Assembly: GCF_000015045.1 (NCBI RefSeq)
Contig: NC_008609.1
Coordinates: 1,665,001-1,729,000 of the forward strand
From: Pelobacter propionicus DSM 2379
GTDB lineage: Bacteria; Desulfobacterota; Desulfuromonadia; Geobacterales; Pseudopelobacteraceae
Reading direction: 5' to 3'
DNA length: 64,000 nucleotides
The translations under genes were made by a program, and so were the position numbers. Positions 1 through 64,000 of the stretch are shown piece by piece (position 1 is the first letter of the stretch; every line of letters begins with the position of its first letter). Below the pieces are notes generated by a model, which had not been told where the DNA came from, did no database searches, and saw nothing but the letters and a program-made list of their open reading frames with translations.

Positions 1-831
1 TTCAGCAAGATCGGTCTGCGGGAAATCCCGCCGCTTCTGTTCGTGTTCAGCCGTTTTACCCTGGCGACGATGATCATGCTGGTGCTGTTCGCCCGGCGGC
101 TGCCGGCCCTGGATCGCACGATCCTCAGGCGTGGCGCCATCGTGGGGGCTGCCTTGGGATTGACCAACATCACCTTTGTCTTCGGCGTCCGGGGTACCAG
201 CATCTCCCGGGCCGGTGTGCTCAACAACCTGTTCGTGCTGTTCATCCCGCTGATCGGCAAACTGATCTGGAAGGAGCGCGTCGGGCGGATCAACCTGGCC
301 GGTCTGGCGCTGGCCGGCGCCGGCATCTGGCTTCTGGCCACCAGCGGCGGAGCCGGGTTCAACCGGGGCGACCTGATCTCGACCCTCTGCGCCCTGTTCA
401 TCGCCGTCCACATCATCACCGTCTCCCGGGTCCTGGCCGACGATGATGTCTATCTGGTATCCCTGGTGCAGTTCGCCACGGTTGCGCTCATGTCGGGCGT
501 TGCCCTGCTCTCCTGCCCGGCAGTGCCGGCAGCCGTCAGCGGCGCGGCCCTGTTCTCGGTGGTCTACTGCGCCATCTTCCCCACCGTGGTCTGCTTCACG
601 CTGCAGAACAGCTTCCAGCGCTACGTCACCCCCACCAGGGCGGGGCTGGTCTACACCCTGGACCCGGTCTGGAGCCTCTTGGCCGGATTCCTCGTCCTGG
701 GAGAGCGCCTGCTGGCGCTGGAATGGCTGGGGTGCGCCATGATTTTCCTGGCGGTGCTGATCCCCCTGTTGGCGCGCTATCTGATGGAAACCCGGCTCAT
801 GCGCCGCTACTGCCCGCACCGCCTCCCCTGA
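1..831 (+). CDS. EamA/DMT-family permease, 5' end cut off
   Basis: Inner-membrane drug/metabolite transporter (DMT superfamily, EamA) fragment. The frame is open from base 1, so the true start lies left of the window; the GTG at 43 is only an internal codon. The visible ~276 residues are almost wholly hydrophobic, with about eight to nine membrane segments and the usual two-repeat EamA pattern. The second repeat includes GLVYTLDPVWSLLAGFLVLGE, typical of the end of an EamA domain. It ends in a short basic tail (RLMRRYCPHR). Substrate cannot be predicted; these proteins export or import amino acids, nucleotides or other metabolites. The next gene is convergent. Confidence 0.88.
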   Translation, partial: FSKIGLREIPPLLFVFSRFTLATMIMLVLFARRLPALDRTILRRGAIVGAALGLTNITFVFGVRGTSISRAGVLNNLFVLFIPLIGKLIWKERVGRINLAGLALAGAGIWLLATSGGAGFNRGDLISTLCALFIAVHIITVSRVLADDDVYLVSLVQFATVALMSGVALLSCPAVPAAVSGAALFSVVYCAIFPTVVCFTLQNSFQRYVTPTRAGLVYTLDPVWSLLAGFLVLGERLLALEWLGCAMIFLAVLIPLLARYLMETRLMRRYCPHRLP

Positions 832-853
832 ATCCCACCAGCCTAAGGCGCAG

Positions 854-1156
854 CTACCTGCTCATGTTCAGGTTGCTGATCTGCTGGAAGCTGTACTCCA
901 GGGTCGTCAGCTGGGCCGGGTTATTGGTGTCGTTCACCCGGTAGTAGAAGACCTTTTTCTGCTGGTTATAGCCGCCGTCCACCACGCACCTTCCGGCGTC
1001 GTTCAGCTGCCTGGCCTTTTCGATGAAGTATGTGCGCATGAAGAGTTGCTGGCTGGGCAGGAGCAGCTTGGACTGTTTGATGGGCTGGCACCTGTCGGCG
1101 GCCAGTGCCGGCAGGGAGATGGTCAGCAGGGTCATCAGCGTCAGGATCAGTTTCAT
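854..1156 (-). CDS. small exported protein of unknown function
   Basis: A 100-residue protein with a clear Sec signal peptide: MKLILTLMTLLTISLPALAA, with cleavage probably after ALA. The mature part of about 80 residues is polar, with two Cys (in DRCQP and GRCVVDGGYNQ), which could form a disulphide in the periplasm. The start is supported by an AGAGAGGA Shine-Dalgarno just upstream. No family is recognised. The sequence YYRVNDTNNPAQLTTLEYSF suggests a beta-rich fold. It is convergent with the permease gene and stands alone. Confidence 0.75.
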   Translation of the reverse strand: MKLILTLMTLLTISLPALAADRCQPIKQSKLLLPSQQLFMRTYFIEKARQLNDAGRCVVDGGYNQQKKVFYYRVNDTNNPAQLTTLEYSFQQISNLNMSR

Positions 1157-1256
1157 GTCGTTCCTCTCTTTATAGCGGGACGGGATTCGTTGGTACGGAA
1201 GGGCGGGGCGGGCGTACTGCCGGAGTCCCTCTCCGCCCGTGGCATTCCCGACCGCT

Positions 1257-1640
1257 CTAGATTGCGCTCAGCACATGGCTGGCCAGCACCTTCTGCAGTT
1301 CGTAGACATTCACCTCTTTGGTGAACTTCTTCTCCATGGGGATGGTTTCCCCGCCGATCCAGAGCATCAGCTCGGCATCGGGATCAAAGCTGGCCCCGGT
1401 CTCGATGGAGAATTTGGTGATCCTGTTGTAGGGGATGGACAGGTACTCGATCTTCCTGCCGGAAAGCCCCTGCACGTTCACCATGACCAGCCTCCTGTTG
1501 GTGAAGAGGAAGGTGTCGCGGTTGACGGCGAAGCCGGCTTCGATGATCTCGCCGTCGATCAGCAACTGCCGGTATTCCGTGTTGTATTTCTTTATCTCGG
1601 CCGATCCGCCCGCCTTCGTTGTCCCGGTAAAAAGCCCCAT
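1257..1640 (-). CDS. bacterial PH-domain-like protein
   Basis: A 127-residue cytoplasmic protein starting MGLFTGTTKAGG. The start at 1640 is chosen because AGGAGTG precedes it at normal spacing; upstream in-frame sequence looks non-coding. The pattern ..LLIDGEIIEAGF...RDTFLFTNRRLVMVNVQG..., then ..IPYNRITKFSIETG..., is the bacterial pleckstrin-homology fold (bPH/YvbH type): a seven-stranded barrel ending in a helix (ELQKVLASHVL). Function in the family is generally unknown; some members oligomerise at membranes. No signal peptide or membrane segment. Transcribed divergently from the UspA gene, with 185 bp between. Confidence 0.72.
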   Translation of the reverse strand: MGLFTGTTKAGGSAEIKKYNTEYRQLLIDGEIIEAGFAVNRDTFLFTNRRLVMVNVQGLSGRKIEYLSIPYNRITKFSIETGASFDPDAELMLWIGGETIPMEKKFTKEVNVYELQKVLASHVLSAI

Positions 1641-1825
1641 CAGCTTCACACTCCTTTTTTCGTTGGATCCACACCTCGCTCCAGGGGCGTGGCTTGCCAC
1701 GTCGGCATGATACACCAGCCAGTCCCCCTGTCAACCCGCACCCCGCGCTCCCCCGCACATCCGGTGGTACACTTGTATCCAGCCGCAGCCGTGATTCCTC
1801 TTCGGGCGGCGGCCGGGAGGCTTCC

Positions 1826-2626
1826 ATGGGCTATCAGAGGATACTCTCCGTTGTCAACGAACAGACCGGCTCCACCGTGGCTGCCCGCTATGCCATTGCC
1901 CTGGCCGCGGCCGGCGGCTCCGAGTTGGTCCTCTACGCCGCCCATGGCGAGGGAACCGACGGAAGCACGCTGCTCCATACCGAACGACACCTGGACCACC
2001 TCTTCCGCATCGCTTTTGAACGGGACATCCCGGTTACGCGCATAACCGAGTCCGGTATGATCGCCCGGCTCCTGCCCCGGCGGGTGGAGGAGGAACGGGT
2101 CGGCCTGGTCTTCTACCCCCTGATCCCGCCCGAGTGCTACGGCGCCGCATTCCAACAGCAGGCTGTCCACCAGCTCCTGCGCCTGGTCAGGGCCGACCTG
2201 GCGATCATGCGCATCATGCACATGGGCAAGCTCCACCCCCACCACATCCTGGTGCCGCTGGGCGGCAGAACAGGCAGCCGGGAGCGGCTGGCCGACTTTA
2301 TCTCCCTTCTGGCAAAGAGTTTCCATTCACCGGTCACCCTGTTCCACCGGCCGGGCGGCAGGGGGCCAAGCAGGCTCGAAAACCTCGCCCTGCTGCGCGA
2401 CAACCTGCTGCGGCAGCAGGTGCAGGTCCTGGAGCGCAGCGCCACGGGCCGCATCGCCCGGGCGATCGTCGTGGAGGCGGTCAGTCACCATCACGACCTG
2501 ATCGTGCTGGGAGCCAGTGAGCGCGGCACCCTGCGGCGCCTTTTTTTCGGCAATCCGGCCGGGGACGTGATGCAGCACCCCCCCTGTAACGCCATCCTGT
2601 TCCGGCAGGCCCCGGATCGGCCATGA
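1826..2626 (+). CDS. universal stress protein (UspA) family, tandem domains
   Basis: A 266-residue protein with two Usp-like halves. The N-terminal half (MGYQRILSVVNEQTGST, residues 1 to ~125) is diverged. The C-terminal half (from about residue 133, HHILVPLGGRTGSRERL) ends with HDLIVLGASERGTLRRLF, the position of the nucleotide-binding G-x2-G-x9-G loop; the loop is imperfect here (GASERG..FFGN), so ATP binding is uncertain. The ATG at 1826 follows GGGAGG. The stop overlaps the start of the P-type ATPase gene (ATGA at 2623), so the two are translationally coupled and likely cooperate, perhaps with the Usp protein sensing ion or energy stress. Confidence 0.85.
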   Translation: MGYQRILSVVNEQTGSTVAARYAIALAAAGGSELVLYAAHGEGTDGSTLLHTERHLDHLFRIAFERDIPVTRITESGMIARLLPRRVEEERVGLVFYPLIPPECYGAAFQQQAVHQLLRLVRADLAIMRIMHMGKLHPHHILVPLGGRTGSRERLADFISLLAKSFHSPVTLFHRPGGRGPSRLENLALLRDNLLRQQVQVLERSATGRIARAIVVEAVSHHHDLIVLGASERGTLRRLFFGNPAGDVMQHPPCNAILFRQAPDRP

Positions 2627-5262
2627 AGATCCAGGCCCTCGCCCATGACGAGGTCTTCTCCTCCCTCCTCAGCAGCCCCCGGGGGCTCGACGATGGGGAT
2701 GTGGCGCGGCGCCTCGCGGAGTACGGCCCCAACGAGATCCGCCAGCTGCACGTCCGCTCGATGCTGTCACGCCTGACAGCGCACTTCACCCACTTCCTGG
2801 CGCTGCTGCTCTGGTTCGCGGCCGGTCTCTGCTTCCTGTCCGAATACCTCCACCCGGGGGAAGGGTTGCTGCGGCTGGGGGTGGCCATCCTTGCCATAAT
2901 CCTGATCAACGCCCTGTTCAGCTTTATCCAGGAATACCGTACCGAAAAGGCCATTGAAGAGCTGCGCAAGCTGCTCCCCTTCCGGATCGCGGTGCTCAGG
3001 AACGGGGTGGAAACGGAGGTGGACGCAGGGGAGATCGTGCCGGGGGATCTGGTGCTGCTGCGCGAGGGGGACAAGGTGCCGGCCGATGGCCGGGTCGTCC
3101 TTTCCAACCGCCTGACGGTCAACAATGCGCCGCTGACCGGGGAATCGGACTCCCGCCTGCTCAGCGACGCCCCCTGGGAGGGGGACGTGGCGGAGAGCCA
3201 TAACCTGGTCTTTGCCGGGACCCTGGTGGTGGGCGGCGGCGGCCAGGTCGTGGTCTATGCCACCGGCATGGCAACGGAGTTCGGCAAGATCGCCCACATC
3301 ACCGGCGGGGTGGTGCAGGAGGTGAGCCCGCTGCAGGTGGAGATCCTCCGGGTCACCCGCATCGTCGCCGCCATCGCCGTTGCCTGCGGGGCCTGTTTTT
3401 TCGTCATGGGGGAGCTGTTCGGGCGAGGGTTCTGGAACAACTTCCTGTTCGCCATCGGCATCATCATCGCACTGGTTCCCGAGGGGTTGCTCCCCACCGT
3501 CACCCTGTCGCTGGCCATGGCAAGCCGGCGCATGGCGCGCCGCAACGCCCTGGTAAAGAGCCTGAACGCCGTGGAGGCGCTCGGTTCGGTGGACATGATC
3601 TGCACCGACAAGACCGGCACCCTGACCCAGAATCTGATGACCGTGAAGAGCCTCTGGAGTCCGGACGATGGCGCCATGGCCTGCACCGTTGCCCTGTTCT
3701 GCAATAACGCCACGCCATCGTCTGACGGGGTCAGGGGCGATCCCACCGAGACGGCGCTTTACCGCTATGCCGCCGAGCGGGTCAGGCTGGACGCCGAGCG
3801 CCTTGACGAAGCCCCCTTCGACGCCGACCGCAAACGCATGGCCACAGTGAACCGCATTGACGGCAGGCTGCTCGTGCTGGTCAAGGGGGCCGCCGAAACG
3901 GTGCTGCCGCTGTGCGGCCGTATCCCCCGGGAGGGGGGCATCGTAGCGCTGGACTGCGCTCTGACAACGGAACTGGAGGGGCGTCACCGGGCCATGGCAG
4001 GCCAGGGGCTGCGCATGATGGCTCTGGCCTACCGGGAGCTGGATCAGCTGCCCAGTCAGGAAATCCCGGAGCAGGGGCTGGTCTTCGCCGGATTCATGGG
4101 GCTGGAGGACCCACCACGGCCGGAGGTGGCGTCGGCGCTCCGGCAGTGTCGCAGCGCCGGTATCCGGGTGATCATGATCACCGGCGATGCCGGGCCGACG
4201 GCGGCGGCCATCGCCCGGGAGATCGGACTGCTGGAGGGGGAACCGGTCATCATCCAGGGGAAAGAGTGCGCCACCATGCCGGACAGCCAGTTGCGCCGGG
4301 AGCTGAAGCAGGACAACCTGATCTTCGCCCGCATGTCGCCCCAGAACAAGATACACGTGGTCAGCCTGCTGATGGAAGAGGGTCACCGGGTGGCGGTCAC
4401 CGGCGACGGGGTCAACGATGCGTCGGCGCTGAAGAAGGCCCATGTGGGCGTCGCCATGGGGCTCTCCGGGACCAGCGTTGCCCGCGAGGCGGCGGACATC
4501 GTGCTGTTGGATGACAACTTCGCCTCCATCGTCCATGCCATCGAGGAGGGGCGCACCGTTTTTCAGAACATCCGCAACTTCATCACCTATATCTTCGCCT
4601 CCAACATCCCGGAACTGATCCCCTACATCGCCTACATCCTGTTCGGCATCCCCCTGCCGCTGACCATCATGCAGATCCTGGCCGTGGACCTGGGCACCGA
4701 CATGTTCCCGGCCCTGGCCCTCGGCTCGGAGAGCCCGCCGCCAGACATCATGCGGCGCCCTCCGCGGCCGAAGGCGGAGCGCCTGCTCACCGGCGGCGTG
4801 CTCACCAGGGCCTACCTCTTCCTGGGGCTCTTGGAGGCGCTGGCCTGCATGGGCGGCTACTTCTACGTCATGCAGGGGGGCGGGTGGGAGTGGCCGCAGA
4901 CGCTGGCCCCCTCGTCGACGCTCTACCTGCGGGCCACCACGGCCTGCCTGGCCGGCATCATCGCCACCCAGGTCGCCAATGTGTTCACCTGCCGCTCGCC
5001 CCACCTCTCCATCGTCACCCTGGGGTTTCTCTCCAACCGCCTGCTGCTGGTGGGAATCGCGCTGGAGCTGGCATTGGCCCTGCTGATCATCTACACCCCC
5101 GGCGGCAACGCCATCTTCGGCTGCGCGCCCCTCGGGCCGGACGTCTGGCTGCTGCTTCTGCCCTTTGCCCTGCTGCTGCTGGGCGCTGACGAGGTCCGCA
5201 AGCTGGTCCACAAGCGGCTCTCCGGCTCCGCTTCAGTCGGCCGTGACTCTGCTGTGGGGTGA
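2623..5262 (+). CDS. P-type cation ATPase resembling Na,K-ATPase (type II)
   Basis: An 879-residue integral membrane ATP-driven cation pump. It shows a Cation_ATPase_N region, the actuator loop PLTGES, the phosphorylation motif DKTGTLT with D329, the hinge TGDGVNDASALKKA, and about ten membrane helices. Ion-site residues match the Na,K/H,K (IIC) group rather than ordinary bacterial Ca pumps: VPEGL in M4 (E287), SNIPE in M5 (S660, N661, E664) and DLGTDM in M6 (D689, D693). No separate beta-subunit gene is seen nearby. The upstream Usp gene overlaps by 4 bp. The transported ion (Na+, K+ or Ca2+) is inferred only from these residues. Confidence 0.93.
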   Translation: MKIQALAHDEVFSSLLSSPRGLDDGDVARRLAEYGPNEIRQLHVRSMLSRLTAHFTHFLALLLWFAAGLCFLSEYLHPGEGLLRLGVAILAIILINALFSFIQEYRTEKAIEELRKLLPFRIAVLRNGVETEVDAGEIVPGDLVLLREGDKVPADGRVVLSNRLTVNNAPLTGESDSRLLSDAPWEGDVAESHNLVFAGTLVVGGGGQVVVYATGMATEFGKIAHITGGVVQEVSPLQVEILRVTRIVAAIAVACGACFFVMGELFGRGFWNNFLFAIGIIIALVPEGLLPTVTLSLAMASRRMARRNALVKSLNAVEALGSVDMICTDKTGTLTQNLMTVKSLWSPDDGAMACTVALFCNNATPSSDGVRGDPTETALYRYAAERVRLDAERLDEAPFDADRKRMATVNRIDGRLLVLVKGAAETVLPLCGRIPREGGIVALDCALTTELEGRHRAMAGQGLRMMALAYRELDQLPSQEIPEQGLVFAGFMGLEDPPRPEVASALRQCRSAGIRVIMITGDAGPTAAAIAREIGLLEGEPVIIQGKECATMPDSQLRRELKQDNLIFARMSPQNKIHVVSLLMEEGHRVAVTGDGVNDASALKKAHVGVAMGLSGTSVAREAADIVLLDDNFASIVHAIEEGRTVFQNIRNFITYIFASNIPELIPYIAYILFGIPLPLTIMQILAVDLGTDMFPALALGSESPPPDIMRRPPRPKAERLLTGGVLTRAYLFLGLLEALACMGGYFYVMQGGGWEWPQTLAPSSTLYLRATTACLAGIIATQVANVFTCRSPHLSIVTLGFLSNRLLLVGIALELALALLIIYTPGGNAIFGCAPLGPDVWLLLLPFALLLLGADEVRKLVHKRLSGSASVGRDSAVG

Positions 5263-5442
5263 GACGTGCGATTGGGGGGTATACGTGGGTTCCACGGGAG
5301 GTGTGCCATGAATCGCTGGATCGCGGGAGTAGTCGTCCCTTTCAGCACTGGCTCCGGGGAGGGAGGTAGGGGCGCTGGCAGGCCACGGGCGCGGCCGTCA
5401 TCGGCGTTGTGGATGGGGGGCATCCCGTGCTACCCTGCGCAG

Positions 5443-5946
5443 ATGAAATTTACCCTTCTGACCCACTTCAAGGAATTTGACAAGCGCTCCAACACCGGCC
5501 AGCTGGTGCTGGAGATTCTGGGAGAGGCGGCCGAGCAGTTGCAGTGGGACCGCCTCAAGCCGCCGCCAGGGCTGGTGGAGGAGATCGAGTCCGGCGGGGT
5601 GGCGCTGGTCTACCCCGGCCCGCGGGATCAGGAGAAGGATGATGCCGACGACCTGTCGGGCATCAAGCGCTTCATCCTGATCGACGGCACCTGGCACCAG
5701 GCCCGCAAGATCCACCAGCGCAGCCCCTACCTGCGCAAGGCCCGCCGGGTCAGCCTCACGCCGGCAGGGGAGTCGCAGTACAACCTGCGCAAGAACCAGA
5801 AGGAGTCCTGCCTCTGTACCGCGGAATGCGTGATCGAGATCCTGCTGGGCATCGGGATGACCGAACATGCCGAGCAGCTGCGGCAGCGCTTCCTGGCCTT
5901 TATCAGGCCGCCGGGCGCCATGCGCGGCGAGGCCATGGGCTCCTGA
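5443..5946 (+). CDS. DTW-domain protein (tRNA aminocarboxypropyltransferase-like)
   Basis: A 167-residue cytoplasmic protein. It carries the family signatures LTHFKEFDKRSNTGQLV, LIDGTWHQARKI (the D-T-W motif) and a basic RKNQKESCLCTAE stretch. Characterised relatives (TapT/YfiP and TuaA, COG3148) transfer a 3-amino-3-carboxypropyl group from SAM to tRNA uridine. The start at 5443 gives the conserved fold directly. An in-frame extension exists back to 5266, but it is low-complexity and lacks the N-terminal zinc Cys cluster many relatives carry. No strong ribosome site precedes 5443, so the start is uncertain. Confidence 0.78.
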   Translation: MKFTLLTHFKEFDKRSNTGQLVLEILGEAAEQLQWDRLKPPPGLVEEIESGGVALVYPGPRDQEKDDADDLSGIKRFILIDGTWHQARKIHQRSPYLRKARRVSLTPAGESQYNLRKNQKESCLCTAECVIEILLGIGMTEHAEQLRQRFLAFIRPPGAMRGEAMGS

Positions 5947-6058
5947 AACAGCGCTCCCTCCTCTGCCGCCCGTTTTCGTGCAGAGGGATACAGTGTATCC
6001 GTTCCCGCACCGCCATGTGAGCCGTCTTGTTTTGTGTGAGAAGCACCGGTGCCACGTT

Positions 6059-7321
6059 ATGCCGAAACCACTGCTGCCTATCTTGTTTCTTTCCTGCCTC
6101 TTCTGTCAGGCCGTGCCCGGCCTGTGCGCCGTCGACGGGGTTCCAGACCCGAACCAGGCCCGTGGGCCGATCGAGCAGGGGGAGTATGACAGCAGCCTGG
6201 AGCAGCTGCGGCGCAGCCATGAGCTCTTCCCCCTGAACCAGTCCATCAGGCGCAGCCTGGCCGAGGGGTACCACGCCGCCGGCCTGGAGCTTCTGCGCAA
6301 GAAGCAGTACCAGAAGGCTGACCAGCTTTTCGCCGGGGGGAACGAGCTGTACCCCGAAGATCCCCGCTTCATGTTCCTGCGCGGCGTCTGCGCCTACTAT
6401 CTGAAACAGTACGATAGCGCCCGCTACGAGCTGGAGCAGGCCCACCGCCTGTTGCCTGACGACGTGGAGCTGCTGCATATGCTGGGGCGGGTGCTCTACG
6501 ACACGGACAACCGTGGTCAGGCCCTGGACCTGTGGCAGCGGGCCCTGGAGCTGGACCCGTCCCAGCGGGAGATCGCAACTCTGCTGGAGCGCTCCAAGCG
6601 GCAGATGGCCGTGGAAGAGCAGATGCCCAGGGGATACAGCTCCCGCTTCGACCTGGCCTATGACAGGGGGGTGGACATGGCCTTTGCCCTGGCCGTGCTG
6701 GACGAACTGGAGAACGCCGCCAGCCAGGTGGGGAGCGAACTGGGTCACTTCCCACCGGCGCGGGTGCCGGTTTCCATCTACAGCCGGGCCGACTACACCG
6801 CGGTCACCGCGGCGCCGGACTGGTCGGGCGGCGTCTACGACGGGACCATCCGGCTCCCCTTCGGCGCCCTGCGCCAGCTGAATCCGCGCCTGAAAGCCGT
6901 GCTGCACCATGAATATGCCCATGTGGTGGTCTTTGACCTGACCCACGGCAACTGTCCGCTCTGGCTGAACGAAGGGATCGCCGAGATGTTCGGGCGCAGG
7001 CAGTGCGCCCCCCCGGCCAGGAAGGAGCGGGTGGCGCGGGGCAGGCAGGTCATGGATATCAGGAAGCTGGAGCGCAGCTTCGACGCCCTGGGCGCCAGGG
7101 ACGCCGGGCTGGCCTATCAGCAGAGCTGGTCGCTGGTCAACCACCTGGTGACCGCCTATGGCTGGCACCGGGTGAGCGCGATCCTGCTGGCCCTGGGGGA
7201 GGGGGCGACAACGGAGCAGGCCATTGCCCGCGCCCTGGGGGATTATGGTTTGAGCTATGGTGGTCTGGTGCGGGAGTGGCGCGAAGCGCAGGAGCGAGCA
7301 AGGGGAGGCGTGCGGGAATGA
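6059..7321 (+). CDS. exported TPR protein with HExxH metallopeptidase-like domain
   Basis: A 420-residue protein. It begins with a signal-like segment (MPKPLLPILFLSCLFCQAVPGLCA). Several TPR repeats follow (about residues 35-190; e.g. SLAEGYHAAGLELLRKKQY, LHMLGRVLYDTDNRGQAL). The C-terminal half is a gluzincin 'peptidase MA-like' domain with HHEYAHVVV (H284, E285, H288) and a downstream glutamate in WLNEGIAEMF. Active-site residues are intact, so it may be a zinc protease in the periplasm. The ATG at 6059 fits the signal peptide; no strong ribosome site is visible. Function within the family is unknown. It follows the DTW gene by 112 bp. Confidence 0.8.
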   Translation: MPKPLLPILFLSCLFCQAVPGLCAVDGVPDPNQARGPIEQGEYDSSLEQLRRSHELFPLNQSIRRSLAEGYHAAGLELLRKKQYQKADQLFAGGNELYPEDPRFMFLRGVCAYYLKQYDSARYELEQAHRLLPDDVELLHMLGRVLYDTDNRGQALDLWQRALELDPSQREIATLLERSKRQMAVEEQMPRGYSSRFDLAYDRGVDMAFALAVLDELENAASQVGSELGHFPPARVPVSIYSRADYTAVTAAPDWSGGVYDGTIRLPFGALRQLNPRLKAVLHHEYAHVVVFDLTHGNCPLWLNEGIAEMFGRRQCAPPARKERVARGRQVMDIRKLERSFDALGARDAGLAYQQSWSLVNHLVTAYGWHRVSAILLALGEGATTEQAIARALGDYGLSYGGLVREWREAQERARGGVRE

Positions 7322-7724
7322 CGAGCAGGTATCTCCAGAATCGGATCAAACCATCTGCCTCACACGAAGGTGTCACCTGCGCGCCCACTTTCCCTGGCTG
7401 GGCCGGCATGCCGGATTCAGCGATTTCTGGACGAGCTGCCTTGACTCCCTCCCTCTTTCAACTGTTATGCGCCTTCTTCATGAGGAGGGTGTGACCGTCC
7501 TGTGATACCAGCCGCCCGCGAGAGGAGGGTTCGGGAGTTCTGCGAACGCTGCGGCTTCTCCCTCAGGCTCCCGATCGTCTCCACGTCCCTGCACTTCTCC
7601 CTGATCACGGGGTTCGGCGGCGGCCTGCTGCCGGACTTGTCGTTCACCTGAGCGTCTTGCTTCCCCTTTGACGTATCGGGCACGGCGGTATATAGTGCCC
7701 GTCAATTAAAATTCACTCCGATTT
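7322..7724. other. 403-bp stretch with no recognised gene
   Basis: Short open frames occur on both strands here (for example 7465-7683 minus), but none has a ribosome site plus a protein-like composition, and no family is recognisable. The stretch lies between the end of the TPR/peptidase gene and a palindromic repeat and IS element, so it may hold decayed sequence. Confidence 0.4.
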
Positions 7725-7882
7725 ACGTTCATCTTCAGCTTGATTGAAACCAATACTCCCCCCTTTGAAAAGGGGGGCTAGGGGGGATTTGTTGGCGTTG
7801 GGTTTTGAGGCAAATCCCCCTAAATCCCCCTTTTCCAAAGGGGGGACTTTGCACTGCACCGCTACTGGCTGAAGATCAACGT
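7725..7882. repeat. MITE-like palindromic element, ~158 bp
   Basis: The outer arms are 7725-7739 (acgttcatcttcagc) and 7868-7882 (gctgaagatcaacgt), inverted with 14 of 15 bases matching. Inside are two longer inverted arms of ~40 nt rich in C5-6/G5-6 runs: near 7754-7793 (CCCCCCTTTGAAAAGGGGGG then GGGGGGATTTG) and near 7812-7852 (CAAATCCCCCTAAATCCCCC then AAAGGGGGG). The whole can fold into one long hairpin. G/C-run repeats with GGGGGATTT cores are common dispersed intergenic elements in bacterial genomes. No coding capacity. Confidence 0.75.
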
Positions 7883-8081
7883 TGATCGAGAAATTTATTT
7901 CAGTAATGTTGAGCTGGCGGCGGAAGTGCGGCTATGGCTGGGAAGCGCTCTTCCTCTGCCTGTTTGCACAGGGAACCGTGAAAACGGTAATCAGTTTTCA
8001 TGTTCACAAACGAAATGTCCCGTTTGGGGTGTTATCAAGGTCTGGTCAATTACGAGTTGGTCGCAGACAAGGAAAGGAAAA

Positions 8082-8101
8082 TAACTCAACTTTCGCAGTT
8101 G
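8082..8101 (+). repeat. left terminal inverted repeat of the IS
   Basis: 20 bp, an exact reverse complement of 9624-9643. Matching stops immediately inside (gta versus atg), which defines the repeat length. Confidence 0.92.
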
Positions 8102-8136
8102 GTATAAATACGCAAAATATTGTAATTATTAATAGT

Positions 8137-8207
8137 ATAGCGTCGTAATCTGGATTAAAATGGCTTTGTTCCCCAACAAATCCACCAACACAGAGAGACG
8201 ACGCTAT
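8137..8207 (+). promoter_or_regulatory. hairpin that masks the transposase start codon
   Basis: A perfect 10-bp inverted repeat: atagcgtcgt at 8137-8146 and acgacgctat at 8198-8207. The right arm covers the first two bases of the ATG (8206-8208). Transcripts entering from outside the element would carry both arms and could hide the start codon. IS10 and IS50 use the same principle to limit transposition by external read-through. Whether the element's own promoter starts inside the loop is not known. Confidence 0.55.
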
Positions 8208-9579
8208 GCAGCAGATTGTAGCAGGAGTTGCCGCTGTAGAAAACCGGATTCATTCGTTCTTTCATAATCAGGGCCTCGGCCTGTTTCTTCGGCAAAGCAA
8301 CATCAGGAAAGAAAAGGGTGTTTGCCTCGACACCTTATTCCAGTTCATGCTTGCTCTTGCCTTTACCGGCAAGAACCTTTTCCGGCTGATCGAGAGCGCA
8401 GATACTCCGGAAGGTATCGGCAAAGACACGGTATACCGGTTGCTGAACTCGATTACTGCCAACTGGCGCCGTTTTCTGCTTCTGCTCAGCGCGCGGGTCA
8501 TTGTCCAGCGATTGCTTCCCCTGACTGATGAGACAACAACCAAAGTGCTGATCGCTGATGACACCCTGTACAGTCGCGACCGCAGCAAGTGTGTTGAACT
8601 CCTGGCTCGGGTGCATGACCACAATACCGGCCGTTTTATGCGCGGGTTCCGGATGCTCACCCTGGGGTGGTCCGATGGTAACAGCTTTGTCCCCATGGCG
8701 CTCTCGATGCTCAGTTCGGCGAAAGAAAAGAACCGTCTTGCTCCGATGCACGACGGAATCGACAAACGGACCAACGGCTACAAGCGCCGCCAGGAAAGCA
8801 TGAGGAAATCCACCGATGTGCTGGTGGATATGGTTTCCTTAGTCATGACGGCAGGGACCAAGGCCCAGCCTCTGCTCCTCGACAGTTGGTTCGCCTTTCC
8901 TGCCACCATAAGACGGATAAAGGCTTTGGGTATGCACACCGTCTGCATGCTCAAGGACACGGGAAAGGTCACTTATGAGATGCAAGGATGGCCGCTTTCC
9001 CTGAAAGAGCTGTACAAATCCGTCCGCAAACGATGCGGTCGTGCCAAGGTGCTGGCCGAAGTACTGGTGACCATAGGCTCAGCCGATCAGGGCATTCCCG
9101 TGCCGGCAAAGATAGTGTTCGTCCGCGACCGGAATTCGAAGAGATGGCTGGCGCTTCTTTCCACCGACACGACCTTGACCGCCGAAGAGATTATCAAACT
9201 CTATCGGCGTCGCTGGGACATAGAGGTGTTTTTCAAAATGGCCAAGTCGTTTCTGAATCTGGCAAAGGAGTTCCAGAGCCGATCCTTCGACGCCCTGATT
9301 GCCCATGCCACACTGGTCTGCTGCCGCTACATCATGCTGGAGCTGGCAAAACGGGAGAATGCCGATCCCCGGACACTCGGAAGTCTGTTTCACGCTGTCT
9401 GCGACGAAATGCGGCAGATTGTCTATACAGAAGCATTGGCATTGTTGCTCAAGTTACTGGAAGAAACCTTGAACAGCGTTATCGGGTTGTGCAAAGAACA
9501 GGTGAAGCAACTGATTGAGCGATTTGTTGAGACACTACCAGCTATTTTCAGAGAGCGATTGTTACTTTTGACTCAGTAA
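8206..9579 (+). CDS. IS4-family DDE transposase
   Basis: A 457-residue transposase that cuts and joins the element ends. The acidic residues of the RNase H-like core are visible: VLIADDTLYSRDRS (first Asp), QPLLLDSWFAFP (second Asp) and IKLYRRRWDIEVFFKMAKSF, the Y-R-E-K pattern containing the catalytic Glu. It looks intact, with no frameshift or early stop. A weak GAGAG ribosome site precedes the ATG, and the start codon lies in a hairpin arm. It is the only gene of the element, so the IS should be autonomous. Confidence 0.92.
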   Translation: MQQIVAGVAAVENRIHSFFHNQGLGLFLRQSNIRKEKGVCLDTLFQFMLALAFTGKNLFRLIESADTPEGIGKDTVYRLLNSITANWRRFLLLLSARVIVQRLLPLTDETTTKVLIADDTLYSRDRSKCVELLARVHDHNTGRFMRGFRMLTLGWSDGNSFVPMALSMLSSAKEKNRLAPMHDGIDKRTNGYKRRQESMRKSTDVLVDMVSLVMTAGTKAQPLLLDSWFAFPATIRRIKALGMHTVCMLKDTGKVTYEMQGWPLSLKELYKSVRKRCGRAKVLAEVLVTIGSADQGIPVPAKIVFVRDRNSKRWLALLSTDTTLTAEEIIKLYRRRWDIEVFFKMAKSFLNLAKEFQSRSFDALIAHATLVCCRYIMLELAKRENADPRTLGSLFHAVCDEMRQIVYTEALALLLKLLEETLNSVIGLCKEQVKQLIERFVETLPAIFRERLLLLTQ

Positions 9580-9623
9580 TGAGCATAAATACATGCTCTA
9601 TCAAGCGGTTACGGGTAAATCAT

Positions 9624-9643
9624 CAACTGCGAAAGTTGAGTTA
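9624..9643 (+). repeat. right terminal inverted repeat of the IS
   Basis: 20 bp, an exact reverse complement of 8082-8101. The start codon of the next gene is only 5 bp beyond it. Confidence 0.92.
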
Positions 9644-9648
9644 ATAAT

Positions 9649-10023
9649 ATGAAAAAAGTAATGCTGGCGATGATAATATTTACGATGGCATTAATTGCAA
9701 CGACGGCTATTTCAGCAACATTAGATCCGCCGTGGAAATGCATTGTAAACAAAAATAGTTTTGAGTATTGGTACGACACGTCAAGAGTTACAAAAACATC
9801 ACAACACATTGATGTATTTGTATGGGAGATATATAAAAAGGATTCGGCTACGGCTTACAAACATATCAGATTCGAAAGGGCCAGCGGGTTAAAAGGATAT
9901 GGAGAGTGTAAGGGTTACAAGTACAACAAACAGGTATCTGACTTTGATTTTTCAAAAATTGGGTTCATTTTCAGTAAGCCACAGCCAGAAGAGAGAAAGT
10001 TATTTAAATTAATCAATAAGTGA
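9649..10023 (+). CDS. AT-rich exported orphan protein, 5' region displaced by an IS
   Basis: A 124-residue protein with a signal peptide (MKKVMLAMIIFTMALIATTAISA). The mature part starts TLDPPWKCIVNKNSFEYWYDTSRV. The WK..-YWYDTSRV..VFVWEIY pattern is faintly like small surface-adhesin-E-type proteins, but this is not secure. Codon use is AT-rich compared with neighbours, suggesting foreign origin. Its ATG lies 5 bp from the IS right end. The likely native ribosome site (AAGGAAAGG, 8069-8077) is now 1.5 kb away on the other side of the IS, so expression may be lost or altered. Confidence 0.62.
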   Translation: MKKVMLAMIIFTMALIATTAISATLDPPWKCIVNKNSFEYWYDTSRVTKTSQHIDVFVWEIYKKDSATAYKHIRFERASGLKGYGECKGYKYNKQVSDFDFSKIGFIFSKPQPEERKLFKLINK

Positions 10024-10047
10024 AATAATACTCAAGGGGGGACCGGG

Positions 10048-10395
10048 ATGAGAATGTTTTTGACATTGGTGATTGTGGCACTACTTGGCCTTTCAAATTT
10101 TACAAGTGCTTATGGCGGTAGCGGTGAGACGAGAACAAAGATTGCAAAAGAACTGACTGGAAAGTACAGGGGAAAGGGCTTTCCTGTTGCTTTTGAGGCC
10201 ACAGGCAAAGATAAAAACATCATAAAGATCACACAGAAAAACATTACACAAGACCCATTGCTGACGGAAGGGCAATTAATTACCCTACTTGGCACCTATC
10301 TAAAAGATGGCATTCAGTCAAGATTGAAAAAAACAGGCTTTATCAGTGGCGAATTCGTAGACGGCAAATCAAGGAAATATCCTTTCGAACTATAA
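10048..10395 (+). CDS. AT-rich small exported orphan protein
   Basis: A 115-residue protein with a signal peptide (MRMFLTLVIVALLGLSNFTSAYG). The mature region is Lys/Thr-rich (ETRTKIAKELTGKYRGKGFP, SRLKKTGFISGEF). A strong ribosome site (AAGGGGGG) lies at normal spacing. It follows the previous orphan by 24 bp, probably in one transcript, and shares its low GC. No domain is recognised. The YLKDGIQSRLKKTGFISGEF part might be a small periplasmic fold; no function is assigned. Confidence 0.62.
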   Translation: MRMFLTLVIVALLGLSNFTSAYGGSGETRTKIAKELTGKYRGKGFPVAFEATGKDKNIIKITQKNITQDPLLTEGQLITLLGTYLKDGIQSRLKKTGFISGEFVDGKSRKYPFEL

Positions 10396-10619
10396 AGATC
10401 AAGTTCCAACCACGTCCTTGGACGCCGCCCCGTTGGCGCAGAAAGTGGAGGGAATAAGGAGGGAATGAGAAGAACGGGAATGCCGGGGAAACTTCCCCCC
10501 TGTTTTGGGGAGAGTTCAGGGGGTAGCGTGTTTGCCAAACAGGAAAACATGACTGATTGCATGTGCACACATACGTGGGATTGAGTGTGGCTTGTTCACC
10601 TTCTTTTGGAGGAATTGCC

Positions 10620-12257
10620 ATGGAACCTGCTGAAACAACGATCGGAGAATATCTCATTCACAGGCTGTATCAGCTCCGGGTGCAGCATGCATTTGGCATT
10701 CCGGGCGATTACGTGCTTGGCTTTTACAAGCAACTGGACGAGAGCCGCATCAAAATCATCAACACCTGTGATGAGCAGGGCGCAGGCTTTGCGGCTACCG
10801 CCTATGCCCGCGTGCGCGGTCTGGGGGCTGTCTGCGTTACCTATGGCGTGGGAGGGCTGAAGGTGGTGAATACCACCGCCCAGGCCTATGCCGAAGAGAC
10901 CGCGGTGGTTGTGATCAGCGGGGCGCCGGGCGTCAGGGAACAGGCGGGGAACCCGTTGCTGCACCACAAGGTCAAGGAGTTCGATACCCAGCTGAAAGTA
11001 TTCCAACAGCTTACCGTCGCCCAGACCGTGCTGGACAACCCGGCAACGGCCTGCCGGGAGATCAACCGGGTACTGGGTGCCGCACTCTGCTACAGACGCC
11101 CGGTCTACATCGAACTTCCCCGCGACATGGTGACTGTAAAGATTGTCCCGCAGGAGGAACCGCTGCAACCGCCCGATGTGGACAGGGAGCCGTTCAGGGA
11201 GGCTTCGCGGGAAGCGGTGGACATGATCAACGCGGCCACACAGCCGGTCATCGTGGCCGGCGTGGAATTGCTGCGCTACGGGATGCACCACCACCTGCAG
11301 GAGTTGGTGGAAAAAACGAATATTCCGGTCACCTCGACCCTCCTGGGCAAGTCGGCCATGGGCGAGCGCCATCCAGGGTACATCGGACTGTACGAAGGAG
11401 GATTGAGCCGGGAGGATATCAGGCAGTATGTGGAGAGCAGTGACTGCATCGTTCTCTTGGGGGTTCTCCTGACCGACCTGGACTTGGGGATCTTTACCGC
11501 CCATCTCGACCAGGGGAAATCCATCCATGCCACTAGCGAAAAGACCTCCATCCGCCATCACACCTATCCCGGAGTCTATCTCAACGGTTTTCTGCTGGGA
11601 CTTTTACAGGCCGATATCCGGCGCCGGGAGACCTGCGAGACACCCCATGCGCCTGCGCCGACCCCATTCCACCCTGCCCCCGATACCAGGATCACGGTGG
11701 AGCGTCTGTTCCAGCGCCTGGAAACGTTTTTCGACGACAGCACGTTCGTCATCGCCGATACGGGCGATGCGTTGTTTGCGGCGGCGGATATCTCCATTCC
11801 CCGGGCAGCGGAATTCATGTCTTCGGCTTATTACGCTTCCCTGGGGTTTGCGGTCCCCGCCAGTCTCGGGGTCCAACTGGCGCTCCCCACCCTGCGCCCG
11901 CTGGTTCTGGTCGGCGACGGGGCCTTTCAGATGACCGGGATGGAAGTCGCGACCGCCGCCCGCTACCACCTCAATCCGATCATCATCGTGCTGAACAATT
12001 CGGGCTATGGGACTGAGAGGCCGATGCTGGACGGCAGCTTCAACGATGTGTATCCATGGCGCTACGCGCGCCTCCCCGAGCTGCTTGGCGCCGGCAGAGG
12101 TTTCGACGTTCAGACGGAAGAGCAGCTTGAAGTTGCTCTGGAAGCGGCCCGCGGCTACCGTGACGGCTTTTGCATCCTGGATGTTCGGCTTGATCCATAC
12201 GATTTCTCCCCTGCGTTACGGCGAATGACCAGCGTCCTGGGGAAAAAGGTGAAGTAA
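10620..12257 (+). CDS. TPP-dependent 2-oxoacid decarboxylase (pyruvate/indolepyruvate decarboxylase type)
   Basis: A 545-residue cytoplasmic enzyme that non-oxidatively decarboxylates a 2-oxo acid to an aldehyde. The three domains of the POX/PDC fold are visible: an N-terminal PYR domain with catalytic Glu (CDEQGAGFAA, E52) and the His pair (NPLLHHKVKEFD); a middle domain; and a C-terminal PP domain with GDGAFQ...LNNSGYGTE binding TPP and Mg2+. The ATG at 10620 follows GGAGG. Substrate (pyruvate, indolepyruvate or another) cannot be fixed by eye. The gene stands alone and lexA follows after 92 bp with its own promoter. Confidence 0.87.
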   Translation: MEPAETTIGEYLIHRLYQLRVQHAFGIPGDYVLGFYKQLDESRIKIINTCDEQGAGFAATAYARVRGLGAVCVTYGVGGLKVVNTTAQAYAEETAVVVISGAPGVREQAGNPLLHHKVKEFDTQLKVFQQLTVAQTVLDNPATACREINRVLGAALCYRRPVYIELPRDMVTVKIVPQEEPLQPPDVDREPFREASREAVDMINAATQPVIVAGVELLRYGMHHHLQELVEKTNIPVTSTLLGKSAMGERHPGYIGLYEGGLSREDIRQYVESSDCIVLLGVLLTDLDLGIFTAHLDQGKSIHATSEKTSIRHHTYPGVYLNGFLLGLLQADIRRRETCETPHAPAPTPFHPAPDTRITVERLFQRLETFFDDSTFVIADTGDALFAAADISIPRAAEFMSSAYYASLGFAVPASLGVQLALPTLRPLVLVGDGAFQMTGMEVATAARYHLNPIIIVLNNSGYGTERPMLDGSFNDVYPWRYARLPELLGAGRGFDVQTEEQLEVALEAARGYRDGFCILDVRLDPYDFSPALRRMTSVLGKKVK

Positions 12258-12278
12258 TCGCCCTGAACCGCCGCCATC

Positions 12279-12308
12279 TTGACACTCCCCCCTTGTTGGT
12301 GTTATGGT
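12279..12308 (+). promoter_or_regulatory. candidate sigma-70 promoter of lexA
   Basis: TTGACA at 12279-12284 and TATGGT at 12303-12308, spaced 18 bp. The palindromic operator begins 2 bp downstream, so a bound repressor would cover the transcription start. Confidence 0.6.
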
Positions 12309-12309
12309 G

Positions 12310-12333
12310 ACACTTGTAACCTATTACAAGTGT
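12310..12333 (+). promoter_or_regulatory. palindromic LexA-type autoregulatory operator
   Basis: Perfect 10-bp arms acacttgtaa (12310-12319) and ttacaagtgt (12324-12333) flank ccta. The site lies just upstream of the lexA ribosome site and directly after the -10 hexamer. Position and symmetry argue for LexA autorepression. The sequence is unlike the E. coli CTGT-N8-ACAG box and unlike the GAAC-N4-GTTC box of Gram-positive bacteria. Confidence 0.65.
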
Positions 12334-12349
12334 AAACGGAGTATCACCC

Positions 12350-13003
12350 ATGGAGCCGCTCTCACCCCGTCAGAAAGACGTCCTGGATTTCCTCAGGGAG
12401 TTCCTGGACAGTAACGGCTATCCCCCCACGCTGCGGGAAATTGCCCGTCACCTGGATATCAGCGGCACGGTGGCGGTCGTGCGCCACCTGGAGGCGCTGG
12501 AGAAAAAGGGGTGGATCAGGCGCCAGCCGGGCGCGTTCCGCTCCATCAGCCTGGTGGCTGAAAAGGCCGTCCTCTATCCCCTGGATGAGGAGGGGATCTT
12601 CGCTGCCGACCAGCTCCCCGTGTCGCTGCCCATCGTGGGGACGGTGCGGGCCGGCACTCCGGAGATCCCCCGGGAAGACATCGAAGGGTACCTCTCCCTG
12701 GACAGGAACATTGTTGCCAGTGGCGGCAGTTTTTTTCTGCGCATCAAGGGTGATTCCATGAAGAACGCCGGCATGCTCCCCGGTGACCTGGTATTGATCC
12801 GCCCCCAGCCCACGGCTGACAACGGTGACGTGGTGGTGGCCCTGGTGGATGGCGAAGCCACAGTCAAACGCTTCTTCCGCGAGGAAGAGATGATCAGGCT
12901 TCAGCCCGAGAATGAACTGCTGGAACCGATCCTGATCGCTGACGACAGCGCCGACGTCACCGTCATCGGCAAGGTGGTCTCCCTCTTCCGGCCAACGGTC
13001 TGA
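12350..13003 (+). CDS. lexA: LexA SOS repressor
   Basis: A 217-residue repressor-protease. The N-terminal winged helix (residues 1-70) includes SPRQKDVLDFLREFLDSNGYPPTLREIA. The C-terminal peptidase S24 domain has an autocleavage bond A101-G102 (VRAGTPE), nucleophile S136 (GDSMKNAGM) and base K173 (ATVKRFF), all intact. RecA filaments trigger self-cleavage, lifting repression. A CGGAG ribosome site precedes the ATG. It heads a cassette with a small orphan and dinB, a common way to couple the repressor to a translesion polymerase. Recognition helix VAVVRHLEAL differs from E. coli, in line with the unusual operator. Confidence 0.95.
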   Translation: MEPLSPRQKDVLDFLREFLDSNGYPPTLREIARHLDISGTVAVVRHLEALEKKGWIRRQPGAFRSISLVAEKAVLYPLDEEGIFAADQLPVSLPIVGTVRAGTPEIPREDIEGYLSLDRNIVASGGSFFLRIKGDSMKNAGMLPGDLVLIRPQPTADNGDVVVALVDGEATVKRFFREEEMIRLQPENELLEPILIADDSADVTVIGKVVSLFRPTV

Positions 13004-13008
13004 ATCCC

Positions 13009-13260
13009 ATGCAGCGACACCAGACCCGTGAACAGATACGCGTGGCGGTCATCTTCGGCGCGAACGGCAGGATCCAGCCGGTCTGGTTCGAGTGGCGTCG
13101 CCGCAAGCATACCGTGACGGCCACCACCTACCGCTACGAGGGAAAGCAGGGAGATTCGCGACTGCTGCACTTTACCGTCACCGATGAGGGGGGGCTGTTT
13201 GAACTGACCTACAACACCCATGACCAGACCTGGCAGTTGCGGGGGATTGAGGTGGAGTAG
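13009..13260 (+). CDS. small SOS-cassette protein (possibly DUF6504-like)
   Basis: An 83-residue protein starting 5 bp after lexA and ending 4 bp before dinB, so it is almost certainly co-transcribed. The visible pattern is PVWFEWRRRKHTVTATTYRYEG...LLHFTVTDEGGLFELTYNTHDQTWQLRGIEVE, a compact beta-rich fold. It recalls the small DUF6504-type proteins found beside Y-family polymerases, but that match is from memory and weak. A role in modulating polymerase IV or LexA is only suggested by position. Confidence 0.7.
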   Translation: MQRHQTREQIRVAVIFGANGRIQPVWFEWRRRKHTVTATTYRYEGKQGDSRLLHFTVTDEGGLFELTYNTHDQTWQLRGIEVE

Positions 13261-13264
13261 CCTG

Positions 13265-14497
13265 ATGGACGGTCGCGTCATTCTTCATATGGACATGAAT
13301 GCCTTCTTCGCCTCGGTGGAGCAACAGGCCAACCCGGAGCTGCGCGGCAAGCCGATCGCCGTGGTCGGTTCCGGCGCACGCAGCGTCATAACCACGGCCT
13401 CCTACGAGGCCAGGCGGCTGGGGGTCAAAACCGGTATGGCGATCTGGGAGGCCAGACGCTGCTGCCCGCAGCTGACCCTGGTGGTGGGGGACAACCGCAA
13501 GTACACCTCAACCTCCCGGCGGATCATGGAGATGATGGGAGAATACACCCCTGCACTGGAGGTCTTTTCCATCGATGAGGCCTTCCTGGACGTCACCCAC
13601 AGTCTCAACCTGTTCGGCAGCGCGGAACGCATCGCCTGCCTGATAAAGGCGCGCATCCTGCACACCTTCGGCCTCACCTGCTCCATCGGCATCGCCCCCA
13701 ACAAGCTCCTGGCCAAGATGGCCAGCGACATGAAGAAGCCGGACGGGTTGACCGTTATTCAGCCTGGGGAGATTACGCGCACCATGGAGCGGTTGCCGGT
13801 GGCGGAACTGTGCGGAATCGGCAGGAGCATGGAGCGGAATCTGCTGCTGATGGGCATCCGCACCTGTGGAGAGCTGGGGCGCTGTGACGAGGAGCGCCTG
13901 ACCCGCAGATTCGGCATCGTCGGCAAACGGTTGAAGGAGATGGGGCAGGGGATCGACGACAGCCCGGTCATACCCCAGGAGGAACAGGAGGAGGTCAAGA
14001 GCGTGGGGCACTCCATGACCCTGGCGCGTGATATCCTCCAGCGCCAGGATATCCTGAAATTCCTGCTGCAGCTCTCCGAGATGGTCGGCAGGCGGGCGCG
14101 GCGTTACGGCGTGTCCGGCAGGACGGTCCACCTGTACGTCCGCTTCGCCGATTTCTATTCCAGCGTCGGCCGGCAGGAGACACTGCCGGGATACATCAGT
14201 CGCAGCGAGGATATCTACCGGGCGGCGGTGGCCATTCTTGATACGTTGGAATTGCCCCAGGCGGTGCGGCTTCTGGGGGTCAGGCTGACGAACCTGCGGC
14301 ACCAGGGCGAACAGTTACCCCTCTTCGAGGATGAGCGCCGCAGGTCCCGCATGGTGCGGGCCATGGATGAGGTCAACGACCGTTTTGGCGATTTCACCCT
14401 GACCTTCGGAAGCCTCCTGACCAGCCGGGAAAAGGGGAGCCAGGTTATCTCCCCGGCCTGGCGGCCGCAGGGGATCAGGAACGTGGATGTGCGCTGA
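13265..14497 (+). CDS. dinB: DNA polymerase IV, translesion Y-family
   Basis: A 410-residue error-prone polymerase for bypass of damaged template. Motifs: VILHMDMNAFFASVEQ (first metal Asp), SYEARRLGVKTGM (fingers), VFSIDEAFLDVT (catalytic SIDE), then the helix-hairpin-helix region and a C-terminal little-finger domain. A beta-clamp-binding motif is plausible in EQLPLFEDE (QLPLF). The ATG at 13265 lies 4 bp after the small cassette gene. Induction with lexA is expected from the shared transcript and upstream operator. Confidence 0.95.
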   Translation: MDGRVILHMDMNAFFASVEQQANPELRGKPIAVVGSGARSVITTASYEARRLGVKTGMAIWEARRCCPQLTLVVGDNRKYTSTSRRIMEMMGEYTPALEVFSIDEAFLDVTHSLNLFGSAERIACLIKARILHTFGLTCSIGIAPNKLLAKMASDMKKPDGLTVIQPGEITRTMERLPVAELCGIGRSMERNLLLMGIRTCGELGRCDEERLTRRFGIVGKRLKEMGQGIDDSPVIPQEEQEEVKSVGHSMTLARDILQRQDILKFLLQLSEMVGRRARRYGVSGRTVHLYVRFADFYSSVGRQETLPGYISRSEDIYRAAVAILDTLELPQAVRLLGVRLTNLRHQGEQLPLFEDERRRSRMVRAMDEVNDRFGDFTLTFGSLLTSREKGSQVISPAWRPQGIRNVDVR

Positions 14498-14520
14498 GAG
14501 GGTGAGGAGTGAGGCTGCCC

Positions 14521-14548
14521 GGGGAGAGAGCTGAACCGCTCTCTCCCC
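14521..14548. terminator. hairpin between convergent dinB and cytochrome genes
   Basis: Perfect 11-bp stem (ggggagagagc at 14521-14531 with gctctctcccc at 14538-14548) and a 6-nt loop. No T-run follows on either strand, so termination is only likely, not shown. Confidence 0.45.
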
Positions 14549-14554
14549 CGAGGT

Positions 14555-15994
14555 TCACATCTTGTGGCACTTCTCGCAGTCCCCGGCAACGGAGAAGGCG
14601 TTCTTCCCCTCGTGGCATGCGCCGCAGGATTTCTCTTTTTCCATCTCCTGCATGCTCACCATGACCGTGCTCCGCGTGGTGGCGTAGAGCGCCGGGTGGC
14701 ATTCGCCGCACTTGTAGATCTCGCCGTGGAATGTGTGGCTGAAGCTGACGTTGCCGCTCTCCTTGACCTCGAAGACCAGTTCTTTGGTGGGGTGGCAGGT
14801 GGCGCACCTGGTCAGGGGGGAGGCGTTGGTGCCGTTATGGCATGCGCCGCAGGATTTCCCCTTTTCCATCTCGGCCATGCTGACCTTCTTGCTCCGGCGG
14901 GTGGTGGGATAGAGCCGGGTATGGCAGTCGCCGCAGTGGTGGGCCTCGATGTGCCTGGCGTGGGGAAAGTGCGTCGGGCCGGTTTCCCTTACCTTGAAGA
15001 GTATGTCATCCGCCGGGTGGCAGGTGGTGCAGCTCTTGACGTCAAAGGCGTTCGTGCCATTGTGGCATGCGCCGCAGGATTTTCCCTTTTCCATATCGGC
15101 CATGGTGGCCCGTTTGTTGGCGCCGGCCACGAAGATCCGCGGATGACAGCCGCGGCAGTCCGGGCTGATCTCCAGGTGCTTCTTGTGGCTGAAGTGGGTG
15201 GCGCCGGTGGCCTTGACCCGGTAGACGATCTCCTTGACCTGGTGGCAGCGGCTGCACTGCTTGAGGGAGAAGCTGACCTTGGCGTTGTGGCATGCACCGC
15301 AGGACTTTCCCTTTTCCATTTCAGCCATGGTGACCCTGGCGCCCCTCCGTTTGGTGGCGTACAGGGAGGGGTGGCAGTCGCTGCAGTGGTGGGACTCGAT
15401 GTGTTGGGCATGCTTGAAGATGGTTGGCCCGGCCTCCCGCGACCGGAAGGTGATCTCCTTGACCGGGTGGCAGCTGGTGCAGCGGGAGAGCCCGAAGGCG
15501 CTTTTGCCGTTGTGGCATGCGCCGCACGACCTGCCCTTCTCCATGTCGACCATGGTTGCCCGTCTGTTGGGGCCCGCCGCGAACAGGCCTGGATGGCACC
15601 TGGCGCAATCGGGGCTGGTTTCCAGGTGTTTCTTGTGGCTGAAGTGGGTGGCGCCGGTGGCACTGACCTGGTAGACGATCTCTTTTGTCTGGTGGCAGCG
15701 GCTGCACTGTTTGAGGGAGAAGCTGACCCTGGCATTGTGGCATGCGCCGCAGGATTTTCCCCGCGCCATGTCGGCCATGGTGAATCTGCTCTTCTGCTTC
15801 AGGTTGTAGATTCCGTAGTGGCAGGCCCGGCAGTTGTTGGCCATGTTTTTGTGGCCCATGTGAACGCTGTGGCTGAAGAGCACCGTGCCCGCGTCCCTGG
15901 TCTGGAAGGTCACATCCCGCACCTGGACGGCCGCCCCGGCCGGGGCGGTGGCGGTAAGCAGCAGGATCATCGCATACATGGCAACGCGTATCAT
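14555..15994 (-). CDS. 18-heme periplasmic cytochrome built of six c7-type modules
   Basis: A 479-residue exported cytochrome with signal peptide MIRVAMYAMILLLTATAPAGAA. Eighteen CXXCH motifs fall into six modules of about 75 residues, three hemes each, with the c7 pattern HFSHxxH...CxxCHP...MexGKSCGACHN...CxxCHP. Modules 1-2 closely resemble 3-4, and 3 resembles 5, so a two-module (six-heme) unit was duplicated. Linear multi-c7 proteins act as periplasmic electron wires in Geobacter. The start at 15994 is supported by GGAGAA; the longer in-frame extension lacks a signal. It lies 52 bp after the cytochrome b gene and is likely the last gene of that operon. Confidence 0.93.
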   Translation of the reverse strand: MIRVAMYAMILLLTATAPAGAAVQVRDVTFQTRDAGTVLFSHSVHMGHKNMANNCRACHYGIYNLKQKSRFTMADMARGKSCGACHNARVSFSLKQCSRCHQTKEIVYQVSATGATHFSHKKHLETSPDCARCHPGLFAAGPNRRATMVDMEKGRSCGACHNGKSAFGLSRCTSCHPVKEITFRSREAGPTIFKHAQHIESHHCSDCHPSLYATKRRGARVTMAEMEKGKSCGACHNAKVSFSLKQCSRCHQVKEIVYRVKATGATHFSHKKHLEISPDCRGCHPRIFVAGANKRATMADMEKGKSCGACHNGTNAFDVKSCTTCHPADDILFKVRETGPTHFPHARHIEAHHCGDCHTRLYPTTRRSKKVSMAEMEKGKSCGACHNGTNASPLTRCATCHPTKELVFEVKESGNVSFSHTFHGEIYKCGECHPALYATTRSTVMVSMQEMEKEKSCGACHEGKNAFSVAGDCEKCHKM

Positions 15995-16046
15995 AGGTTC
16001 TCCAGGGCAGGTCTCCGGCCGGCGCGGCATCCCGGCTTGGCCTGCG

Positions 16047-16712
16047 TCATGGTTGTTCCTCGTGATCCTTCCCTTCGTGCTCCTTTTTTCGCTCCTCCCA
16101 GCCGTGCCACATGGGTTTGAAATGGGCAAAGGGGGTGTGCCCCAATGTGGCCAGATAGATGTGCACGAAGAGGAACGAGCAGAAACCGCAGGCCAGCAGG
16201 AAGTGGATGCTCACCAGGGTCTTGATGCCCCCCACCAGGTGAATGATTCCCCGCAGGGGGGTGACGTACATCAAAAGGAAGCCGGACAGGATCACCAGGG
16301 GAAGCAGGATGATCATGATAACCAGGTAGACCGTCTTCTGCAGCGGGTTGAACTTATCCTCCGGTGTGCTGACATGGGGATTGGGGCGCCCCATGAAGTA
16401 GTTGAAGAAGTAGTACAGGGCCTGGCGGAAGATGCCGCTGCGGATATCCTCCAGGGTGGGAATGTAGAGTTTGGTCAGTGTCCGGGCGATGAACAGGTAG
16501 TAGCCGAACCAGAGCAGGTAGGAGGCGGAGACGACGAAGCCGGCGGCGTTGTGGAGCCGGATGGCGTTCTTGTAGTCGCCGAAGATGTCCACGTATTCGG
16601 GAAACCTGATCTGCAGGCCGGTGAGTGCCAGGACGACGAAGCCGAAGGCGTTCAGCCAATGCCAGATCCTGATCGGCAGGGGGGTCAGGTAGATGTATTC
16701 GGTCTCTTTCAT
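16047..16712 (-). CDS. membrane cytochrome b subunit (b561/CbcB-like)
   Basis: A 221-residue integral membrane protein with four to five helices and conserved His in [26 protein letters not shown] and [10 protein letters not shown], giving candidate axial ligands for two b hemes. Members of this cytochrome b561/hydrogenase-b type pass electrons between quinol and periplasmic c hemes. Its ATG overlaps the stop of the heptaheme gene (ATGA), so the two are coupled. The pair resembles the CbcBA menaquinol oxidoreductase of Geobacter. A charged C-terminus ([15 protein letters not shown]) is probably cytoplasmic. Confidence 0.86.
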
Positions 16713-17827
16713 GGCTGAGGCTTCCTTCGTCTGGCACGGGTCAGCAGGCGTCCGGTTCCGTGTCCGATGGGCATCATCAGTCCGGCCGCTATGATCAGGG
16801 CGCCGATGATGTTGAGGACCCTGCTGCGGGTGGCGCCCATCATGTAGAAGTCGGGGGTGCCGTTGAGGATGTCCAGGATTGCGCCCCGTTCCACGGCCAT
16901 TCTGGTGTACCCCCCGCTCTTGTCCGGGAGGGCCACGTAGCTCGTCTGCATGGCGCCGGGACCCGCGGCGTGGCAGAAGGTGCAGTCCCAGCGGTTGTCC
17001 TGGATGTCGTAGGTGTGGGAAACCACCTCGGGAGTCATCATCCCCCACAGACGCATCTCCTTGCGCCTGACCTGGCTGTTGAAGGCTCTTAAGTCATCCA
17101 GGGAGATGAAGCGGTCGTTGTCGCGGTCGATCAGGCTGCCCAGTTCGCTCCCCTCGGGAAGCAGTCGGGAGAGTTCTTCGTGGGTGGCCAGCCTGAATGC
17201 GCTGGCCGGTTCCCCCGGTTTACGGGTCTGGATGGCCATGGTGATGACGAAGTTTTTGGAGCCGGTGTGACAGGTGATGCAGGGGAGGGCGTCGATGTGC
17301 AGGTCGGCCTGGGGGAGCCACGTGATGTGGGTGGCAACGACCTTCTTCAGGTTGTGGCACTTGGCGCACATGTCGTTGATATCCTTGCCTGAAATCGACA
17401 GTGGGGTCTTGACCGCATGGGGATTGTGGCAGTCGGTGCAGCTGGCCTTGGAACTGTGCAGGCTCTTTGCGTACTCGGCGTGGATCGGCAGGTGGCATTC
17501 CCGGCAGGTGGCCCTGGTGGGGCGGGGCGGTTTGGGGGTGTCGTTGGGGTGAATCTCGTTGATAGCCGTGTGGCAGGACCTGCAGCCGATGTAGGAGTGG
17601 GTGGTGGCGGCGTATACGCTGGAATCGATAAAGAGGTGCTTGCCCCCCATCGTGATGATCTTCTTGTCGTTATGACAGAGCAGGCAGCGTTCGTTTTCCG
17701 GGCCGATTTCAGCCCGGACATCGGTCATTGCCGCCACCATGACCACTGACGCGATCAGCGGCAGCAGGGTCGGGAACGCAAGCAGAAGGCGGAGTCGTGG
17801 CGCCTTTTTTCGCACGGTTCTTTCCAT
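16709..17827 (-). CDS. membrane-anchored heptaheme cytochrome c (CbcA-like) with EF-hand
   Basis: A 372-residue protein with an N-terminal signal/anchor (residues ~11-35), seven CXXCH motifs (near residues 48, 82, 108, 130, 154, 183 and 282) and a C-terminal membrane helix (337-353, [17 protein letters not shown]). It should sit on the periplasmic face and take electrons from the coupled cytochrome b. Between hemes six and seven, residues 234-245 read [12 protein letters not shown], a Ca2+-binding EF-hand pattern (D at positions 1, 3, 5 and 12). The start at 17827 is chosen for the GGAG site and signal; an upstream in-frame ATG at 17872 is possible. Confidence 0.88.
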
Positions 17828-17941
17828 GATTATGCGGACTCCTTTCCCAATGAGGTGCCGCTGATGGATCATGCCTGTCCGCCGCTGTGTGCGGCGAAAA
17901 CGATTTCATGAAACAAATTCTACTATATGCGTCGTGATTAT

Positions 17942-18132
17942 TCAAAAATTGGCGTTGACCGTATGACGGCTCCTGCTGGGTTCGGCCAGCAGACCTCCGG
18001 GCAGACCGGCACGAAATGGAAGAAGCACCCCAGGGTGTCGGTGAGGTAGCGGTCATGCTAATGGCCGCCGTCGTTGCGCACCTCCTGGCCCAGCAGACAG
18101 GCGCTGACGCCGATAGTGATGGCAGCGGTCAT
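17942..18132 (-). pseudogene. broken DUF523-family gene after recN
   Basis: The ATG at 18132 overlaps the recN stop (ATGA). The translation MTAAITIGVSACLLGQEV then RNDGGH meets TAG at 18060-18058, then continues in the same frame as HDRYLTDTLGCFFHFVPVCPEV. DUF523 proteins normally read ..SACLLG..VRYDGGHK.DR..TDTLG..F..VPVCPEV..GLP.PRE, so an AAG-to-TAG change is the likely first lesion. After CPEV the frame shifts (GLLAEPSRS reads in another frame) and the remainder of the ~150-residue family is missing. It was once translationally coupled to recN. Confidence 0.75.
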
Positions 18133-19799
18133 GGTGATGAACTCCTGGCCGTTGCCAGCAGCTCGCCGGCGTGGCTGCGGGTGGTGTCGGTGATGACTGC
18201 GCCTCCCAGCATGCGGGAGATCTCCTCGATGCGGGCTTTCTTGTCCAGGGGGGTGACGGCTGTGGCGGTGCGGCCGTTGTCGACCCGCTTGGCAACGTGC
18301 AGATGCTGGTCGGCGAACACCGCAACCTGGGGGAGGTGGGTGATACAAAGCACCTGCTGGCGCCGGGCAACCCTCTTCAGCTTCCTGCCCACGGTTTCCG
18401 AGGTGGCGCCACCGATGCCGCTGTCCACCTCGTCGAATACCAGGGTGGGAACGTCCCCCTCGGGCAGGACCTGCTTGAAGGCCAGCATCAGGCGCGACAG
18501 TTCGCCGCCCGAGGCGATTTTTGCCAGGGGGCGCGGCGGCTCTCCGGCGTTGGGGGAGAAGAGCAGCTCCATGCGCTCGAATCCGGTGGGGCGCGGTTCG
18601 TCCAGCAGGGTCAGGTCGGCCTCGATGACGGCGTTCTTCATGGCAAGCTGGCGCGCCTCGTTTTCCAGGGCCTGCTTCAACGCGTCCGCCGCGGCCGCGC
18701 GTTGTCGGCTCAGTTCCGCTCCGCAGCGGCGCAGCTCCTTCTCCAGCCGGTCGCACTGGCCCTGCAGCGCCTCCCGGTCATGCTCCTGGTCGCGGATCTG
18801 TTCCAGCTCTCCGTCGACCTGTTGTTGGAACTCCAGGATGTCCCGGATGGTCGGGCCGTACTTGCGCTTGAGTCGGTTGATCTGGTCCAGACGATCCTCG
18901 ACGCGTTGCAGGGAGAGCGGGTCCGCCTCGACCCGGGAGGCATAGCCGCGCAGGGTCATGGCGGCGTCCTCCAGCTGCAGGTAGCAGTTTTCCAAGGAGG
19001 TTGCCGTCTCCCCCAGGGTCTGGTCGATGGCGGCGATTTCGCGGATGGCGTTGCTTATCCTGCGCAGCTGACCCAGAAGGGCGCCATCGCCGCCGTAGAG
19101 CAGTTCGAACGCCTCGGCGCTGGCTCCCCCCAGTTTCTCCGCGTTGGCCAGCAGCTGGCGTTCTTCCTCCAGCTGCTCCTCCTCACCGTCCCGAAGCTCT
19201 GCCCCGGCTATCTCCTGGGACTGGAACGACAGCAGGTCCAGCCTGCGGGCCGCCTCGCGCTCCCGTTCGTCCGCATGGGCTAGGCGCTCCCGTACTGTCT
19301 GCAGCTTTGCATACAGGCTGGCGAAAGCTCCGCGCAGATCAGTGTTTCCGGCAAAGAGGTCCAGGAGCAGCAGCTGGTTCTCCGGTCTGAGCAGGGTCTG
19401 GGATTCATGCTGTCCATAGATGTTGATCAGGCGGCGGGAGATGTCGGAGAGCAGGGTCAGGGTTGCCATGGCGCCGTTGATGAAGATGCGGTTCTTTCCG
19501 GCGCGGGAGATGGAGCGTTTGACCAGCAGTTCAGCTTCGCAGGGGAAACCGGAGTCGCTGAGCAGCTGCGACAGCTCGGACATATCCGAGATGTCGAAGA
19601 TTGCCTCCACCACGGCCTCGTCCGAGCCGGAACGGATCAGATCGGCCGAGGCGCGTCCCCCCATGATCAGCCCCACGGCGTCGATGATGATCGATTTGCC
19701 GGCCCCGGTCTCGCCGGTCAGGATGGTCAGGCCCGGTTTGAGGGAGAGGTGCAGCGAATCGATGATGGCTATATTGGTGATGGACAGGTCGGTCAGCAT
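18129..19799 (-). CDS. recN: DNA repair protein RecN
   Basis: A 556-residue SMC-like ATPase acting in double-strand-break repair. It has an N-terminal Walker A (GETGAGKS, residues 29-36), two coiled-coil arms in the middle rich in Glu/Leu/Gln, the ABC signature ASGGELSRLMLA, Walker B VFDEVDSGIGG and a D-loop His region (VLCITHLPQVA). The start at 19799 gives the canonical MLTDLSITNIAIID. It lies 96 bp downstream of nadK on the same strand; a nadK-recN neighbourhood is common in bacteria. Its stop overlaps the DUF523 remnant. Confidence 0.95.
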   Translation of the reverse strand: MLTDLSITNIAIIDSLHLSLKPGLTILTGETGAGKSIIIDAVGLIMGGRASADLIRSGSDEAVVEAIFDISDMSELSQLLSDSGFPCEAELLVKRSISRAGKNRIFINGAMATLTLLSDISRRLINIYGQHESQTLLRPENQLLLLDLFAGNTDLRGAFASLYAKLQTVRERLAHADEREREAARRLDLLSFQSQEIAGAELRDGEEEQLEEERQLLANAEKLGGASAEAFELLYGGDGALLGQLRRISNAIREIAAIDQTLGETATSLENCYLQLEDAAMTLRGYASRVEADPLSLQRVEDRLDQINRLKRKYGPTIRDILEFQQQVDGELEQIRDQEHDREALQGQCDRLEKELRRCGAELSRQRAAAADALKQALENEARQLAMKNAVIEADLTLLDEPRPTGFERMELLFSPNAGEPPRPLAKIASGGELSRLMLAFKQVLPEGDVPTLVFDEVDSGIGGATSETVGRKLKRVARRQQVLCITHLPQVAVFADQHLHVAKRVDNGRTATAVTPLDKKARIEEISRMLGGAVITDTTRSHAGELLATARSSSP

Positions 19800-19895
19800 A
19801 ATAACACCTGGTATGTGATTCGTGGTTCGAGGTTCAACGTTCAGAGGTATGAGTGACGTCAACCATGAACCCTGAACCGCGAGCATTGAACCGAT

Positions 19896-20762
19896 TTATC
19901 CCCACTTCAGTTTGGTCCGCAGTACCTCGAAGTAATCCAGTTTCCGGGGTACGGCCAGATTGGTGATCGAGGGGGCCCTGCGCACCTCCACTGTGTCACC
20001 CTGCAATAGCTCGAAGCCCACCTGGCCGTCCAGGGTCAGGTAGACCTTGTCGTCGTGGGGACAGGTGACGGTGATGGTGATGACCGATTCATCCGGGACC
20101 ACGACGGGACGGTTGGTCAGGGAGTGTGGGCAGATGGGGGTTATGGCGATGCAGCTCACCTGGGGATGGACGATCGGGCCGCCGGCGGACATGGAATAGC
20201 CGGTGGAGCCGGTGGGGGTGGAGACGATCAGTCCGTCGGCCTTGAAATTGGTCAGGATGTGGTTGCCGATTCTCGTCTTCAGGTTGACGATGCGGGCCAG
20301 GATACCGGTCCTGTTGAGCACCAACTCGTTCAGGATAGGGCATTTCTCGATCGGCTTGCCCTCGCGCAGGATGCTGACCTCCAGCATCATGCGCCGGGAA
20401 CTGCGCTGGTTTCCCGTCAGGCAGAGTTCAAGCTCGCCGTAGAGAGCCTCCACGGTGACTTCGGTCAGAAAACCGAGGCTGCCCAGGTTGATCCCCAGGA
20501 TGGGGATCTCCTTGCCATAGAACAGGCGCGCCGTGGAGAGCAGGGTGCCGTCCCCCCCCAGCACCACCACCATCTCGGCCTGGCTCAGGATCTCCTCGTG
20601 GGTCATGCCGTCGTTACGCAGGAGATGGCGGGCCAGGTGCTCCTCGATCAGGTGGACGCAGTTCTTCCGTTCCAGCCAGGAGATCAGCTCGGTGGCTACT
20701 TCCTGGCAGCGGGGGTCGTGTACCTTGGCGAATATGGCGACATATTTTAGGTGCATGCTCAT
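19896..20762 (-). CDS. nadK: NAD kinase
   Basis: A 288-residue enzyme making NADP+ from NAD+ and ATP (or polyphosphate). Signatures: VVVLGGDGTLLSTARLF (GGDGT motif), the NE pair in CPILNELVLNR, and ADGLIVSTPTGSTGYSMSAGGPIV. The start is ambiguous: ATG at 20762 (MSMHLKYV) or 20756 (MHLKYV); neither has a strong ribosome site. It lies between valS and recN on the minus strand, with a 14-bp stem hairpin separating it from valS. Confidence 0.94.
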   Translation of the reverse strand: MSMHLKYVAIFAKVHDPRCQEVATELISWLERKNCVHLIEEHLARHLLRNDGMTHEEILSQAEMVVVLGGDGTLLSTARLFYGKEIPILGINLGSLGFLTEVTVEALYGELELCLTGNQRSSRRMMLEVSILREGKPIEKCPILNELVLNRTGILARIVNLKTRIGNHILTNFKADGLIVSTPTGSTGYSMSAGGPIVHPQVSCIAITPICPHSLTNRPVVVPDESVITITVTCPHDDKVYLTLDGQVGFELLQGDTVEVRRAPSITNLAVPRKLDYFEVLRTKLKWG

Positions 20763-20790
20763 GCTGGCTGCTCGTTGATCCCGGAAAGAG

Positions 20791-20820
20791 CAACCAGCCA
20801 CAGAACTCTGTGGCTGGTTG
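20791..20820. terminator. hairpin between valS and nadK
   Basis: A 14-bp perfect inverted repeat (caaccagccacaga at 20791-20804 with tctgtggctggttg at 20807-20820). On the minus strand it follows valS and is trailed by only a short ctcttt, so it may attenuate rather than fully end transcription into nadK. Confidence 0.5.
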
Positions 20821-20865
20821 CTGGTTTTGGGGTTGATACATCTTCTGATGCGAGGGCGCCTCGGG

Positions 20866-23526
20866 CTACCTGAGTTTCCTGATCTTCTCCAGGCTCTCTT
20901 CCAGCACCCGCTTCTTGCCGGTTACCTCGGCCAGCTTCTCCCGCTCCTTGGCCACCACCTCGGCCGGTGCGCGGTCCACGAAGCTGGGGTTCTGCAGCTT
21001 CTTGGAGAACATGTCGATCTCTTTCTCGATCTTGGCGATCTCCTTGGAGAGGCGCTTCTCCTCTTCCTCCACATTGACCAGCCCCTTGAGCGGCACGAAG
21101 ATCTGCACGTCGCCGGCAACCTGGATGGAGGCGTCTTCCGGCTTCTCCAGCCCCTGGCCGATGGTCAGGTCGGAAATGCGGGCCAGGTTGACGATGGCGC
21201 TCTGGCTCTGTTGCATCAGTTCCAGGCTCGCCGCGTTGGCGCAGGAGAGGATCGTGGCGATCTGTTTGCTGGGGGGGACGTCCATCTCGCCGCGGATGTT
21301 GCGGATGGAGCCGATAACCTCCATGACCCGCTCCATGGCCGCCGCCTCCTGGGCAAAACTCCGCTCGTCGGCCGGCATGGGAAAGGGGGCCTGCATGATC
21401 GTCGGCGATGCCTTGGATCCGGGCAGGGCCTGCCAGATCTCCTCGGTGATGAAGGGCATGAAGGGGTGCAATAGCCGCAGCAGATGGTCGAGAGTATACC
21501 AGAGAACGTACTGGCTGGTCTTTTTGCGTTCAGGCGTGCCGTTGTACAGATCCTGTTTGGACAGCTCCAGGTACCAGTCGCAGAACTCGCTCCAGGTGAA
21601 CTGGTACAGCGCCGAGGCGCTCTCGTTGTAGCGGTAGCCGGTCAGGCTCTCGTCCACCAGGCGTGCGGTCTCGTTCAGGCGGTGCAGGATCCACTTGTCT
21701 CCCGCCGAGAGGGAAAGCTCACCCAGGGTGATGCCGTCCGGATCGAAGCCGTCCAGGTTCATCAGGGTGAAGCGGGCCGCGTTCCAGACCTTGTTGCAGA
21801 AGTTGCGGTAGCCGGCGATGCGCTCCTCGGCCAGCTTGATGTCGCGCCCCTGGGCGGCAAAGGCGGCCAGGGTGAAGCGGAAGGCGTCGGTGCCGTACTG
21901 GTCGATGATGGTCAGCGGGTCGATCACGTTCCCCTTGGACTTGGACATCTTCTGGCCGTGGGCGTCGCGCACCAGGGCGTGGATGTACACGTCCGTGAAG
22001 GGGACTTGGTCCATGAAGTGCAGCCCCATCATCATCATGCGGGCAACCCAGAAAAAGAGGATGTCGAAGCCGGTGACCAGACAGGAGGTGGGGTAGAAAC
22101 GCTCCAGCTCGGGGGTCTTGTCGGGCCATCCCATGGTGGAGAAGGGCCAGAGAGCCGAGGAGAACCAGGTGTCCAACACATCGGTCTCTTGGTGGATCTC
22201 GTCGCTGCCGCAAGCGGAGCAGCTGGTGGGATCTTCCATGGCTACGGTCACGCCGCCGCAGTGGTCGCAGAACCAGGCCGGGATGCGGTGTCCCCACCAA
22301 ATCTGGCGCGAGATGCACCAGTCGCGGATATTCTCCATCCAGTCGTAGTAGGTATTCTCCCACTGTTTCGGTAGGATGCGGGTCTTTCCCTCCTTCACCG
22401 CCTGAAGTGCGCGCTCGGCCAGCGGGCCGACCTTGACGTACCACTGCAGCGACAGATAGGGCTCAACGACGGTCTTGCAGCGGTAGCAGCCGCCCACCGA
22501 CATGGCGTGGTCTTCGATTCTGTCCAAGAGGCCGGCCTGCTCCAGGTCGGCCACGATGCGTTCGCGGGCGGCGAAGCGGTCCATCCCCTCGTACTGGTGG
22601 CCGGCGGCGTTGATGACCCCCGATTCGTCGAAAACGTTGATCTTGTCCAGTCCGTGGCGCAGGCCGACCTCGAAGTCGTTGAAGTCGTGGGCCGGGGTGA
22701 TCTTGACCACGCCGGTGCCGAACTCGCGGTCAACGTAGTCGTCGGCCACCACCGGGATCTCACGGTTGACCAGCGGCAGGAGCACTTTCTTGCCCACCAG
22801 GTCGCTGTAGCGTTCGTCCTCGGGATGCACCGCCACCGCCGTGTCCCCCAGCATGGTTTCCGGGCGGGTGGTAGCCACGATGACGAAGCGTCCCGGCTCG
22901 CCCACCACCGGGTAGCGGATGTGCCAGAAGTGCCCTTTCTGCTCCTCGTGTTCCACCTCGATGTCGGAGAGGGCGGTGTGGCAACGGGGGCACCAGTTGA
23001 TCAGGCGGTTGTCGCGATAGATCAGGCCGTCCTGGTGGAGTTTCACAAACACCGTGCGCACCGCCTTGGAGAGCCCCGCGTCCATGGTGAAGCGCTCCCG
23101 CTCCCAGTCGCAGGAGGCGCCCAGGCGTTTCAGCTGGCCGATGATCTGGCCGCCCGATTCCGCCTTCCACTTCCAGACCCGCTGGATGAAGGCATCCCGT
23201 CCCAGGTCGTGGCGGTCCATGCCCTCGGCGGCCAGCTGGCGCTCCACCACGTTCTGGGTGGCGATGCCAGCGTGGTCGGTGCCGGGCATCCAGAGTACGT
23301 TGTGCCCCTGCATCCGTTTCCAGCGGCAGAGGATGTCCTGCATAGTGTTGTTGAGGGCATGTCCCATGTGCAGGGCGCCGGTCACGTTGGGGGGGGGGAT
23401 GACGATGGAATAGGGTTTATTGTCGGAGGTGGCGTCGGCGTGGAAGTAGTGCTTCTCTTCCCACTCGGCGTACCATTTCTTTTCAACGTCGTGGGGCTCG
23501 TAGCCTTTGGCAAGTTCTCTGGTCAT
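20866..23526 (-). CDS. valS: valyl-tRNA synthetase
   Basis: An 886-residue class I synthetase that charges tRNA-Val. It shows PPPNVTGALHMGHALN (HIGH motif), a CP1 editing domain (TTRPETMLGDTAVAVHPED), KMSKSKGN, the anticodon-binding domain, and a C-terminal coiled coil (EEEKRLSKEIAKIEKEIDMFSKKL) typical of ValS. The start at 23526 (MTRELAKGYEPHDVEKKWY) fits family N-termini. It is downstream of trpG on the same strand, with a 160-bp gap. Length and motifs are normal. Confidence 0.97.
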   Translation of the reverse strand: MTRELAKGYEPHDVEKKWYAEWEEKHYFHADATSDNKPYSIVIPPPNVTGALHMGHALNNTMQDILCRWKRMQGHNVLWMPGTDHAGIATQNVVERQLAAEGMDRHDLGRDAFIQRVWKWKAESGGQIIGQLKRLGASCDWERERFTMDAGLSKAVRTVFVKLHQDGLIYRDNRLINWCPRCHTALSDIEVEHEEQKGHFWHIRYPVVGEPGRFVIVATTRPETMLGDTAVAVHPEDERYSDLVGKKVLLPLVNREIPVVADDYVDREFGTGVVKITPAHDFNDFEVGLRHGLDKINVFDESGVINAAGHQYEGMDRFAARERIVADLEQAGLLDRIEDHAMSVGGCYRCKTVVEPYLSLQWYVKVGPLAERALQAVKEGKTRILPKQWENTYYDWMENIRDWCISRQIWWGHRIPAWFCDHCGGVTVAMEDPTSCSACGSDEIHQETDVLDTWFSSALWPFSTMGWPDKTPELERFYPTSCLVTGFDILFFWVARMMMMGLHFMDQVPFTDVYIHALVRDAHGQKMSKSKGNVIDPLTIIDQYGTDAFRFTLAAFAAQGRDIKLAEERIAGYRNFCNKVWNAARFTLMNLDGFDPDGITLGELSLSAGDKWILHRLNETARLVDESLTGYRYNESASALYQFTWSEFCDWYLELSKQDLYNGTPERKKTSQYVLWYTLDHLLRLLHPFMPFITEEIWQALPGSKASPTIMQAPFPMPADERSFAQEAAAMERVMEVIGSIRNIRGEMDVPPSKQIATILSCANAASLELMQQSQSAIVNLARISDLTIGQGLEKPEDASIQVAGDVQIFVPLKGLVNVEEEEKRLSKEIAKIEKEIDMFSKKLQNPSFVDRAPAEVVAKEREKLAEVTGKKRVLEESLEKIRKLR

Positions 23527-23633
23527 GTGTCGAAATACCGTTCCTGGAATTATTTGCAATCACGCACTAAAAAAATACGGGGGCATATGCAGCCCTTCTC
23601 CCCCGAAATAACGATATGTTCTGGTATTGGCAT

Positions 23634-23695
23634 ACATCGGTGAAGGGTAAGGAGTGAGGGGGAAAGAGACCTCACGCTTCACTTCTCACCGATGT
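23634..23695. repeat. imperfect hairpin of the GTGAGGAGTGA-like intergenic type
   Basis: A 10-bp outer stem (acatcggtga at 23634-23643 with tcaccgatgt at 23686-23695) plus an inner gtgagg/cctcac pair. It overlaps the last codons of trpG. Similar AGGAGTGA-rich runs occur at 14502-14512 and 55276-55286. Confidence 0.4.
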
Positions 23696-24261
23696 GCGCT
23701 GATGCGCAGGAAGTTGGCCAGCATCTCCATGCCCCCCTCGGTGAGGATCGATTCGGGGTGGAACTGCACCCCCCAGATGGGCAGCTGCCGGTGGCGCAGT
23801 CCCATGATCTCGCCGTTGTCCACCCAGGCGGTCACCTCCAGGCAGTCCGGCAAGGTGGGGCGGTCCACCACCAGGGAGTGGTAGCGGGTGGCCTGGAAGG
23901 GATTGGCTAGGCCCTGGAACAGTTCCCTGCCATCGTGGTGGATGGGGGAGGTCTTGCCGTGCATCAGCGACACGCTGCGTACCACGTTGCCGCCAAAGGC
24001 GGCGCCGATGGCCTGGTGCCCCAGACAGACCCCCAGGATCGGGATCTTGCCGGCGAAGTGCCTGATGGCTGCCACGGAGATGCCGGCCTCTTCGGGGGAA
24101 CAGGGTCCGGGGGATATGACCAGCCGCTGGGGGCGCATGGTTTCAATCTCATCAAGGGTGATTTTGTCGTTGCGGTGCACCCGCACATTTTCACCCAGTT
24201 GACCGAAGTACTGGACGATGTTGAAGGTGAAGGAGTCGTAGTTGTCGATCATCAAAAGCAT
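23686..24261 (-). CDS. trpG: anthranilate synthase glutaminase subunit
   Basis: A 191-residue class I glutamine amidotransferase supplying ammonia to TrpE. It begins [19 protein letters not shown]. The catalytic Cys is in [17 protein letters not shown] and the His-Glu pair in [15 protein letters not shown]; the oxyanion loop is [13 protein letters not shown]. It starts one base after the trpE stop (TAA-A-ATG), so the subunits are made together. It could also serve PabA in folate synthesis; the tight coupling to trpE favours tryptophan. Confidence 0.93.
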
Positions 24262-24262
24262 T

Positions 24263-25738
24263 TTATTCCAGCCCTCCCTCGGCGATCTCGATGGCCCGTC
24301 GCGCGGCCATGGCCTTGTTGACAGTCTCCTGCCACTCCGCGGCCGGGTCCGAGTCTGCCACCACGCCGCCGCCGGCCTGCAGGTGTACCATGCCGTCCTT
24401 GATCACCAGGGTGCGGATGGTGATGGCCAAGTCCATGTTGCCGGAGAAGGAGAAGTACCCCACCGCGCCGCCGTAGACTTCCCGGCGCACCGGCTCCAGT
24501 TCGTCGATGATCTGCATGGCCCTGATCTTGGGCGCCCCCGAGAGGGTGCCGGCCGGAAGCGTTGCCCGCACCAGGTCGAAGGCGTCGCTCTCCGGCTTCA
24601 GCTCTCCCTGCACGTTGGAGACGATGTGCATGACGTGGGAGTAGCGTTCGATGACCATCAGCTCGGACACCTTCACGCTGCCGGTCTCGCAGACCCTGCC
24701 CAGGTCGTTCCTGCCCAGGTCAACCAGCATGACATGTTCGGCCCGCTCCTTGGGGTCGGCCAAAAGTTCCTCCGCCAGGCGGATGTCCTCCTCGCCGCTG
24801 ACGCCCCGCGGGCGGGTGCCGGCGATGGGACGCAGTTCCACGCCGGTCCCCTCCTTGCGCACCATGACTTCCGGCGAGGCGCCGGCGATGATGGTGCCGT
24901 CAAGACGCAGGAAGAACATGTAGGGGGAGGGGTTGAGGGTGCGCATGACCCGGTAGACGTCGAAGGGGTCGGCCTCCAGTTTTCCGCTGAAGCGCTGGGA
25001 GGGGACGACCTGGATGATGTCGCCGGCCCGGATGTACTCCTTGGCTTTTTCAACGCCTGCCTCGTACTCCTCCCGGCTGATGTTGGAGCGCAGTTCCGTT
25101 CGCCGGGCACTGGGGGGCACGGTCATGTCCGGTAGGGGCATGCGCAGCCGCTTCACGATGGACTCTATGTTGGCGATGGCCTCGTCATAGGCCTGGCGGG
25201 GGGATTTGCCCTGGCTGACATGGGCGTTGGAGACCACCTTTATCTTCTGGCTCATGGTGTCGAAGATCACGATGGTGTCGGTTATTAAGAGGTAGGTGTC
25301 GTAGGCGTCGATGACAGCCGGTTTCGTGGTCGGCAGATGCTCGAAGTGTCGCACCATGTCGTAGCCCAGGTAGCCGACCGCGCCGCCGAAGAAGCGCGGC
25401 AGTCCCTCCACCTCCACGGGGGTGAAGCGGGCCATCACATCACGGACGCATCTCAGTGGGTCGTCACTGGACAGGGTGGTGGTCACGCCGTCCTCGATGA
25501 TTTCCACGCAACTCCCCTTGGAGCGGACGATCATGGAGGGGGTGGAGCCGAGAAAACTGTAGCGCGCCCATTTTTCACCACCCTCGATACTCTCCAGCAG
25601 AAAGGAAAAACGGCCGTCATCCAGCTTTCTGAAGGCGCTGACGGGGGTGTCCATATCCGCCATGATCTCCCGGTATACCGGTATCAGGTTGCCGCGGCTT
25701 GATAATTCCAGGAATGTAGTAAAATCGGGGCAGGCCAT
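24263..25738 (-). CDS. trpE: anthranilate synthase component I
   Basis: A 491-residue chorismate-using enzyme; with TrpG it makes anthranilate, the first tryptophan-specific step. Signatures: the N-terminal regulatory region with an LLES element ([20 protein letters not shown]) near the feedback site, then [11 protein letters not shown], the active-site [17 protein letters not shown], and [21 protein letters not shown]. The start at 25738 gives the usual [13 protein letters not shown]. No Trp-rich leader peptide or attenuator is visible in the 170 bp upstream, and no other trp genes are adjacent except trpG. Divergent from cheV. Confidence 0.95.
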
Positions 25739-25910
25739 GCTGACTCCAAAGATTTGAAATTGCAAAGGGTTTACAAGCTAGCATAGGCGTGATGGCCTGT
25801 CAAGGATGGCCGCCACGGCACGTTTACGGTCCTTTTTAATGTAAAATTGCGGAATTACTCAATCAGTGGTATACGGATAGCTGTTGTCAGGTATTTCAGG
25901 GGGGGCGAAC

Positions 25911-26861
25911 ATGAACATGAAGAGTGACAAGATTCTGCTGGAAAGCGACACCAACGAGTTGGAAATCGTCGAATTCAGGATCGACGAGATGGACTGGCAT
26001 GGAAATGTGATCCCCTGTTACTACGGGGTCAATGTGGCCAAGGTCCGTGAAATAATCCGCCTGCCGCAGATGTCCAAGGTGGTCAACGCCAAGCCGGGCG
26101 TCGAGGGGATGATCAAGCTACGCGACAAGGTGATCACCATCATCAACCTGGCCCAGGTGCTGGGCAAGGACACCGGTGACCTGGTGGCTGACCGGGTGGT
26201 GGTGCTGGAGTTCAACAACCTGATGGTGGGGGTACTGGTGCACTCGGTTTCCCGTATCTACCGTATCTCCTGGAAGAACGTGGAGCCGCCGTCACGGTCG
26301 GTGCACAGCGAACAGGTAACCGGCCTGGTGAAGATGGAGGACCGTATCATCCTGCTCCTGGATTTCGAGAAGATCGTGGGCGAACTCTGCTCCCAGAGCG
26401 CCCTCAGGCCCATGAACAGCGCAGATCTGCTGGAACGAGATCCGAACGCGGACCGCTCCCAGAAGACCATACTGGTGGCCGATGACTCGCTGTTCATACG
26501 CAACACCATGTGCGCTTCCCTGCGCGCTGCAGGTTATGTTGTGGAGGAGGCGGAAAACGGCGCCCTGGCCTGGGACCTCATTCAGAAAAAGCTTGCATGC
26601 TGCGCACAGGATGGCACGGATATCAGAAGCATCCTCAGTCTGGTGATCACCGATGTGGAAATGCCGCAGATGGACGGTCTGCACCTCACCTCGCTGATCC
26701 GCAAGGACGAGGCGCTTAAGGACTTTCCGGTGGTGATCTTCTCCTCCCTGGCCTCGGAGGACAATAAGCGTAAATGGATCGGGCTGGGCGCCAACCACAT
26801 CCTCACCAAGCCCGACCTGCCTGATCTGGTAAGGGTTGCCGATGAACTGACCGGCCAGTAG
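25911..26861 (+). CDS. cheV: CheV-type chemotaxis coupling protein (CheW + receiver)
   Basis: A 316-residue cytoplasmic adaptor. A CheW domain (residues ~15-165, with VREIIRLPQMSKVVNAKPGVEGMIKLRDKVITIINL) links receptors to CheA. The receiver domain (from ~190, KTILVADDSLFIRNTM) has phosphoacceptor Asp in LVITDVEMPQMDG and Lys in HILTKPD. Phosphorylation of CheV is thought to tune receptor-kinase coupling. A G-rich ribosome site (CAGGGGGGG) precedes ATG 25911. It stands apart from the main che cluster 20 kb away and could serve that system or another. Confidence 0.92.
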   Translation: MNMKSDKILLESDTNELEIVEFRIDEMDWHGNVIPCYYGVNVAKVREIIRLPQMSKVVNAKPGVEGMIKLRDKVITIINLAQVLGKDTGDLVADRVVVLEFNNLMVGVLVHSVSRIYRISWKNVEPPSRSVHSEQVTGLVKMEDRIILLLDFEKIVGELCSQSALRPMNSADLLERDPNADRSQKTILVADDSLFIRNTMCASLRAAGYVVEEAENGALAWDLIQKKLACCAQDGTDIRSILSLVITDVEMPQMDGLHLTSLIRKDEALKDFPVVIFSSLASEDNKRKWIGLGANHILTKPDLPDLVRVADELTGQ

Positions 26862-26902
26862 ACGGGGTTTCCGCATCCCTAGCGCCCGTGGTGGATTTTG
26901 TC

Positions 26903-26932
26903 TTGACAACCGTTTGATTGCTGTGTTTTAGT
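26903..26932 (+). promoter_or_regulatory. candidate promoter of the DAHP synthase attenuator
   Basis: TTGACA at 26903-26908 is a perfect -35. The -10 is poor (TTTAGT, 26927-26932, 18-bp spacer). Predicted start near 26939 would leave almost no 5' leader before the leader-peptide ATG at 26940, so either that peptide is translated leaderless or another promoter is used. Confidence 0.4.
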
Positions 26933-26939
26933 GACTGGC

Positions 26940-27026
26940 ATGAATTCAGAGCGCTTCTTTACGAACTATTCCTTTTACTTTTGGTACGGCTTTTATTTTC
27001 AGCCGTCTGCCCGGGTAGGGGTGTAG
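26940..27026 (+). CDS. Phe/Tyr-rich leader peptide of the DAHP synthase attenuator
   Basis: A 28-codon open frame, too short for routine gene calling. Codons 6-20 read [15 protein letters not shown]: six Phe, four Tyr and one Trp in fifteen codons. The frame continues QPSARVGV and stops (TAG 27024-27026) before a rho-independent terminator. This is the layout of pheL/pheM-type leader peptides in enteric bacteria: the ribosome stalls at aromatic codons when charged tRNA is scarce. No strong ribosome site precedes it; GTG at 26931 is an alternative in-frame start. Confidence 0.8.
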
Positions 27027-27074
27027 ATTCACGCGAAGCAGCACCATCACACACCACAAAGCCGGGGCAGACGG
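27003..27074 (+). promoter_or_regulatory. antiterminator pairing of the aromatic attenuator
   Basis: ccgtctgccc at 27003-27012, inside the last leader codons, is a perfect 10-base complement of gggcagacgg at 27065-27074. The second segment is also the 5' half of the terminator, so the two structures exclude each other. A ribosome stalled on the aromatic codons (up to 26999) leaves 27003-27012 free to form the antiterminator; one that reaches the stop codon covers it. Confidence 0.78.
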
Positions 27075-27094
27075 AAGTCTCCCCGGCTTTTTTT
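27058..27094 (+). terminator. attenuator terminator upstream of DAHP synthase
   Basis: Stem aaagccgggg (27058-27067) with ccccggcttt (27081-27090), extended inside by agac/gtct around a GGAA loop, followed by a run of seven T (27088-27094). It lies 84 bp before the structural gene, so it must work as an attenuator, not an end-of-operon signal. Confidence 0.88.
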
Positions 27095-27118
27095 ATGCAG
27101 CCGCACCAGGTGCGGGTT

Positions 27119-27149
27119 CAGGAGCCGGGGGGGAACCTTCCGGCTCCTG
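27119..27149 (+). promoter_or_regulatory. second hairpin in the DAHP synthase leader
   Basis: Perfect 10-bp stem (caggagccgg, 27119-27128; ccggctcctg, 27140-27149) with an 11-nt loop, trailed by ttcgtttt. It lies between the attenuator terminator and the ribosome site (AAGGAG, 27167-27172). It could be a weak second terminator or an mRNA-stabilising structure. Confidence 0.45.
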
Positions 27150-27177
27150 TTCGTTTTGTGGCCAAAAAGGAGCAGAG

Positions 27178-28197
27178 ATGATCATCGTCATGAAGGCCGG
27201 GGCAACCAAGAAGGAACGGGACGAGGTATTGAAGCGCATCAGGGAACTGGGCTACAAGCCGCATGTCATCCACGGTTCCACCAGGGACGTGATCGGGGCC
27301 ATCGGAGACGAGCGGGGAAAGGCGGTGTTGCAGAAGGTGGAATCCATGCACGGAGTCGAGAATGTCCTGCCGATCCTCCAGCCGTACAAGTTGGCTTCCA
27401 AGGAGCTGAAGAAAGAGGCCAGTCTGGTGCGGGTCAACGATCAGGTCTGCATCGGCGGCCAGCAGTTGATCGTCATGGCCGGCCCCTGTTCCGTGGAGAG
27501 CGAGGAGCAGATCATCGAGTCGGCGATAGCGGTGAAGGCGGCCGGGGCGCAGATGCTGCGGGGCGGTGCCTTCAAGCCGCGCACCTCTCCCTACTCCTTC
27601 CAGGGGATGGAGGAAGAGGGGCTAAAACTCTTGGCCAAGGCGCGCGAGGTAACCGGTCTTCCCTTTGTCACCGAGGTGATCAACCCGGAGACCGCCGAAC
27701 TGGTTGCCGAATACTCCGACATGCTGCAGATCGGCGCCCGCAACGCACAGAACTTCGCCCTATTGAAGAAGGTCGGTCAGCTCAAACGTCCTGTGCTGCT
27801 GAAACGGGGTATGTCCATGACGATCCAGGAGTTCCTGATGAGCGCCGAGTACATCATGAGCGAGGGAAACCAGTCGGTGATCCTCTGCGAGCGGGGTATC
27901 CGCACCTTCGAGACAGCCACCCGCAACACGCTGGACCTGTCGGCCATACCGGTGCTGAAAGGGAAGACCCATCTGCCGGTGGTGATCGATCCCTCCCACG
28001 GCACCGGCAACCACCACTATGTTGCGCCCATGTGCTACGCCGCCGTGGCGGCAGGAGCAGACGGGCTGATGGTGGAGGTGCACCCCGACCCGGAAAACGC
28101 CTCCAGCGACGGCGCCCAGTCGCTCAAGCCGGTTAAGTTCGCCGCCATGATGGAAAAGCTGAAGCTGTTCGCCGCGGCGGCAGGGAGGACCCTCTAG
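27178..28197 (+). CDS. aroF: DAHP synthase, type I-beta with N-terminal regulatory domain
   Basis: A 339-residue enzyme condensing phosphoenolpyruvate and erythrose-4-phosphate, the first step of aromatic amino-acid synthesis. Residues 1-~70 ([26 protein letters not shown]) form the ferredoxin-like regulatory domain that binds Phe/Tyr in the Thermotoga enzyme. The KDO8P/DAHP barrel follows: [51 protein letters not shown] and the metal-binding [19 protein letters not shown] precedes the ATG. Control appears double: feedback on the protein and attenuation by a Phe/Tyr leader peptide. Confidence 0.94.
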
Positions 28198-28312
28198 GTC
28201 GGAGTGCCCAGCCAACCTCCCGCCCTCTCCCGGAGCGGGGAAGCTGCGTTATACTGGGAGAACGCCGTTCGATCGGGGGGCGGCGTTCCCTGTTTCCGGA
28301 GGAGGTGCGCCC

Positions 28313-29074
28313 ATGCTGGGAGCTATTGCCGGCGATGTCATCGGTTCGGTGTATGAGTTCAGTCCCGTCAAGCGCGAGGATTTCCCGCTCTTCCAAGCGG
28401 GGAGCCGCTTCACCGACGATACGGTCATGACCGTTGCCGTGGCCCGGGCCATCCTGGAGGATGGCGACTACGGCGCCTGGATGCACCGGTTGGGACGGCG
28501 CTATCCCCGGGCCGGGTACGGTGGCTGCTTCATGCGCTGGTTGCGCGCTGAAGACCCCCAACCCTATGGCAGCTGGGGGAACGGCTCGGCCATGCGGGTC
28601 TCGCCGGTGGGACTAGCCTTTGACAGCCAGGAACGGGTACTTGCCGAGGCGTTTCGCAGCGCCGTGGTGACCCACAACCACCCCGAGGGGATCAAGGGGG
28701 CCCAGGCCGTTGCCCTGGCGGTGTTTCTGGGTAAAAGCGGGGCGGGGAAAAGGGCAATTCGGCACGAGCTGGAGAGCCGCTTCGGCTATGACCTGGGGCG
28801 CACCCTGGCCGAGATCAGGCTCGGCTACCACTTCGACGTCTCCTGCCAGGGGAGCGTACCTGAAGCGGTGATCGCTTTTCTGGAGTCCAGCGACTACGAG
28901 GACGCAATCAGGAAGGCGGTTTCCCTGGGAGGGGACAGCGACACCCAGGCCTGCATCACCGGTGCCATCGCCGCCGCCCATTACGGCGCTGTCCCGGAGA
29001 TCATCGCCAGCCGGGTGCGCTCCCTGCTGCCACAGGATTTTCTGGACGTTATTGACCGCTTTCCGCCGGCCTGA
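28313..29074 (+). CDS. ADP-ribosylglycohydrolase-family protein
   Basis: A 253-residue cytoplasmic protein. It begins MLGAIAGDVIGSVYEF and carries the di-metal motifs FTDDTVMT (residues ~34-41) and SLGGDSDTQACITGAIA (near the C-terminus). Both are conserved in enzymes that remove ADP-ribose from proteins (ARH/DraG fold). Family members act as ADP-ribosyl-arginine hydrolases, DraG regulators of nitrogenase or crystallin-like proteins; the exact substrate here is unknown. GGAGGAGG precedes the ATG. No ADP-ribosyltransferase gene is seen in the window. Confidence 0.87.
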   Translation: MLGAIAGDVIGSVYEFSPVKREDFPLFQAGSRFTDDTVMTVAVARAILEDGDYGAWMHRLGRRYPRAGYGGCFMRWLRAEDPQPYGSWGNGSAMRVSPVGLAFDSQERVLAEAFRSAVVTHNHPEGIKGAQAVALAVFLGKSGAGKRAIRHELESRFGYDLGRTLAEIRLGYHFDVSCQGSVPEAVIAFLESSDYEDAIRKAVSLGGDSDTQACITGAIAAAHYGAVPEIIASRVRSLLPQDFLDVIDRFPPA

Positions 29075-29487
29075 CAGGATGCCGGTGAGCAGGTTCCGAC
29101 GGGACCGCCCCGGAGCCAGGTGCCGGACTCACCTTTCATACTCCACCCTCATACCATTCTCTCCTGATTTCGGCAGATGGCTGTGTCTGTATGTTGGCTG
29201 CCGATTCCCGGCAGACCGCTAGCCTCCCTGTAGCTCTCCATCGCACTGTGCACTGATTCCGCACCATCCCCCGTGCAGCACTTCATCCACGGGAATGATT
29301 CGGACTGGTTTCCTGCTTTCGCGGACAGTGGCATTATTGCGGAGGGACGGTATACTTTCCGTCAACATCGGACGAGAAAGCGCCTCCGGCAGGTCGGACA
29401 ATTGCACACGGGAATTCAGGCTGAGCCGGGAAACAATGGCGGGCGCTAACCTGGCCTCTTCCCGGCAGTTTTAACGGAGTGGTTGAC
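29075..29487 (+). other. 413-bp region upstream of gcvT, no gene recognised
   Basis: The short open frames here lack ribosome sites and coding character. Glycine riboswitches often precede gcvT in bacteria, so the stretch was read for the conserved glycine-aptamer core, but none was found. It probably carries the gcvT promoter. Confidence 0.45.
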
Positions 29488-30579
29488 ATGGATGAATCGT
29501 TGAAACAGACCCCCCTGAATGCCAGACACAAAAGCCTGAATGCCCGCATGGGCCCCTTTGGCGGCTGGGATATGCCGATCCAGTACGCGGGGATCATCGC
29601 CGAGCATGGCTGGTGCCGACAACGGGCGGCGCTGTTCGATATCTGCCACATGGGGGAGTTCCTGTTCGAGGGTGATTTAAATGCCCATGGACTGGAAGAG
29701 CTGTTCAGCTTCTCCGTGGCAACCATCCCGCTGGGGCGCTCGCGCTACGGTTTCCTGCTCAACGATCGGGGGGGGATCATCGACGACCTGATCGTCTTCC
29801 GCCTGACTGAGAGCAGCGCCATGATCGTGGTCAACGCCGCCACCATCGCCTCTGACTTCAGCGTTATCGCCAGCCGCCTGCGGGGAGGCTCGTTCAGGGA
29901 CATTACCGATGAGACCGGCAAGCTGGATGTGCAGGGCCCCCTGGCGCGCCAGGTGCTGGTGGATACCATCGGAGGGCAGGTGGCGGAACTGGCCTACTTT
30001 AGGTCCATCCCCATGGAGATCCTGGGGTGCCAGGCGCTGGTCAGCCGCACCGGCTATACCGGTGAACTGGGCTTTGAAATTTTCCTCCCCAGCGCCAGGG
30101 TCGGTGAACTGTGGGACCTGCTGCTGCGTGACCAGCGGGTCAGGCCGGCCGGCCTGGGCGCCCGGGACCTGCTGCGTCTGGAGTTGGGCTACTCCCTCTA
30201 CGGCCACGATATCGACGAGAGCATCACCCCCCTGGAGGCCGGTCTGGAGATGTTTGTCAATTTCGACAAGGATTTTGTAGGCAGGGATGCGTTATTGGCC
30301 CAGAGGGAGCAGGGGCTTTCCCGATGCAAGGTAGCCTTTCGGGTGGAGGGCCGCCGTTCGCCCCGTCAGCACTACGACATCCACTGTTGCGGTCAGGTTG
30401 TGGGGAGCGTGACCAGCGGCGTCTTCTCCCCCATGCTGGGGTGCGGCATCGGCCTGGGGCTGGTCAGGCCGGAGGCTGCCGGGATCGGTACCCGTCTGAC
30501 CATCGGACACGAACGGGTCAGCATGGAGGCCGTGGTCTGTGAACTCCCTTTCTATGGCAAGGGGTCGCTCAGGGAGTAG
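29488..30579 (+). CDS. gcvT: glycine cleavage system T protein
   Basis: A 363-residue aminomethyltransferase. It releases ammonia from the lipoyl-bound aminomethyl group and makes methylene-tetrahydrofolate. It begins MDESLKQTPLNARHKSLNARMGPFGGWDMPIQY and includes the folate-binding region FDICHMGEFLFEG, SRTGYTGELGFEIFLP and GARDLLRLELGYSLYGHDID. A CGGAG ribosome site precedes ATG 29488. The remaining gcv genes lie 4 kb downstream on the same strand, separated by a cytochrome, a terminator and two synthetase genes. Confidence 0.94.
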   Translation: MDESLKQTPLNARHKSLNARMGPFGGWDMPIQYAGIIAEHGWCRQRAALFDICHMGEFLFEGDLNAHGLEELFSFSVATIPLGRSRYGFLLNDRGGIIDDLIVFRLTESSAMIVVNAATIASDFSVIASRLRGGSFRDITDETGKLDVQGPLARQVLVDTIGGQVAELAYFRSIPMEILGCQALVSRTGYTGELGFEIFLPSARVGELWDLLLRDQRVRPAGLGARDLLRLELGYSLYGHDIDESITPLEAGLEMFVNFDKDFVGRDALLAQREQGLSRCKVAFRVEGRRSPRQHYDIHCCGQVVGSVTSGVFSPMLGCGIGLGLVRPEAAGIGTRLTIGHERVSMEAVVCELPFYGKGSLRE

Positions 30580-30680
30580 ATTCTTCTGGAAACGGATTCC
30601 GACGTGCCCTGGCAGGGGATGACTCGCAAGCGGGTCCTGTTCCGTGTGACGGTGCACTAATAACGAAGGAGGTTTGTCAC

Positions 30681-32105
30681 ATGAAGAGACATTTTTTCGT
30701 CCTGTTCATCCTGGCTATGGGGTGCGCATCCCATCCGGCATTCGCCGGGCCGAACCATGCGGAGTTCATCCGCGGTCCATTCAAGAACGGCCCCGAAGTG
30801 ACCAGGAAGTGCATGGAGTGTCATGAACAGGAGACGCAATCTTTCATGAAGTCGGTGCACTGGACCTGGTCCAAGAAACAGGTCGTGAACGGCAAGAGCA
30901 TGGAGTACGGCAAGAAGAACGCTTTGAACAACTTCTGCATCGCCCTCCCTTCCAACTGGTCCCGCTGCACCAGTTGTCATGCCGGCTATGGCTGGAAGGA
31001 CAGTTCCTTCGACTTCACCAAGGCGGAGAACGTGGACTGCCTGGTTTGCCATGACAGCACCGGAACCTACAGGAAGTTTCCGTCCGGGGCCGGACACCCG
31101 GTGTACGCAGGCGAGAAGAAGGAATTCCCCAAGGGAAACGTGTGGGAACCGGTTGACCTGGTCAGGGTTGCCCAGTCCGTGGGCAAACCGACCCGCGCAA
31201 CCTGCGGTTCCTGCCACTTCTACGGTGGCGGCGGCGACCGGGTCAAGCATGGCGACCTGGATTCCACCTTGACCAATCCCACTCCGGACATCGATATCCA
31301 CATGGGAGGGAAGTCGCAGATGACCTGCGAGTCCTGTCACCGGGGGAACGACCACGCCATCAAGGGTGAGGCAGCTTCCGTCTCGCTGGGCAGCGGCGCC
31401 GCCCGCACCATGGGCTGCACCGACTGCCACCGGGGTGACGCGCACAAGAACGCCATGCTGAACAGGCATGCCGGGAAGATCGCCTGCCAGACCTGCCACA
31501 TACCCACTTTTGCCAAGGCAAAGCCGACCAAGGTCTGGTGGGACTGGTCAACCGCCGGCAAGGACGTGAAACCCGAAGAGGTGAAGAAGGACGCCTATGG
31601 CGAGAAACAGTACGACAAAATGAAGGGTGATTTTGCCTGGGAAAAGGATATCGTTCCCACCTATTTCTGGTACAACGGCTCGGTTGAGCGCGTCCTTCTG
31701 GGCGACAAAATCGATCCGACCAGGGAGGTCAAGTTGTCAGCGGCAAAGGGAAGCCGTAAGGATCCCAACGCCAGGATCTTCCCCTTCAAGGTCATGAGGG
31801 GGAAACAGCCCTACGACAGTGAAAATAAAACCGTAGCGGTTGTCAACGTCTTCGGACCTCCCACCAGCGAGAGCGCCTATTGGGTTCACTACGACTGGGG
31901 CAAGGCCATCGCGGCGGGCATGAAGTCGGCCGGACAACCGTACAGCGGAAAGTTCGGCTGGATCGAAACCTCCATGGTCTGGCCGGTCAACCACATGGTG
32001 GCTCCCAAGGAGAAGGCGCTCAGGTGCGCTGATTGCCACGGCGCCAAGGGGCGACTGGACTGGAAGGCCCTTGGCTATGCCGGGGACCCGCGCCTGAAAA
32101 AATAG
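30681..32105 (+). CDS. octaheme c-type cytochrome, tetrathionate-reductase (OTR) family
   Basis: A 474-residue exported protein (signal peptide MKRHFFVLFILAMGCASHPAFA) with eight CXXCH motifs: CMECH, CTSCH, CLVCH, CGSCH, CESCH, CTDCH, CQTCH and CADCH. The SRCTSCHAGYGWKDSSFDF stretch and the long haem-free region with SAYWVHYDWGKAIAAGM match the Shewanella OTR type, which reduces tetrathionate and, in vitro, nitrite and hydroxylamine. The physiological substrate is unknown. AAGGAGG precedes the ATG. It stands between gcvT (101 bp upstream) and a strong terminator, so it may be co-transcribed with gcvT. Confidence 0.9.
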   Translation: MKRHFFVLFILAMGCASHPAFAGPNHAEFIRGPFKNGPEVTRKCMECHEQETQSFMKSVHWTWSKKQVVNGKSMEYGKKNALNNFCIALPSNWSRCTSCHAGYGWKDSSFDFTKAENVDCLVCHDSTGTYRKFPSGAGHPVYAGEKKEFPKGNVWEPVDLVRVAQSVGKPTRATCGSCHFYGGGGDRVKHGDLDSTLTNPTPDIDIHMGGKSQMTCESCHRGNDHAIKGEAASVSLGSGAARTMGCTDCHRGDAHKNAMLNRHAGKIACQTCHIPTFAKAKPTKVWWDWSTAGKDVKPEEVKKDAYGEKQYDKMKGDFAWEKDIVPTYFWYNGSVERVLLGDKIDPTREVKLSAAKGSRKDPNARIFPFKVMRGKQPYDSENKTVAVVNVFGPPTSESAYWVHYDWGKAIAAGMKSAGQPYSGKFGWIETSMVWPVNHMVAPKEKALRCADCHGAKGRLDWKALGYAGDPRLKK

Positions 32106-32140
32106 TTCCTGTTCAGCTGAAAGGGTAAGCCTCGCTGCAT

Positions 32141-32184
32141 AAAAGGCTCCCCGGCGTACCGCTCGGTGCGTCGGGGAGCCTTTT
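32141..32184. terminator. strong bidirectional rho-independent terminator
   Basis: Stem aaaaggctccccg (32141-32153) with cggggagcctttt (32172-32184), T7 after it on the plus strand and A-rich before it. Ends the OTR-cytochrome transcript. Confidence 0.9.
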
Positions 32185-32367
32185 TTTGTCTGAAGGGGGA
32201 AGACCATGCGGTTCAGGCAGTGCGCCGGCAGGGCCTGCGAGTAGAAATCAGCCCTATATGCGGTACCATACTGATAGGCAATCAGACTGTTTAAGAATTG
32301 GATTCGTCTGATAAAAACGAATTTCTACGTAAACACCGATCTATCACGATACCGGAAGGACCTGGGC

Positions 32368-33723
32368 ATGGCGGAGCTTGATTCACTCTTTTCCCCCACA
32401 CGTGTCGCCCTCATCGGGGCAGCGGCGAGCGAGGAGAAACTGGGGGGCATTGTCCTGAAAAACCTGCTCGGTTTGAAAGGGGAGGTGTATCCGGTCAATC
32501 CCAACTATGCGGAACTCATGGGGCGCACAGCCTATCGCTCCATAGGTGATCTCCCCTGTCCCGTGGATCTCTCCATCATCATGCGTCCCGCGGCAGAGGT
32601 TCCCGGCATCCTGCACCAGCACGCGGGCAAGGTCCGGTTTGCGCTGATAGTAAGCGCCGGATTCGCTGAAGTCGGCGCCTGGGAGTTGCAGGAAGAGATT
32701 AAGCACATCGGCAGGGAAGCCGGAATCAGGCTCATAGGGCCGAACTGTCTCGGCGTTTACAATCCCCGCCACGGCCTGGATACGATGTTTCTCCCCCATG
32801 CGCTGTTGAAAAAACCGGGCAAGGGGAACGTGGCGATCGTTTCCCAGAGCGGCGCGCTCGTGGTCTGCCTGTTGGAGGCGGTCCGGCAGGCGAACATGGG
32901 CGTTTCAAAGGTCATCAATTATGGAAACGCAGTCGACCTGGACGCGGCCGATGTGTACGAATACCTGGCCGAAGACCGGGAAACCCGCGTGGTCATTTCA
33001 TACCTGGAATCCGTCGGCAACGGCCGCAGGTTCATCGAAGCGGCGCGGAATCTGGATAACACCAAGCCTCTGCTTGTCCTCAAGGCGGGCAAGGGAGCCG
33101 GTGGCCAGAAGGCTGCATGTTCCCATACCGGGCGGCTTGCCGGCAGCTACGAGGTGTTCCGCTCGATCCTCAGACAGTTCCGGATACAGGAGGCCATTGA
33201 TTACGAGTCCCTTCTGGATGGGGCGAAAGCCCTGTCGCTGCAGCGGCCGGCGTCCGGGAAACGGGTCTGCGTCATCACCAATGGCGGCGGTTCGGGGGTG
33301 CTGGCCGCGGATGAGTGTGGCCGGGCCGGACTGGAACTCCCACCCCTGCCCGAAGCGGTCGTGGAACGTCTCATAGTGTCTTTCCCCTCATTTTACGCCA
33401 TCGCTAACCCCATCGATCTCACCGGCCAGGTGAGGGCGGAGGATTACCGGGTGGCCCTCGATGCGGTGCGCGAAGCCTATGACGGGTTCATCGTCATAGC
33501 CCTGACCGCAGTCTCCGGGGTTACCCTGGCGGTGGCAGAGATGGTGCACGATTTTAGCATGGCAACGGGCAAGCCGGTGGTTGCCCATGTCGCTCAGGGC
33601 GGAATCTCCCGCAAACTGGCCAGGCTCATGGAGAAAGGTAAGATACCCGTATATCCTTCCCCGGAGAGGGCCGTGCGGGCGCTGGCCATGCTGCTGCATG
33701 GTCGGGGGGATGAAACCAGATGA
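32368..33723 (+). CDS. ADP-forming acyl-CoA synthetase, alpha subunit-type
   Basis: A 451-residue protein with a CoA-binding Rossmann domain (FSPTRVALIGAAASEEKLGGIVLKN), a ligase-CoA domain (VAIVSQSGALVVCLLEA, INYGNAVDLDAADV) and the phospho-His motif SHTGRLAGS (H253). ADP-forming acetyl/acyl-CoA synthetases convert acyl-CoA, ADP and phosphate to the acid plus ATP, so they save energy in fermenters and archaea. An AAGGA site precedes the ATG. The stop overlaps the start of the beta gene (ATGA at 33720). The acyl substrate is not evident. It opens a transcript that probably continues to gcvH. Confidence 0.87.
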   Translation: MAELDSLFSPTRVALIGAAASEEKLGGIVLKNLLGLKGEVYPVNPNYAELMGRTAYRSIGDLPCPVDLSIIMRPAAEVPGILHQHAGKVRFALIVSAGFAEVGAWELQEEIKHIGREAGIRLIGPNCLGVYNPRHGLDTMFLPHALLKKPGKGNVAIVSQSGALVVCLLEAVRQANMGVSKVINYGNAVDLDAADVYEYLAEDRETRVVISYLESVGNGRRFIEAARNLDNTKPLLVLKAGKGAGGQKAACSHTGRLAGSYEVFRSILRQFRIQEAIDYESLLDGAKALSLQRPASGKRVCVITNGGGSGVLAADECGRAGLELPPLPEAVVERLIVSFPSFYAIANPIDLTGQVRAEDYRVALDAVREAYDGFIVIALTAVSGVTLAVAEMVHDFSMATGKPVVAHVAQGGISRKLARLMEKGKIPVYPSPERAVRALAMLLHGRGDETR

Positions 33724-34391
33724 CGACTGGAGACAGAATCGATGAATTCCTGCGAGCACGGTCGGATCGTGATCCCTTTCGCGAGCATGAAGTGAAGGAA
33801 TTACTCCGCGGACTGGGTCTATCCGTACCCAAAGGCATGTTTATTTCCCGCGGAACAAAGATCCTGTCCGTTGCCGGACTCTCCTTTCCGCTGGTCGCCA
33901 AGGTTGTGTCATCACGGATTGCCTCCAAAAGCGACATCGGCGGTGTGCGGCTCGGCATAGGAAACGGGGATGAACTTCAAAAAGCAGTGTCGGAACTATC
34001 GCGGATGGAACATGCCGAAGGGGTCCTGGTGGAGGAGATGGCCCGGCCCGGTTTCGAAGTGATTGTGGGCGGGATTGTGGACAACAGTTTCGGTCCCATC
34101 GTCATGTTCGGTCCGGGCGGTCTTTTCGTGGAGCTTTTCCGTGATGTATCCTTCGCCCTGGCGCCGGTTGACCGTCAGCAGGCCATCTGGCTGATGAAAG
34201 AGACCAAGGGGGAGAAGATCCTTAAGGGTTTTCGGGGGCAGCCTCCTCTGGACGTGTGTGCCTTGACCCACGTGATCGTGATGGTTTCTGAAGTGATTGC
34301 GAGCGGTCAGTTTCGGACCATCGACCTGAATCCGGTCATCCTCTACCCGTCAGGAACGCTGGTGCTGGACGCCAAGATGAGCAGGATTTGA
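33720..34391 (+). CDS. ADP-forming acyl-CoA synthetase, beta (ATP-grasp) subunit
   Basis: A 223-residue ATP-grasp_5 protein. Visible: EHEVKELLRGLGLSVPKG at the N-terminus, the nucleotide-binding FPLVAKVVSSRIASKSDIGGVRLG, EEMARPGFEVIVGGIVDNSFGPIVMFGPGGLFVEL, and the C-terminal metal site RTIDLNPVILYPSG. It matches the separate beta chain of two-subunit ADP-forming acetyl-CoA synthetases, as in Pyrococcus; many bacterial versions are fused. Together with the alpha gene (4-bp overlap) it should form an alpha2beta2 enzyme. Confidence 0.87.
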   Translation: MTTGDRIDEFLRARSDRDPFREHEVKELLRGLGLSVPKGMFISRGTKILSVAGLSFPLVAKVVSSRIASKSDIGGVRLGIGNGDELQKAVSELSRMEHAEGVLVEEMARPGFEVIVGGIVDNSFGPIVMFGPGGLFVELFRDVSFALAPVDRQQAIWLMKETKGEKILKGFRGQPPLDVCALTHVIVMVSEVIASGQFRTIDLNPVILYPSGTLVLDAKMSRI

Positions 34392-34627
34392 CCACGTCCT
34401 GCTGCCCCAGGGGCGACAACTGCGCCAGATGCCCGGTCGGTGTCCCGATTCAGTCCTGCGCACCCCTCCCTGTCACACCTCTTATTCTGAGCACAACGGC
34501 CGTCATATCCGGCTTCTTCAAGGCATCGCGAGAACAGGGGAGGCTCCTTGAGAGTTTACGTTTGTCGATTATGATTATGAGAGTCATTTGAATGAGCTGC
34601 ATGAGATCGGGAAGGGGAGGGGAGATC

Positions 34628-35002
34628 ATGGCGGAGATCTATTTCACCAAAGAACATGAGTGGGTCAGGCTGCAGGACGGGGTGGGGGTAGTCGGCATAA
34701 GCGAACATGCGGCCCAGGAGTTGGGCGATGTCACCTTCGTTGAACTGCCCAAGATTGGAGTAAAGGTCGGACAGTTCGATCTGCTGGGAAGCATCGAGTC
34801 GGTCAAGGCTGCCAGTGATATCTTCGCGCCGGTTTCCGGAACCGTGGTCAAGGTCAACGGGGAGCTGGAGGGCGCGCCCGAACTGGTCAACGAGAGCCCC
34901 TGGGACAGGGGGTGGATGGCCTGGCTGGAACTGGATGACGCAACCGAACTGGAGAAACTGATGACGGAAGAACAGTACGCCTGCTACCTGAAAAGCCTGT
35001 AG
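34628..35002 (+). CDS. gcvH: glycine cleavage system H protein
   Basis: A 124-residue lipoyl carrier shuttling the aminomethyl group between P and T proteins. MAEIYFTKEHEWVRLQDG is the standard N-terminus and K60 in SIESVKAASDIFAP is the lipoylation site. A GGGGAG ribosome site precedes ATG 34628. gcvPA follows after 9 bp. The 236 bp upstream contain no recognised gene. Confidence 0.95.
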   Translation: MAEIYFTKEHEWVRLQDGVGVVGISEHAAQELGDVTFVELPKIGVKVGQFDLLGSIESVKAASDIFAPVSGTVVKVNGELEGAPELVNESPWDRGWMAWLELDDATELEKLMTEEQYACYLKSL

Positions 35003-35011
35003 GAGTCAGCC

Positions 35012-36358
35012 ATGGATGACAGCCATTATTGTCCCCACACGCCGGAGGAGAGGGGGGAGATGCTCGACCTGATCGGCGTCGCCAGTGTGGATGATCTGTT
35101 CGCGTCCATCCCCGAAGAGCTGCGGGCCAGGACCTTCAACATCCCTCCCGGCATGTCGGAGTTCGAAGCTTTGGCCAGGATGCGGGAACTGGCCGCTGAA
35201 AACGGACAGGGGATCGTCCCCTTCATCGGCGGAGGTTACTTCGACCACCTGGTCCCCTCCGTCGTCTCTCACCTGGCCGGCAGGTCGGAGTTTTATACCG
35301 CCTATACCCCCTATCAGCCGGAGTGCTCCCAGGGTACTCTGCAGGCGCTGTTCGAATACCAGACCGCCATCTGCCGCTTGACCGATCTGGATGTTTCCAA
35401 TGCCTCGCTCTACGACGGCGCCACCGCCTGCGCCGAGGCTGCTATGATGGCCCTGCGCGTCACCGGGCGCAGGAGGATCGTGGTGGACGGCTGCGTCAAC
35501 CCCTTCTCCCGCCAGGTGCTGAAAACCTATCTGGGGAATCTGGATGTGGAGGTTTTGGAGATCGAACCTCTGGACGGATTGCTGAACCGCGGGGAACTTG
35601 AAACTGTACTGGACGACGGCGTGGCCGGCCTGCTGGTGCAGAACCCCACTTTCTTCGGCACGGTGGATGATTACTCGTCTCTGGCCGACCTGCTCCACGC
35701 CAGGGGGGCGCTACTGATCAGTTCGGTCTACCCCGTCTCCCTGGGACTGCTGAAGACGCCAGGGGAGATGGGCGTGGATATCGCCGTGGGGGATGGCCAG
35801 AGCCTGGGCAACCCGCTCTCCTTCGGCGGCCCCTCATTCGGCTTCATGGCGGCGCGTAAGGCCCTGGTACGCAACATGCCCGGTCGCATGGTGGGCGAAA
35901 CCGTGGACGGACAGGGGAGGCGCGGCTATGTGCTGACCCTGCAGGCCCGCGAACAACACATCAAGCGCCACCGGGCCACCTCCAACATCTGCAGCAACCA
36001 GAGCCTCTGCGCCCTGCGGGGGCTGATCTTCCTCTCTTCACTGGGCAGGGATGGGCTGACGGAGTTGGCTCGTCTGAACCGGGACAAGTCCGAGTACGCC
36101 AAGGCGCGCCTGGAGGAAATCCCCGGAGTGTCCGTCCTGCGCTCGGCCCCCACCTTCAACGAATTCACCGTCTCGCTCCCCGCACCGGCCGGCATTGCCG
36201 TAGCGGCGCTGCTGGGGCAGGGGGTGGCGGCCGGAGTGCCGCTCTCCACCTACTACCGGGATTCGGAGCGGCTGATGGTGGTGACCGTGACCGAGAAGCG
36301 GAGCCGTCGGGAGATCGATCACCTGGCTCGGCAACTGGAGGTGGCGTTATGCGGCTGA
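35012..36358 (+). CDS. gcvPA: glycine dehydrogenase (decarboxylating) subunit 1
   Basis: A 448-residue N-terminal half of the P protein, in the two-subunit form used by many anaerobes. Visible: [78 protein letters not shown] and the [10 protein letters not shown] region. It lacks the PLP lysine, which lies in subunit 2. It starts 9 bp after gcvH and overlaps gcvPB by 10 bp, so the subunits are made together. Confidence 0.95.
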
Positions 36359-37785
36359 TCTACGAAGAGTCGGTTGCCGGGCGGCGCGGTGTGGCCTTGC
36401 CCGCCTCGGACGTGCCCGTCTCGGAATCGCTGCCTGAGGAGCTTCTGCGTGTAGTACCGGCGGAACTGCCCCAGCTCTCGGAGCTGGACCTGGTGCGGCA
36501 CTTCACCAACCTCTCCCGGCGCAACTTCTCGGTGGACACCCATTTCTATCCCCTGGGTTCCTGCACCATGAAGTACAACCCCAGGGTGCTGGAGGACGCG
36601 GCTCTGCTGTTCGAGGCGTTTCATCCCATGACGGCGCTCCTGCCGGGCGGCGAGGAGCTCTGTCAGGGGAGCCTGGGGCTGCTCTACGACCTGGGGCAGC
36701 TCCTGGCCGACATCACCGGCATGGACGAGGTCTGCACCCAGCCGCTGGCGGGCGCCCAGGGGGAGATGACCGGCATCATGCTGATCGCCGCCTACCACCG
36801 GGCCCGGGGCAAGCGCAAGCGCTACGTTCTGGTGCCGGATTCGTCCCACGGCACCAATCCCGCCTCGGCGGCCATGGCGGGCTATGAGATCATCACCGTT
36901 GCCTCCGGTACCCAGGGGGACATGGACATGGAGCTGTTCAGGCAGGCCATGAACGATCAGGTGGCGGCGGTCATGATGACCTGCCCCAACACCCTGGGGC
37001 TGTTCAATCCACGCATCCGGGAGATCTGCGACATCGCCCACTCCCATGATGCCCTCATGTACTACGACGGCGCCAACCTGAACGCCATCCTGGGTAGGGT
37101 GCGGCCGGGTGATATCGGCTTTGACGTGGTGCATGTAAACCTGCACAAAACCTTTGCCACGCCCCACGGTGGCGGCGGTCCCGGCGCCGGGCCATTGGGG
37201 GTCAGGCAGGCGCTGATCCCCTTCTTGCCGCTGCCACGCGTCCGAATGGACGAGCATGGCCGTTTGTGTCTGGAAACGGAATCGGAACTCTCCATCGGGC
37301 GTTGTGCCAACTTCTTCGGTAATTTCGGCGTGCTGGCAAGGGCCTACGCCTACATAACCATGCTCGGTCGCCAAGGGCTGATGCGGGTGTCCGAAGCTGC
37401 GGTGCTGAACGCCAACTACATCAAAGAGCGACTTAAAGGGCATTACGAACTCCCCCATGATCTTCCCTGCATGCACGAGTGCGTGTTCTCGGCCTCCCGG
37501 CAGCTGGCCCAGGGTGTCCATGCCATCGACATCGCCAAGTACCTCATTGACCGCGGATTCCACCCGCCCACGGTCTATTTCCCCCTGAACGTCAGGGAAG
37601 CCATCATGATCGAGCCGACTGAAACCGAGAGCAGGGCGACACTGGATGGGTTTATCGATGCCATGATCGAGGCGTCCGGACTGGCGGAGAGCAATCCCCG
37701 GGTGTTACTGGATGCGCCGCTGACCATGCCGGTTTCTCGGTTGGACGAGACCAAGGCTGCCCGGGAGTTGAAGGTGTGCTGGTGA
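36349..37785 (+). CDS. gcvPB: glycine dehydrogenase (decarboxylating) subunit 2
   Basis: A 478-residue PLP-dependent half of the P protein. It decarboxylates glycine and loads the H protein. [36 protein letters not shown] and [19 protein letters not shown] (K267 binds PLP) are intact. It overlaps the end of gcvPA by 10 bp. The gene is convergent with the histidine kinase, with 22 bp between, containing GATGAGT direct repeats. No lpd or lipoate synthase gene is present in the window. Confidence 0.95.
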
Positions 37786-37807
37786 TGAGTGATGAGTGAT
37801 GGGAGCC

Positions 37808-40153
37808 TTATGATATGCTTACGTCGATGCGGAACTGGGTGCCGTTGCCGGTGTTCATGACCTCCAGGCTGCCCCCCATGCTCTTTTCGATGATGTTCTT
37901 GGACATGTACAGACCGATGCCGCTGCCGCCGTTGGCCTCATTGGTGGTGAAGTACAGGTCGAAGACCCTGTCGATGATCGATTCGGGGATGCCGCCGGCA
38001 TTGTCGGTGATGGTGACGGAGGCCTTGTCGTCTTCCCCGCAGGCGCGTATGAGCATCCTGGGCTGTTGGATATTTTTCGTCCTGAAGGCATCCCTGGCAT
38101 TGGCCAGGATGTTGAGCAGCACTTGGGCGTATTCCTTGGGGTAGCCAAATGCCGACAATCCCGGCTCCACGTCCAGTTCAACGCTGATGGAATGGACCCT
38201 CAGGGTCGGTTCGATGAAGGAGAGGGCCCTGTCGATGGATTCCTTGATGTGAAAGACTTTCTTCTCCTTTTCCGGCCGGTAAAAGTCCCTGAATACATTG
38301 ATGGTCTGGGACATGTGCTCCACCAGCGCCATGGTCTTGTCCACCGCCTCTTCGATGTTCCCTTCATCCGGTTCGTCGCTTGACCATGATTCCCCCAGAT
38401 CCTGGATGATCAGGGAGAGGGCGTTCAGCGGCTGTTTCCACTGGTGGGCGATGTGATCCAGCATCTCGCCCAGGGCGGCCTGGCGGTTTTGGCGGATCAG
38501 CATGAGATCCTTCTGCCGGTTCAGAATCACCTCTTCCCGTACCCGCCTGTCAAGGGTCCTGTTCAATTCCTCCAGCTGTTCCTGGCGTTGCTTCAGTTGT
38601 TCTCCTGCTTTCTTGCGCTCCATGGCGATGGCCACATGATCGGCCACAGTCTTCATCAGCGCGAGATCATCGTCGCTGAAACCGCATCTGGTGCGAGAGC
38701 AGAAGGAGAGCGTCCCCAGGGTCCGGCCATGGGAGATCAGCGGATGGCAGGCGTAGGCCCTGATACCGAACGGTTTCACCAGTGCTGTGTACTGGTCATC
38801 AGTATCCTGGAGGTTGTTGACCACCAGGCGCACACCGTCACGGGCGGCGCAGCCGCACAGGCCGACGCCGAAGTCGAGCCACTCCATTCTGGCAACGTCT
38901 TCTTCTCCAATGCCGCTGCAGGCGTTCAGGTGCAGACGCTGTCGCTGGTCGTCAATCAGGTAGTTGAAAAAAACGTCGCACTCAAGGTAGTTCAATACTC
39001 TTCGGCAGAGGAAGAGCACCGCCTTCCGCGGCGATTCGCTCCTCAGTAGCTGGCCGGCCATTTCCGCCAGCAGATCCAGGCGCTGGTTGCTCCTGCAGAG
39101 CCCCTCTTCAATCAGAGCGCGCTCCGCTATTTCCCTGTGCAGGTTCTCGTTCAGGGCCGCCAGATCGGCTGTCCGCTCGGCAACCCGCTGCTCCAGTTCC
39201 GCCTGCGCCTGGCGCAGTTCGTTCTCGTTGGCCACCAGTTCTGCGGTTCGTCTCCTGACTTGGCGCTGGAGGGAACGGGACCAGAGGAAAATGGCCAGCA
39301 GCAGTCCGCCGACCAGTGTCAGGGCGGCGACGAAGTATCTGATGGTCCCCCACTGCTCCTCTTTCTCGTAGATACCGAACCATTTCTCGTAGATCCGTCG
39401 GTAGGTTCCGTTAACCTTGAGAATGTTCAACCCCTCGTCCAGTTTGAAGAGCAGTTCCCGGTTCCCCGTTCGCACCGCGAAACAGTAGCGCAGTTGGGAC
39501 AGATCGGTCTTGACCGCGTGCAGCGTGGTCAGGTTGAATGTTTTGATGAAGTATTCCCCCTGCAGCTTGGACGGTGTCAGCACGCAGTCGTGCTTTCCCG
39601 AGGCCAGCAGCTTAAGGGCGTGGGCGGCGTCCTGCACGACGATGATGTGGGGAGTAATGCCGGAGTGTGTCATCAGGTCGTGGACAATATCGCCCTCCTG
39701 GACGATAACCTGTTTGCTCTTGAGATCCTGGAACGAGCGGATGGATGACCCCTTACGAACGAACAGACCGGGTGTAACCATGGTGTGGGGAACGGAGAAG
39801 TCCATCTGCCGGCTGCGTTCCTCCGAGTAGTACATACCGGCAAGCACGTCAATCTTTCCTGTCTCCAGGTTTCGCCGTGCATTGTTCCAGGAGCCAAGCC
39901 GGAACTCCACGTCAAGGCCCATGACCTCGGCAACTGCACGCATCAGTTCGATGTTGAACCCCCCCGGCACCCCCTTTTGGAGGACTTCGTAGGGGAGGTT
40001 GTTGCTGTCACCGCCGATGATCAGTTTCGTCCTGTCCATGCCCCAGACGGAGCTGCTGGTCACAAAGATGAAAAAGATCAGGCTGGCGCCAAAAAGAGAA
40101 ATAAACTGCTTCGCGTCTGGTTTCGTGAAGGGGATATGAAGGTAGCGCATCAA
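37808..40153 (-). CDS. membrane sensor histidine kinase with solute-binding and GAF domains
   Basis: A 781-residue kinase. Domains in order: signal/membrane segment (~17-38); periplasmic family-3 solute-binding domain (~42-265, GGFNIELMRAVAEVMGLDVEF) that probably binds a small amine or amino acid; membrane helix (~274-295); coiled coil (~296-360); GAF (~370-510); HisKA with H570 in IAHQWKQPLNAL; and HATPase with LLNILANARDAF, DNAGGIP and GGSGIGLYMSK. No receiver domain and no adjacent response regulator in an operon; the NtrC-type gene at 43.3 kb is the nearest possible partner. A terminator separates it from ribE upstream. Confidence 0.92.
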   Translation of the reverse strand: MMRYLHIPFTKPDAKQFISLFGASLIFFIFVTSSSVWGMDRTKLIIGGDSNNLPYEVLQKGVPGGFNIELMRAVAEVMGLDVEFRLGSWNNARRNLETGKIDVLAGMYYSEERSRQMDFSVPHTMVTPGLFVRKGSSIRSFQDLKSKQVIVQEGDIVHDLMTHSGITPHIIVVQDAAHALKLLASGKHDCVLTPSKLQGEYFIKTFNLTTLHAVKTDLSQLRYCFAVRTGNRELLFKLDEGLNILKVNGTYRRIYEKWFGIYEKEEQWGTIRYFVAALTLVGGLLLAIFLWSRSLQRQVRRRTAELVANENELRQAQAELEQRVAERTADLAALNENLHREIAERALIEEGLCRSNQRLDLLAEMAGQLLRSESPRKAVLFLCRRVLNYLECDVFFNYLIDDQRQRLHLNACSGIGEEDVARMEWLDFGVGLCGCAARDGVRLVVNNLQDTDDQYTALVKPFGIRAYACHPLISHGRTLGTLSFCSRTRCGFSDDDLALMKTVADHVAIAMERKKAGEQLKQRQEQLEELNRTLDRRVREEVILNRQKDLMLIRQNRQAALGEMLDHIAHQWKQPLNALSLIIQDLGESWSSDEPDEGNIEEAVDKTMALVEHMSQTINVFRDFYRPEKEKKVFHIKESIDRALSFIEPTLRVHSISVELDVEPGLSAFGYPKEYAQVLLNILANARDAFRTKNIQQPRMLIRACGEDDKASVTITDNAGGIPESIIDRVFDLYFTTNEANGGSGIGLYMSKNIIEKSMGGSLEVMNTGNGTQFRIDVSIS

Positions 40154-40228
40154 GGTGTCTGTTCCGTTGTGGATTCTGTTAAACGCGGGTTCAGGGCCAG
40201 AAATGATGTCTCATGGGCGGGGATGCGC

Positions 40229-40272
40229 AAAAAAAAACCGCTCCATCAGTCTAGTGCTGATCCGAGCGGCTT
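40229..40272 (-). terminator. terminator of the ribDE operon
   Basis: On the minus strand, a stem of about 12 bp with a small bulge (ccgctc..atcag paired with ctgat..gagcgg), followed by nine T (40229-40237 read as A on the plus strand). It lies downstream of ribE and just upstream of the kinase gene. Confidence 0.85.
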
Positions 40273-40429
40273 GTGCCAATTCCCTATGGTCGTTTTCATT
40301 GAAATTCATTCAATCTCCATGAGATTTGAATAATGTGTTATTTTATTGGTAAAAAACAATACAGTGGACTTACCCGTAAGTCAAGGGGATATGTACTGCA
40401 TGTGGAGGGAGTTGGGTGGCGATGGCCGA

Positions 40430-41071
40430 CTACAGAAAACCGTTCTCGGCCAGTGCCCTCATGGTCAGGCCACTGCCGGATTTCCAGGGCTGGGTCAGCC
40501 GTTCAACGTATTTTCCGATGATGTCGGTTTCGATGTTGACCTCATTGCCCGGTCGCAAGCTGTGCAGGCTGGTTCGCTCCAGGGTATGGGGAATGATGTT
40601 GACCGTGAAGCCGTCCTGGCTGACCCTGTTGACCGTCAGGCTGATGCCGTCGATGGTCACCGATCCCTTGGTCACCAGATAGCGTGCGTTCCCAGCCGGA
40701 AGGGAGAATTCCAGGACGTGGTGGTGCGAGCTGTTCTCCGTGCGCGCCAGACGGCCGACACAGTCCACGTGTCCGGTGACGATGTGCCCCCCCATGCGGT
40801 CCCCCAAACGCAGGGCGCGTTCCAGGTTGACCAGGCTTCCACTTGCCAGGCTGCCCAGGGTCGTGGCTGTGAGCGACTCGGGGGATACGTCGAACGTCAG
40901 CGTTCCCTCGCGTTTCTCGGTGACGGTCAGGCAGGCCCCGTTGACCGCAACCGAGTCGCCGATGGCAATCTCGTCCAGGGGAAGGGAGCTCGCGACCCGC
41001 AGCAGGCCGGCCTTGCCGCGCCGTTCAAAGGCGGTCACCCGCCCGGTATCTTCGATCAGGCCGGTGAACAT
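40430..41071 (-). CDS. ribE: riboflavin synthase, alpha chain
   Basis: A 213-residue enzyme converting two 6,7-dimethyl-8-ribityllumazine molecules to riboflavin. [12 protein letters not shown] is the signature N-terminus. Two lumazine-binding repeats follow: IGDSVAVNGACLTVT with HIVTGHVDCVG, and KGSVTIDGISLTVN with IETDIIGKYVERL. The start at 41071 overlaps the ribD end by 16 bp. It is the last gene before the terminator. No FMN riboswitch is seen ahead of the operon. Confidence 0.95.
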   Translation of the reverse strand: MFTGLIEDTGRVTAFERRGKAGLLRVASSLPLDEIAIGDSVAVNGACLTVTEKREGTLTFDVSPESLTATTLGSLASGSLVNLERALRLGDRMGGHIVTGHVDCVGRLARTENSSHHHVLEFSLPAGNARYLVTKGSVTIDGISLTVNRVSQDGFTVNIIPHTLERTSLHSLRPGNEVNIETDIIGKYVERLTQPWKSGSGLTMRALAENGFL

Positions 41072-42159
41072 GGCGCCTCCGACCGCGCATGCACGACGAT
41101 ATCGATGCCGCTGCGGCTCACTTTGATAATGTTCAGCCTGGATGCCTGCTCCATGCTTGTCCTTCCCACCAGGCTGAACGGTGAAAAACCGTCGCTTCCC
41201 AGAATTTTGGGTGCCAGGAAGAAGACGAATTCGTCGATCAGCCCCTGTTCCAGCATGCTTCCGGCCAGGCGCCCTCCACCCTCCAGCAGGATGGACTGCA
41301 CCCCCCGTTTGCCCAGCTTGAACATCAGGTCTTTCATGGAAACGCGGCCGTTCTCCTGATCGCACACCAGGATGGTGGCCCCCTGGTTCTGGTAGCGCAG
41401 ATGCACGCGCGGGTTGGTTTCCGCGGTGGCGATGAGGGTGTTGACCGCATTGCCGTCGCCGAGTACCCTGACGCTCTCCGGGGTACGCAGGCGCGTGTCC
41501 ACCACCACCCGCAGCGGGTTCCTGCCCCTTACGTGGCGAACCGTCAGCTGCGGGTCGTCGGCGATGATGGTGTCCACTCCTACCATGATTGCATCCATGC
41601 GCGCCCGCATGCGGTGAACCAGTGTGCGGGACTCCTGGCAGCTGATCCAGCGCGATGCGCCGCTCACGGTGGCGATCTTGCCGTCCAGGGTCATGGCGCA
41701 CTTGTAGGTGACATGGGGCATGCCGGTGGTGACCTGCTTGATGAAGGGGCGGTTCAGGTCGCGGCACTCCTTCTCAAGGACACCGCAGACGACCTGGATG
41801 CCGGCCGTCTCCAGCTCGGCCAGGCCGCCGCCGCTGACCCGGGGGTTGGGATCCGACATGCCGGCCACCACCCGTCTCACCCCTGCCCGGATCAGTGCCT
41901 GACTGCAAGGGGGGGTCTTTCCGGTGTGACAACAGGGCTCCAGGGTCACAAACACGTCGGCTCCCCGGGCGCTCTCTCCTGCCATCTCAAGGGCATGGAT
42001 CTCAGCATGGGAGGTGCCTGCCTTCCGGTGCCACCCCGTGCCGACGATGACCCCGTCCTTGACGATGACGCATCCCACCGCCGGGTTGGGGGAGGTCTTG
42101 CCGATCCCCCTGCGTGCCAGGGCCAGGGCCCGTTTCATCTGCCTGATGTCGTCGGTCAT
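41056..42159 (-). CDS. ribD: bifunctional riboflavin deaminase/reductase
   Basis: A 367-residue enzyme. The N-terminal cytidine-deaminase-like domain has [12 protein letters not shown] and [19 protein letters not shown] as the zinc site. The C-terminal reductase domain has [37 protein letters not shown] and [12 protein letters not shown]. It performs two steps of riboflavin synthesis from the GTP-derived pyrimidine. It overlaps nrdR by 4 bp at its start and ribE by 16 bp at its end. Confidence 0.95.
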
Positions 42160-42608
42160 TTCTTCAGCAGCTCCTGCAGCTCCTGCATGAATTCATTGAT
42201 GTCGCGGAAGGAACGATATACCGAGGCGAAGCGCACATAGGCCACCTCATCCAGGTCGTGCAGTTCTTTCATGATCCATTCGCCGATCAGGGTTGTGGAT
42301 ATCTCCTTCTCCGACGACTCCTGAAGGCGGGTTTCCAGGCGGTCCACCAGGCGCTCGATCACCTCCACGGAGATGGGGCGCTTCTCGCAGGCTTTCTTTA
42401 TGCCGGATATGATCTTGGTGCGCTCGAACGGTTCGCGGCGGCCATCCTTTTTCAGGACCAGCGGCAGCATCTCCTCGATGCGTTCGTGGGTGGTGAAACG
42501 CTTGGCGCACTGTTCGCACTCACGCCGCCTGCGTATGCCGCTGCCCCCCTTGTCCGGCCGGGAATCCACCACCTTGCTGTCGGAGTTGCCGCAGAACGGG
42601 CATTTCAT
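42156..42608 (-). CDS. nrdR: transcriptional repressor NrdR
   Basis: A 150-residue Zn-ribbon/ATP-cone repressor of ribonucleotide reductase genes. [18 protein letters not shown] and [20 protein letters not shown] give the four zinc Cys. The ATP-cone follows ([33 protein letters not shown]), which senses dATP/ATP. It sits in the usual nrdR-ribD neighbourhood, with ATGA overlaps on both sides. Confidence 0.95.
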
Positions 42609-43072
42609 GATTCATCCTCCCCGGAGTCCCGCTGGAAGTGGACTACCTTGATTCCCGATTCCGCGATCATCTCCCGGGCCAGGTCGTCGGCATACCCCTC
42701 GTCGAAGACCACCCGCCGTATGCCGGCATTGATCAGCATCTTGGTGCAGATCACGCAGGGCATGGTGGTGCAGTAGAGCGTGGCGCCGTCGATGTTGACG
42801 CCGTGCCGTGCCGCCTGGATGATGGCGTTCTGCTCGGCGTGCAGGCCGCGGCAGAGTTCATGGCGCTCCCCCGAAGGGACGTTCAGGCGTTCCCTGAGGC
42901 ACCCCGCCTCGCTGCAGTGGCTGATGCCCGATGGCGCGCCGTTGTAGCCGGTGGCCAGGATATTGCGATCCTTGACCAGAAGCGCTCCCACGCCCCGGCG
43001 CAGACAGGTGGAGCGGGTGGCCACCAGGCGAGTTATGTCGATGAAGTACCTGTCCCAGGAGGGGCGTTGCAT
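42605..43072 (-). CDS. dCMP deaminase
   Basis: A 155-residue zinc deaminase making dUMP from dCMP for dTMP synthesis (ComEB-type). Zinc site: [17 protein letters not shown] (His-Ala-Glu) and [19 protein letters not shown] (two Cys). [12 protein letters not shown] is the substrate-binding segment. First gene of the operon; it overlaps nrdR by 4 bp, joining two nucleotide-balance genes before riboflavin synthesis. A further promoter may lie in the 198-bp gap to the divergent regulator gene. Confidence 0.92.
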
Positions 43073-43270
43073 GGGTGTGCATTCCTTCCGATTGCTAATG
43101 TGGCGGTCAAGTTACCCCAGTCTCGCGGTCAGGTCAATACAGGAATGGGAGAGGCTTTTGCGAAGAGGTGCGTGATTGCGGGGGGATGGACAAATCAAGG
43201 GATATACGTATACTGACCGGTATGGCCTGACAGCTCCATCGGCTTACCGATATTTCCACTGAACGAGGTA

Positions 43271-44995
43271 ATGATTTCTGTTATGCAACCATCCAGCTTT
43301 CGCATACTGCTTGTTGACGATGAAGAGGGAATCCGTTTTACTCTGGGATGCCTGCTGAAGAAGGAGGGCTTTCGGGTGGAGGTTGCTGCGGGGCGCGGTG
43401 AAGCTCTTGCCCTGCTGGCTGCCGCCCCTTTTGATCTGGCCCTGGTGGATATCATGCTGGCCGGGGAGAGCGGCATCGGGCTTTTGGGCGATATAAAGAG
43501 TATGTACCCGTCGACGCAGGTAATCATGATCACCGGCCGTCCCGAGGTGGATACCGCGGCGGAAGCGGTCCGGTTGGGGGCATTCGACTATCTCACCAAG
43601 CCGATCCGCCACGAAACCCTGATGGCGGTCAGCCGTCATGCCCTGAGCGCGAAGAAGATGAACGATGAGAGGGAGCTGTATCGCGCCAATCTGGATGCCA
43701 TCTTTCGCACCGTTACGGATTCCATCGTGATGGTGGACCGGGAGGGGTGTCTGGCCCAGTTCAATGCGGCAGCGGGACATCTCTGCGGACTGAACGGCGA
43801 TATGATCGGGATGGATCTGGCTGCCCTCAACCTGAGCTGTAACGGTATGTGCGCCGCCACCCTGCTGGAAACGCTGCGCCGCAATGTCCCCCAGGAATTG
43901 CGGCGATTCGAGTGCCGCAACCGGGAGGGCAAGCCGCGCGTGGCCTCGTTTACCTCCACGCCGGTGGTGGATGCGGACGGAACGGTGGATGGCGCGGTGG
44001 CGGTCATCCGCGACGAGACGCGCCTGGTGGATCTGGAACGCTCCCTGCGTACCAGAAGCACATACCACAACATCGTCGGCAACTCGGCGCCCATGCAGCG
44101 CCTGTTCGCCCTGATCGAGGCGCTTGCCGACGTGCCGACCACGGTTCTGATCAACGGCGAGAGCGGAACCGGCAAGGAACTGGTGGCGGCCGCCCTGCAC
44201 GCCACCGGCGCGCGTTCAGGAGGTCCGTTCGTGAAGGTCAACTGCTCGGCCCTGTCCGAGTCGCTTTTGGAGAGTGAACTGTTCGGGCACGTGCGCGGGG
44301 CGTTTACCGGCGCCATTGCCGACAAGGTCGGCCGTTTCCAGAAGGCCCACGGCGGAACGCTCTTCCTGGATGAGATCGGCGATATCTCGTCTGCCGTGCA
44401 GATGCGGCTTCTGCGGGTCCTGCAGGAAAGCGAGTTCGAGCGGGTAGGGGAGTCTACGCCCCTCCGGGTGGATGTGCGCATCATAGCCGCAACCAACCAG
44501 AATCTGGCCGATAAGGTCAGTCAGGGAACGTTCCGCCAGGATCTCTTCTACCGCCTGAATGTGGTCCGGGTGGTGCTGCCGGCGCTCAGGGAACGCCTGG
44601 ACGACCTTGAACCGCTGGTGGCTCATTTTATTGCAAAGTTCAACGTCAAGTTCGGTCGGGACATTACCGGTGTGTCCAGTGATGCCATGGCTGTCTTCCA
44701 CAGGCACGACTGGCCGGGCAATGTGCGTGAACTGGAGCATGCCATTGAGCATGCCAGCATTCTCTGCAAATCCGATATCATCTCCCTTTCCGACCTTCCG
44801 CAGGATTTGCTCGATTCCCTGCGGGCCGACGACGCTTCCCCGGTTGATGCTCCTGTTGCCCCTTCTTCACGACCGCCTCTTACCCTGGAGGAGGCTCTGG
44901 TGATGACTGGCGGCAACAAGAGCCGCGCCGCCGACCTGCTGGGCATCAGCCGACGCACGGTATACCGGCACCTGGAAGAGTGCCAATCAAAATAG
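43271..44995 (+). CDS. NtrC-family sigma-54-dependent response regulator with PAS domain
   Basis: A 574-residue activator. It has a receiver (residues 10-125; acceptor D60 in ALVDIMLAG, Lys in DYLTKPIR) and an inserted PAS domain (~140-255, AIFRTVTDSIVMVDREGCLAQFNAAAGHLC). The AAA+ domain carries Walker A GESGTGKE, the sigma-54 contact loop GAFTGA and GGTLFLDEIGD. A Fis-type helix-turn-helix (NKSRAADLLGISRRTVYRHLEE) ends it. It activates RNA polymerase-sigma54 from distant sites. The start is 43271 or 43283 (ribosome-site spacing is poor for both). It directly precedes the chemotaxis cluster and is its likely regulator. Confidence 0.93.
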   Translation: MISVMQPSSFRILLVDDEEGIRFTLGCLLKKEGFRVEVAAGRGEALALLAAAPFDLALVDIMLAGESGIGLLGDIKSMYPSTQVIMITGRPEVDTAAEAVRLGAFDYLTKPIRHETLMAVSRHALSAKKMNDERELYRANLDAIFRTVTDSIVMVDREGCLAQFNAAAGHLCGLNGDMIGMDLAALNLSCNGMCAATLLETLRRNVPQELRRFECRNREGKPRVASFTSTPVVDADGTVDGAVAVIRDETRLVDLERSLRTRSTYHNIVGNSAPMQRLFALIEALADVPTTVLINGESGTGKELVAAALHATGARSGGPFVKVNCSALSESLLESELFGHVRGAFTGAIADKVGRFQKAHGGTLFLDEIGDISSAVQMRLLRVLQESEFERVGESTPLRVDVRIIAATNQNLADKVSQGTFRQDLFYRLNVVRVVLPALRERLDDLEPLVAHFIAKFNVKFGRDITGVSSDAMAVFHRHDWPGNVRELEHAIEHASILCKSDIISLSDLPQDLLDSLRADDASPVDAPVAPSSRPPLTLEEALVMTGGNKSRAADLLGISRRTVYRHLEECQSK

Positions 44996-45056
44996 TGGCG
45001 GCAGGGTGGTGAGCAGCGCCACCAAACCGGTTGCCAACAAGGCCGCCGCTATTTTT
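44992..45056 (+). terminator. terminator after the sigma-54 activator gene
   Basis: Arms atagtggcggc (44992-45002, containing the stop codon) and gccgccgctat (45042-45052) pair with one G-T wobble, followed by T5. The long 39-nt loop contains a further ggtgg/ccacc pair. Confidence 0.65.
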
Positions 45057-45128
45057 CGTATGGCAGCTTACGCTCTGTTTCAAACAACATAAAATAATAA
45101 AGTCAGGTGTTTCTCGTTATATTGCTCG

Positions 45129-45209
45129 GAAGAAGGAGTCTGTTTCATGCAGAAGCCCTTCTCCGTCAATAACCTGGCTGCCAAGGTTCGTGATGCCCTG
45201 GATAGCTGA
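45129..45209 (+). pseudogene. remnant of a response-regulator receiver domain C-terminus
   Basis: In frame, the bases read EEGVCFMQKPFS then VNNLAAKVRDALDS and stop. This is the end of a receiver domain as found in hybrid kinases (..LEEGV.FIQKPFS...LA.KVREALD), including the conserved KP(F) motif. Upstream in the same frame no receiver core is recognisable. A GAAGGAG and ATG at 45147 could make a 20-residue peptide, but it is better explained as the surviving tail of a deleted kinase or regulator gene. Confidence 0.5.
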
Positions 45210-45328
45210 AACCGCAATCGACTGACGGGGCCAGTACAGACCTCTGTCCGGTGTCAGCCGCTATGCGTTTCAATCGCTATCCTGAAGAAACCGCTTTAAA
45301 ATAGCAGCTCCGGAATATGACACAGGTA

Positions 45329-45396
45329 CAGGGCTTCACTGTGACATGTCACAACTATTGTGTGACATGTCACAGTGAAGCCCTGTGACATGTCAC
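45329..45396. promoter_or_regulatory. array of three GTGACATGTCAC palindromes within a 25-bp inverted repeat
   Basis: The perfect 12-bp palindrome gtgacatgtcac occurs at 45341-45352, 45362-45373 and 45385-45396, starts 21 and 23 bp apart (about two helical turns). The first two lie in a larger perfect inverted repeat, 45329-45353 versus 45361-45385, with a 7-nt centre. The array is ~110-180 bp upstream of a candidate sigma-54 promoter, where NtrC-type activators bind. Half-sites TGTGA/TCACA also recall Crp-family boxes, but with a 4-bp instead of 6-bp centre. Confidence 0.75.
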
Positions 45397-45497
45397 CCGC
45401 CTTCGTTGTCACAAGCTCTCCCCCCACACCCGGCACAGAGACGCACCAGCCCGCCAGCGCGCGCTTTGAAACGTCGTTCATACTCTTTATGCCTCTT

Positions 45498-45512
45498 TGG
45501 CACATATGTTGA
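45498..45512 (+). promoter_or_regulatory. candidate sigma-54 promoter of the che cluster
   Basis: TGGCAC (45498-45503), 5 bp, then TTGA (45509-45512), against the consensus TGGCAC-N5-TTGC. The GG-to-G(C) spacing is exact (12 bp between first Gs). The last base departs from consensus. Transcription would start near 45524, 47 bp before cheW. Confidence 0.55.
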
Positions 45513-45570
45513 AATCAGACGGCGACCAAACATGCTTTTTTGATTACGGAACCGGAAGGGGAGGACAACA

Positions 45571-46086
45571 ATGGCTGAAGAGTTGCAGGCAACCCAGTAT
45601 CTCACGTTTGTTCTCGACAGCGAGGTGTTTGCAGTGGATGTGGCCAGGGTTCGGGAAATCCTGGAGTATACGGCGGTTACGAAGGTGCCGAAGACACGGA
45701 ACTACATGCATGGTGTGATCAATCTCCGTGGCAGTGTGGTGCCGGTGGTTGACATGCGGGTGCTCTTCGGACTTCCCGAGACGGATACCACCGTCAATAC
45801 CTGCATTATTGTCATGGAGGTTACCGCCGAAGGTTCATCCCTCATAATGGGGGCTCTGGCCGATTCGGTGCGTGAGGTGATGGAGTTGGATCCCGGCCAG
45901 ATCGAACCGGCCCCCAAGGTGGGCTCGCGGGTCAAAACCGATTTTATCAGCGGCATGGGCAAGCAGGGTAACGAGTTTATCATGATTCTTGATATCGACA
46001 GGATGCTGCCGGATGAGGCGACAAGTTCCCTCGCGGAAATGGGTGGAATGGCAACGTCAATGGGTGAAGCGGAACTGATGGCATAG
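45571..46086 (+). CDS. cheW: CheW coupling protein (first copy)
   Basis: A 171-residue adaptor joining receptors to Che[55 protein letters not shown] is the CheW SH3-like core, with NLRG motif and D. A strong GGGGAGG site precedes the ATG. It has a 15-residue C-terminal tail ([20 protein letters not shown]) beyond the core. First gene after the candidate sigma-54 promoter; the large receptor gene follows by 38 bp. It is closely similar to the second CheW at 59.5 kb. Confidence 0.94.
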
Positions 46087-46124
46087 GGCGTGGAATGAAA
46101 ACAATGGCAAAGGAGAACAAAAAC

Positions 46125-49100
46125 ATGTTCAAGGACACGGGGCTGAAAAAAATGCTGATGAGCGGGTTTATCGCAATGGCGCTCATTGGCGGGATACTCG
46201 GTGGTGTCGGGGCGAAGCTGGCACTGGGCTCAACCTCCGGTAGCGCACCACTGTTTGTGCTGGCGCTGGTGGCGGTGGGAGTGGTGCTGGCCATCGTACT
46301 GGGCAGCAGTATCGTACGTGCCGTACTGGGTCAGCTTGGGGCTGAAACCGGTGAGGTGGCGGCGATTGCCAATCTGCTTGCCTCCGGCGATTTGAGCCGT
46401 GACATACAGGTGGCTCCCGGCGACAGCACCAGCGTCATGGCTGCCCTGAAGAGGGTGTCTGATTCGGTTCGATCCGTTGTGAGCGATGCTTCGACACTGT
46501 CCGATGCCGCCATCGCCGGGAAACTCTCGGTCCGGGCTGATGCGGCCAGGCACACGGGCGAATTCAGAAGGATCGTCGAGGGGGTGAACGGCACCCTGGA
46601 GGCTGTTGTCGAGACGGTTCACGATGCTGCAAAACGTATCGATCTGCTGAGTCGTGGCGAAATCTTCGAAGAGATAACAGACGGTTACCGAGGAGACTTT
46701 GGAGAACTGCGTGAAAGCCTCAACCGCTGCAAACAGGCCAACGAGGCGCTGCGCGTCGACATCCGCACCATGTGCATCGCTTCCTACGAAGGGCACCTGG
46801 ATACCCGCGTCGACCCGGACAAGCATCAGGGCTTCTTCTCCAGGGCCGTTGCCGGCCTGAACAACCTCTTCGAAAACTTCACCGCTCCGCTCAAGGTGAC
46901 CACTGACTACATCGAGACGATCAGTCACGGTGCACTTCCGGAAGTAATCACCGAAGAGTACCGCGGCGACTACAACAACATAAAGCAGAGTGTCAATCGC
47001 TGCATCGAGGGGCTGGGCGGTCTCGTGGAGGCCAACAATGTGCTGCAGAAGATGGCCGTCAACGATCACACCCAGAAGGTGGAAGGCCAGTACCTGGGCA
47101 TTTACGCCGAAGTCGGCCATGCCGTCAATGACGTCAGGGAGAGGTTGCTGCGCGTGGCTCAAACCGCACGAAGCATCGCCTGCGGCGATACCAGCGACCT
47201 GGAAATCTACAAAGCCATCGGCGATGGCAAGGGTCGCCGCAGCGAGAACGATCATCTGGTGCCGAATTTCATTGGCATGATGGAAGCCATAAACGCTCTG
47301 GTCAGTGATGCCAACATGCTAGCCGATGCGGCGGTTCACGGCAATTTCAACACCCGCGCCGACCTGAGCAAGCACCAGGGTGATTTCCGTAAGATCGTGG
47401 CCGGCGTCAATGCCACCCTGGACACGGTTGTGGACAAGGTTGTCTGGTACGAGGCGATCATCGACGCGGTACCGTTCCCGATCCACGTCATCGACATGGA
47501 CATGAACTGGACCATGCTGAACAAGGCCTTCGAGAAGCTGATGATTGAAAGCGGAGCGGTTCCGGACCGCAGGGCGGCGGTGGGCAAGCCGTGCAGCAGC
47601 GCCGCGGCCAACATCTGCAACAGCGAGAAGTGCGGCATTCGCCAGCTGCAGAAGGGCGTTGGCGAGAGCTTCTTCGACTGGCACGGTGCCCACTGCAAAC
47701 AGGACACCTCCTACCTGCTCAACAAGAATGGCGAGAAGATCGGCTACGTGGAGGTGGTCACCGACCTCACCCCGATCCTCAGGAACCGCGACTACACCCA
47801 CGCCGAGATCGAGCGCATGGCCGACAACCTGACCAGGCTGGCGTCCGGCAATCTGGAGCTGGATCTGCAGGTGAAGGAAGCCGATGAGCACACCGTCGCC
47901 ACCAGGGAAGACTTCGTCAAGATCAACGAGAGTCTGGCCAGGGTGAAGGAGGCGGTCGGCTCCATGATCGCCGATACGGACATGCTGGTGCACGAGGCCA
48001 TCGCCGGCAGGCTGGAGACCCGCGCCGATGCCGACAAACACCAGGGCGAATACCGCAAGATCGTGGCCGGCATCAACCAGACCCTGGACACGGTTGTGGA
48101 CAAGGTTGTCTGGTACGAGGCGATCATCGACGCGGTACCGTTCCCGATCCACGTCATCGACATGGACATGAACTGGACCATGCTGAACAAGGCCTTCGAG
48201 AAGCTGATGATTGAAAGCGGAGCGGTTCCGGACCGCAGGGCGGCGGTGGGCAAGCCGTGCAGCAGCGCCGCGGCCAACATCTGCAACAGCGAGAAGTGCG
48301 GCATCCGCCAGCTGCAGCGGGGCATTGGCGAGAGCTACTTCGACTGGCACGGATCCCAGTGCAAGCAGGACACCTCCTATCTGGTCAACAAGCGCGGCGA
48401 GAAGATCGGCTATGTGGAGGTGGTCACCGATCTGACCCCGATCCTCAGGAACCGCGACTACACCAACTGTGAGATCGAGCGCATGGCCGACAACCTGACC
48501 AGGCTGTCTGCCGGTAACCTGGAGCTGGATCTGCAGGTCAAGGAAGCCGATGAACACACCGCCGCCACCAGGGAAGGTTTTGTCAAGATCAACGACAGTC
48601 TCACCAAGGTTAAGGAGGCGGTTGGCTCCATGATCGCCGATACGGACATGCTGGTGCACGAGGCCATCGCCGGCAGGCTGGAGACCCGTGCCGATGCCGA
48701 CAAGCACCAGGGCGACTACCGCAAGATCGTGGCAGGCATCAACCAGACTCTGGACACCGTGGTGGATAAGGTTATGTGGTATGAAGCAATCATCGATGCG
48801 GTGCCATACCCACTCCACGTCATCGACATGGACATGAACTGGACCATGCTGAACAAGGCCTTCGAGAAGCTGATGATTGACAGCGGAGCGGTTCCGGACC
48901 GCAGGGCGGCGGTGGGCAAGCCGTGCTCGAGCGCGGCGGCCAACATCTGCAACACCGAGAAATGCGGCATCCGCCAACTGCAGAAGGGCGTCGGCGAGAG
49001 CTACTTCGACTGGCACGGTTCCCAGTGCAAGCAGGATACATCCTACCTGCTCAACAAAAAGGGCGAGAAGATTGGCTATGTGGAGGTTGTTTCGGATCTT

Positions 49101-50597
49101 ACCCCGATCCTCAGGAACCGTGACTACACCAACTGCGAGATCGAGCGCATGGCGGAGAACCTGACCAGGCTGTCTGCCGGTAACCTGGAGCTGGATCTGC
49201 AGGTCAAGGAAGCTGATGAACACACCGCCGCCACCAGGGAAGGTTTTGTCAAGATCAACGACAGCCTCACCAAGGTGAAGGAGGCGGTCGGCTCCATGAT
49301 CGGCGATACTAACCTGCTGGTGAATGCTGCACTGGAGGGAAGACTTGCGACCCGTGCCGATGCCGGCAAGCACCAGGGTGACTTCCAGAAGGTGGTCTCG
49401 GGGATCAACAGCACCCTTGACGCGGTCATCGGACCGCTGAACATGGCTGCCGACTACGTTGCCCGCATCTCCAGGGGAGACATGCCGAGCGCTATCAGCG
49501 ACACCTACAACGGCGACTTCAACGACATCAAGAACAACCTCAACGTACTGATCGACGCCATCGGTGATATCACCGCCAACGCCAAGCAGATTGCCCAGGG
49601 GAACCTGATGGTCGACCTGAAGAAACGTTGCGAAGATGACGAACTGATGGAATCCCTGGCATCCATGGTGGAGAAGCTCAGGGAAGTGGTCACGGAAGTC
49701 CAGTCAGCTGCCGATAACGTGGCGGCCGGCGGCCAGCAGATGTCCGCCACGGCCCAGCAGATGTCCCAGGGCGCCACCGAGCAGGCCGCCAGCGCCGAGG
49801 AAGTCTCCTCCAGTATGGAAGAGATGGCCTCCAGCATCCGCCAGAACACGGACAATGCCCTGCAGACCGAGAAGATCGCCATCAAGTCCGCCTCCGACGC
49901 CCGCGAAGGGGGCAGGGCGGTAACGGAGACCGTGTCTGCCATGAAGGAGATCGCCACCAAGATCTCCATCATCGAAGAGATCGCCCGCCAGACCAACCTG
50001 CTGGCGCTGAATGCCGCCATCGAGGCTGCCCGTGCCGGCGAGCACGGCAAAGGCTTCGCGGTGGTAGCCTCTGAGGTAAGAAAACTTGCCGAACGGAGTC
50101 AGGCTGCTGCCGGCGAGATCAGCCAGCTCTCCACCACCAGCGTGGCAATCGCCGAGCAGGCCGGCGAGATGCTGGACAAGATGCTGCCGGACATCCAGAA
50201 GACCGCAGAACTGGTGCAGGAAATCAGCGCCGCCAGCCGTGAGCAGGATAGCGGCGCCGAGCAGATCAACAAGGCCATCCAGCAGCTGGACCAGGTAATC
50301 CAGCAGAACGCCTCTGCCAGTGAGCAGATGGCCTCCACCACCGAGGAACTCTCCAGCCAGGCCGAGCAGATGAAGGCCACCATAGCATTCTTCGCGCTGG
50401 ACGACCGCAGGCAGAAGGCCCTGCCGGGACCGCGAAATGCGGCGCCCAGGCAAATCACAGCCGGTCCGCGCCGTCAGGCTCCGGTGGTAAAGAAACCGGC
50501 AATGCCCCCAGCGAGAAGCCCGAAGAGTGGGGGGGTGAACCTGGATCTGGGACCCATCGGGCCTGACAGCCTCGATAACGAGTTTGAAAAATTCTAA
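46125..50597 (+). CDS. giant methyl-accepting chemotaxis protein with three Cys-PAS modules
   Basis: A ~1490-residue receptor. Two membrane helices lie close together (~8-28 and ~35-60) with almost no periplasmic loop, so sensing must be cytoplasmic or in the membrane. A HAMP-like array follows (repeated [28 protein letters not shown]). Three tandem 222-residue modules each contain a PAS-like domain with four Cys (C-x7-C-x4-C-x20-[21 protein letters not shown]). The end is the standard signalling coil ([31 protein letters not shown]) and a terminal EFEKF. The start 46125 is preferred because AGGAG lies 9 nt upstream; ATGs at 46095 and 46104 are alternatives. Confidence 0.93.
47421..49418 (+). 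repeat. three 666-bp tandem repeats inside the receptor gene
   Basis: Units start at 47421, 48087 and 48753, an exact 666-bp (222-codon) period. Units 1 and 2 are identical at the DNA level, including synonymous positions, over 47421-47638 versus 48087-48304. Unit 3 is more diverged (e.g. [15 protein letters not shown] becomes [15 protein letters not shown]). Recent duplication or gene conversion explains the identity. Confidence 0.9.
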
Positions 50598-50620
50598 CTG
50601 AGTAAGCGGTACTGCACGAC

Positions 50621-50667
50621 AGGGGGGCGAAACTCTTCTCAACCCGATTCTCGCCCCCCTTTTTTTT
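50621..50667 (+). terminator. terminator after the giant receptor gene
   Basis: Perfect 10-bp stem (aggggggcga, 50621-50630; tcgcccccct, 50651-50660) followed by T8. It should end the cheW-receptor transcript. Confidence 0.9.
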
Positions 50668-50711
50668 AACCGGTCCGAGAGATAACTGTTTTTTGTGGAG
50701 AGTGTGAAGGT

Positions 50712-50748
50712 CAAGACCTCCGAGGTTTCGACAGTCTCGGAGGTCTTG
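50712..50748. repeat. perfect 13-bp stem hairpin upstream of the hybrid kinase
   Basis: caagacctccgag (50712-50724) pairs with ctcggaggtcttg (50736-50748) around an 11-nt loop. No T-run follows. It could be a 5'-leader structure of the kinase mRNA or a dispersed repeat. Confidence 0.5.
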
Positions 50749-50787
50749 TTCATGTCCCCCTTGTTTAGTCAGGCATGTACAAACAAC

Positions 50788-51954
50788 ATGGCAATGAGAA
50801 TGAGAACGATTCGCGAAGAAAACATGAGCCGGTCGCAAAAACTGGAGTGCATCGGGACACTGGCTGGTGGAGTTGCCCATGATTTCAACAATATCCTGAC
50901 GGTAATCATCGGCGCCTGTACCCTGCTGGAAATGAACGCGGCCGATTATCCCGATCAGATGCCGTTCGTCTCCCGGATTCGCAATTATGCCGAACGGGCC
51001 GCGCAGCTTACCCAAGATCTTCTGATATTCAGTCGCAGGCAGGCGGTTGTCATGGGGCCCGAGAATCTAGTGGAGGTCTTTCATGACATGCATCGTTTTC
51101 TGGGGAGCATCATCGGCGAAGATATTCAGCTGATAACCGACCAGCAGGAGAAAACGGTGATGGTTATGGTTGATCTCGGGCAGATTGAGCAGGTTCTCAT
51201 GAATCTGGCGGCCAACTCCCGTGACGCCATGCCCCGCGGCGGTGTTCTGCGCATGCGTCTGTCGCGGGTTACGAATGATGGAGCTCTGCCCCATCTAGAA
51301 GGTTGCCCTTTGGGTGACTATGCCCTGATGACGGTATCCGATACCGGAACAGGAATCGACAGGGAGAACCTCTGCCGAATCTACGAACCTTATTTCACCA
51401 CCAAGGAACTGCACGCCGGAGCCGGTCTCGGCCTCTCCGTCGTGTACGGCATCATCAGCCAACATAACGGCGCCATACATGTGCAGAGCAGTCCGGGTGA
51501 GGGAACACTATTTAGCATATACCTGCCGATATGCGATCAGGAGGAGATGGTGATGTCAGAAACTGGCGCAGGGCTATTACCGGGGGGCACGGAAACCATC
51601 CTGTTGGTTGACAGTGACCCGGTCATGTTGAAAATCAATGCCAGCCTTCTGGAGGGGGCGGGCTACATGGTCCTGACTGCTTCGGATGGTCTGGAAGCGC
51701 AGGAACTGCTTCGACGCGGGCAGGAAGCGATTTCGCTGGTTGTGCTTGATGAGGCGCTGCTTCCCGTACATGATCTGGAGACCTGCTGGCGGCAGCTTGC
51801 AAACGATGACAAAATCAAGTTCATGCTGCTCCAGGGAACCGACGACGCGGGGACAGCGCGTACGATGAAGGGGGCTGCCAGGATCACGAAGCCTCTTGAT
51901 CCCCTGCTGCTTTTGGAACAGGTTCGCGCCTTGATCGATGGGCGTACCCTCTGA
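50788..51954 (+). CDS. soluble hybrid histidine kinase (HisKA-HATPase-receiver)
   Basis: About 388 residues. It begins almost directly with HisKA (KLECIGTLAGGVAHDFNNILTVI, phospho-His in VAHDFNN). HATPase follows with NLAANSRDAMPRGG, DTGTGID and GAGLGLSVVYGI. A C-terminal receiver has acidic pocket VDSD, acceptor Asp in LVVLDEALLP and Lys in ITKPLDP. There is no sensor domain or membrane helix, so input must come from a partner, perhaps the receptor array. The start is unclear: 50788, 50824 and an upstream GTG at 50695 are all in frame, none with a good ribosome site. Confidence 0.82.
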   Translation: MAMRMRTIREENMSRSQKLECIGTLAGGVAHDFNNILTVIIGACTLLEMNAADYPDQMPFVSRIRNYAERAAQLTQDLLIFSRRQAVVMGPENLVEVFHDMHRFLGSIIGEDIQLITDQQEKTVMVMVDLGQIEQVLMNLAANSRDAMPRGGVLRMRLSRVTNDGALPHLEGCPLGDYALMTVSDTGTGIDRENLCRIYEPYFTTKELHAGAGLGLSVVYGIISQHNGAIHVQSSPGEGTLFSIYLPICDQEEMVMSETGAGLLPGGTETILLVDSDPVMLKINASLLEGAGYMVLTASDGLEAQELLRRGQEAISLVVLDEALLPVHDLETCWRQLANDDKIKFMLLQGTDDAGTARTMKGAARITKPLDPLLLLEQVRALIDGRTL

Positions 51955-52029
51955 TATGGACGGAGCGTGACATTTTTTTTTTCAATGGTATAGTGCAGGC
52001 AATAAATTTTATTTTGGAAGGTAGTGTCA

Positions 52030-52497
52030 ATGAAATCAAGGTTATCCCTCGTTGTCTCCGTTGTGGTTCTTTTCGCCTCGATCGCTGCGTTCGCAGCTCC
52101 CGCCGTACTGCTCCCCAAGGGGTACCGTTCCTGGAAAAAGAGTGAACGGAAAGTCGTTACCGACAAGAGTTCTCTTTTCTACGGAATCCATTACATCTAT
52201 GCCGATACAAAGGCAATGAAGGGCTACCAGGCTGGCAACCGTTTTGCCGAAGGGAGCCGCATCATTGTGGAGCACTTCAACATCAAGGGTAATCCCGCAG
52301 TTGACGGCCCGAAGAACATGGTCGTCATGATGCGCAAGGACAAACGTTTCCAAAAGACCGGCGGCTGGCAATTCTCCGGGTTTGGCGCCAACGGCAAGCC
52401 GAGTGGAATCGATCCGGTTGCCACCTGCTTTGGCTGCCACCTGAAGGACGCGTCACAGCGGGACTTCGTGATCTCCACAGTAAAAGACTTCAAGTGA
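52030..52497 (+). CDS. cytochrome P460-family monoheme protein
   Basis: A 155-residue exported protein (signal peptide MKSRLSLVVSVVVLFASIAAFA). A single CFGCH haem motif lies near the C-terminus (PVATCFGCHLKDASQRDFV) and the P460-type core includes VVMMRKDKRFQKTGGWQF. In nitrosifiers P460 oxidises hydroxylamine using a Lys-haem cross-link; which Lys corresponds here cannot be settled by eye. Family members in metal reducers have no proven role. An AAGG site precedes the ATG. It is placed in the middle of the chemotaxis cluster. Confidence 0.82.
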   Translation: MKSRLSLVVSVVVLFASIAAFAAPAVLLPKGYRSWKKSERKVVTDKSSLFYGIHYIYADTKAMKGYQAGNRFAEGSRIIVEHFNIKGNPAVDGPKNMVVMMRKDKRFQKTGGWQFSGFGANGKPSGIDPVATCFGCHLKDASQRDFVISTVKDFK

Positions 52498-52679
52498 CGT
52501 CAGGCGAATCATTACGCACTGACACGGGCCCATTGATGTTGAACCTCATTGGGCTTTCACGTCTTCTGGAACGAACCTTGGTTGCTGTTTATTAATCTGG
52601 AAGCTGTTATTGTAATTCCAATTACGTATTCTCGCCGGTATGGCAGCGCGATCCGGTTTGCGGAGATGAAGGGACAACC

Positions 52680-54533
52680 ATGTCACTAGCAATTGAATCC
52701 TTTTCGAAAAAGAACGACTCGGCATCGGTTGCCAAAACAGTCGCCTCCTGGCGGAAGAGTATTGCTCCCGCGATTGAGACGCTGCGAGTGCTGGCCGGGA
52801 CAACCGAAGACGAGTTCCTGCAGATGGGGTCGCAGTTGCAGTCATTTTACCAGCGCTCGGTTGACATTACCCGTATGGCCGGTGAGCTGATGGATATCGT
52901 TTCCGGTGAACGCCTGCAAATGCTGATTGGCCGTCTGCGTCAGATGATGTCGGATATGGAAGAGTATCTGGCCGGCGCGCGCAGCCGCAGCGGCGATAGT
53001 TTCAAGACCCTGGAACAGGTGCAAAATCTGCTGGAGCAGTTGACCACACCCCTCGAGGGATTCCAGAAGATGAACAAGACCTTGCGTATGCTGAGCATCT
53101 CGACCAAAATCGAGAGTTCTCGTTTGGGGGATTTGGGCAGTGGTTTTGTTAATCTTGCCATGGATGTTGAAAAACTCTCCCATCAGGTCAACGAAAAGTC
53201 GGCAACCATCCTGAATCATCGCCAGTTGCTGGCAGTGACAATCCAGTCGAACCTCAAGTCCGTTTACTCCAGTGAAGCAGCTCAGGATGCCGAGGTGCGG
53301 GGGGCGCTTTCCAGAACCGCGGCCAGCCTTCAGGAGCTGATTGCCGTCACCGATCGCTGCTCCAGTTTCGGTTCCATGGTTTCCGAAGTTTCCGCGGATG
53401 TCAGCGCCAATATCAGTGAGGTTGTCTCATCGCAGCAGACCCATGACATAACACGCCAGCAGGTGGAGCATGTCGTCGAGGCACTGGAAAAGCTGTCAAC
53501 CAACCTTGCTGTCGTGGAGGAAGCTGTTCTGGACGATGAAAGTGGCAGGGCCCTGGTTATCGAGTCCGGGGATGTGTGCGAACTTCAGGAAGCACAACTC
53601 CGTTTCGCCACTTCGGAGTTGTATGCGGCGGTCTGTACAATCGTTGAAAATCTCCGTGATGTTGCCAGCAAGCAGAGTTCCATGGCCCATGAATCCCTCT
53701 CCGTAGCCGGTGTGGCCGACTCCGGTAGCGGTTCGTTCGTTGATGATCTGAGGCAGGGCATGTCATCCGTCACCTCGGTGCTGGTCGGCTGCGCCAAGTC
53801 CGATCACGATATCGCGACTACCATGCAGAGCGTGGCCGCCACTATCCAGCAGATTACCGGCTTTGTCGAAGATATCGAGTATATCGGTTCCGAAATAGAC
53901 CTGATTGCACTTAATTCGCAGATCAAGGCGGCTCATACCGGTCGGGAAGGGGCGGCTCTGGGAGTGCTGGCCGAGGCGATTAAACGTCTGTCTGACGAAG
54001 CGGTCAGGCAGACGGAATCAGTCGCCTCGACGCTCAACGTGATTCATACCACGACCGAGCACCTTACGGCCGAATCCTTTGGCGATGAGGCAGGATCGGG
54101 TGGGCTGATCTCGGCCATGGAAGCCGAGTTGTCTGAAATCCTCCACACCCTGGGCGTCATGAACGACGAACTCTTCGGTCTGCTGGCCGGCCTGGGGGAA
54201 AATGTGCAGTCCCTGACCGAGGATGTGGAGTCGGCTACCTCCGGAATCGATGTGCATGAGCGGATCAAGAACATGGCTGGCGGTGTGCTTACGGATCTGG
54301 AGCGGATCGTTGAACAGGCGCGTCATATAGAGCCGGCCAGCAGTCAGTTTAAACAGAATCTGCGTCACATGGAAGAACACTACACCATGGAGAGCGAACG
54401 TCACATCCATGAAGCCATTGCCCGCAAGCGAGGCGGCAATCATGCGACCAGCGCGCAGCAGCCTGAAACATCCACGGCCCAGACCGATGCGCAGAGCGAT
54501 TCCGAATTTGGCGATAACGTTGATTTGTTCTGA
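52680..54533 (+). CDS. soluble receptor-like helical protein with HDITRQQ motif
   Basis: A 617-residue protein, almost entirely heptad-rich helix, with no signal peptide or membrane segment. It resembles an MCP cytoplasmic rod, but the hairpin tip lacks the usual signalling consensus. It instead has IGSEIDLIALNSQIKAAHTGREGAALGVLAEAIKRLSDEA, an altered version. Two noteworthy motifs are SSQQTHDITRQQVEHVVEALEKL (residues ~258-280), similar to the Q-D-x-x-x-Q phosphatase helix of CheZ, and GIDVHERIKNM near the end. It is followed closely by STAS, cheY and cheA, so it likely works in this pathway. An AAGGGA site precedes the ATG. Confidence 0.75.
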   Translation: MSLAIESFSKKNDSASVAKTVASWRKSIAPAIETLRVLAGTTEDEFLQMGSQLQSFYQRSVDITRMAGELMDIVSGERLQMLIGRLRQMMSDMEEYLAGARSRSGDSFKTLEQVQNLLEQLTTPLEGFQKMNKTLRMLSISTKIESSRLGDLGSGFVNLAMDVEKLSHQVNEKSATILNHRQLLAVTIQSNLKSVYSSEAAQDAEVRGALSRTAASLQELIAVTDRCSSFGSMVSEVSADVSANISEVVSSQQTHDITRQQVEHVVEALEKLSTNLAVVEEAVLDDESGRALVIESGDVCELQEAQLRFATSELYAAVCTIVENLRDVASKQSSMAHESLSVAGVADSGSGSFVDDLRQGMSSVTSVLVGCAKSDHDIATTMQSVAATIQQITGFVEDIEYIGSEIDLIALNSQIKAAHTGREGAALGVLAEAIKRLSDEAVRQTESVASTLNVIHTTTEHLTAESFGDEAGSGGLISAMEAELSEILHTLGVMNDELFGLLAGLGENVQSLTEDVESATSGIDVHERIKNMAGGVLTDLERIVEQARHIEPASSQFKQNLRHMEEHYTMESERHIHEAIARKRGGNHATSAQQPETSTAQTDAQSDSEFGDNVDLF

Positions 54534-54548
54534 CAGGAGATAGAAAAG

Positions 54549-54896
54549 ATGGCACTTGCGAGTACCTGCCGTGAAAACGGCGAAATCGTCATATCGAGCG
54601 GAAACCGCCTGACGATCGAAAATGTGGGCGAATTTGCGCGGCTGGTCCGGGAAGGGTTGGAGGTATCTCAACAGGTGTCGGTCGAGTTTGAACCGGAGAT
54701 CGATATCGACATCACCGGGATACAGGTTCTCTGTTCGGCCTGCAAGACAGCCGCGGCGAGCGGCAAAACCTTTTCGTGCTCCGGTCCGCGATCCCGGGCT
54801 CTGGTCGAGGTGATCCAGGCCTGTGGCGCCGAGCGCCACGCAGTCTGTACACAGAATAACAATTCTACCTGTAGGTGGTTTGGAGGTGTGGAGTAA
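54549..54896 (+). CDS. STAS-domain protein
   Basis: A 115-residue anti-sigma-antagonist-like protein. SGNRLTIENVGEFARLVREGLE and EIDIDITGIQVLCSACKTAAASGK follow the STAS pattern. The phosphorylatable Ser of SpoIIAA (D-S-S-G) is replaced by Thr (DITG), which may still be modified. Its stop overlaps the cheY start (TAATG), so the two are coupled. STAS proteins in che clusters may act in phospho-switching or scaffold control; no kinase partner is obvious besides CheA. Confidence 0.8.
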   Translation: MALASTCRENGEIVISSGNRLTIENVGEFARLVREGLEVSQQVSVEFEPEIDIDITGIQVLCSACKTAAASGKTFSCSGPRSRALVEVIQACGAERHAVCTQNNNSTCRWFGGVE

Positions 54897-55261
54897 TGGC
54901 AAAAGTAATCATGACTGCCGATGATTCGGCCAGTGTTCGCCAGATGGTGGCGTTTACCCTCAAGCAGAACGGCTATACCGTCGTGGAAGCGGTGGATGGA
55001 CGTGATGCCCTGAACAAGTTGAATGCGCAGAAGGTCGATATGCTGCTGACCGACCTGAATATGCCAAATCTGGATGGCATCGGCCTGATCAAGGGAGTGC
55101 GGGCCGGTTCCCTGAACAAGTTCATCCCGATCGTCATGCTGACTACCGAATCCCAGGACTCGAGGAAAGCCGAGGGCAAGGCGGCCGGCGCCACCGGGTG
55201 GATTGTCAAGCCGTTCAAACCCGAGCAGCTGATTGCCGTTATCAAGAAGGTACTGGGGTAG
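54896..55261 (+). CDS. cheY: CheY response regulator
   Basis: A 121-residue single receiver domain. Acidic pocket TADDSAS, acceptor D53 in LLTDLNMPNLDG, switch Thr in VMLTTES and Lys in WIVKPFKPEQL are all intact. It takes phosphate from CheA. It overlaps the STAS gene by 1 bp (TAATG), with GGAGGTG upstream. The following 105 bp contain an imperfect hairpin ending in T6. Confidence 0.95.
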   Translation: MAKVIMTADDSASVRQMVAFTLKQNGYTVVEAVDGRDALNKLNAQKVDMLLTDLNMPNLDGIGLIKGVRAGSLNKFIPIVMLTTESQDSRKAEGKAAGATGWIVKPFKPEQLIAVIKKVLG

Positions 55262-55366
55262 GGCTGGAAAATCTGGTGAGGAGTGAAGGGCAAAGAGTGA
55301 GGCCATACCCCTTTATTCCCCACCAGTTTTTTCTTCACCTCTTACCCACACACCGAGGTGTTATTT

Positions 55367-57490
55367 ATGATGGAACAAGCCATAGCAACCTACCGTGAGG
55401 AGGCCAGTGAGCTGTTAGCAGAACTGGAGAGCTCGCTTCTGGAACTGGAGGACACGCCGGACGACGATGACCTTATTAATCGCGTCTTCCGCGCCATGCA
55501 CACCATCAAGGGTTCCGGCGCCATGTTCGGGTTCGACGAGATAGCCTCATTCACCCACGAGGTGGAGACGGTCTTCGACATGGTACGCAATGGGAAGATG
55601 AGCGTGACCAAGCGCCTGCTTGACCTGACCCTCAGGTCGCGGGACCATATCTTGGCGCTTTTGGATGCTTCCGCCGGTTCGGGGGAGGTTGACCGCAGCC
55701 AGGGCGACGAGATCATAGCCAGTCTGCAGCAGTTGCTGCCGCAGGCCGTGGGAGGTGGCGGCGAAGTAGAGGCGGCGCCCAGTCAGAGTGAGTCTGGCGA
55801 AGCTGAGGCTACCGAGGAAAAAACCTGGCGTATCCGCTTTCGCCCCACTCGCGAACTGCTGCTGTTCGGTACCAATCCGGTCTCTCTGATCAATGAACTG
55901 CGCAGTCTGGGGGAGTGCCATGTGGTGGCCCAGTTGGACGAGATCCCGCTGCTTGACGACCTGACGGCGGAACACTGCTATCTGTACTGGGATATCATCC
56001 TGACCAGCACTCGTGGCGAAGATGCCATCAAGGACGTGTTCATCTTCGTAGAGGATGACTGCGATATCAAGATCCAGCTGATCGACAGCGGTGGCCTGAT
56101 CGACCGTGAGGATGGCTACAAGAAGCTGGGTCACATCCTGGTGGAGCGTGGCGACCTCTCCGTCGAGGAGATGCAGACGGTTTTAACCCAGCAGAAGCGC
56201 TTTGGAGAGCTGCTGGTGGAGCAGGGAATTGTCGACCCCGAGAAGGTCCAGTCGGCCCTGATTGAGCAGCAGCACGTCAAGGCCGTGCGTCAGGAGCGGA
56301 GCGCCGCTCCCCAGGCGGATGCCGCTGCCAGTATCCGTGTCCCTGCCGAACGGCTGGATCAGCTGATCAACCTGGTGGGGGAGATGGTCACGGTGCAAGC
56401 CCGGCTTTCCCAGGTTTCATTGGCTTGTGGCGATGCCACCTTCATTTCCATCTCCGAAGAGGTGGAGCGACTCACCAACGAGTTGCGCGATACGGCCCTG
56501 AACATCCGTATGCTGCCTATAGGCAGTACCTTCAGTAAGTTCAAACGACTGGTGCGCGACCTTTCCCAGGAACTGGGCAAGGAAATCGAGATGGAGACTT
56601 TCGGGGCCGAGACCGAACTGGACAAGACCGTCATCGAAAAGCTGAACGACCCGCTGGTGCATATCATCCGCAACAGCATCGACCACGGCATCGAGATGCC
56701 CGATGTTCGGCGGGCCGCCGGAAAGCCCTCCGTCGGCACCGTCTGCCTGGGGGCCGTACATTCCGGCGACTCGGTTCTGATAACCATCCGTGATGACGGT
56801 GCCGGCCTGGACCGGGACACTATCCGCGCCAAGGCTGTTGAGCGGGGCCTTCTGGCCGCCACTGCCGAGGTGTCCGACAAGGAAATCTATTCGCAGATCT
56901 TTGCCCCCGGGTTCTCCACCGCGCAGAAGATCACCAACATCTCCGGCCGTGGTGTTGGCATGGATGTGGTTAAACGCGGCATCCAGGATCTGCGTGGCAC
57001 CATCGAAGTTGACAGCGTGCGGGGAAGCGGCACCACCATCACCCTGCGGATTCCCCTGACCCTGGCCATCATCGAGAGTCTGCTGGTCAAGATCGGCGAC
57101 AGCCACTTCGTACTGCCCCTGGCCGCGGTGGAGGAGTGCGTGGAACTGACCCGGGAGGATGTGGAGGCAGCCCATGGACGCAACCTGGCAATCATCAGGG
57201 GCAATCTCACGCCGTTCATCTCGCTGCGGGAACAGTTCGAGATTGACGGTGATCGTCCTGATATCGAGCAGATCGTGATCGTCTCGGTGAATGGGATGCG
57301 CATCGGATTCGTGGTCGATTTTGTGGTTGGCGAGCACCAGACCGTGATCAAACCGCTGGGGCGGTTATACCAGGACATCAAGGGGGTATCGGGCGCCACC
57401 ATCCTGGGCGACGGTTCCGTGGCCCTGATCCTCGACCCCGGCGTGTTGACCCAGTGCGCCGAAATGGCCGAGGCCAGCCTGACTCAGTGA
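55367..57490 (+). CDS. cheA: chemotaxis histidine kinase CheA with an unusual inserted domain
   Basis: A 707-residue kinase. HPt domain with H45 (AMHTIKGSGAMFGF), then an acidic linker and a P2-like region. Next comes an insertion (~254-303) reading LGHILVERGDLSVEEMQTVL...FGELLVEQGIVDPEKVQSAL, the two-repeat pattern of MshE/GspE N-terminal domains. The dimerisation helix pair, HATPase (VHIIRNSIDHGIE, DDGAGLD, GRGVGMDVV) and C-terminal CheW-like domain follow. The start 55367 sits 6 nt from GAGGTG. It is the only CheA in the window, so both receptors, both CheW and the soluble receptor-like protein may report to it. Confidence 0.95.
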   Translation: MMEQAIATYREEASELLAELESSLLELEDTPDDDDLINRVFRAMHTIKGSGAMFGFDEIASFTHEVETVFDMVRNGKMSVTKRLLDLTLRSRDHILALLDASAGSGEVDRSQGDEIIASLQQLLPQAVGGGGEVEAAPSQSESGEAEATEEKTWRIRFRPTRELLLFGTNPVSLINELRSLGECHVVAQLDEIPLLDDLTAEHCYLYWDIILTSTRGEDAIKDVFIFVEDDCDIKIQLIDSGGLIDREDGYKKLGHILVERGDLSVEEMQTVLTQQKRFGELLVEQGIVDPEKVQSALIEQQHVKAVRQERSAAPQADAAASIRVPAERLDQLINLVGEMVTVQARLSQVSLACGDATFISISEEVERLTNELRDTALNIRMLPIGSTFSKFKRLVRDLSQELGKEIEMETFGAETELDKTVIEKLNDPLVHIIRNSIDHGIEMPDVRRAAGKPSVGTVCLGAVHSGDSVLITIRDDGAGLDRDTIRAKAVERGLLAATAEVSDKEIYSQIFAPGFSTAQKITNISGRGVGMDVVKRGIQDLRGTIEVDSVRGSGTTITLRIPLTLAIIESLLVKIGDSHFVLPLAAVEECVELTREDVEAAHGRNLAIIRGNLTPFISLREQFEIDGDRPDIEQIVIVSVNGMRIGFVVDFVVGEHQTVIKPLGRLYQDIKGVSGATILGDGSVALILDPGVLTQCAEMAEASLTQ

Positions 57491-57781
57491 TGTCCTGGCG
57501 ACGAGTCGCTCGGAAGGGGCATCATCGTTCGCCATGTTTCTGCAAACCGCACCGCTTCAAGTGGTAACGATAAAGGCCAAAAAGCAAGCAGCGGTGTTTG
57601 GGTGAAAATATTGTCTTATGTGTTATTGTTCATGCGTGGGGGTGGACTAAGGCTAGCTTAATAGTGAAAAAGTATCACGGAACGGGTTTATGTACCCTTT
57701 TGTTGATTCCAGCAGATGACGGGCAGCAGTGCTGTTGTTTCATTCAGATAGCTTCACTTAATCCTAAACGGAGGTGGAAAG

Positions 57782-59458
57782 ATGCTGAATAATTTGAACA
57801 TTGGCGCCAAACTGATTTCCGGATTTGTTGTTGTTGCCCTCATTGCTGGGGTGCTCGGTCTTGTCGGCATCAGAAAGATCCACCAGATCAATGCCGCCGA
57901 CAAATTGCTCTATGAGAAGATTACGGTTCCCACTGCCCAGTTGCTGACCATCTCGACCAATTTTCAGAAGATTCGCGTCAATGTGCTCTACATCCTTAGG
58001 AGCAGCGTCAGGAGTGAAAAGGAAAGGCTGATTGAGGGGATCAAAGGATTCCAGGAGAGTATCGACAAGGAGGCGGCTCTCTTCGAAAAGACCATCCTGA
58101 CCGAAGAAGGCCGCAAGATGTTTGCCGACTTCAACAGGGAACGGGCGAACTACTACAACCTCATGGACCGTTTGCTGCAATTCTCCCTGGCCGACAATGT
58201 CAGGGAGGTCCAGGCACTGCTGGATTCGGGGCAGTTTGCAAAAATAGCCGGAGAATTCAGCGACACCATCGACAACCTGATTGATGCAAAGCTGGCGCAG
58301 GCCCAAAAGACATCCGAAGAAAACGCGGCCACATCCGCCGGTGCGACGCGTCTGATGACGGTAGTGGCTCTTGCCGCTGTGTTGCTGGCCGTCGGGATGG
58401 GTGTTTTTATCAGTCGTGCCATAACCAGACCCATACATGAGGCCGTGGCCGTGGCCGATGCCCTGGCCAGGGGAGACTTGACCATCTCTGTCGTTGCCAA
58501 ATCCCGTGATGAAACCGGTCAGATGATGAGTTCTATCTCTAACATGGTAGAAAAACTCAAGCAGGTCGTGGGCGATGTCATGGGGGCGGCCAGTAACGTG
58601 GCTTCCGGCAGCCAGCAGCTTTCGGCAACAGCCCAACAGCTCTCCCAGGGGGCTACCGAACAGGCGGCCAGTGCCGAGGAGATCTCCTCCAGCATGGAAG
58701 AGATGGCATCCGGTATCCGACAGAACACCGATAATGCCATGCAGACCGAGAAGATAGCCGTCAAGAGCTCGGTGGACACCAAGGAAGGGGGCAAGGCGGT
58801 CACCCAGACCGTTGCAGCCATGAAGGAAATCGCCACCAAGATAGGCATCATCGAAGAAATCGCCCGTCAGACCAATCTGTTGGCGCTCAATGCCGCCATC
58901 GAGGCTGCCCGTGCCGGCGAACATGGCAAGGGTTTCGCCGTTGTCGCCTCTGAGGTCCGCAAGCTAGCCGAACGGAGCCAGGCTGCCGCCGGCGAGATAT
59001 CCGGCCTCTCCAGCCGCAGTGTGGCCATTGCCGAGCAGGCTGGCGAGATGCTGGTCCAGATGGTTCCGGATATCCAGCGCACCGCCGAACTTGTGCAGGA
59101 AATCAGCGCCTCCAGCAGGGAGCAGGACAGTGGCGCCGAGCAGATCAACAAGGCTATTCAGCAGCTTGATCAGGTCATTCAGCAGAATGCGTCGGCCAGT
59201 GAGCAGATGGCTTCCACCTCGGAAGAACTCTCCAGCCAGGCCGAGCAGTTGAGCGAAGCAATTTCTTTTTTCAAGCTGGACGACATGTATGCCCGCATCC
59301 CTCGGCAGCGTAACGACAGGCAGACGAGTCGTAGCCAGCTTGCCCTTAACAATGGCCGGAGTAACTCCGTGCCCGCAAAACGTACCAACAACGGCATTAA
59401 TCTGGAACTGGGATTGGAGTGTCCGGACAAGATTGATGATGAATTCGAGAAATACTAG
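57782..59458 (+). CDS. methyl-accepting chemotaxis protein with four-helix-bundle sensor
   Basis: A 558-residue receptor: membrane helix (~10-31), periplasmic helical domain of about 150 residues (4HB_MCP type, [31 protein letters not shown]), second helix (~193-213), HAMP ([21 protein letters not shown]) and a signalling rod almost identical to that of the giant receptor. The C-terminus is DDEFEKY, matching EFEKF of the other receptor: a likely CheR/CheB tether. AACGGAGGTGG precedes the ATG. The 291-bp upstream gap contains no other gene but must hold its promoter. Confidence 0.95.
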
Positions 59459-59470
59459 AGGGGGGCCGCC

Positions 59471-59944
59471 ATGGGCGTTGCCAGCATAACTGAATCAATC
59501 CAATATCTTACCTTTAAACTTGCTGACGAAATATTTGCCCTCGACGTTGCCAAGGTTCGGGAAATACTCGAAGTTACGACAATAACCAAGGTGCCTCAGA
59601 CCCCTGATTTCATGAGAGGGGTAATCAATCTGCGTGGCAGTGTTGTGCCGGTCGTGGACATGCGGCTCAAATTCGGCATGAGCATGACCGAACAGACCGT
59701 CAATACCTGTATTATCGTGGTTGAAATCAGTCTTGACGGCGATTCCCTTGTGCTGGGTGCCCTGGCCGATTCGGTCCAGGAAGTGGTCGAGATGGAGGCG
59801 GAAAAGATAGAGCCGGCACCTCATATCGGTACAAAGTTGAACACCGATTTCATCAGGGGGATGGGTAAGGTAGATGATCATTTCGTGATGATCCTGGATA
59901 TCGACAGGATCTTTTCTTCCGCCGAGCTGGCTGATTTGACCTGA
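59471..59944 (+). CDS. cheW: CheW coupling protein (second copy)
   Basis: A 157-residue Che[61 protein letters not shown] closely matches the first copy, differing mainly in the shorter C-terminus. It starts 12 bp after the receptor gene with AGGGGGG upstream. Duplicate CheW proteins paired with two different receptors suggest either dosage or receptor preference. Confidence 0.94.
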   Translation: MGVASITESIQYLTFKLADEIFALDVAKVREILEVTTITKVPQTPDFMRGVINLRGSVVPVVDMRLKFGMSMTEQTVNTCIIVVEISLDGDSLVLGALADSVQEVVEMEAEKIEPAPHIGTKLNTDFIRGMGKVDDHFVMILDIDRIFSSAELADLT

Positions 59945-59972
59945 CCCATGGACAGACGATGAGGATGCTGCC

Positions 59973-60842
59973 TTGACAAATACCCGGGATACTCTCTCGC
60001 CACAATTACCTGCCACGATGAAGGATCGCGTATTCCAACGTTTCAGCAGTTTTATCTTTGATAATGTGGGCATCAAGATGCCGCCCGCCAAGAAGACCAT
60101 GCTTGAGGCGCGTCTGCAGAAGCGCCTCAAGGCTTTGGGAATAGCGACGTTTGAGGAATACGGCGATTTTGTGTTCAGTCGCCAGGGGCACGACAGTGAA
60201 CTGGTGCACCTGATCGACGTGGTAACCACCAACAAGACCGATTTTTTCCGCGAACCGGCACATTTCGATTTTCTGACAAAGATTGTTCTGCCCCAGGCCC
60301 TGTCCTCAAACCGGATGTTGCTGCGTGATCCTTTCCGGATCTGGAGCGCGGGATGCTCCAGCGGCGAAGAGCCGTATACCATGTCCATGGTCCTGTCGGA
60401 GTTCGCCGATCACAATCCAGAGTTCAGGTTTTCCATACTGGCTTCGGATATTAGTACCCAGATTCTGCAGACTGCCAGGACCGCCGTCTATTCCGAGGAG
60501 AGGACCGATACCATCCCGCTCAATATCAAGAAGAAGTATCTGATGAAGAGCAAGAACCCTGCCCTGTCTCTGGTGCGAATAAATCCCCAACTGCGTTCGA
60601 CGGTTTCTTATCGCCGAATCAATTTCATGGATGACGATTTCGGCGTTGCCGAAAAAATGGATGTTATCTTCTGCCGCAATGTGGTTATCTACTTCGACAA
60701 ACCAACCCAGCAGACCCTGATGAGGAAATTCCATCGACAGTTGCGAACGGGAGGCTACCTGTTTATCGGACATTCGGAAACCCTGAGTGGCCTGGATGTG
60801 GATTTTAGACCGGTGGCGTCAACGGTATACAGAAAAGAATAG
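59973..60842 (+). CDS. cheR: CheR protein-glutamate methyltransferase
   Basis: A 289-residue SAM-dependent enzyme methylating receptor glutamates. An N-terminal helical domain is followed by the SAM site IWSAGCSSGEEPYTMSMVL, ILASDISTQIL, VIFCRNVVIYFDKPTQQ and GGYLFIGHSETL; the beta-subdomain for pentapeptide docking lies between. The TTG at 59973 is preferred because GAGGA lies 7 nt upstream; the next ATG is 60018, which also leaves the fold intact. Substrate receptors in the cluster end in EFEKF/EFEKY. Confidence 0.92.
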   Translation: MTNTRDTLSPQLPATMKDRVFQRFSSFIFDNVGIKMPPAKKTMLEARLQKRLKALGIATFEEYGDFVFSRQGHDSELVHLIDVVTTNKTDFFREPAHFDFLTKIVLPQALSSNRMLLRDPFRIWSAGCSSGEEPYTMSMVLSEFADHNPEFRFSILASDISTQILQTARTAVYSEERTDTIPLNIKKKYLMKSKNPALSLVRINPQLRSTVSYRRINFMDDDFGVAEKMDVIFCRNVVIYFDKPTQQTLMRKFHRQLRTGGYLFIGHSETLSGLDVDFRPVASTVYRKE

Positions 60843-60980
60843 GGAACGTGCGACCACGGCTAGCTGCCGTGTGAGAGAATAGGCAACAGCGGTCAGGCAG
60901 AACAGGATGTGCCCGCTCCTTTTGTTGGATTCTTCGTGCGCCGGGATACCTCTATCTCTGCTTATGTCATGAAAAAAGTT

Positions 60981-61110
60981 AATTGCCTTACATACCCACA
61001 ACATCTTTCTCAAGCCGGGGGAGGTGTTGTCGCCAACAAATCTGCCTTGGTCTCCACCGTGTTGAGGGCGTGCGTGGCGGAAACTGCACTTTTGTACTCG
61101 GGATGGGGTT
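60981..61110 (+). pseudogene. cheD: decayed cheD between cheR and cheB
   Basis: Frame 1 reads HNIFLKPGEV; after one missing base the next frame reads VVANKSALVSTVLRACVAET then ALLYSGWG. Joined, this is the CheD N-terminal core (..YLKPGEV.VA..P..VSTVLGSCVAV.LY). The catalytic Cys remains but GSC has become RAC, and the following His-bearing half (GG..H..LP) is absent. The site is the normal cheR-cheD-cheB position. The 320-bp gap holds no other gene. Confidence 0.7.
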
Positions 61111-61163
61111 GTATTCCTTCATCGTGTGGGTGGAAAAAATGATCCGGTTACGGAGGTGAAACC

Positions 61164-62234
61164 GTGGAAAAAATCAAGGTACTGGTGATCGATGATTCGG
61201 TGTTGGTGCGTCAGACATTGTGCGAAATTCTCAATTCCGATCCCGGAATCCTGGTGATTGCCACGGCCGCCGATCCCATACTGGCGGCGGAGCGTCTGAG
61301 AACGGTCGTTCCCGATGTGATCACGCTGGATGTGGAGATGCCGCGCATGGATGGTTTGACGTTCCTGCAGAAACTGATGAGCCAGCACCCCATTCCGGTG
61401 GTGATGTGTTCCAGTCTGGCGGAGAGCGGCAGTGAAACAGCGCTCAAGGCCCTGGAATACGGTGCGGTGGATATCATTACCAAACCAAAGCTGGGAACCA
61501 AGCAGTTTATCGAGGAGTCACGGGTCCGTATCTGCGATGCCATCAAGGGGGCTGCCGCGGCCAGGCTGGAACCGATGCGGGCGATGCGAACCATGAAAGA
61601 GATATCGCCCAAATACACCGCAGATGTGATCATGGAAAAGCCCAATACCAAGGCCATGATCCAGACCACCGAAAAGGTTGTGGTGGTGGGCGCCTCAACC
61701 GGCGGCACCGAGGCGCTCAAGGTCTTTCTGGAGATGCTCCCCGAGGATACCCCCGGCATCGTCATCGTTCAACACATGCCGGAGAACTTCACCGCCGCAT
61801 TCGCCAAGCGTCTGGATGCCACCTGCCGGGTGACGGTCAAGGAGGCACGGGACAACGATACGATTGTGCGAGGCAGGGCGCTGATCGCGCCGGGCAACCA
61901 TCACGCACTTCTCAAGCGCAGTGGCGCGCGCTATTACGTGGAGATTAAGGATGGTCCACTGGTATCCCGACACCGCCCCTCGGTGGATGTGCTCTTCCGT
62001 TCCGCGGCTCGCTATGCCGGAAGAAACGCGGTCGGTGTGATCATGACCGGCATGGGGGACGACGGAGCGCGGGGCATGCGGGAGATGTACGACGCCGGAG
62101 CCATCACCATCGCCCAGGATGAGGCGACCTGCGTGGTTTACGGCATGCCGTGCGAGGCGGTAAAGCAGGGAGGTGTCCACAAGATAACGCCGCTTCAACA
62201 TATTGCAGCCGAGGTGCTGCGACTCTGCTGCTAA
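61164..62234 (+). CDS. cheB: CheB protein-glutamate methylesterase/deamidase
   Basis: A 356-residue enzyme. The receiver domain has acceptor D56 ([12 protein letters not shown]) and the linker is long. The esterase triad is S178 ([12 protein letters not shown]), H204 ([15 protein letters not shown]) and Asp in [11 protein letters not shown] (~299). It starts with GTG at 61164, with CGGAGGTG 5 nt upstream. It opposes CheR in adaptation and could also deamidate receptor Gln, which matters since CheD is broken. The EAL-HDOD gene follows by 12 bp. Confidence 0.95.
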
Positions 62235-62246
62235 AGGATTGTTTTT

Positions 62247-63479
62247 GTGGAAAAAAGATCGGACAAGTTCTTCCTCGGGCGCCAGCCCATCCTGAATCGC
62301 CATCAGGAGATCATCGGTTTCGAGCTGCTTTTCAGGTCCACCGATTTTAATGCAGCCAGTTTCACCAACTACTCCCACGCCAGCGCCAGTGTCATCAGCA
62401 ACGTCATGTCCAGCTTCGGCATCGAGGAGGTTTTGGGGGGAAAGCTCGGCTTCATCAATGTCAACCTCGAAGTGCTCTTCTCCGAATTCATCGAACTGCT
62501 CCCCATCGGCCAGACGGTCATCGAACTGCTGGAGATCATCGATCTGAACGAACATGTGGTGGAACGTTGCCGGGAACTGAGAAAGCTCGGTTTCCAGCTG
62601 GCGTTGGACGATCATGAGTACAGCGAGGAGCATGACGAGATCTACAAGGTCATTCATATCGTCAAGATCGATATCCTGCAGAGCGATATGAGCAAACTGC
62701 CTGAGATCGTGCGCACCTTCCGCCGCCGTCGCATACGGGTGCTGGCTGAGAAGGTGGAGACGGTGGAGCAGTTCGAGGCCTGTTTCAGGATGGGCTTCGA
62801 CTATTTCCAGGGCTACTTCTTCGAGCGGCCGGTGATCCTCAACAGAAAGCGCATCGACGTGTCGGCCATGGCCATGATGAAGCTTCTGCAGCAGTTGATC
62901 ATGGATGCCTCGCTGTCGGAGCTGGAACAGACCTTCAAGGAGAACCCCGGCCTTTCCTACAACCTACTGCGTCTGGTCAATTCCGTGGGCATTGGCCTGC
63001 GCAACAAGATCAAGAACCTGCGTCATGCCATCGTGCTCCTGGGACTCAACCAGCTCAGACGCTGGGCTCAACTGTCGTTGTTCGCCATCAACGACAGCCG
63101 CGGTCTGAACCACCCCCTGCTGGAGATGGCGGTGGTGCGGGGGCATATGATGGAACATCTGACTGACGGTAAACGCTCCCAGGACGAATACGGTGAGGCC
63201 GCCTTCATGACCGGCATCCTGTCGCTTTTGGATGTGCTCTTCGAAACTCCCATGGAGGAGATCGTGGAGGGGCTGCATCTGAGCGACGACGTGAGCGCGG
63301 CGCTGCTCTCCCGTCAGGGGAAGCTGGGCATGCTGCTGGCCCTGGCGGAGAAGGTGGAAACCACCGATTTCGATGCCGTCATCCCCATGTTGGATGAGTG
63401 CAATGTCACCATGACTCAGCTGCTGGCGGCCCAGATGGAGGCCTTTGGCTGGCGGGCGGGGGTGATCGCGCAGAAGTAG
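62247..63479 (+). CDS. EAL-HDOD (YuxH-type) signalling protein
   Basis: A 410-residue cytoplasmic protein. The N-terminal EAL-like domain (FFLGRQPILNRHQEIIGFELLFRS, residues 7-30) is degenerate. E-x-L-x-R is E-L-L-F-R, and several catalytic residues of c-di-GMP phosphodiesterases are missing. A later AEKVETVEQF segment remains. A C-terminal HDOD domain (LSELEQTFKENPGLSYNLLRLVNS) follows. Such proteins usually bind rather than cut c-di-GMP. GTG start at 62247 with AAAGGA at normal spacing. Last gene of the che cluster, possibly linking it to second-messenger control. Confidence 0.88.
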   Translation: MEKRSDKFFLGRQPILNRHQEIIGFELLFRSTDFNAASFTNYSHASASVISNVMSSFGIEEVLGGKLGFINVNLEVLFSEFIELLPIGQTVIELLEIIDLNEHVVERCRELRKLGFQLALDDHEYSEEHDEIYKVIHIVKIDILQSDMSKLPEIVRTFRRRRIRVLAEKVETVEQFEACFRMGFDYFQGYFFERPVILNRKRIDVSAMAMMKLLQQLIMDASLSELEQTFKENPGLSYNLLRLVNSVGIGLRNKIKNLRHAIVLLGLNQLRRWAQLSLFAINDSRGLNHPLLEMAVVRGHMMEHLTDGKRSQDEYGEAAFMTGILSLLDVLFETPMEEIVEGLHLSDDVSAALLSRQGKLGMLLALAEKVETTDFDAVIPMLDECNVTMTQLLAAQMEAFGWRAGVIAQK

Positions 63480-63673
63480 GTCTTGCATGGGGGTGGTGTA
63501 CTCCGTTCCGGCGTTCCCCTTTGCTCTGACCTCTGTTTTCCTCCCGACCAACGGTTCTTTCCTTTCTTGACACCCCCAGACTTTTGCGGTAACTTGACAC
63601 GTCCTACCACGGACGATCTGCGACGCGCGGTCGCACGCGTAACACACATTCTCTTTTAATAGGTACAACCCGG

Positions 63674-64000
63674 ATGAACATCACAGCAGTCATTCCAGCC
63701 CGCTTTGCTTCTGTGCGTTTTCCGGGCAAGGCGCTGGCCATCATCGACGGCAAGCCGATGATCCAACATGTCTACGAGCGCACGGCACGGGCTTCACTGG
63801 TGGACTCGGTCATTATCGCTACCGATGACGAGCGTATCCAGCAGGCGGTTTCGGTCTTCGGCGGTGTCTGTCGCATGACCCGCAATGACCACGAAACAGG
63901 AACCGATCGTCTGGCCGAGGTGGCTGGGACGCTCTCCGCCGACATCATCGTCAATGTCCAGGGGGATGAGCCGCTGATCGCTCCCGAGATGATCGACCAG
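63674..64000 (+). CDS. kdsB: CMP-KDO synthetase, 3' end cut off
   Basis: The first 109 codons of 3-deoxy-manno-octulosonate cytidylyltransferase, which activates KDO for lipopolysaccharide. [31 protein letters not shown] is the nucleotide-binding N-terminus and [12 protein letters not shown] and [10 protein letters not shown] are family motifs. The frame runs off the window. Upstream 194 bp contain two TTGACA hexamers (63569 and 63593 regions), possible promoters. A new functional unit begins here. Confidence 0.93.

Follow-up and report, generated by a model that had tools for sequence, protein, structure and literature searches.

A palindrome array ahead of a predicted sigma-54 promoter of a chemosensory cluster in Pelobacter propionicus, and the activator that probably binds it

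We propose, with considerable confidence, that the activator encoded at 43271-44995 of the 64,000-nucleotide stretch of Pelobacter propionicus DSM 2379 DNA analysed here (the window) would bind a nearby array of three palindromes and, with sigma-54, drive the promoter of cheW and the adjoining gene for a methyl-accepting chemotaxis protein (MCP). The three palindromes would be the enhancer (upstream activating sequence) of the sigma-54 promoter predicted at 45498-45512, which would transcribe cheW together with the gene of the large MCP and, probably, genes beyond it. Dimers of the activator would occupy the three sites, R562 being the likely contact residue of the dimer. Phosphorylation of the receiver domain would presumably lead the activator to oligomerise, the DNA between array and promoter would loop, and the GAFTGA loops of the AAA+ domain would remodel the sigma-54 RNA polymerase at the -24/-12 element. 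At the level of sequence, comparison shows the site-promoter-cheW layout, its tie to this activator group and a co-variation between recognition helix and operator. Enhancer binding by the neighbouring activator, as put forward in the original prediction, is supported by the co-occurrence of sites and activator, by the recurring layout, by a relative in which the two are unlinked and by the helix-operator co-variation.

The palindrome array, the promoter and the gene upstream

Three exact copies of GTGACATGTCAC are found within 56 bp, at 45341-45352, 45362-45373 and 45385-45396. These are the three identical 12-bp palindromes of the original prediction, and the genome-wide search suggested along with it, now run, finds no exact copy outside the array in 4.24 Mb, so that these three are the only ones in the 4,241,119 bases. 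When one mismatch is allowed, nine places in the genome match, six of them beyond the array, against three for the reversed control. The fullest description of the sites is a 14-mer. Copies 1 and 2 read TGTGACATGTCACA and copy 3, which ends in C, reads TGTGACATGTCACC; the predicted operator sites, located by sequence search and assigned to no strand, are thus 45340-45353, 45361-45374 and 45384-45397. Their centres are 21 and 23 bp apart, in agreement with the claimed two helical turns, and the sites would therefore lie on one face of the DNA. The perfect inverted repeat said to enclose all three copies does exist (45328-45386), with arms of 26 nt (45328-45353 and 45361-45386) instead of 25 bp and a 7-nt gap, but only copies 1 and 2 fall within it, copy 3 sharing no more than a 2-bp overlap with it. 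The repeat at 45328-45386 and the array of another genome, G042 (contig C114, locus L182), are both long and perfect (26 and 24 bp) and their flanks are unrelated, as if quasi-palindrome correction, the mechanism that we infer, had produced both of them.

The predicted promoter, TGGCAC-N5-TTGA (45498-45512, + strand), comes from a motif scan and aligns with 12 other regions. It has one mismatch to TGGCAC-N5-TTGC, so that the near-consensus label suits the -24 half, which is perfect, but not the -12 half, which is TTGA and not TTGC. The array is indeed upstream of it; the distances are somewhat shorter than the 110-180 bp first given, since the site centres lie about 107, 130 and 151 bp before the start of the -24 element, the smallest value being that of copy 3, and some 130-175 bp ahead of where transcription is expected to start. 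Shuffled sequence would give 6.3 matches with no more than one mismatch and the window contains four, which is not significant by sequence alone; the promoter is credible by its position and conservation. The genome encodes rpoN (Sigma54_DBD match, E 7e-63, at C3:1017496).

The gene upstream of the array (43271-44995, + strand) encodes, according to Pfam matches and motif positions, a protein of 574 aa with a receiver-PAS-AAA+-Fis-type helix-turn-helix (HTH) architecture. Its receiver domain (PF00072) covers residues 12-119, its AAA+ domain (PF00158, E 2e-69) carries GAFTGA at residue 343, in line with the predicted GAFTGA-containing activator, and its Fis-type HTH (PF02954) covers residues 539-569. 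The recognition helix residues are S560-R561-R562-T563; R562, whose identity varies together with operator position 4 in the helix-operator comparison, is encoded by the codon at 44954-44956 (+ strand). Members of this activator family were found in Desulfuromonadales, in other Thermodesulfobacteriota and in Nitrospirota.

The first 14-mer starts 345 bases past the activator stop codon. Relatives often have 1-82 bp between the activator and their first site, so the spacer (44996-45340) between activator and array may have lost a gene. Within this spacer, 29 codons (45120-45209, + strand) resemble by eye a remnant of a receiver-domain C-terminus, with no significant match among the loci compared, and a signal-peptide-like stretch is present on the minus strand near 44993-45061.

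Recurrence of the sites with the activator group

The relatives of the activator that were compared comprise 30 loci of 117 related genomes and 79 loci of a public genome set, three partial loci being dropped. Their surroundings were scanned with TGTNNCATGNNACA, allowing at most one mismatch in its ten fixed positions, and loci with the same first 150 downstream bases were counted once. In the 400 bp that follow the activator gene, a site was present in 16 of the 34 orthologues with at least 60% identity, in 25 of 45 at 47-60% and in none of 16 below 47%, against averages of 0.8, 1.0 and 0.25 in shuffled downstream regions. For all deduplicated orthologues at or above 47% identity, this amounts to 41/79 downstream and 1/78 upstream, with about two expected in shuffles. 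Autoregulation was considered and rejected, sites upstream of the activator gene being found in 1 of 94 orthologues (1/33, 0/45 and 0/16 by identity class).

The sites appear to follow the target promoter and not the activator gene, because in five loci they lie beyond an intervening gene. In L039, L040, L045 and L047 a FapA-like gene (by Pfam in L039, by eye in the others) follows the activator and the sites come after it, directly ahead of cheW in L040 and L045 and of an MCP gene in L039 and L047; in L050 they lie beyond a gene of 766 aa, near the contig end.

The cheW search covered at least 72 genomes, at least 45 of them in the window's family, where 60 stretches upstream of listed cheW homologues were scanned, all but one with E <1e-50; this set includes neither a further listed match in G015 nor the second cheW of the window. 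At least one site was found ahead of cheW in 14 of these 60 stretches, compared with a mean of 1.3 and a largest value of 4 in 100 rounds of shuffling. Together with the window and two regions in the same-genus relative G001, this gives 17 cheW regions with sites. In 14 of them the sites are followed by a -24/-12-like element that has no more than two mismatches; these are all 13 that were aligned and one of the other four. The element of the aligned regions is of the TGGCA[C/T] or CGGCAC type and, in 12 of the 13, lies 95-121 bp from the last site; in G030, measuring from a weak third site gives 81.5 bp and measuring from the second gives about 105. Two or three sites, spaced by 21-24 bp, are present in eleven of the aligned regions, and G002 and G034 have a single one. 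In the four regions left out of the alignment (G019, G044, G015 and G021) the distance from the sites to the cheW match is 302-433 bp. G021 has TGGCATATTCCTTGG at 128 bp beyond the last site; G019, G044 and G015 have no element with up to two mismatches within 60-180 bp after it, which weighs slightly against the main reading.

Presence of the site follows presence of the activator. Of 24 genomes with the activator, 15 have a TGTNNCATGNNACA site before a scanned cheW, and of 13 without it none does (Fisher p 0.00023, uncorrected for kinship), a genome being counted as having the activator at a best E of 1e-170 or lower and the tallies being combined by hand. The other nine activator-bearing genomes have no site ahead of a scanned cheW. 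In G010, G022, G031, G043 and for the second copy in G004, a site follows the activator gene itself, so that the target may differ there. The pattern of a tandem pair of sites was found in 6 of the 117 genomes, and the reversed control gave 0.

Sites and activator gene are unlinked in G001, a draft genome in 240 contigs whose contamination is estimated at 6%. Its activator, 80% identical to that of the window, is on contig C179, with no site behind it, and two cheW-MCP operons on contigs C236 and C122 each have a -24/-12 element and a set of three sites spaced by 21-22 bp. These arrays lie at about 7522-7578 of L130 and 1650-1706 of L131; two such operons compare with one in the window, and transposase-like ORFs (185-1236, by eye) are found just upstream of the array in L131.

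With respect to further targets in the Pelobacter genome, TGTGNCATGNCACA with at most one mismatch matches eight places, the three of the array included, against six in the reversed control, and no second target therefore stands out by motif search. Elsewhere in the family, the exact GTGACATGTCAC occurs within TGTGACATGTCACA at 9765 of L076, about 2 kb from the activator and just before an ORF at 9846 that is a possible second target. Another observation concerns some Nitrospirota and one Nitrospinia, in which the activator is followed by small Cys-rich proteins with a CP...DCYC...SQ pattern (L062, 7870-8136; also L065, L076 and L079). The two checked (L062 and L065) have no Pfam match, a -24/-12-like element precedes the small genes in some cases, and these genes are possibly another target of the activator family.

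Co-variation of recognition helix and operator

In the helix LLGISRRTVYR, the residue that follows SR varies among orthologues and tracks base 4 of the operator half-site, the position left free in the site search. Counted by half-sites, Arg goes with G in 88 of 92, Met with A in 18 of 26 (C in 7, T in 1), Leu with A in 5 of 6, Pro with A in 6 of 6 and Cys with C in 3 of 4. When 50 activator rows are scored by their commonest base, all 34 with Arg have G and all 16 with Met, Leu, Pro, Cys or Gln have A or C. Besides these 50 there were 26 rows without a site where scanned, and the helix was unreadable in L065 and L093; 11 loci had been dropped by hand as second copies and further near-identical rows by script, and the scanned stretch was set at previously seen sites for L016, L019, L029, L035, L038, L039, L040, L045, L047 and L050. 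On a tree built without the HTH, residue and base change six times each. The independent pairs on well-supported branches are concordant in four of four (sign test p 0.125), so the event count is small. In a follow-up of 20 further genes, four lacked a readable helix and four lacked a site in the stretch scanned, and 11 of the 12 with a site fit the rule, the sites of G002 and G034 having been seen previously and G069_C209 being apparently the same contig as L043. G018, with Ser and a mixed G/A site, breaks the simple rule. The Met-bearing activator G033_C41 has no site in its own stretch, and A-type sites are found ahead of the cheW of that genome. Two paralogues of G001 differ accordingly: the one with an SRCT helix has its own TGTC site, TGTCGCATGCGACA, and the TGTG sites at the che operons belong with the SRRT protein. 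Behind the A-type sites of L039, L040, L045, L046 and L047 the only promoter-like element is TGGCAC-N5-[AG]TGT, with two mismatches, and behind those of L085 there is none under three mismatches.

Which protein reads the palindromes? One possible explanation is that they are bound by another regulator, some other sigma-54 activator or else an unrelated repressor, and that the neighbouring activator is a bystander. The genome does have other sigma-54 activators (17 matches in G000, this activator included), and the sites of G001 are not adjacent to the activator gene. SRRT recognition helices are common among such activators, so another of them could share the site. We nevertheless regard this explanation as unlikely, since sites ahead of cheW are absent from every scanned genome without the activator group (13/13) and base 4 of the operator tracks the helix residue of this particular activator. 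Such co-variation is to be expected if the activator contacts the operator directly with its own helix; a bystander regulator or an RNA hairpin would hardly account for it.

The hairpin reading, according to which the inverted repeat works as RNA and ends the activator transcript as a terminator or attenuator, is less probable still. The array strand does fold to -60 kcal/mol (z -8.1), and the longest perfect repeat reaches 26 bp in the window and 24 bp in G042, but in 10 of 13 regions it does not exceed 16 bp, with G042 alone among the 12 other compared regions having an arm of more than 17 bp. In addition, the array is not among the places listed by the terminator scan, and the base that varies in the operator follows a protein helix. 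We rejected the hairpin on the short repeats and the result of the terminator scan; the array would also be absent from the cheW message, because the expected start point is downstream of it. A site for a CRP/FNR-type regulator, suggested by the likeness of the half-site letters TGTGA...TCACA to the familiar CRP consensus, has hardly any probability and was rejected, because CRP sites have a 6-bp gap between half-sites while the gap here is 4 bp, which puts the half-sites out of CRP register, and because position 4 varies with the activator's helix.

The chemosensory cluster and related systems

The first gene behind the predicted promoter is cheW (45571-46086, + strand; Pfam CheW), followed after 8 bp by the gene of an MCP of 1500 aa (46095-50597, + strand; Pfam and ORF positions). 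This MCP has PAS and HAMP matches and three tandem modules of 222 aa starting at residues 452, 674 and 896, neighbouring modules being 92% and 86% identical in amino acids and each having several Cys. Next comes a HisKA-HATPase-receiver kinase (50695-51954, + strand; by Pfam, the receiver scoring 29.2 bits, just below the cut-off of 30.2). The rest of the cluster (52024-63479, + strand; Pfam and ORF positions) encodes, in order, a cytochrome P460, an MCP-like protein, a STAS-like protein whose Pfam match is under the cut-off, a CheY-like receiver, CheA, an MCP, CheW, CheR, CheB and an EAL-HDOD protein. The whole cluster extends over 18 kb, and internal gaps of about 183, 291 and 321 bp leave room for further promoters.

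Where might the phosphoryl group of the activator come from? The window has no kinase gene directly before the activator; many Nitrospirota loci have a kinase-like gene there, with 6 bases between its end and the activator gene. By similarity and eye, the gene before the activator is deaminase-like and on the opposite strand in L039, L040, L045, L046, L047 and L085 and kinase-receiver-like in L041 and L044; in L035 it is a sensor kinase. The kinase at 50695-51954 is a candidate for the activator's kinase, because its relatives (56-57% identity) are found behind the MCP gene in L038 and L048. A broader proposal, which we consider doubtful when all its parts are taken jointly, is that the residue at the R562 position (R; M, L, P or Q; C) sets the operator base (G; mostly A; C) across the activator family in several phyla and so would keep paralogous circuits separate within one genome, as with SRRT/TGTG and SRCT/TGTC in G001, and that the activator, with no kinase gene beside it here, would be phosphorylated by a kinase from its own chemosensory target operon, thereby closing a positive loop.

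Several known systems resemble parts of this arrangement. In Desulfovibrio vulgaris, where motifs were compared for 33 sigma-54 activators, the accessible part of the report describes conserved motifs that precede -24/-12 promoters and often lie close to the activator gene, and regulons of one to four operons for most activators (PMC4641369). The present case shares with them the motif before a -24/-12 element, here a predicted one, the small regulon and the TGT/ACA half-sites, which occur in three motif groups there; the gaps of those groups are 9, 11 and 12 bp as given in that part, whereas here the gap is 8 bp, the core is CATG and the target is chemosensory (PMC4641369). For Geobacter, sigma-54 promoters have been predicted upstream of che clusters (Tran et al. 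2008, PMC2577667), so that che clusters of related bacteria had already been assigned to sigma-54 by sequence; the main text of that article does not contain 'palindrom', and its accessible part names no activator or enhancer (PMC2577667). In Myxococcus, according to the portion of the paper available, CrdS and the Che3 system set the phosphorylation of CrdA, likewise an NtrC-type response regulator tied to a chemosensory system; the chemosensory output there acts on the regulator, while the evidence here is for a regulator controlling che transcription (PMC3510030). LuxO of Vibrio, also of the NtrC family, is described in the available excerpt as binding through its HTH at sites that are cooperative and lie about 100 bp before the sigma-54 site, its targets being quorum-regulatory small RNAs and the biology a different one (PMC11407668).

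We found no report of this palindrome in the open-access literature. Neither GTGACATGTCAC nor TGTGNCATGNCACA as text occurs in open-access papers among the matches listed, and no listed title is on this system. No open-access paper on a conserved chemotaxis element in Geobacter was found, and a Geobacter RpoN paper has the word 'chemotaxis' once in its accessible text, within the reference list (PMC2725144). Work on helix-operator co-variation in this activator family was absent from the open-access titles listed.

The switch is of an ordinary bacterial kind, and its standing as a new example is well supported. It indicates how one chemosensory cluster of Geobacter-like bacteria is probably switched on, and an activator family without a described operator in the open-access literature gains a concrete operator and target. 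The most useful part of the finding is the series of helix-operator variants, a natural matched series for understanding how Fis-type helix-turn-helix domains choose their DNA.
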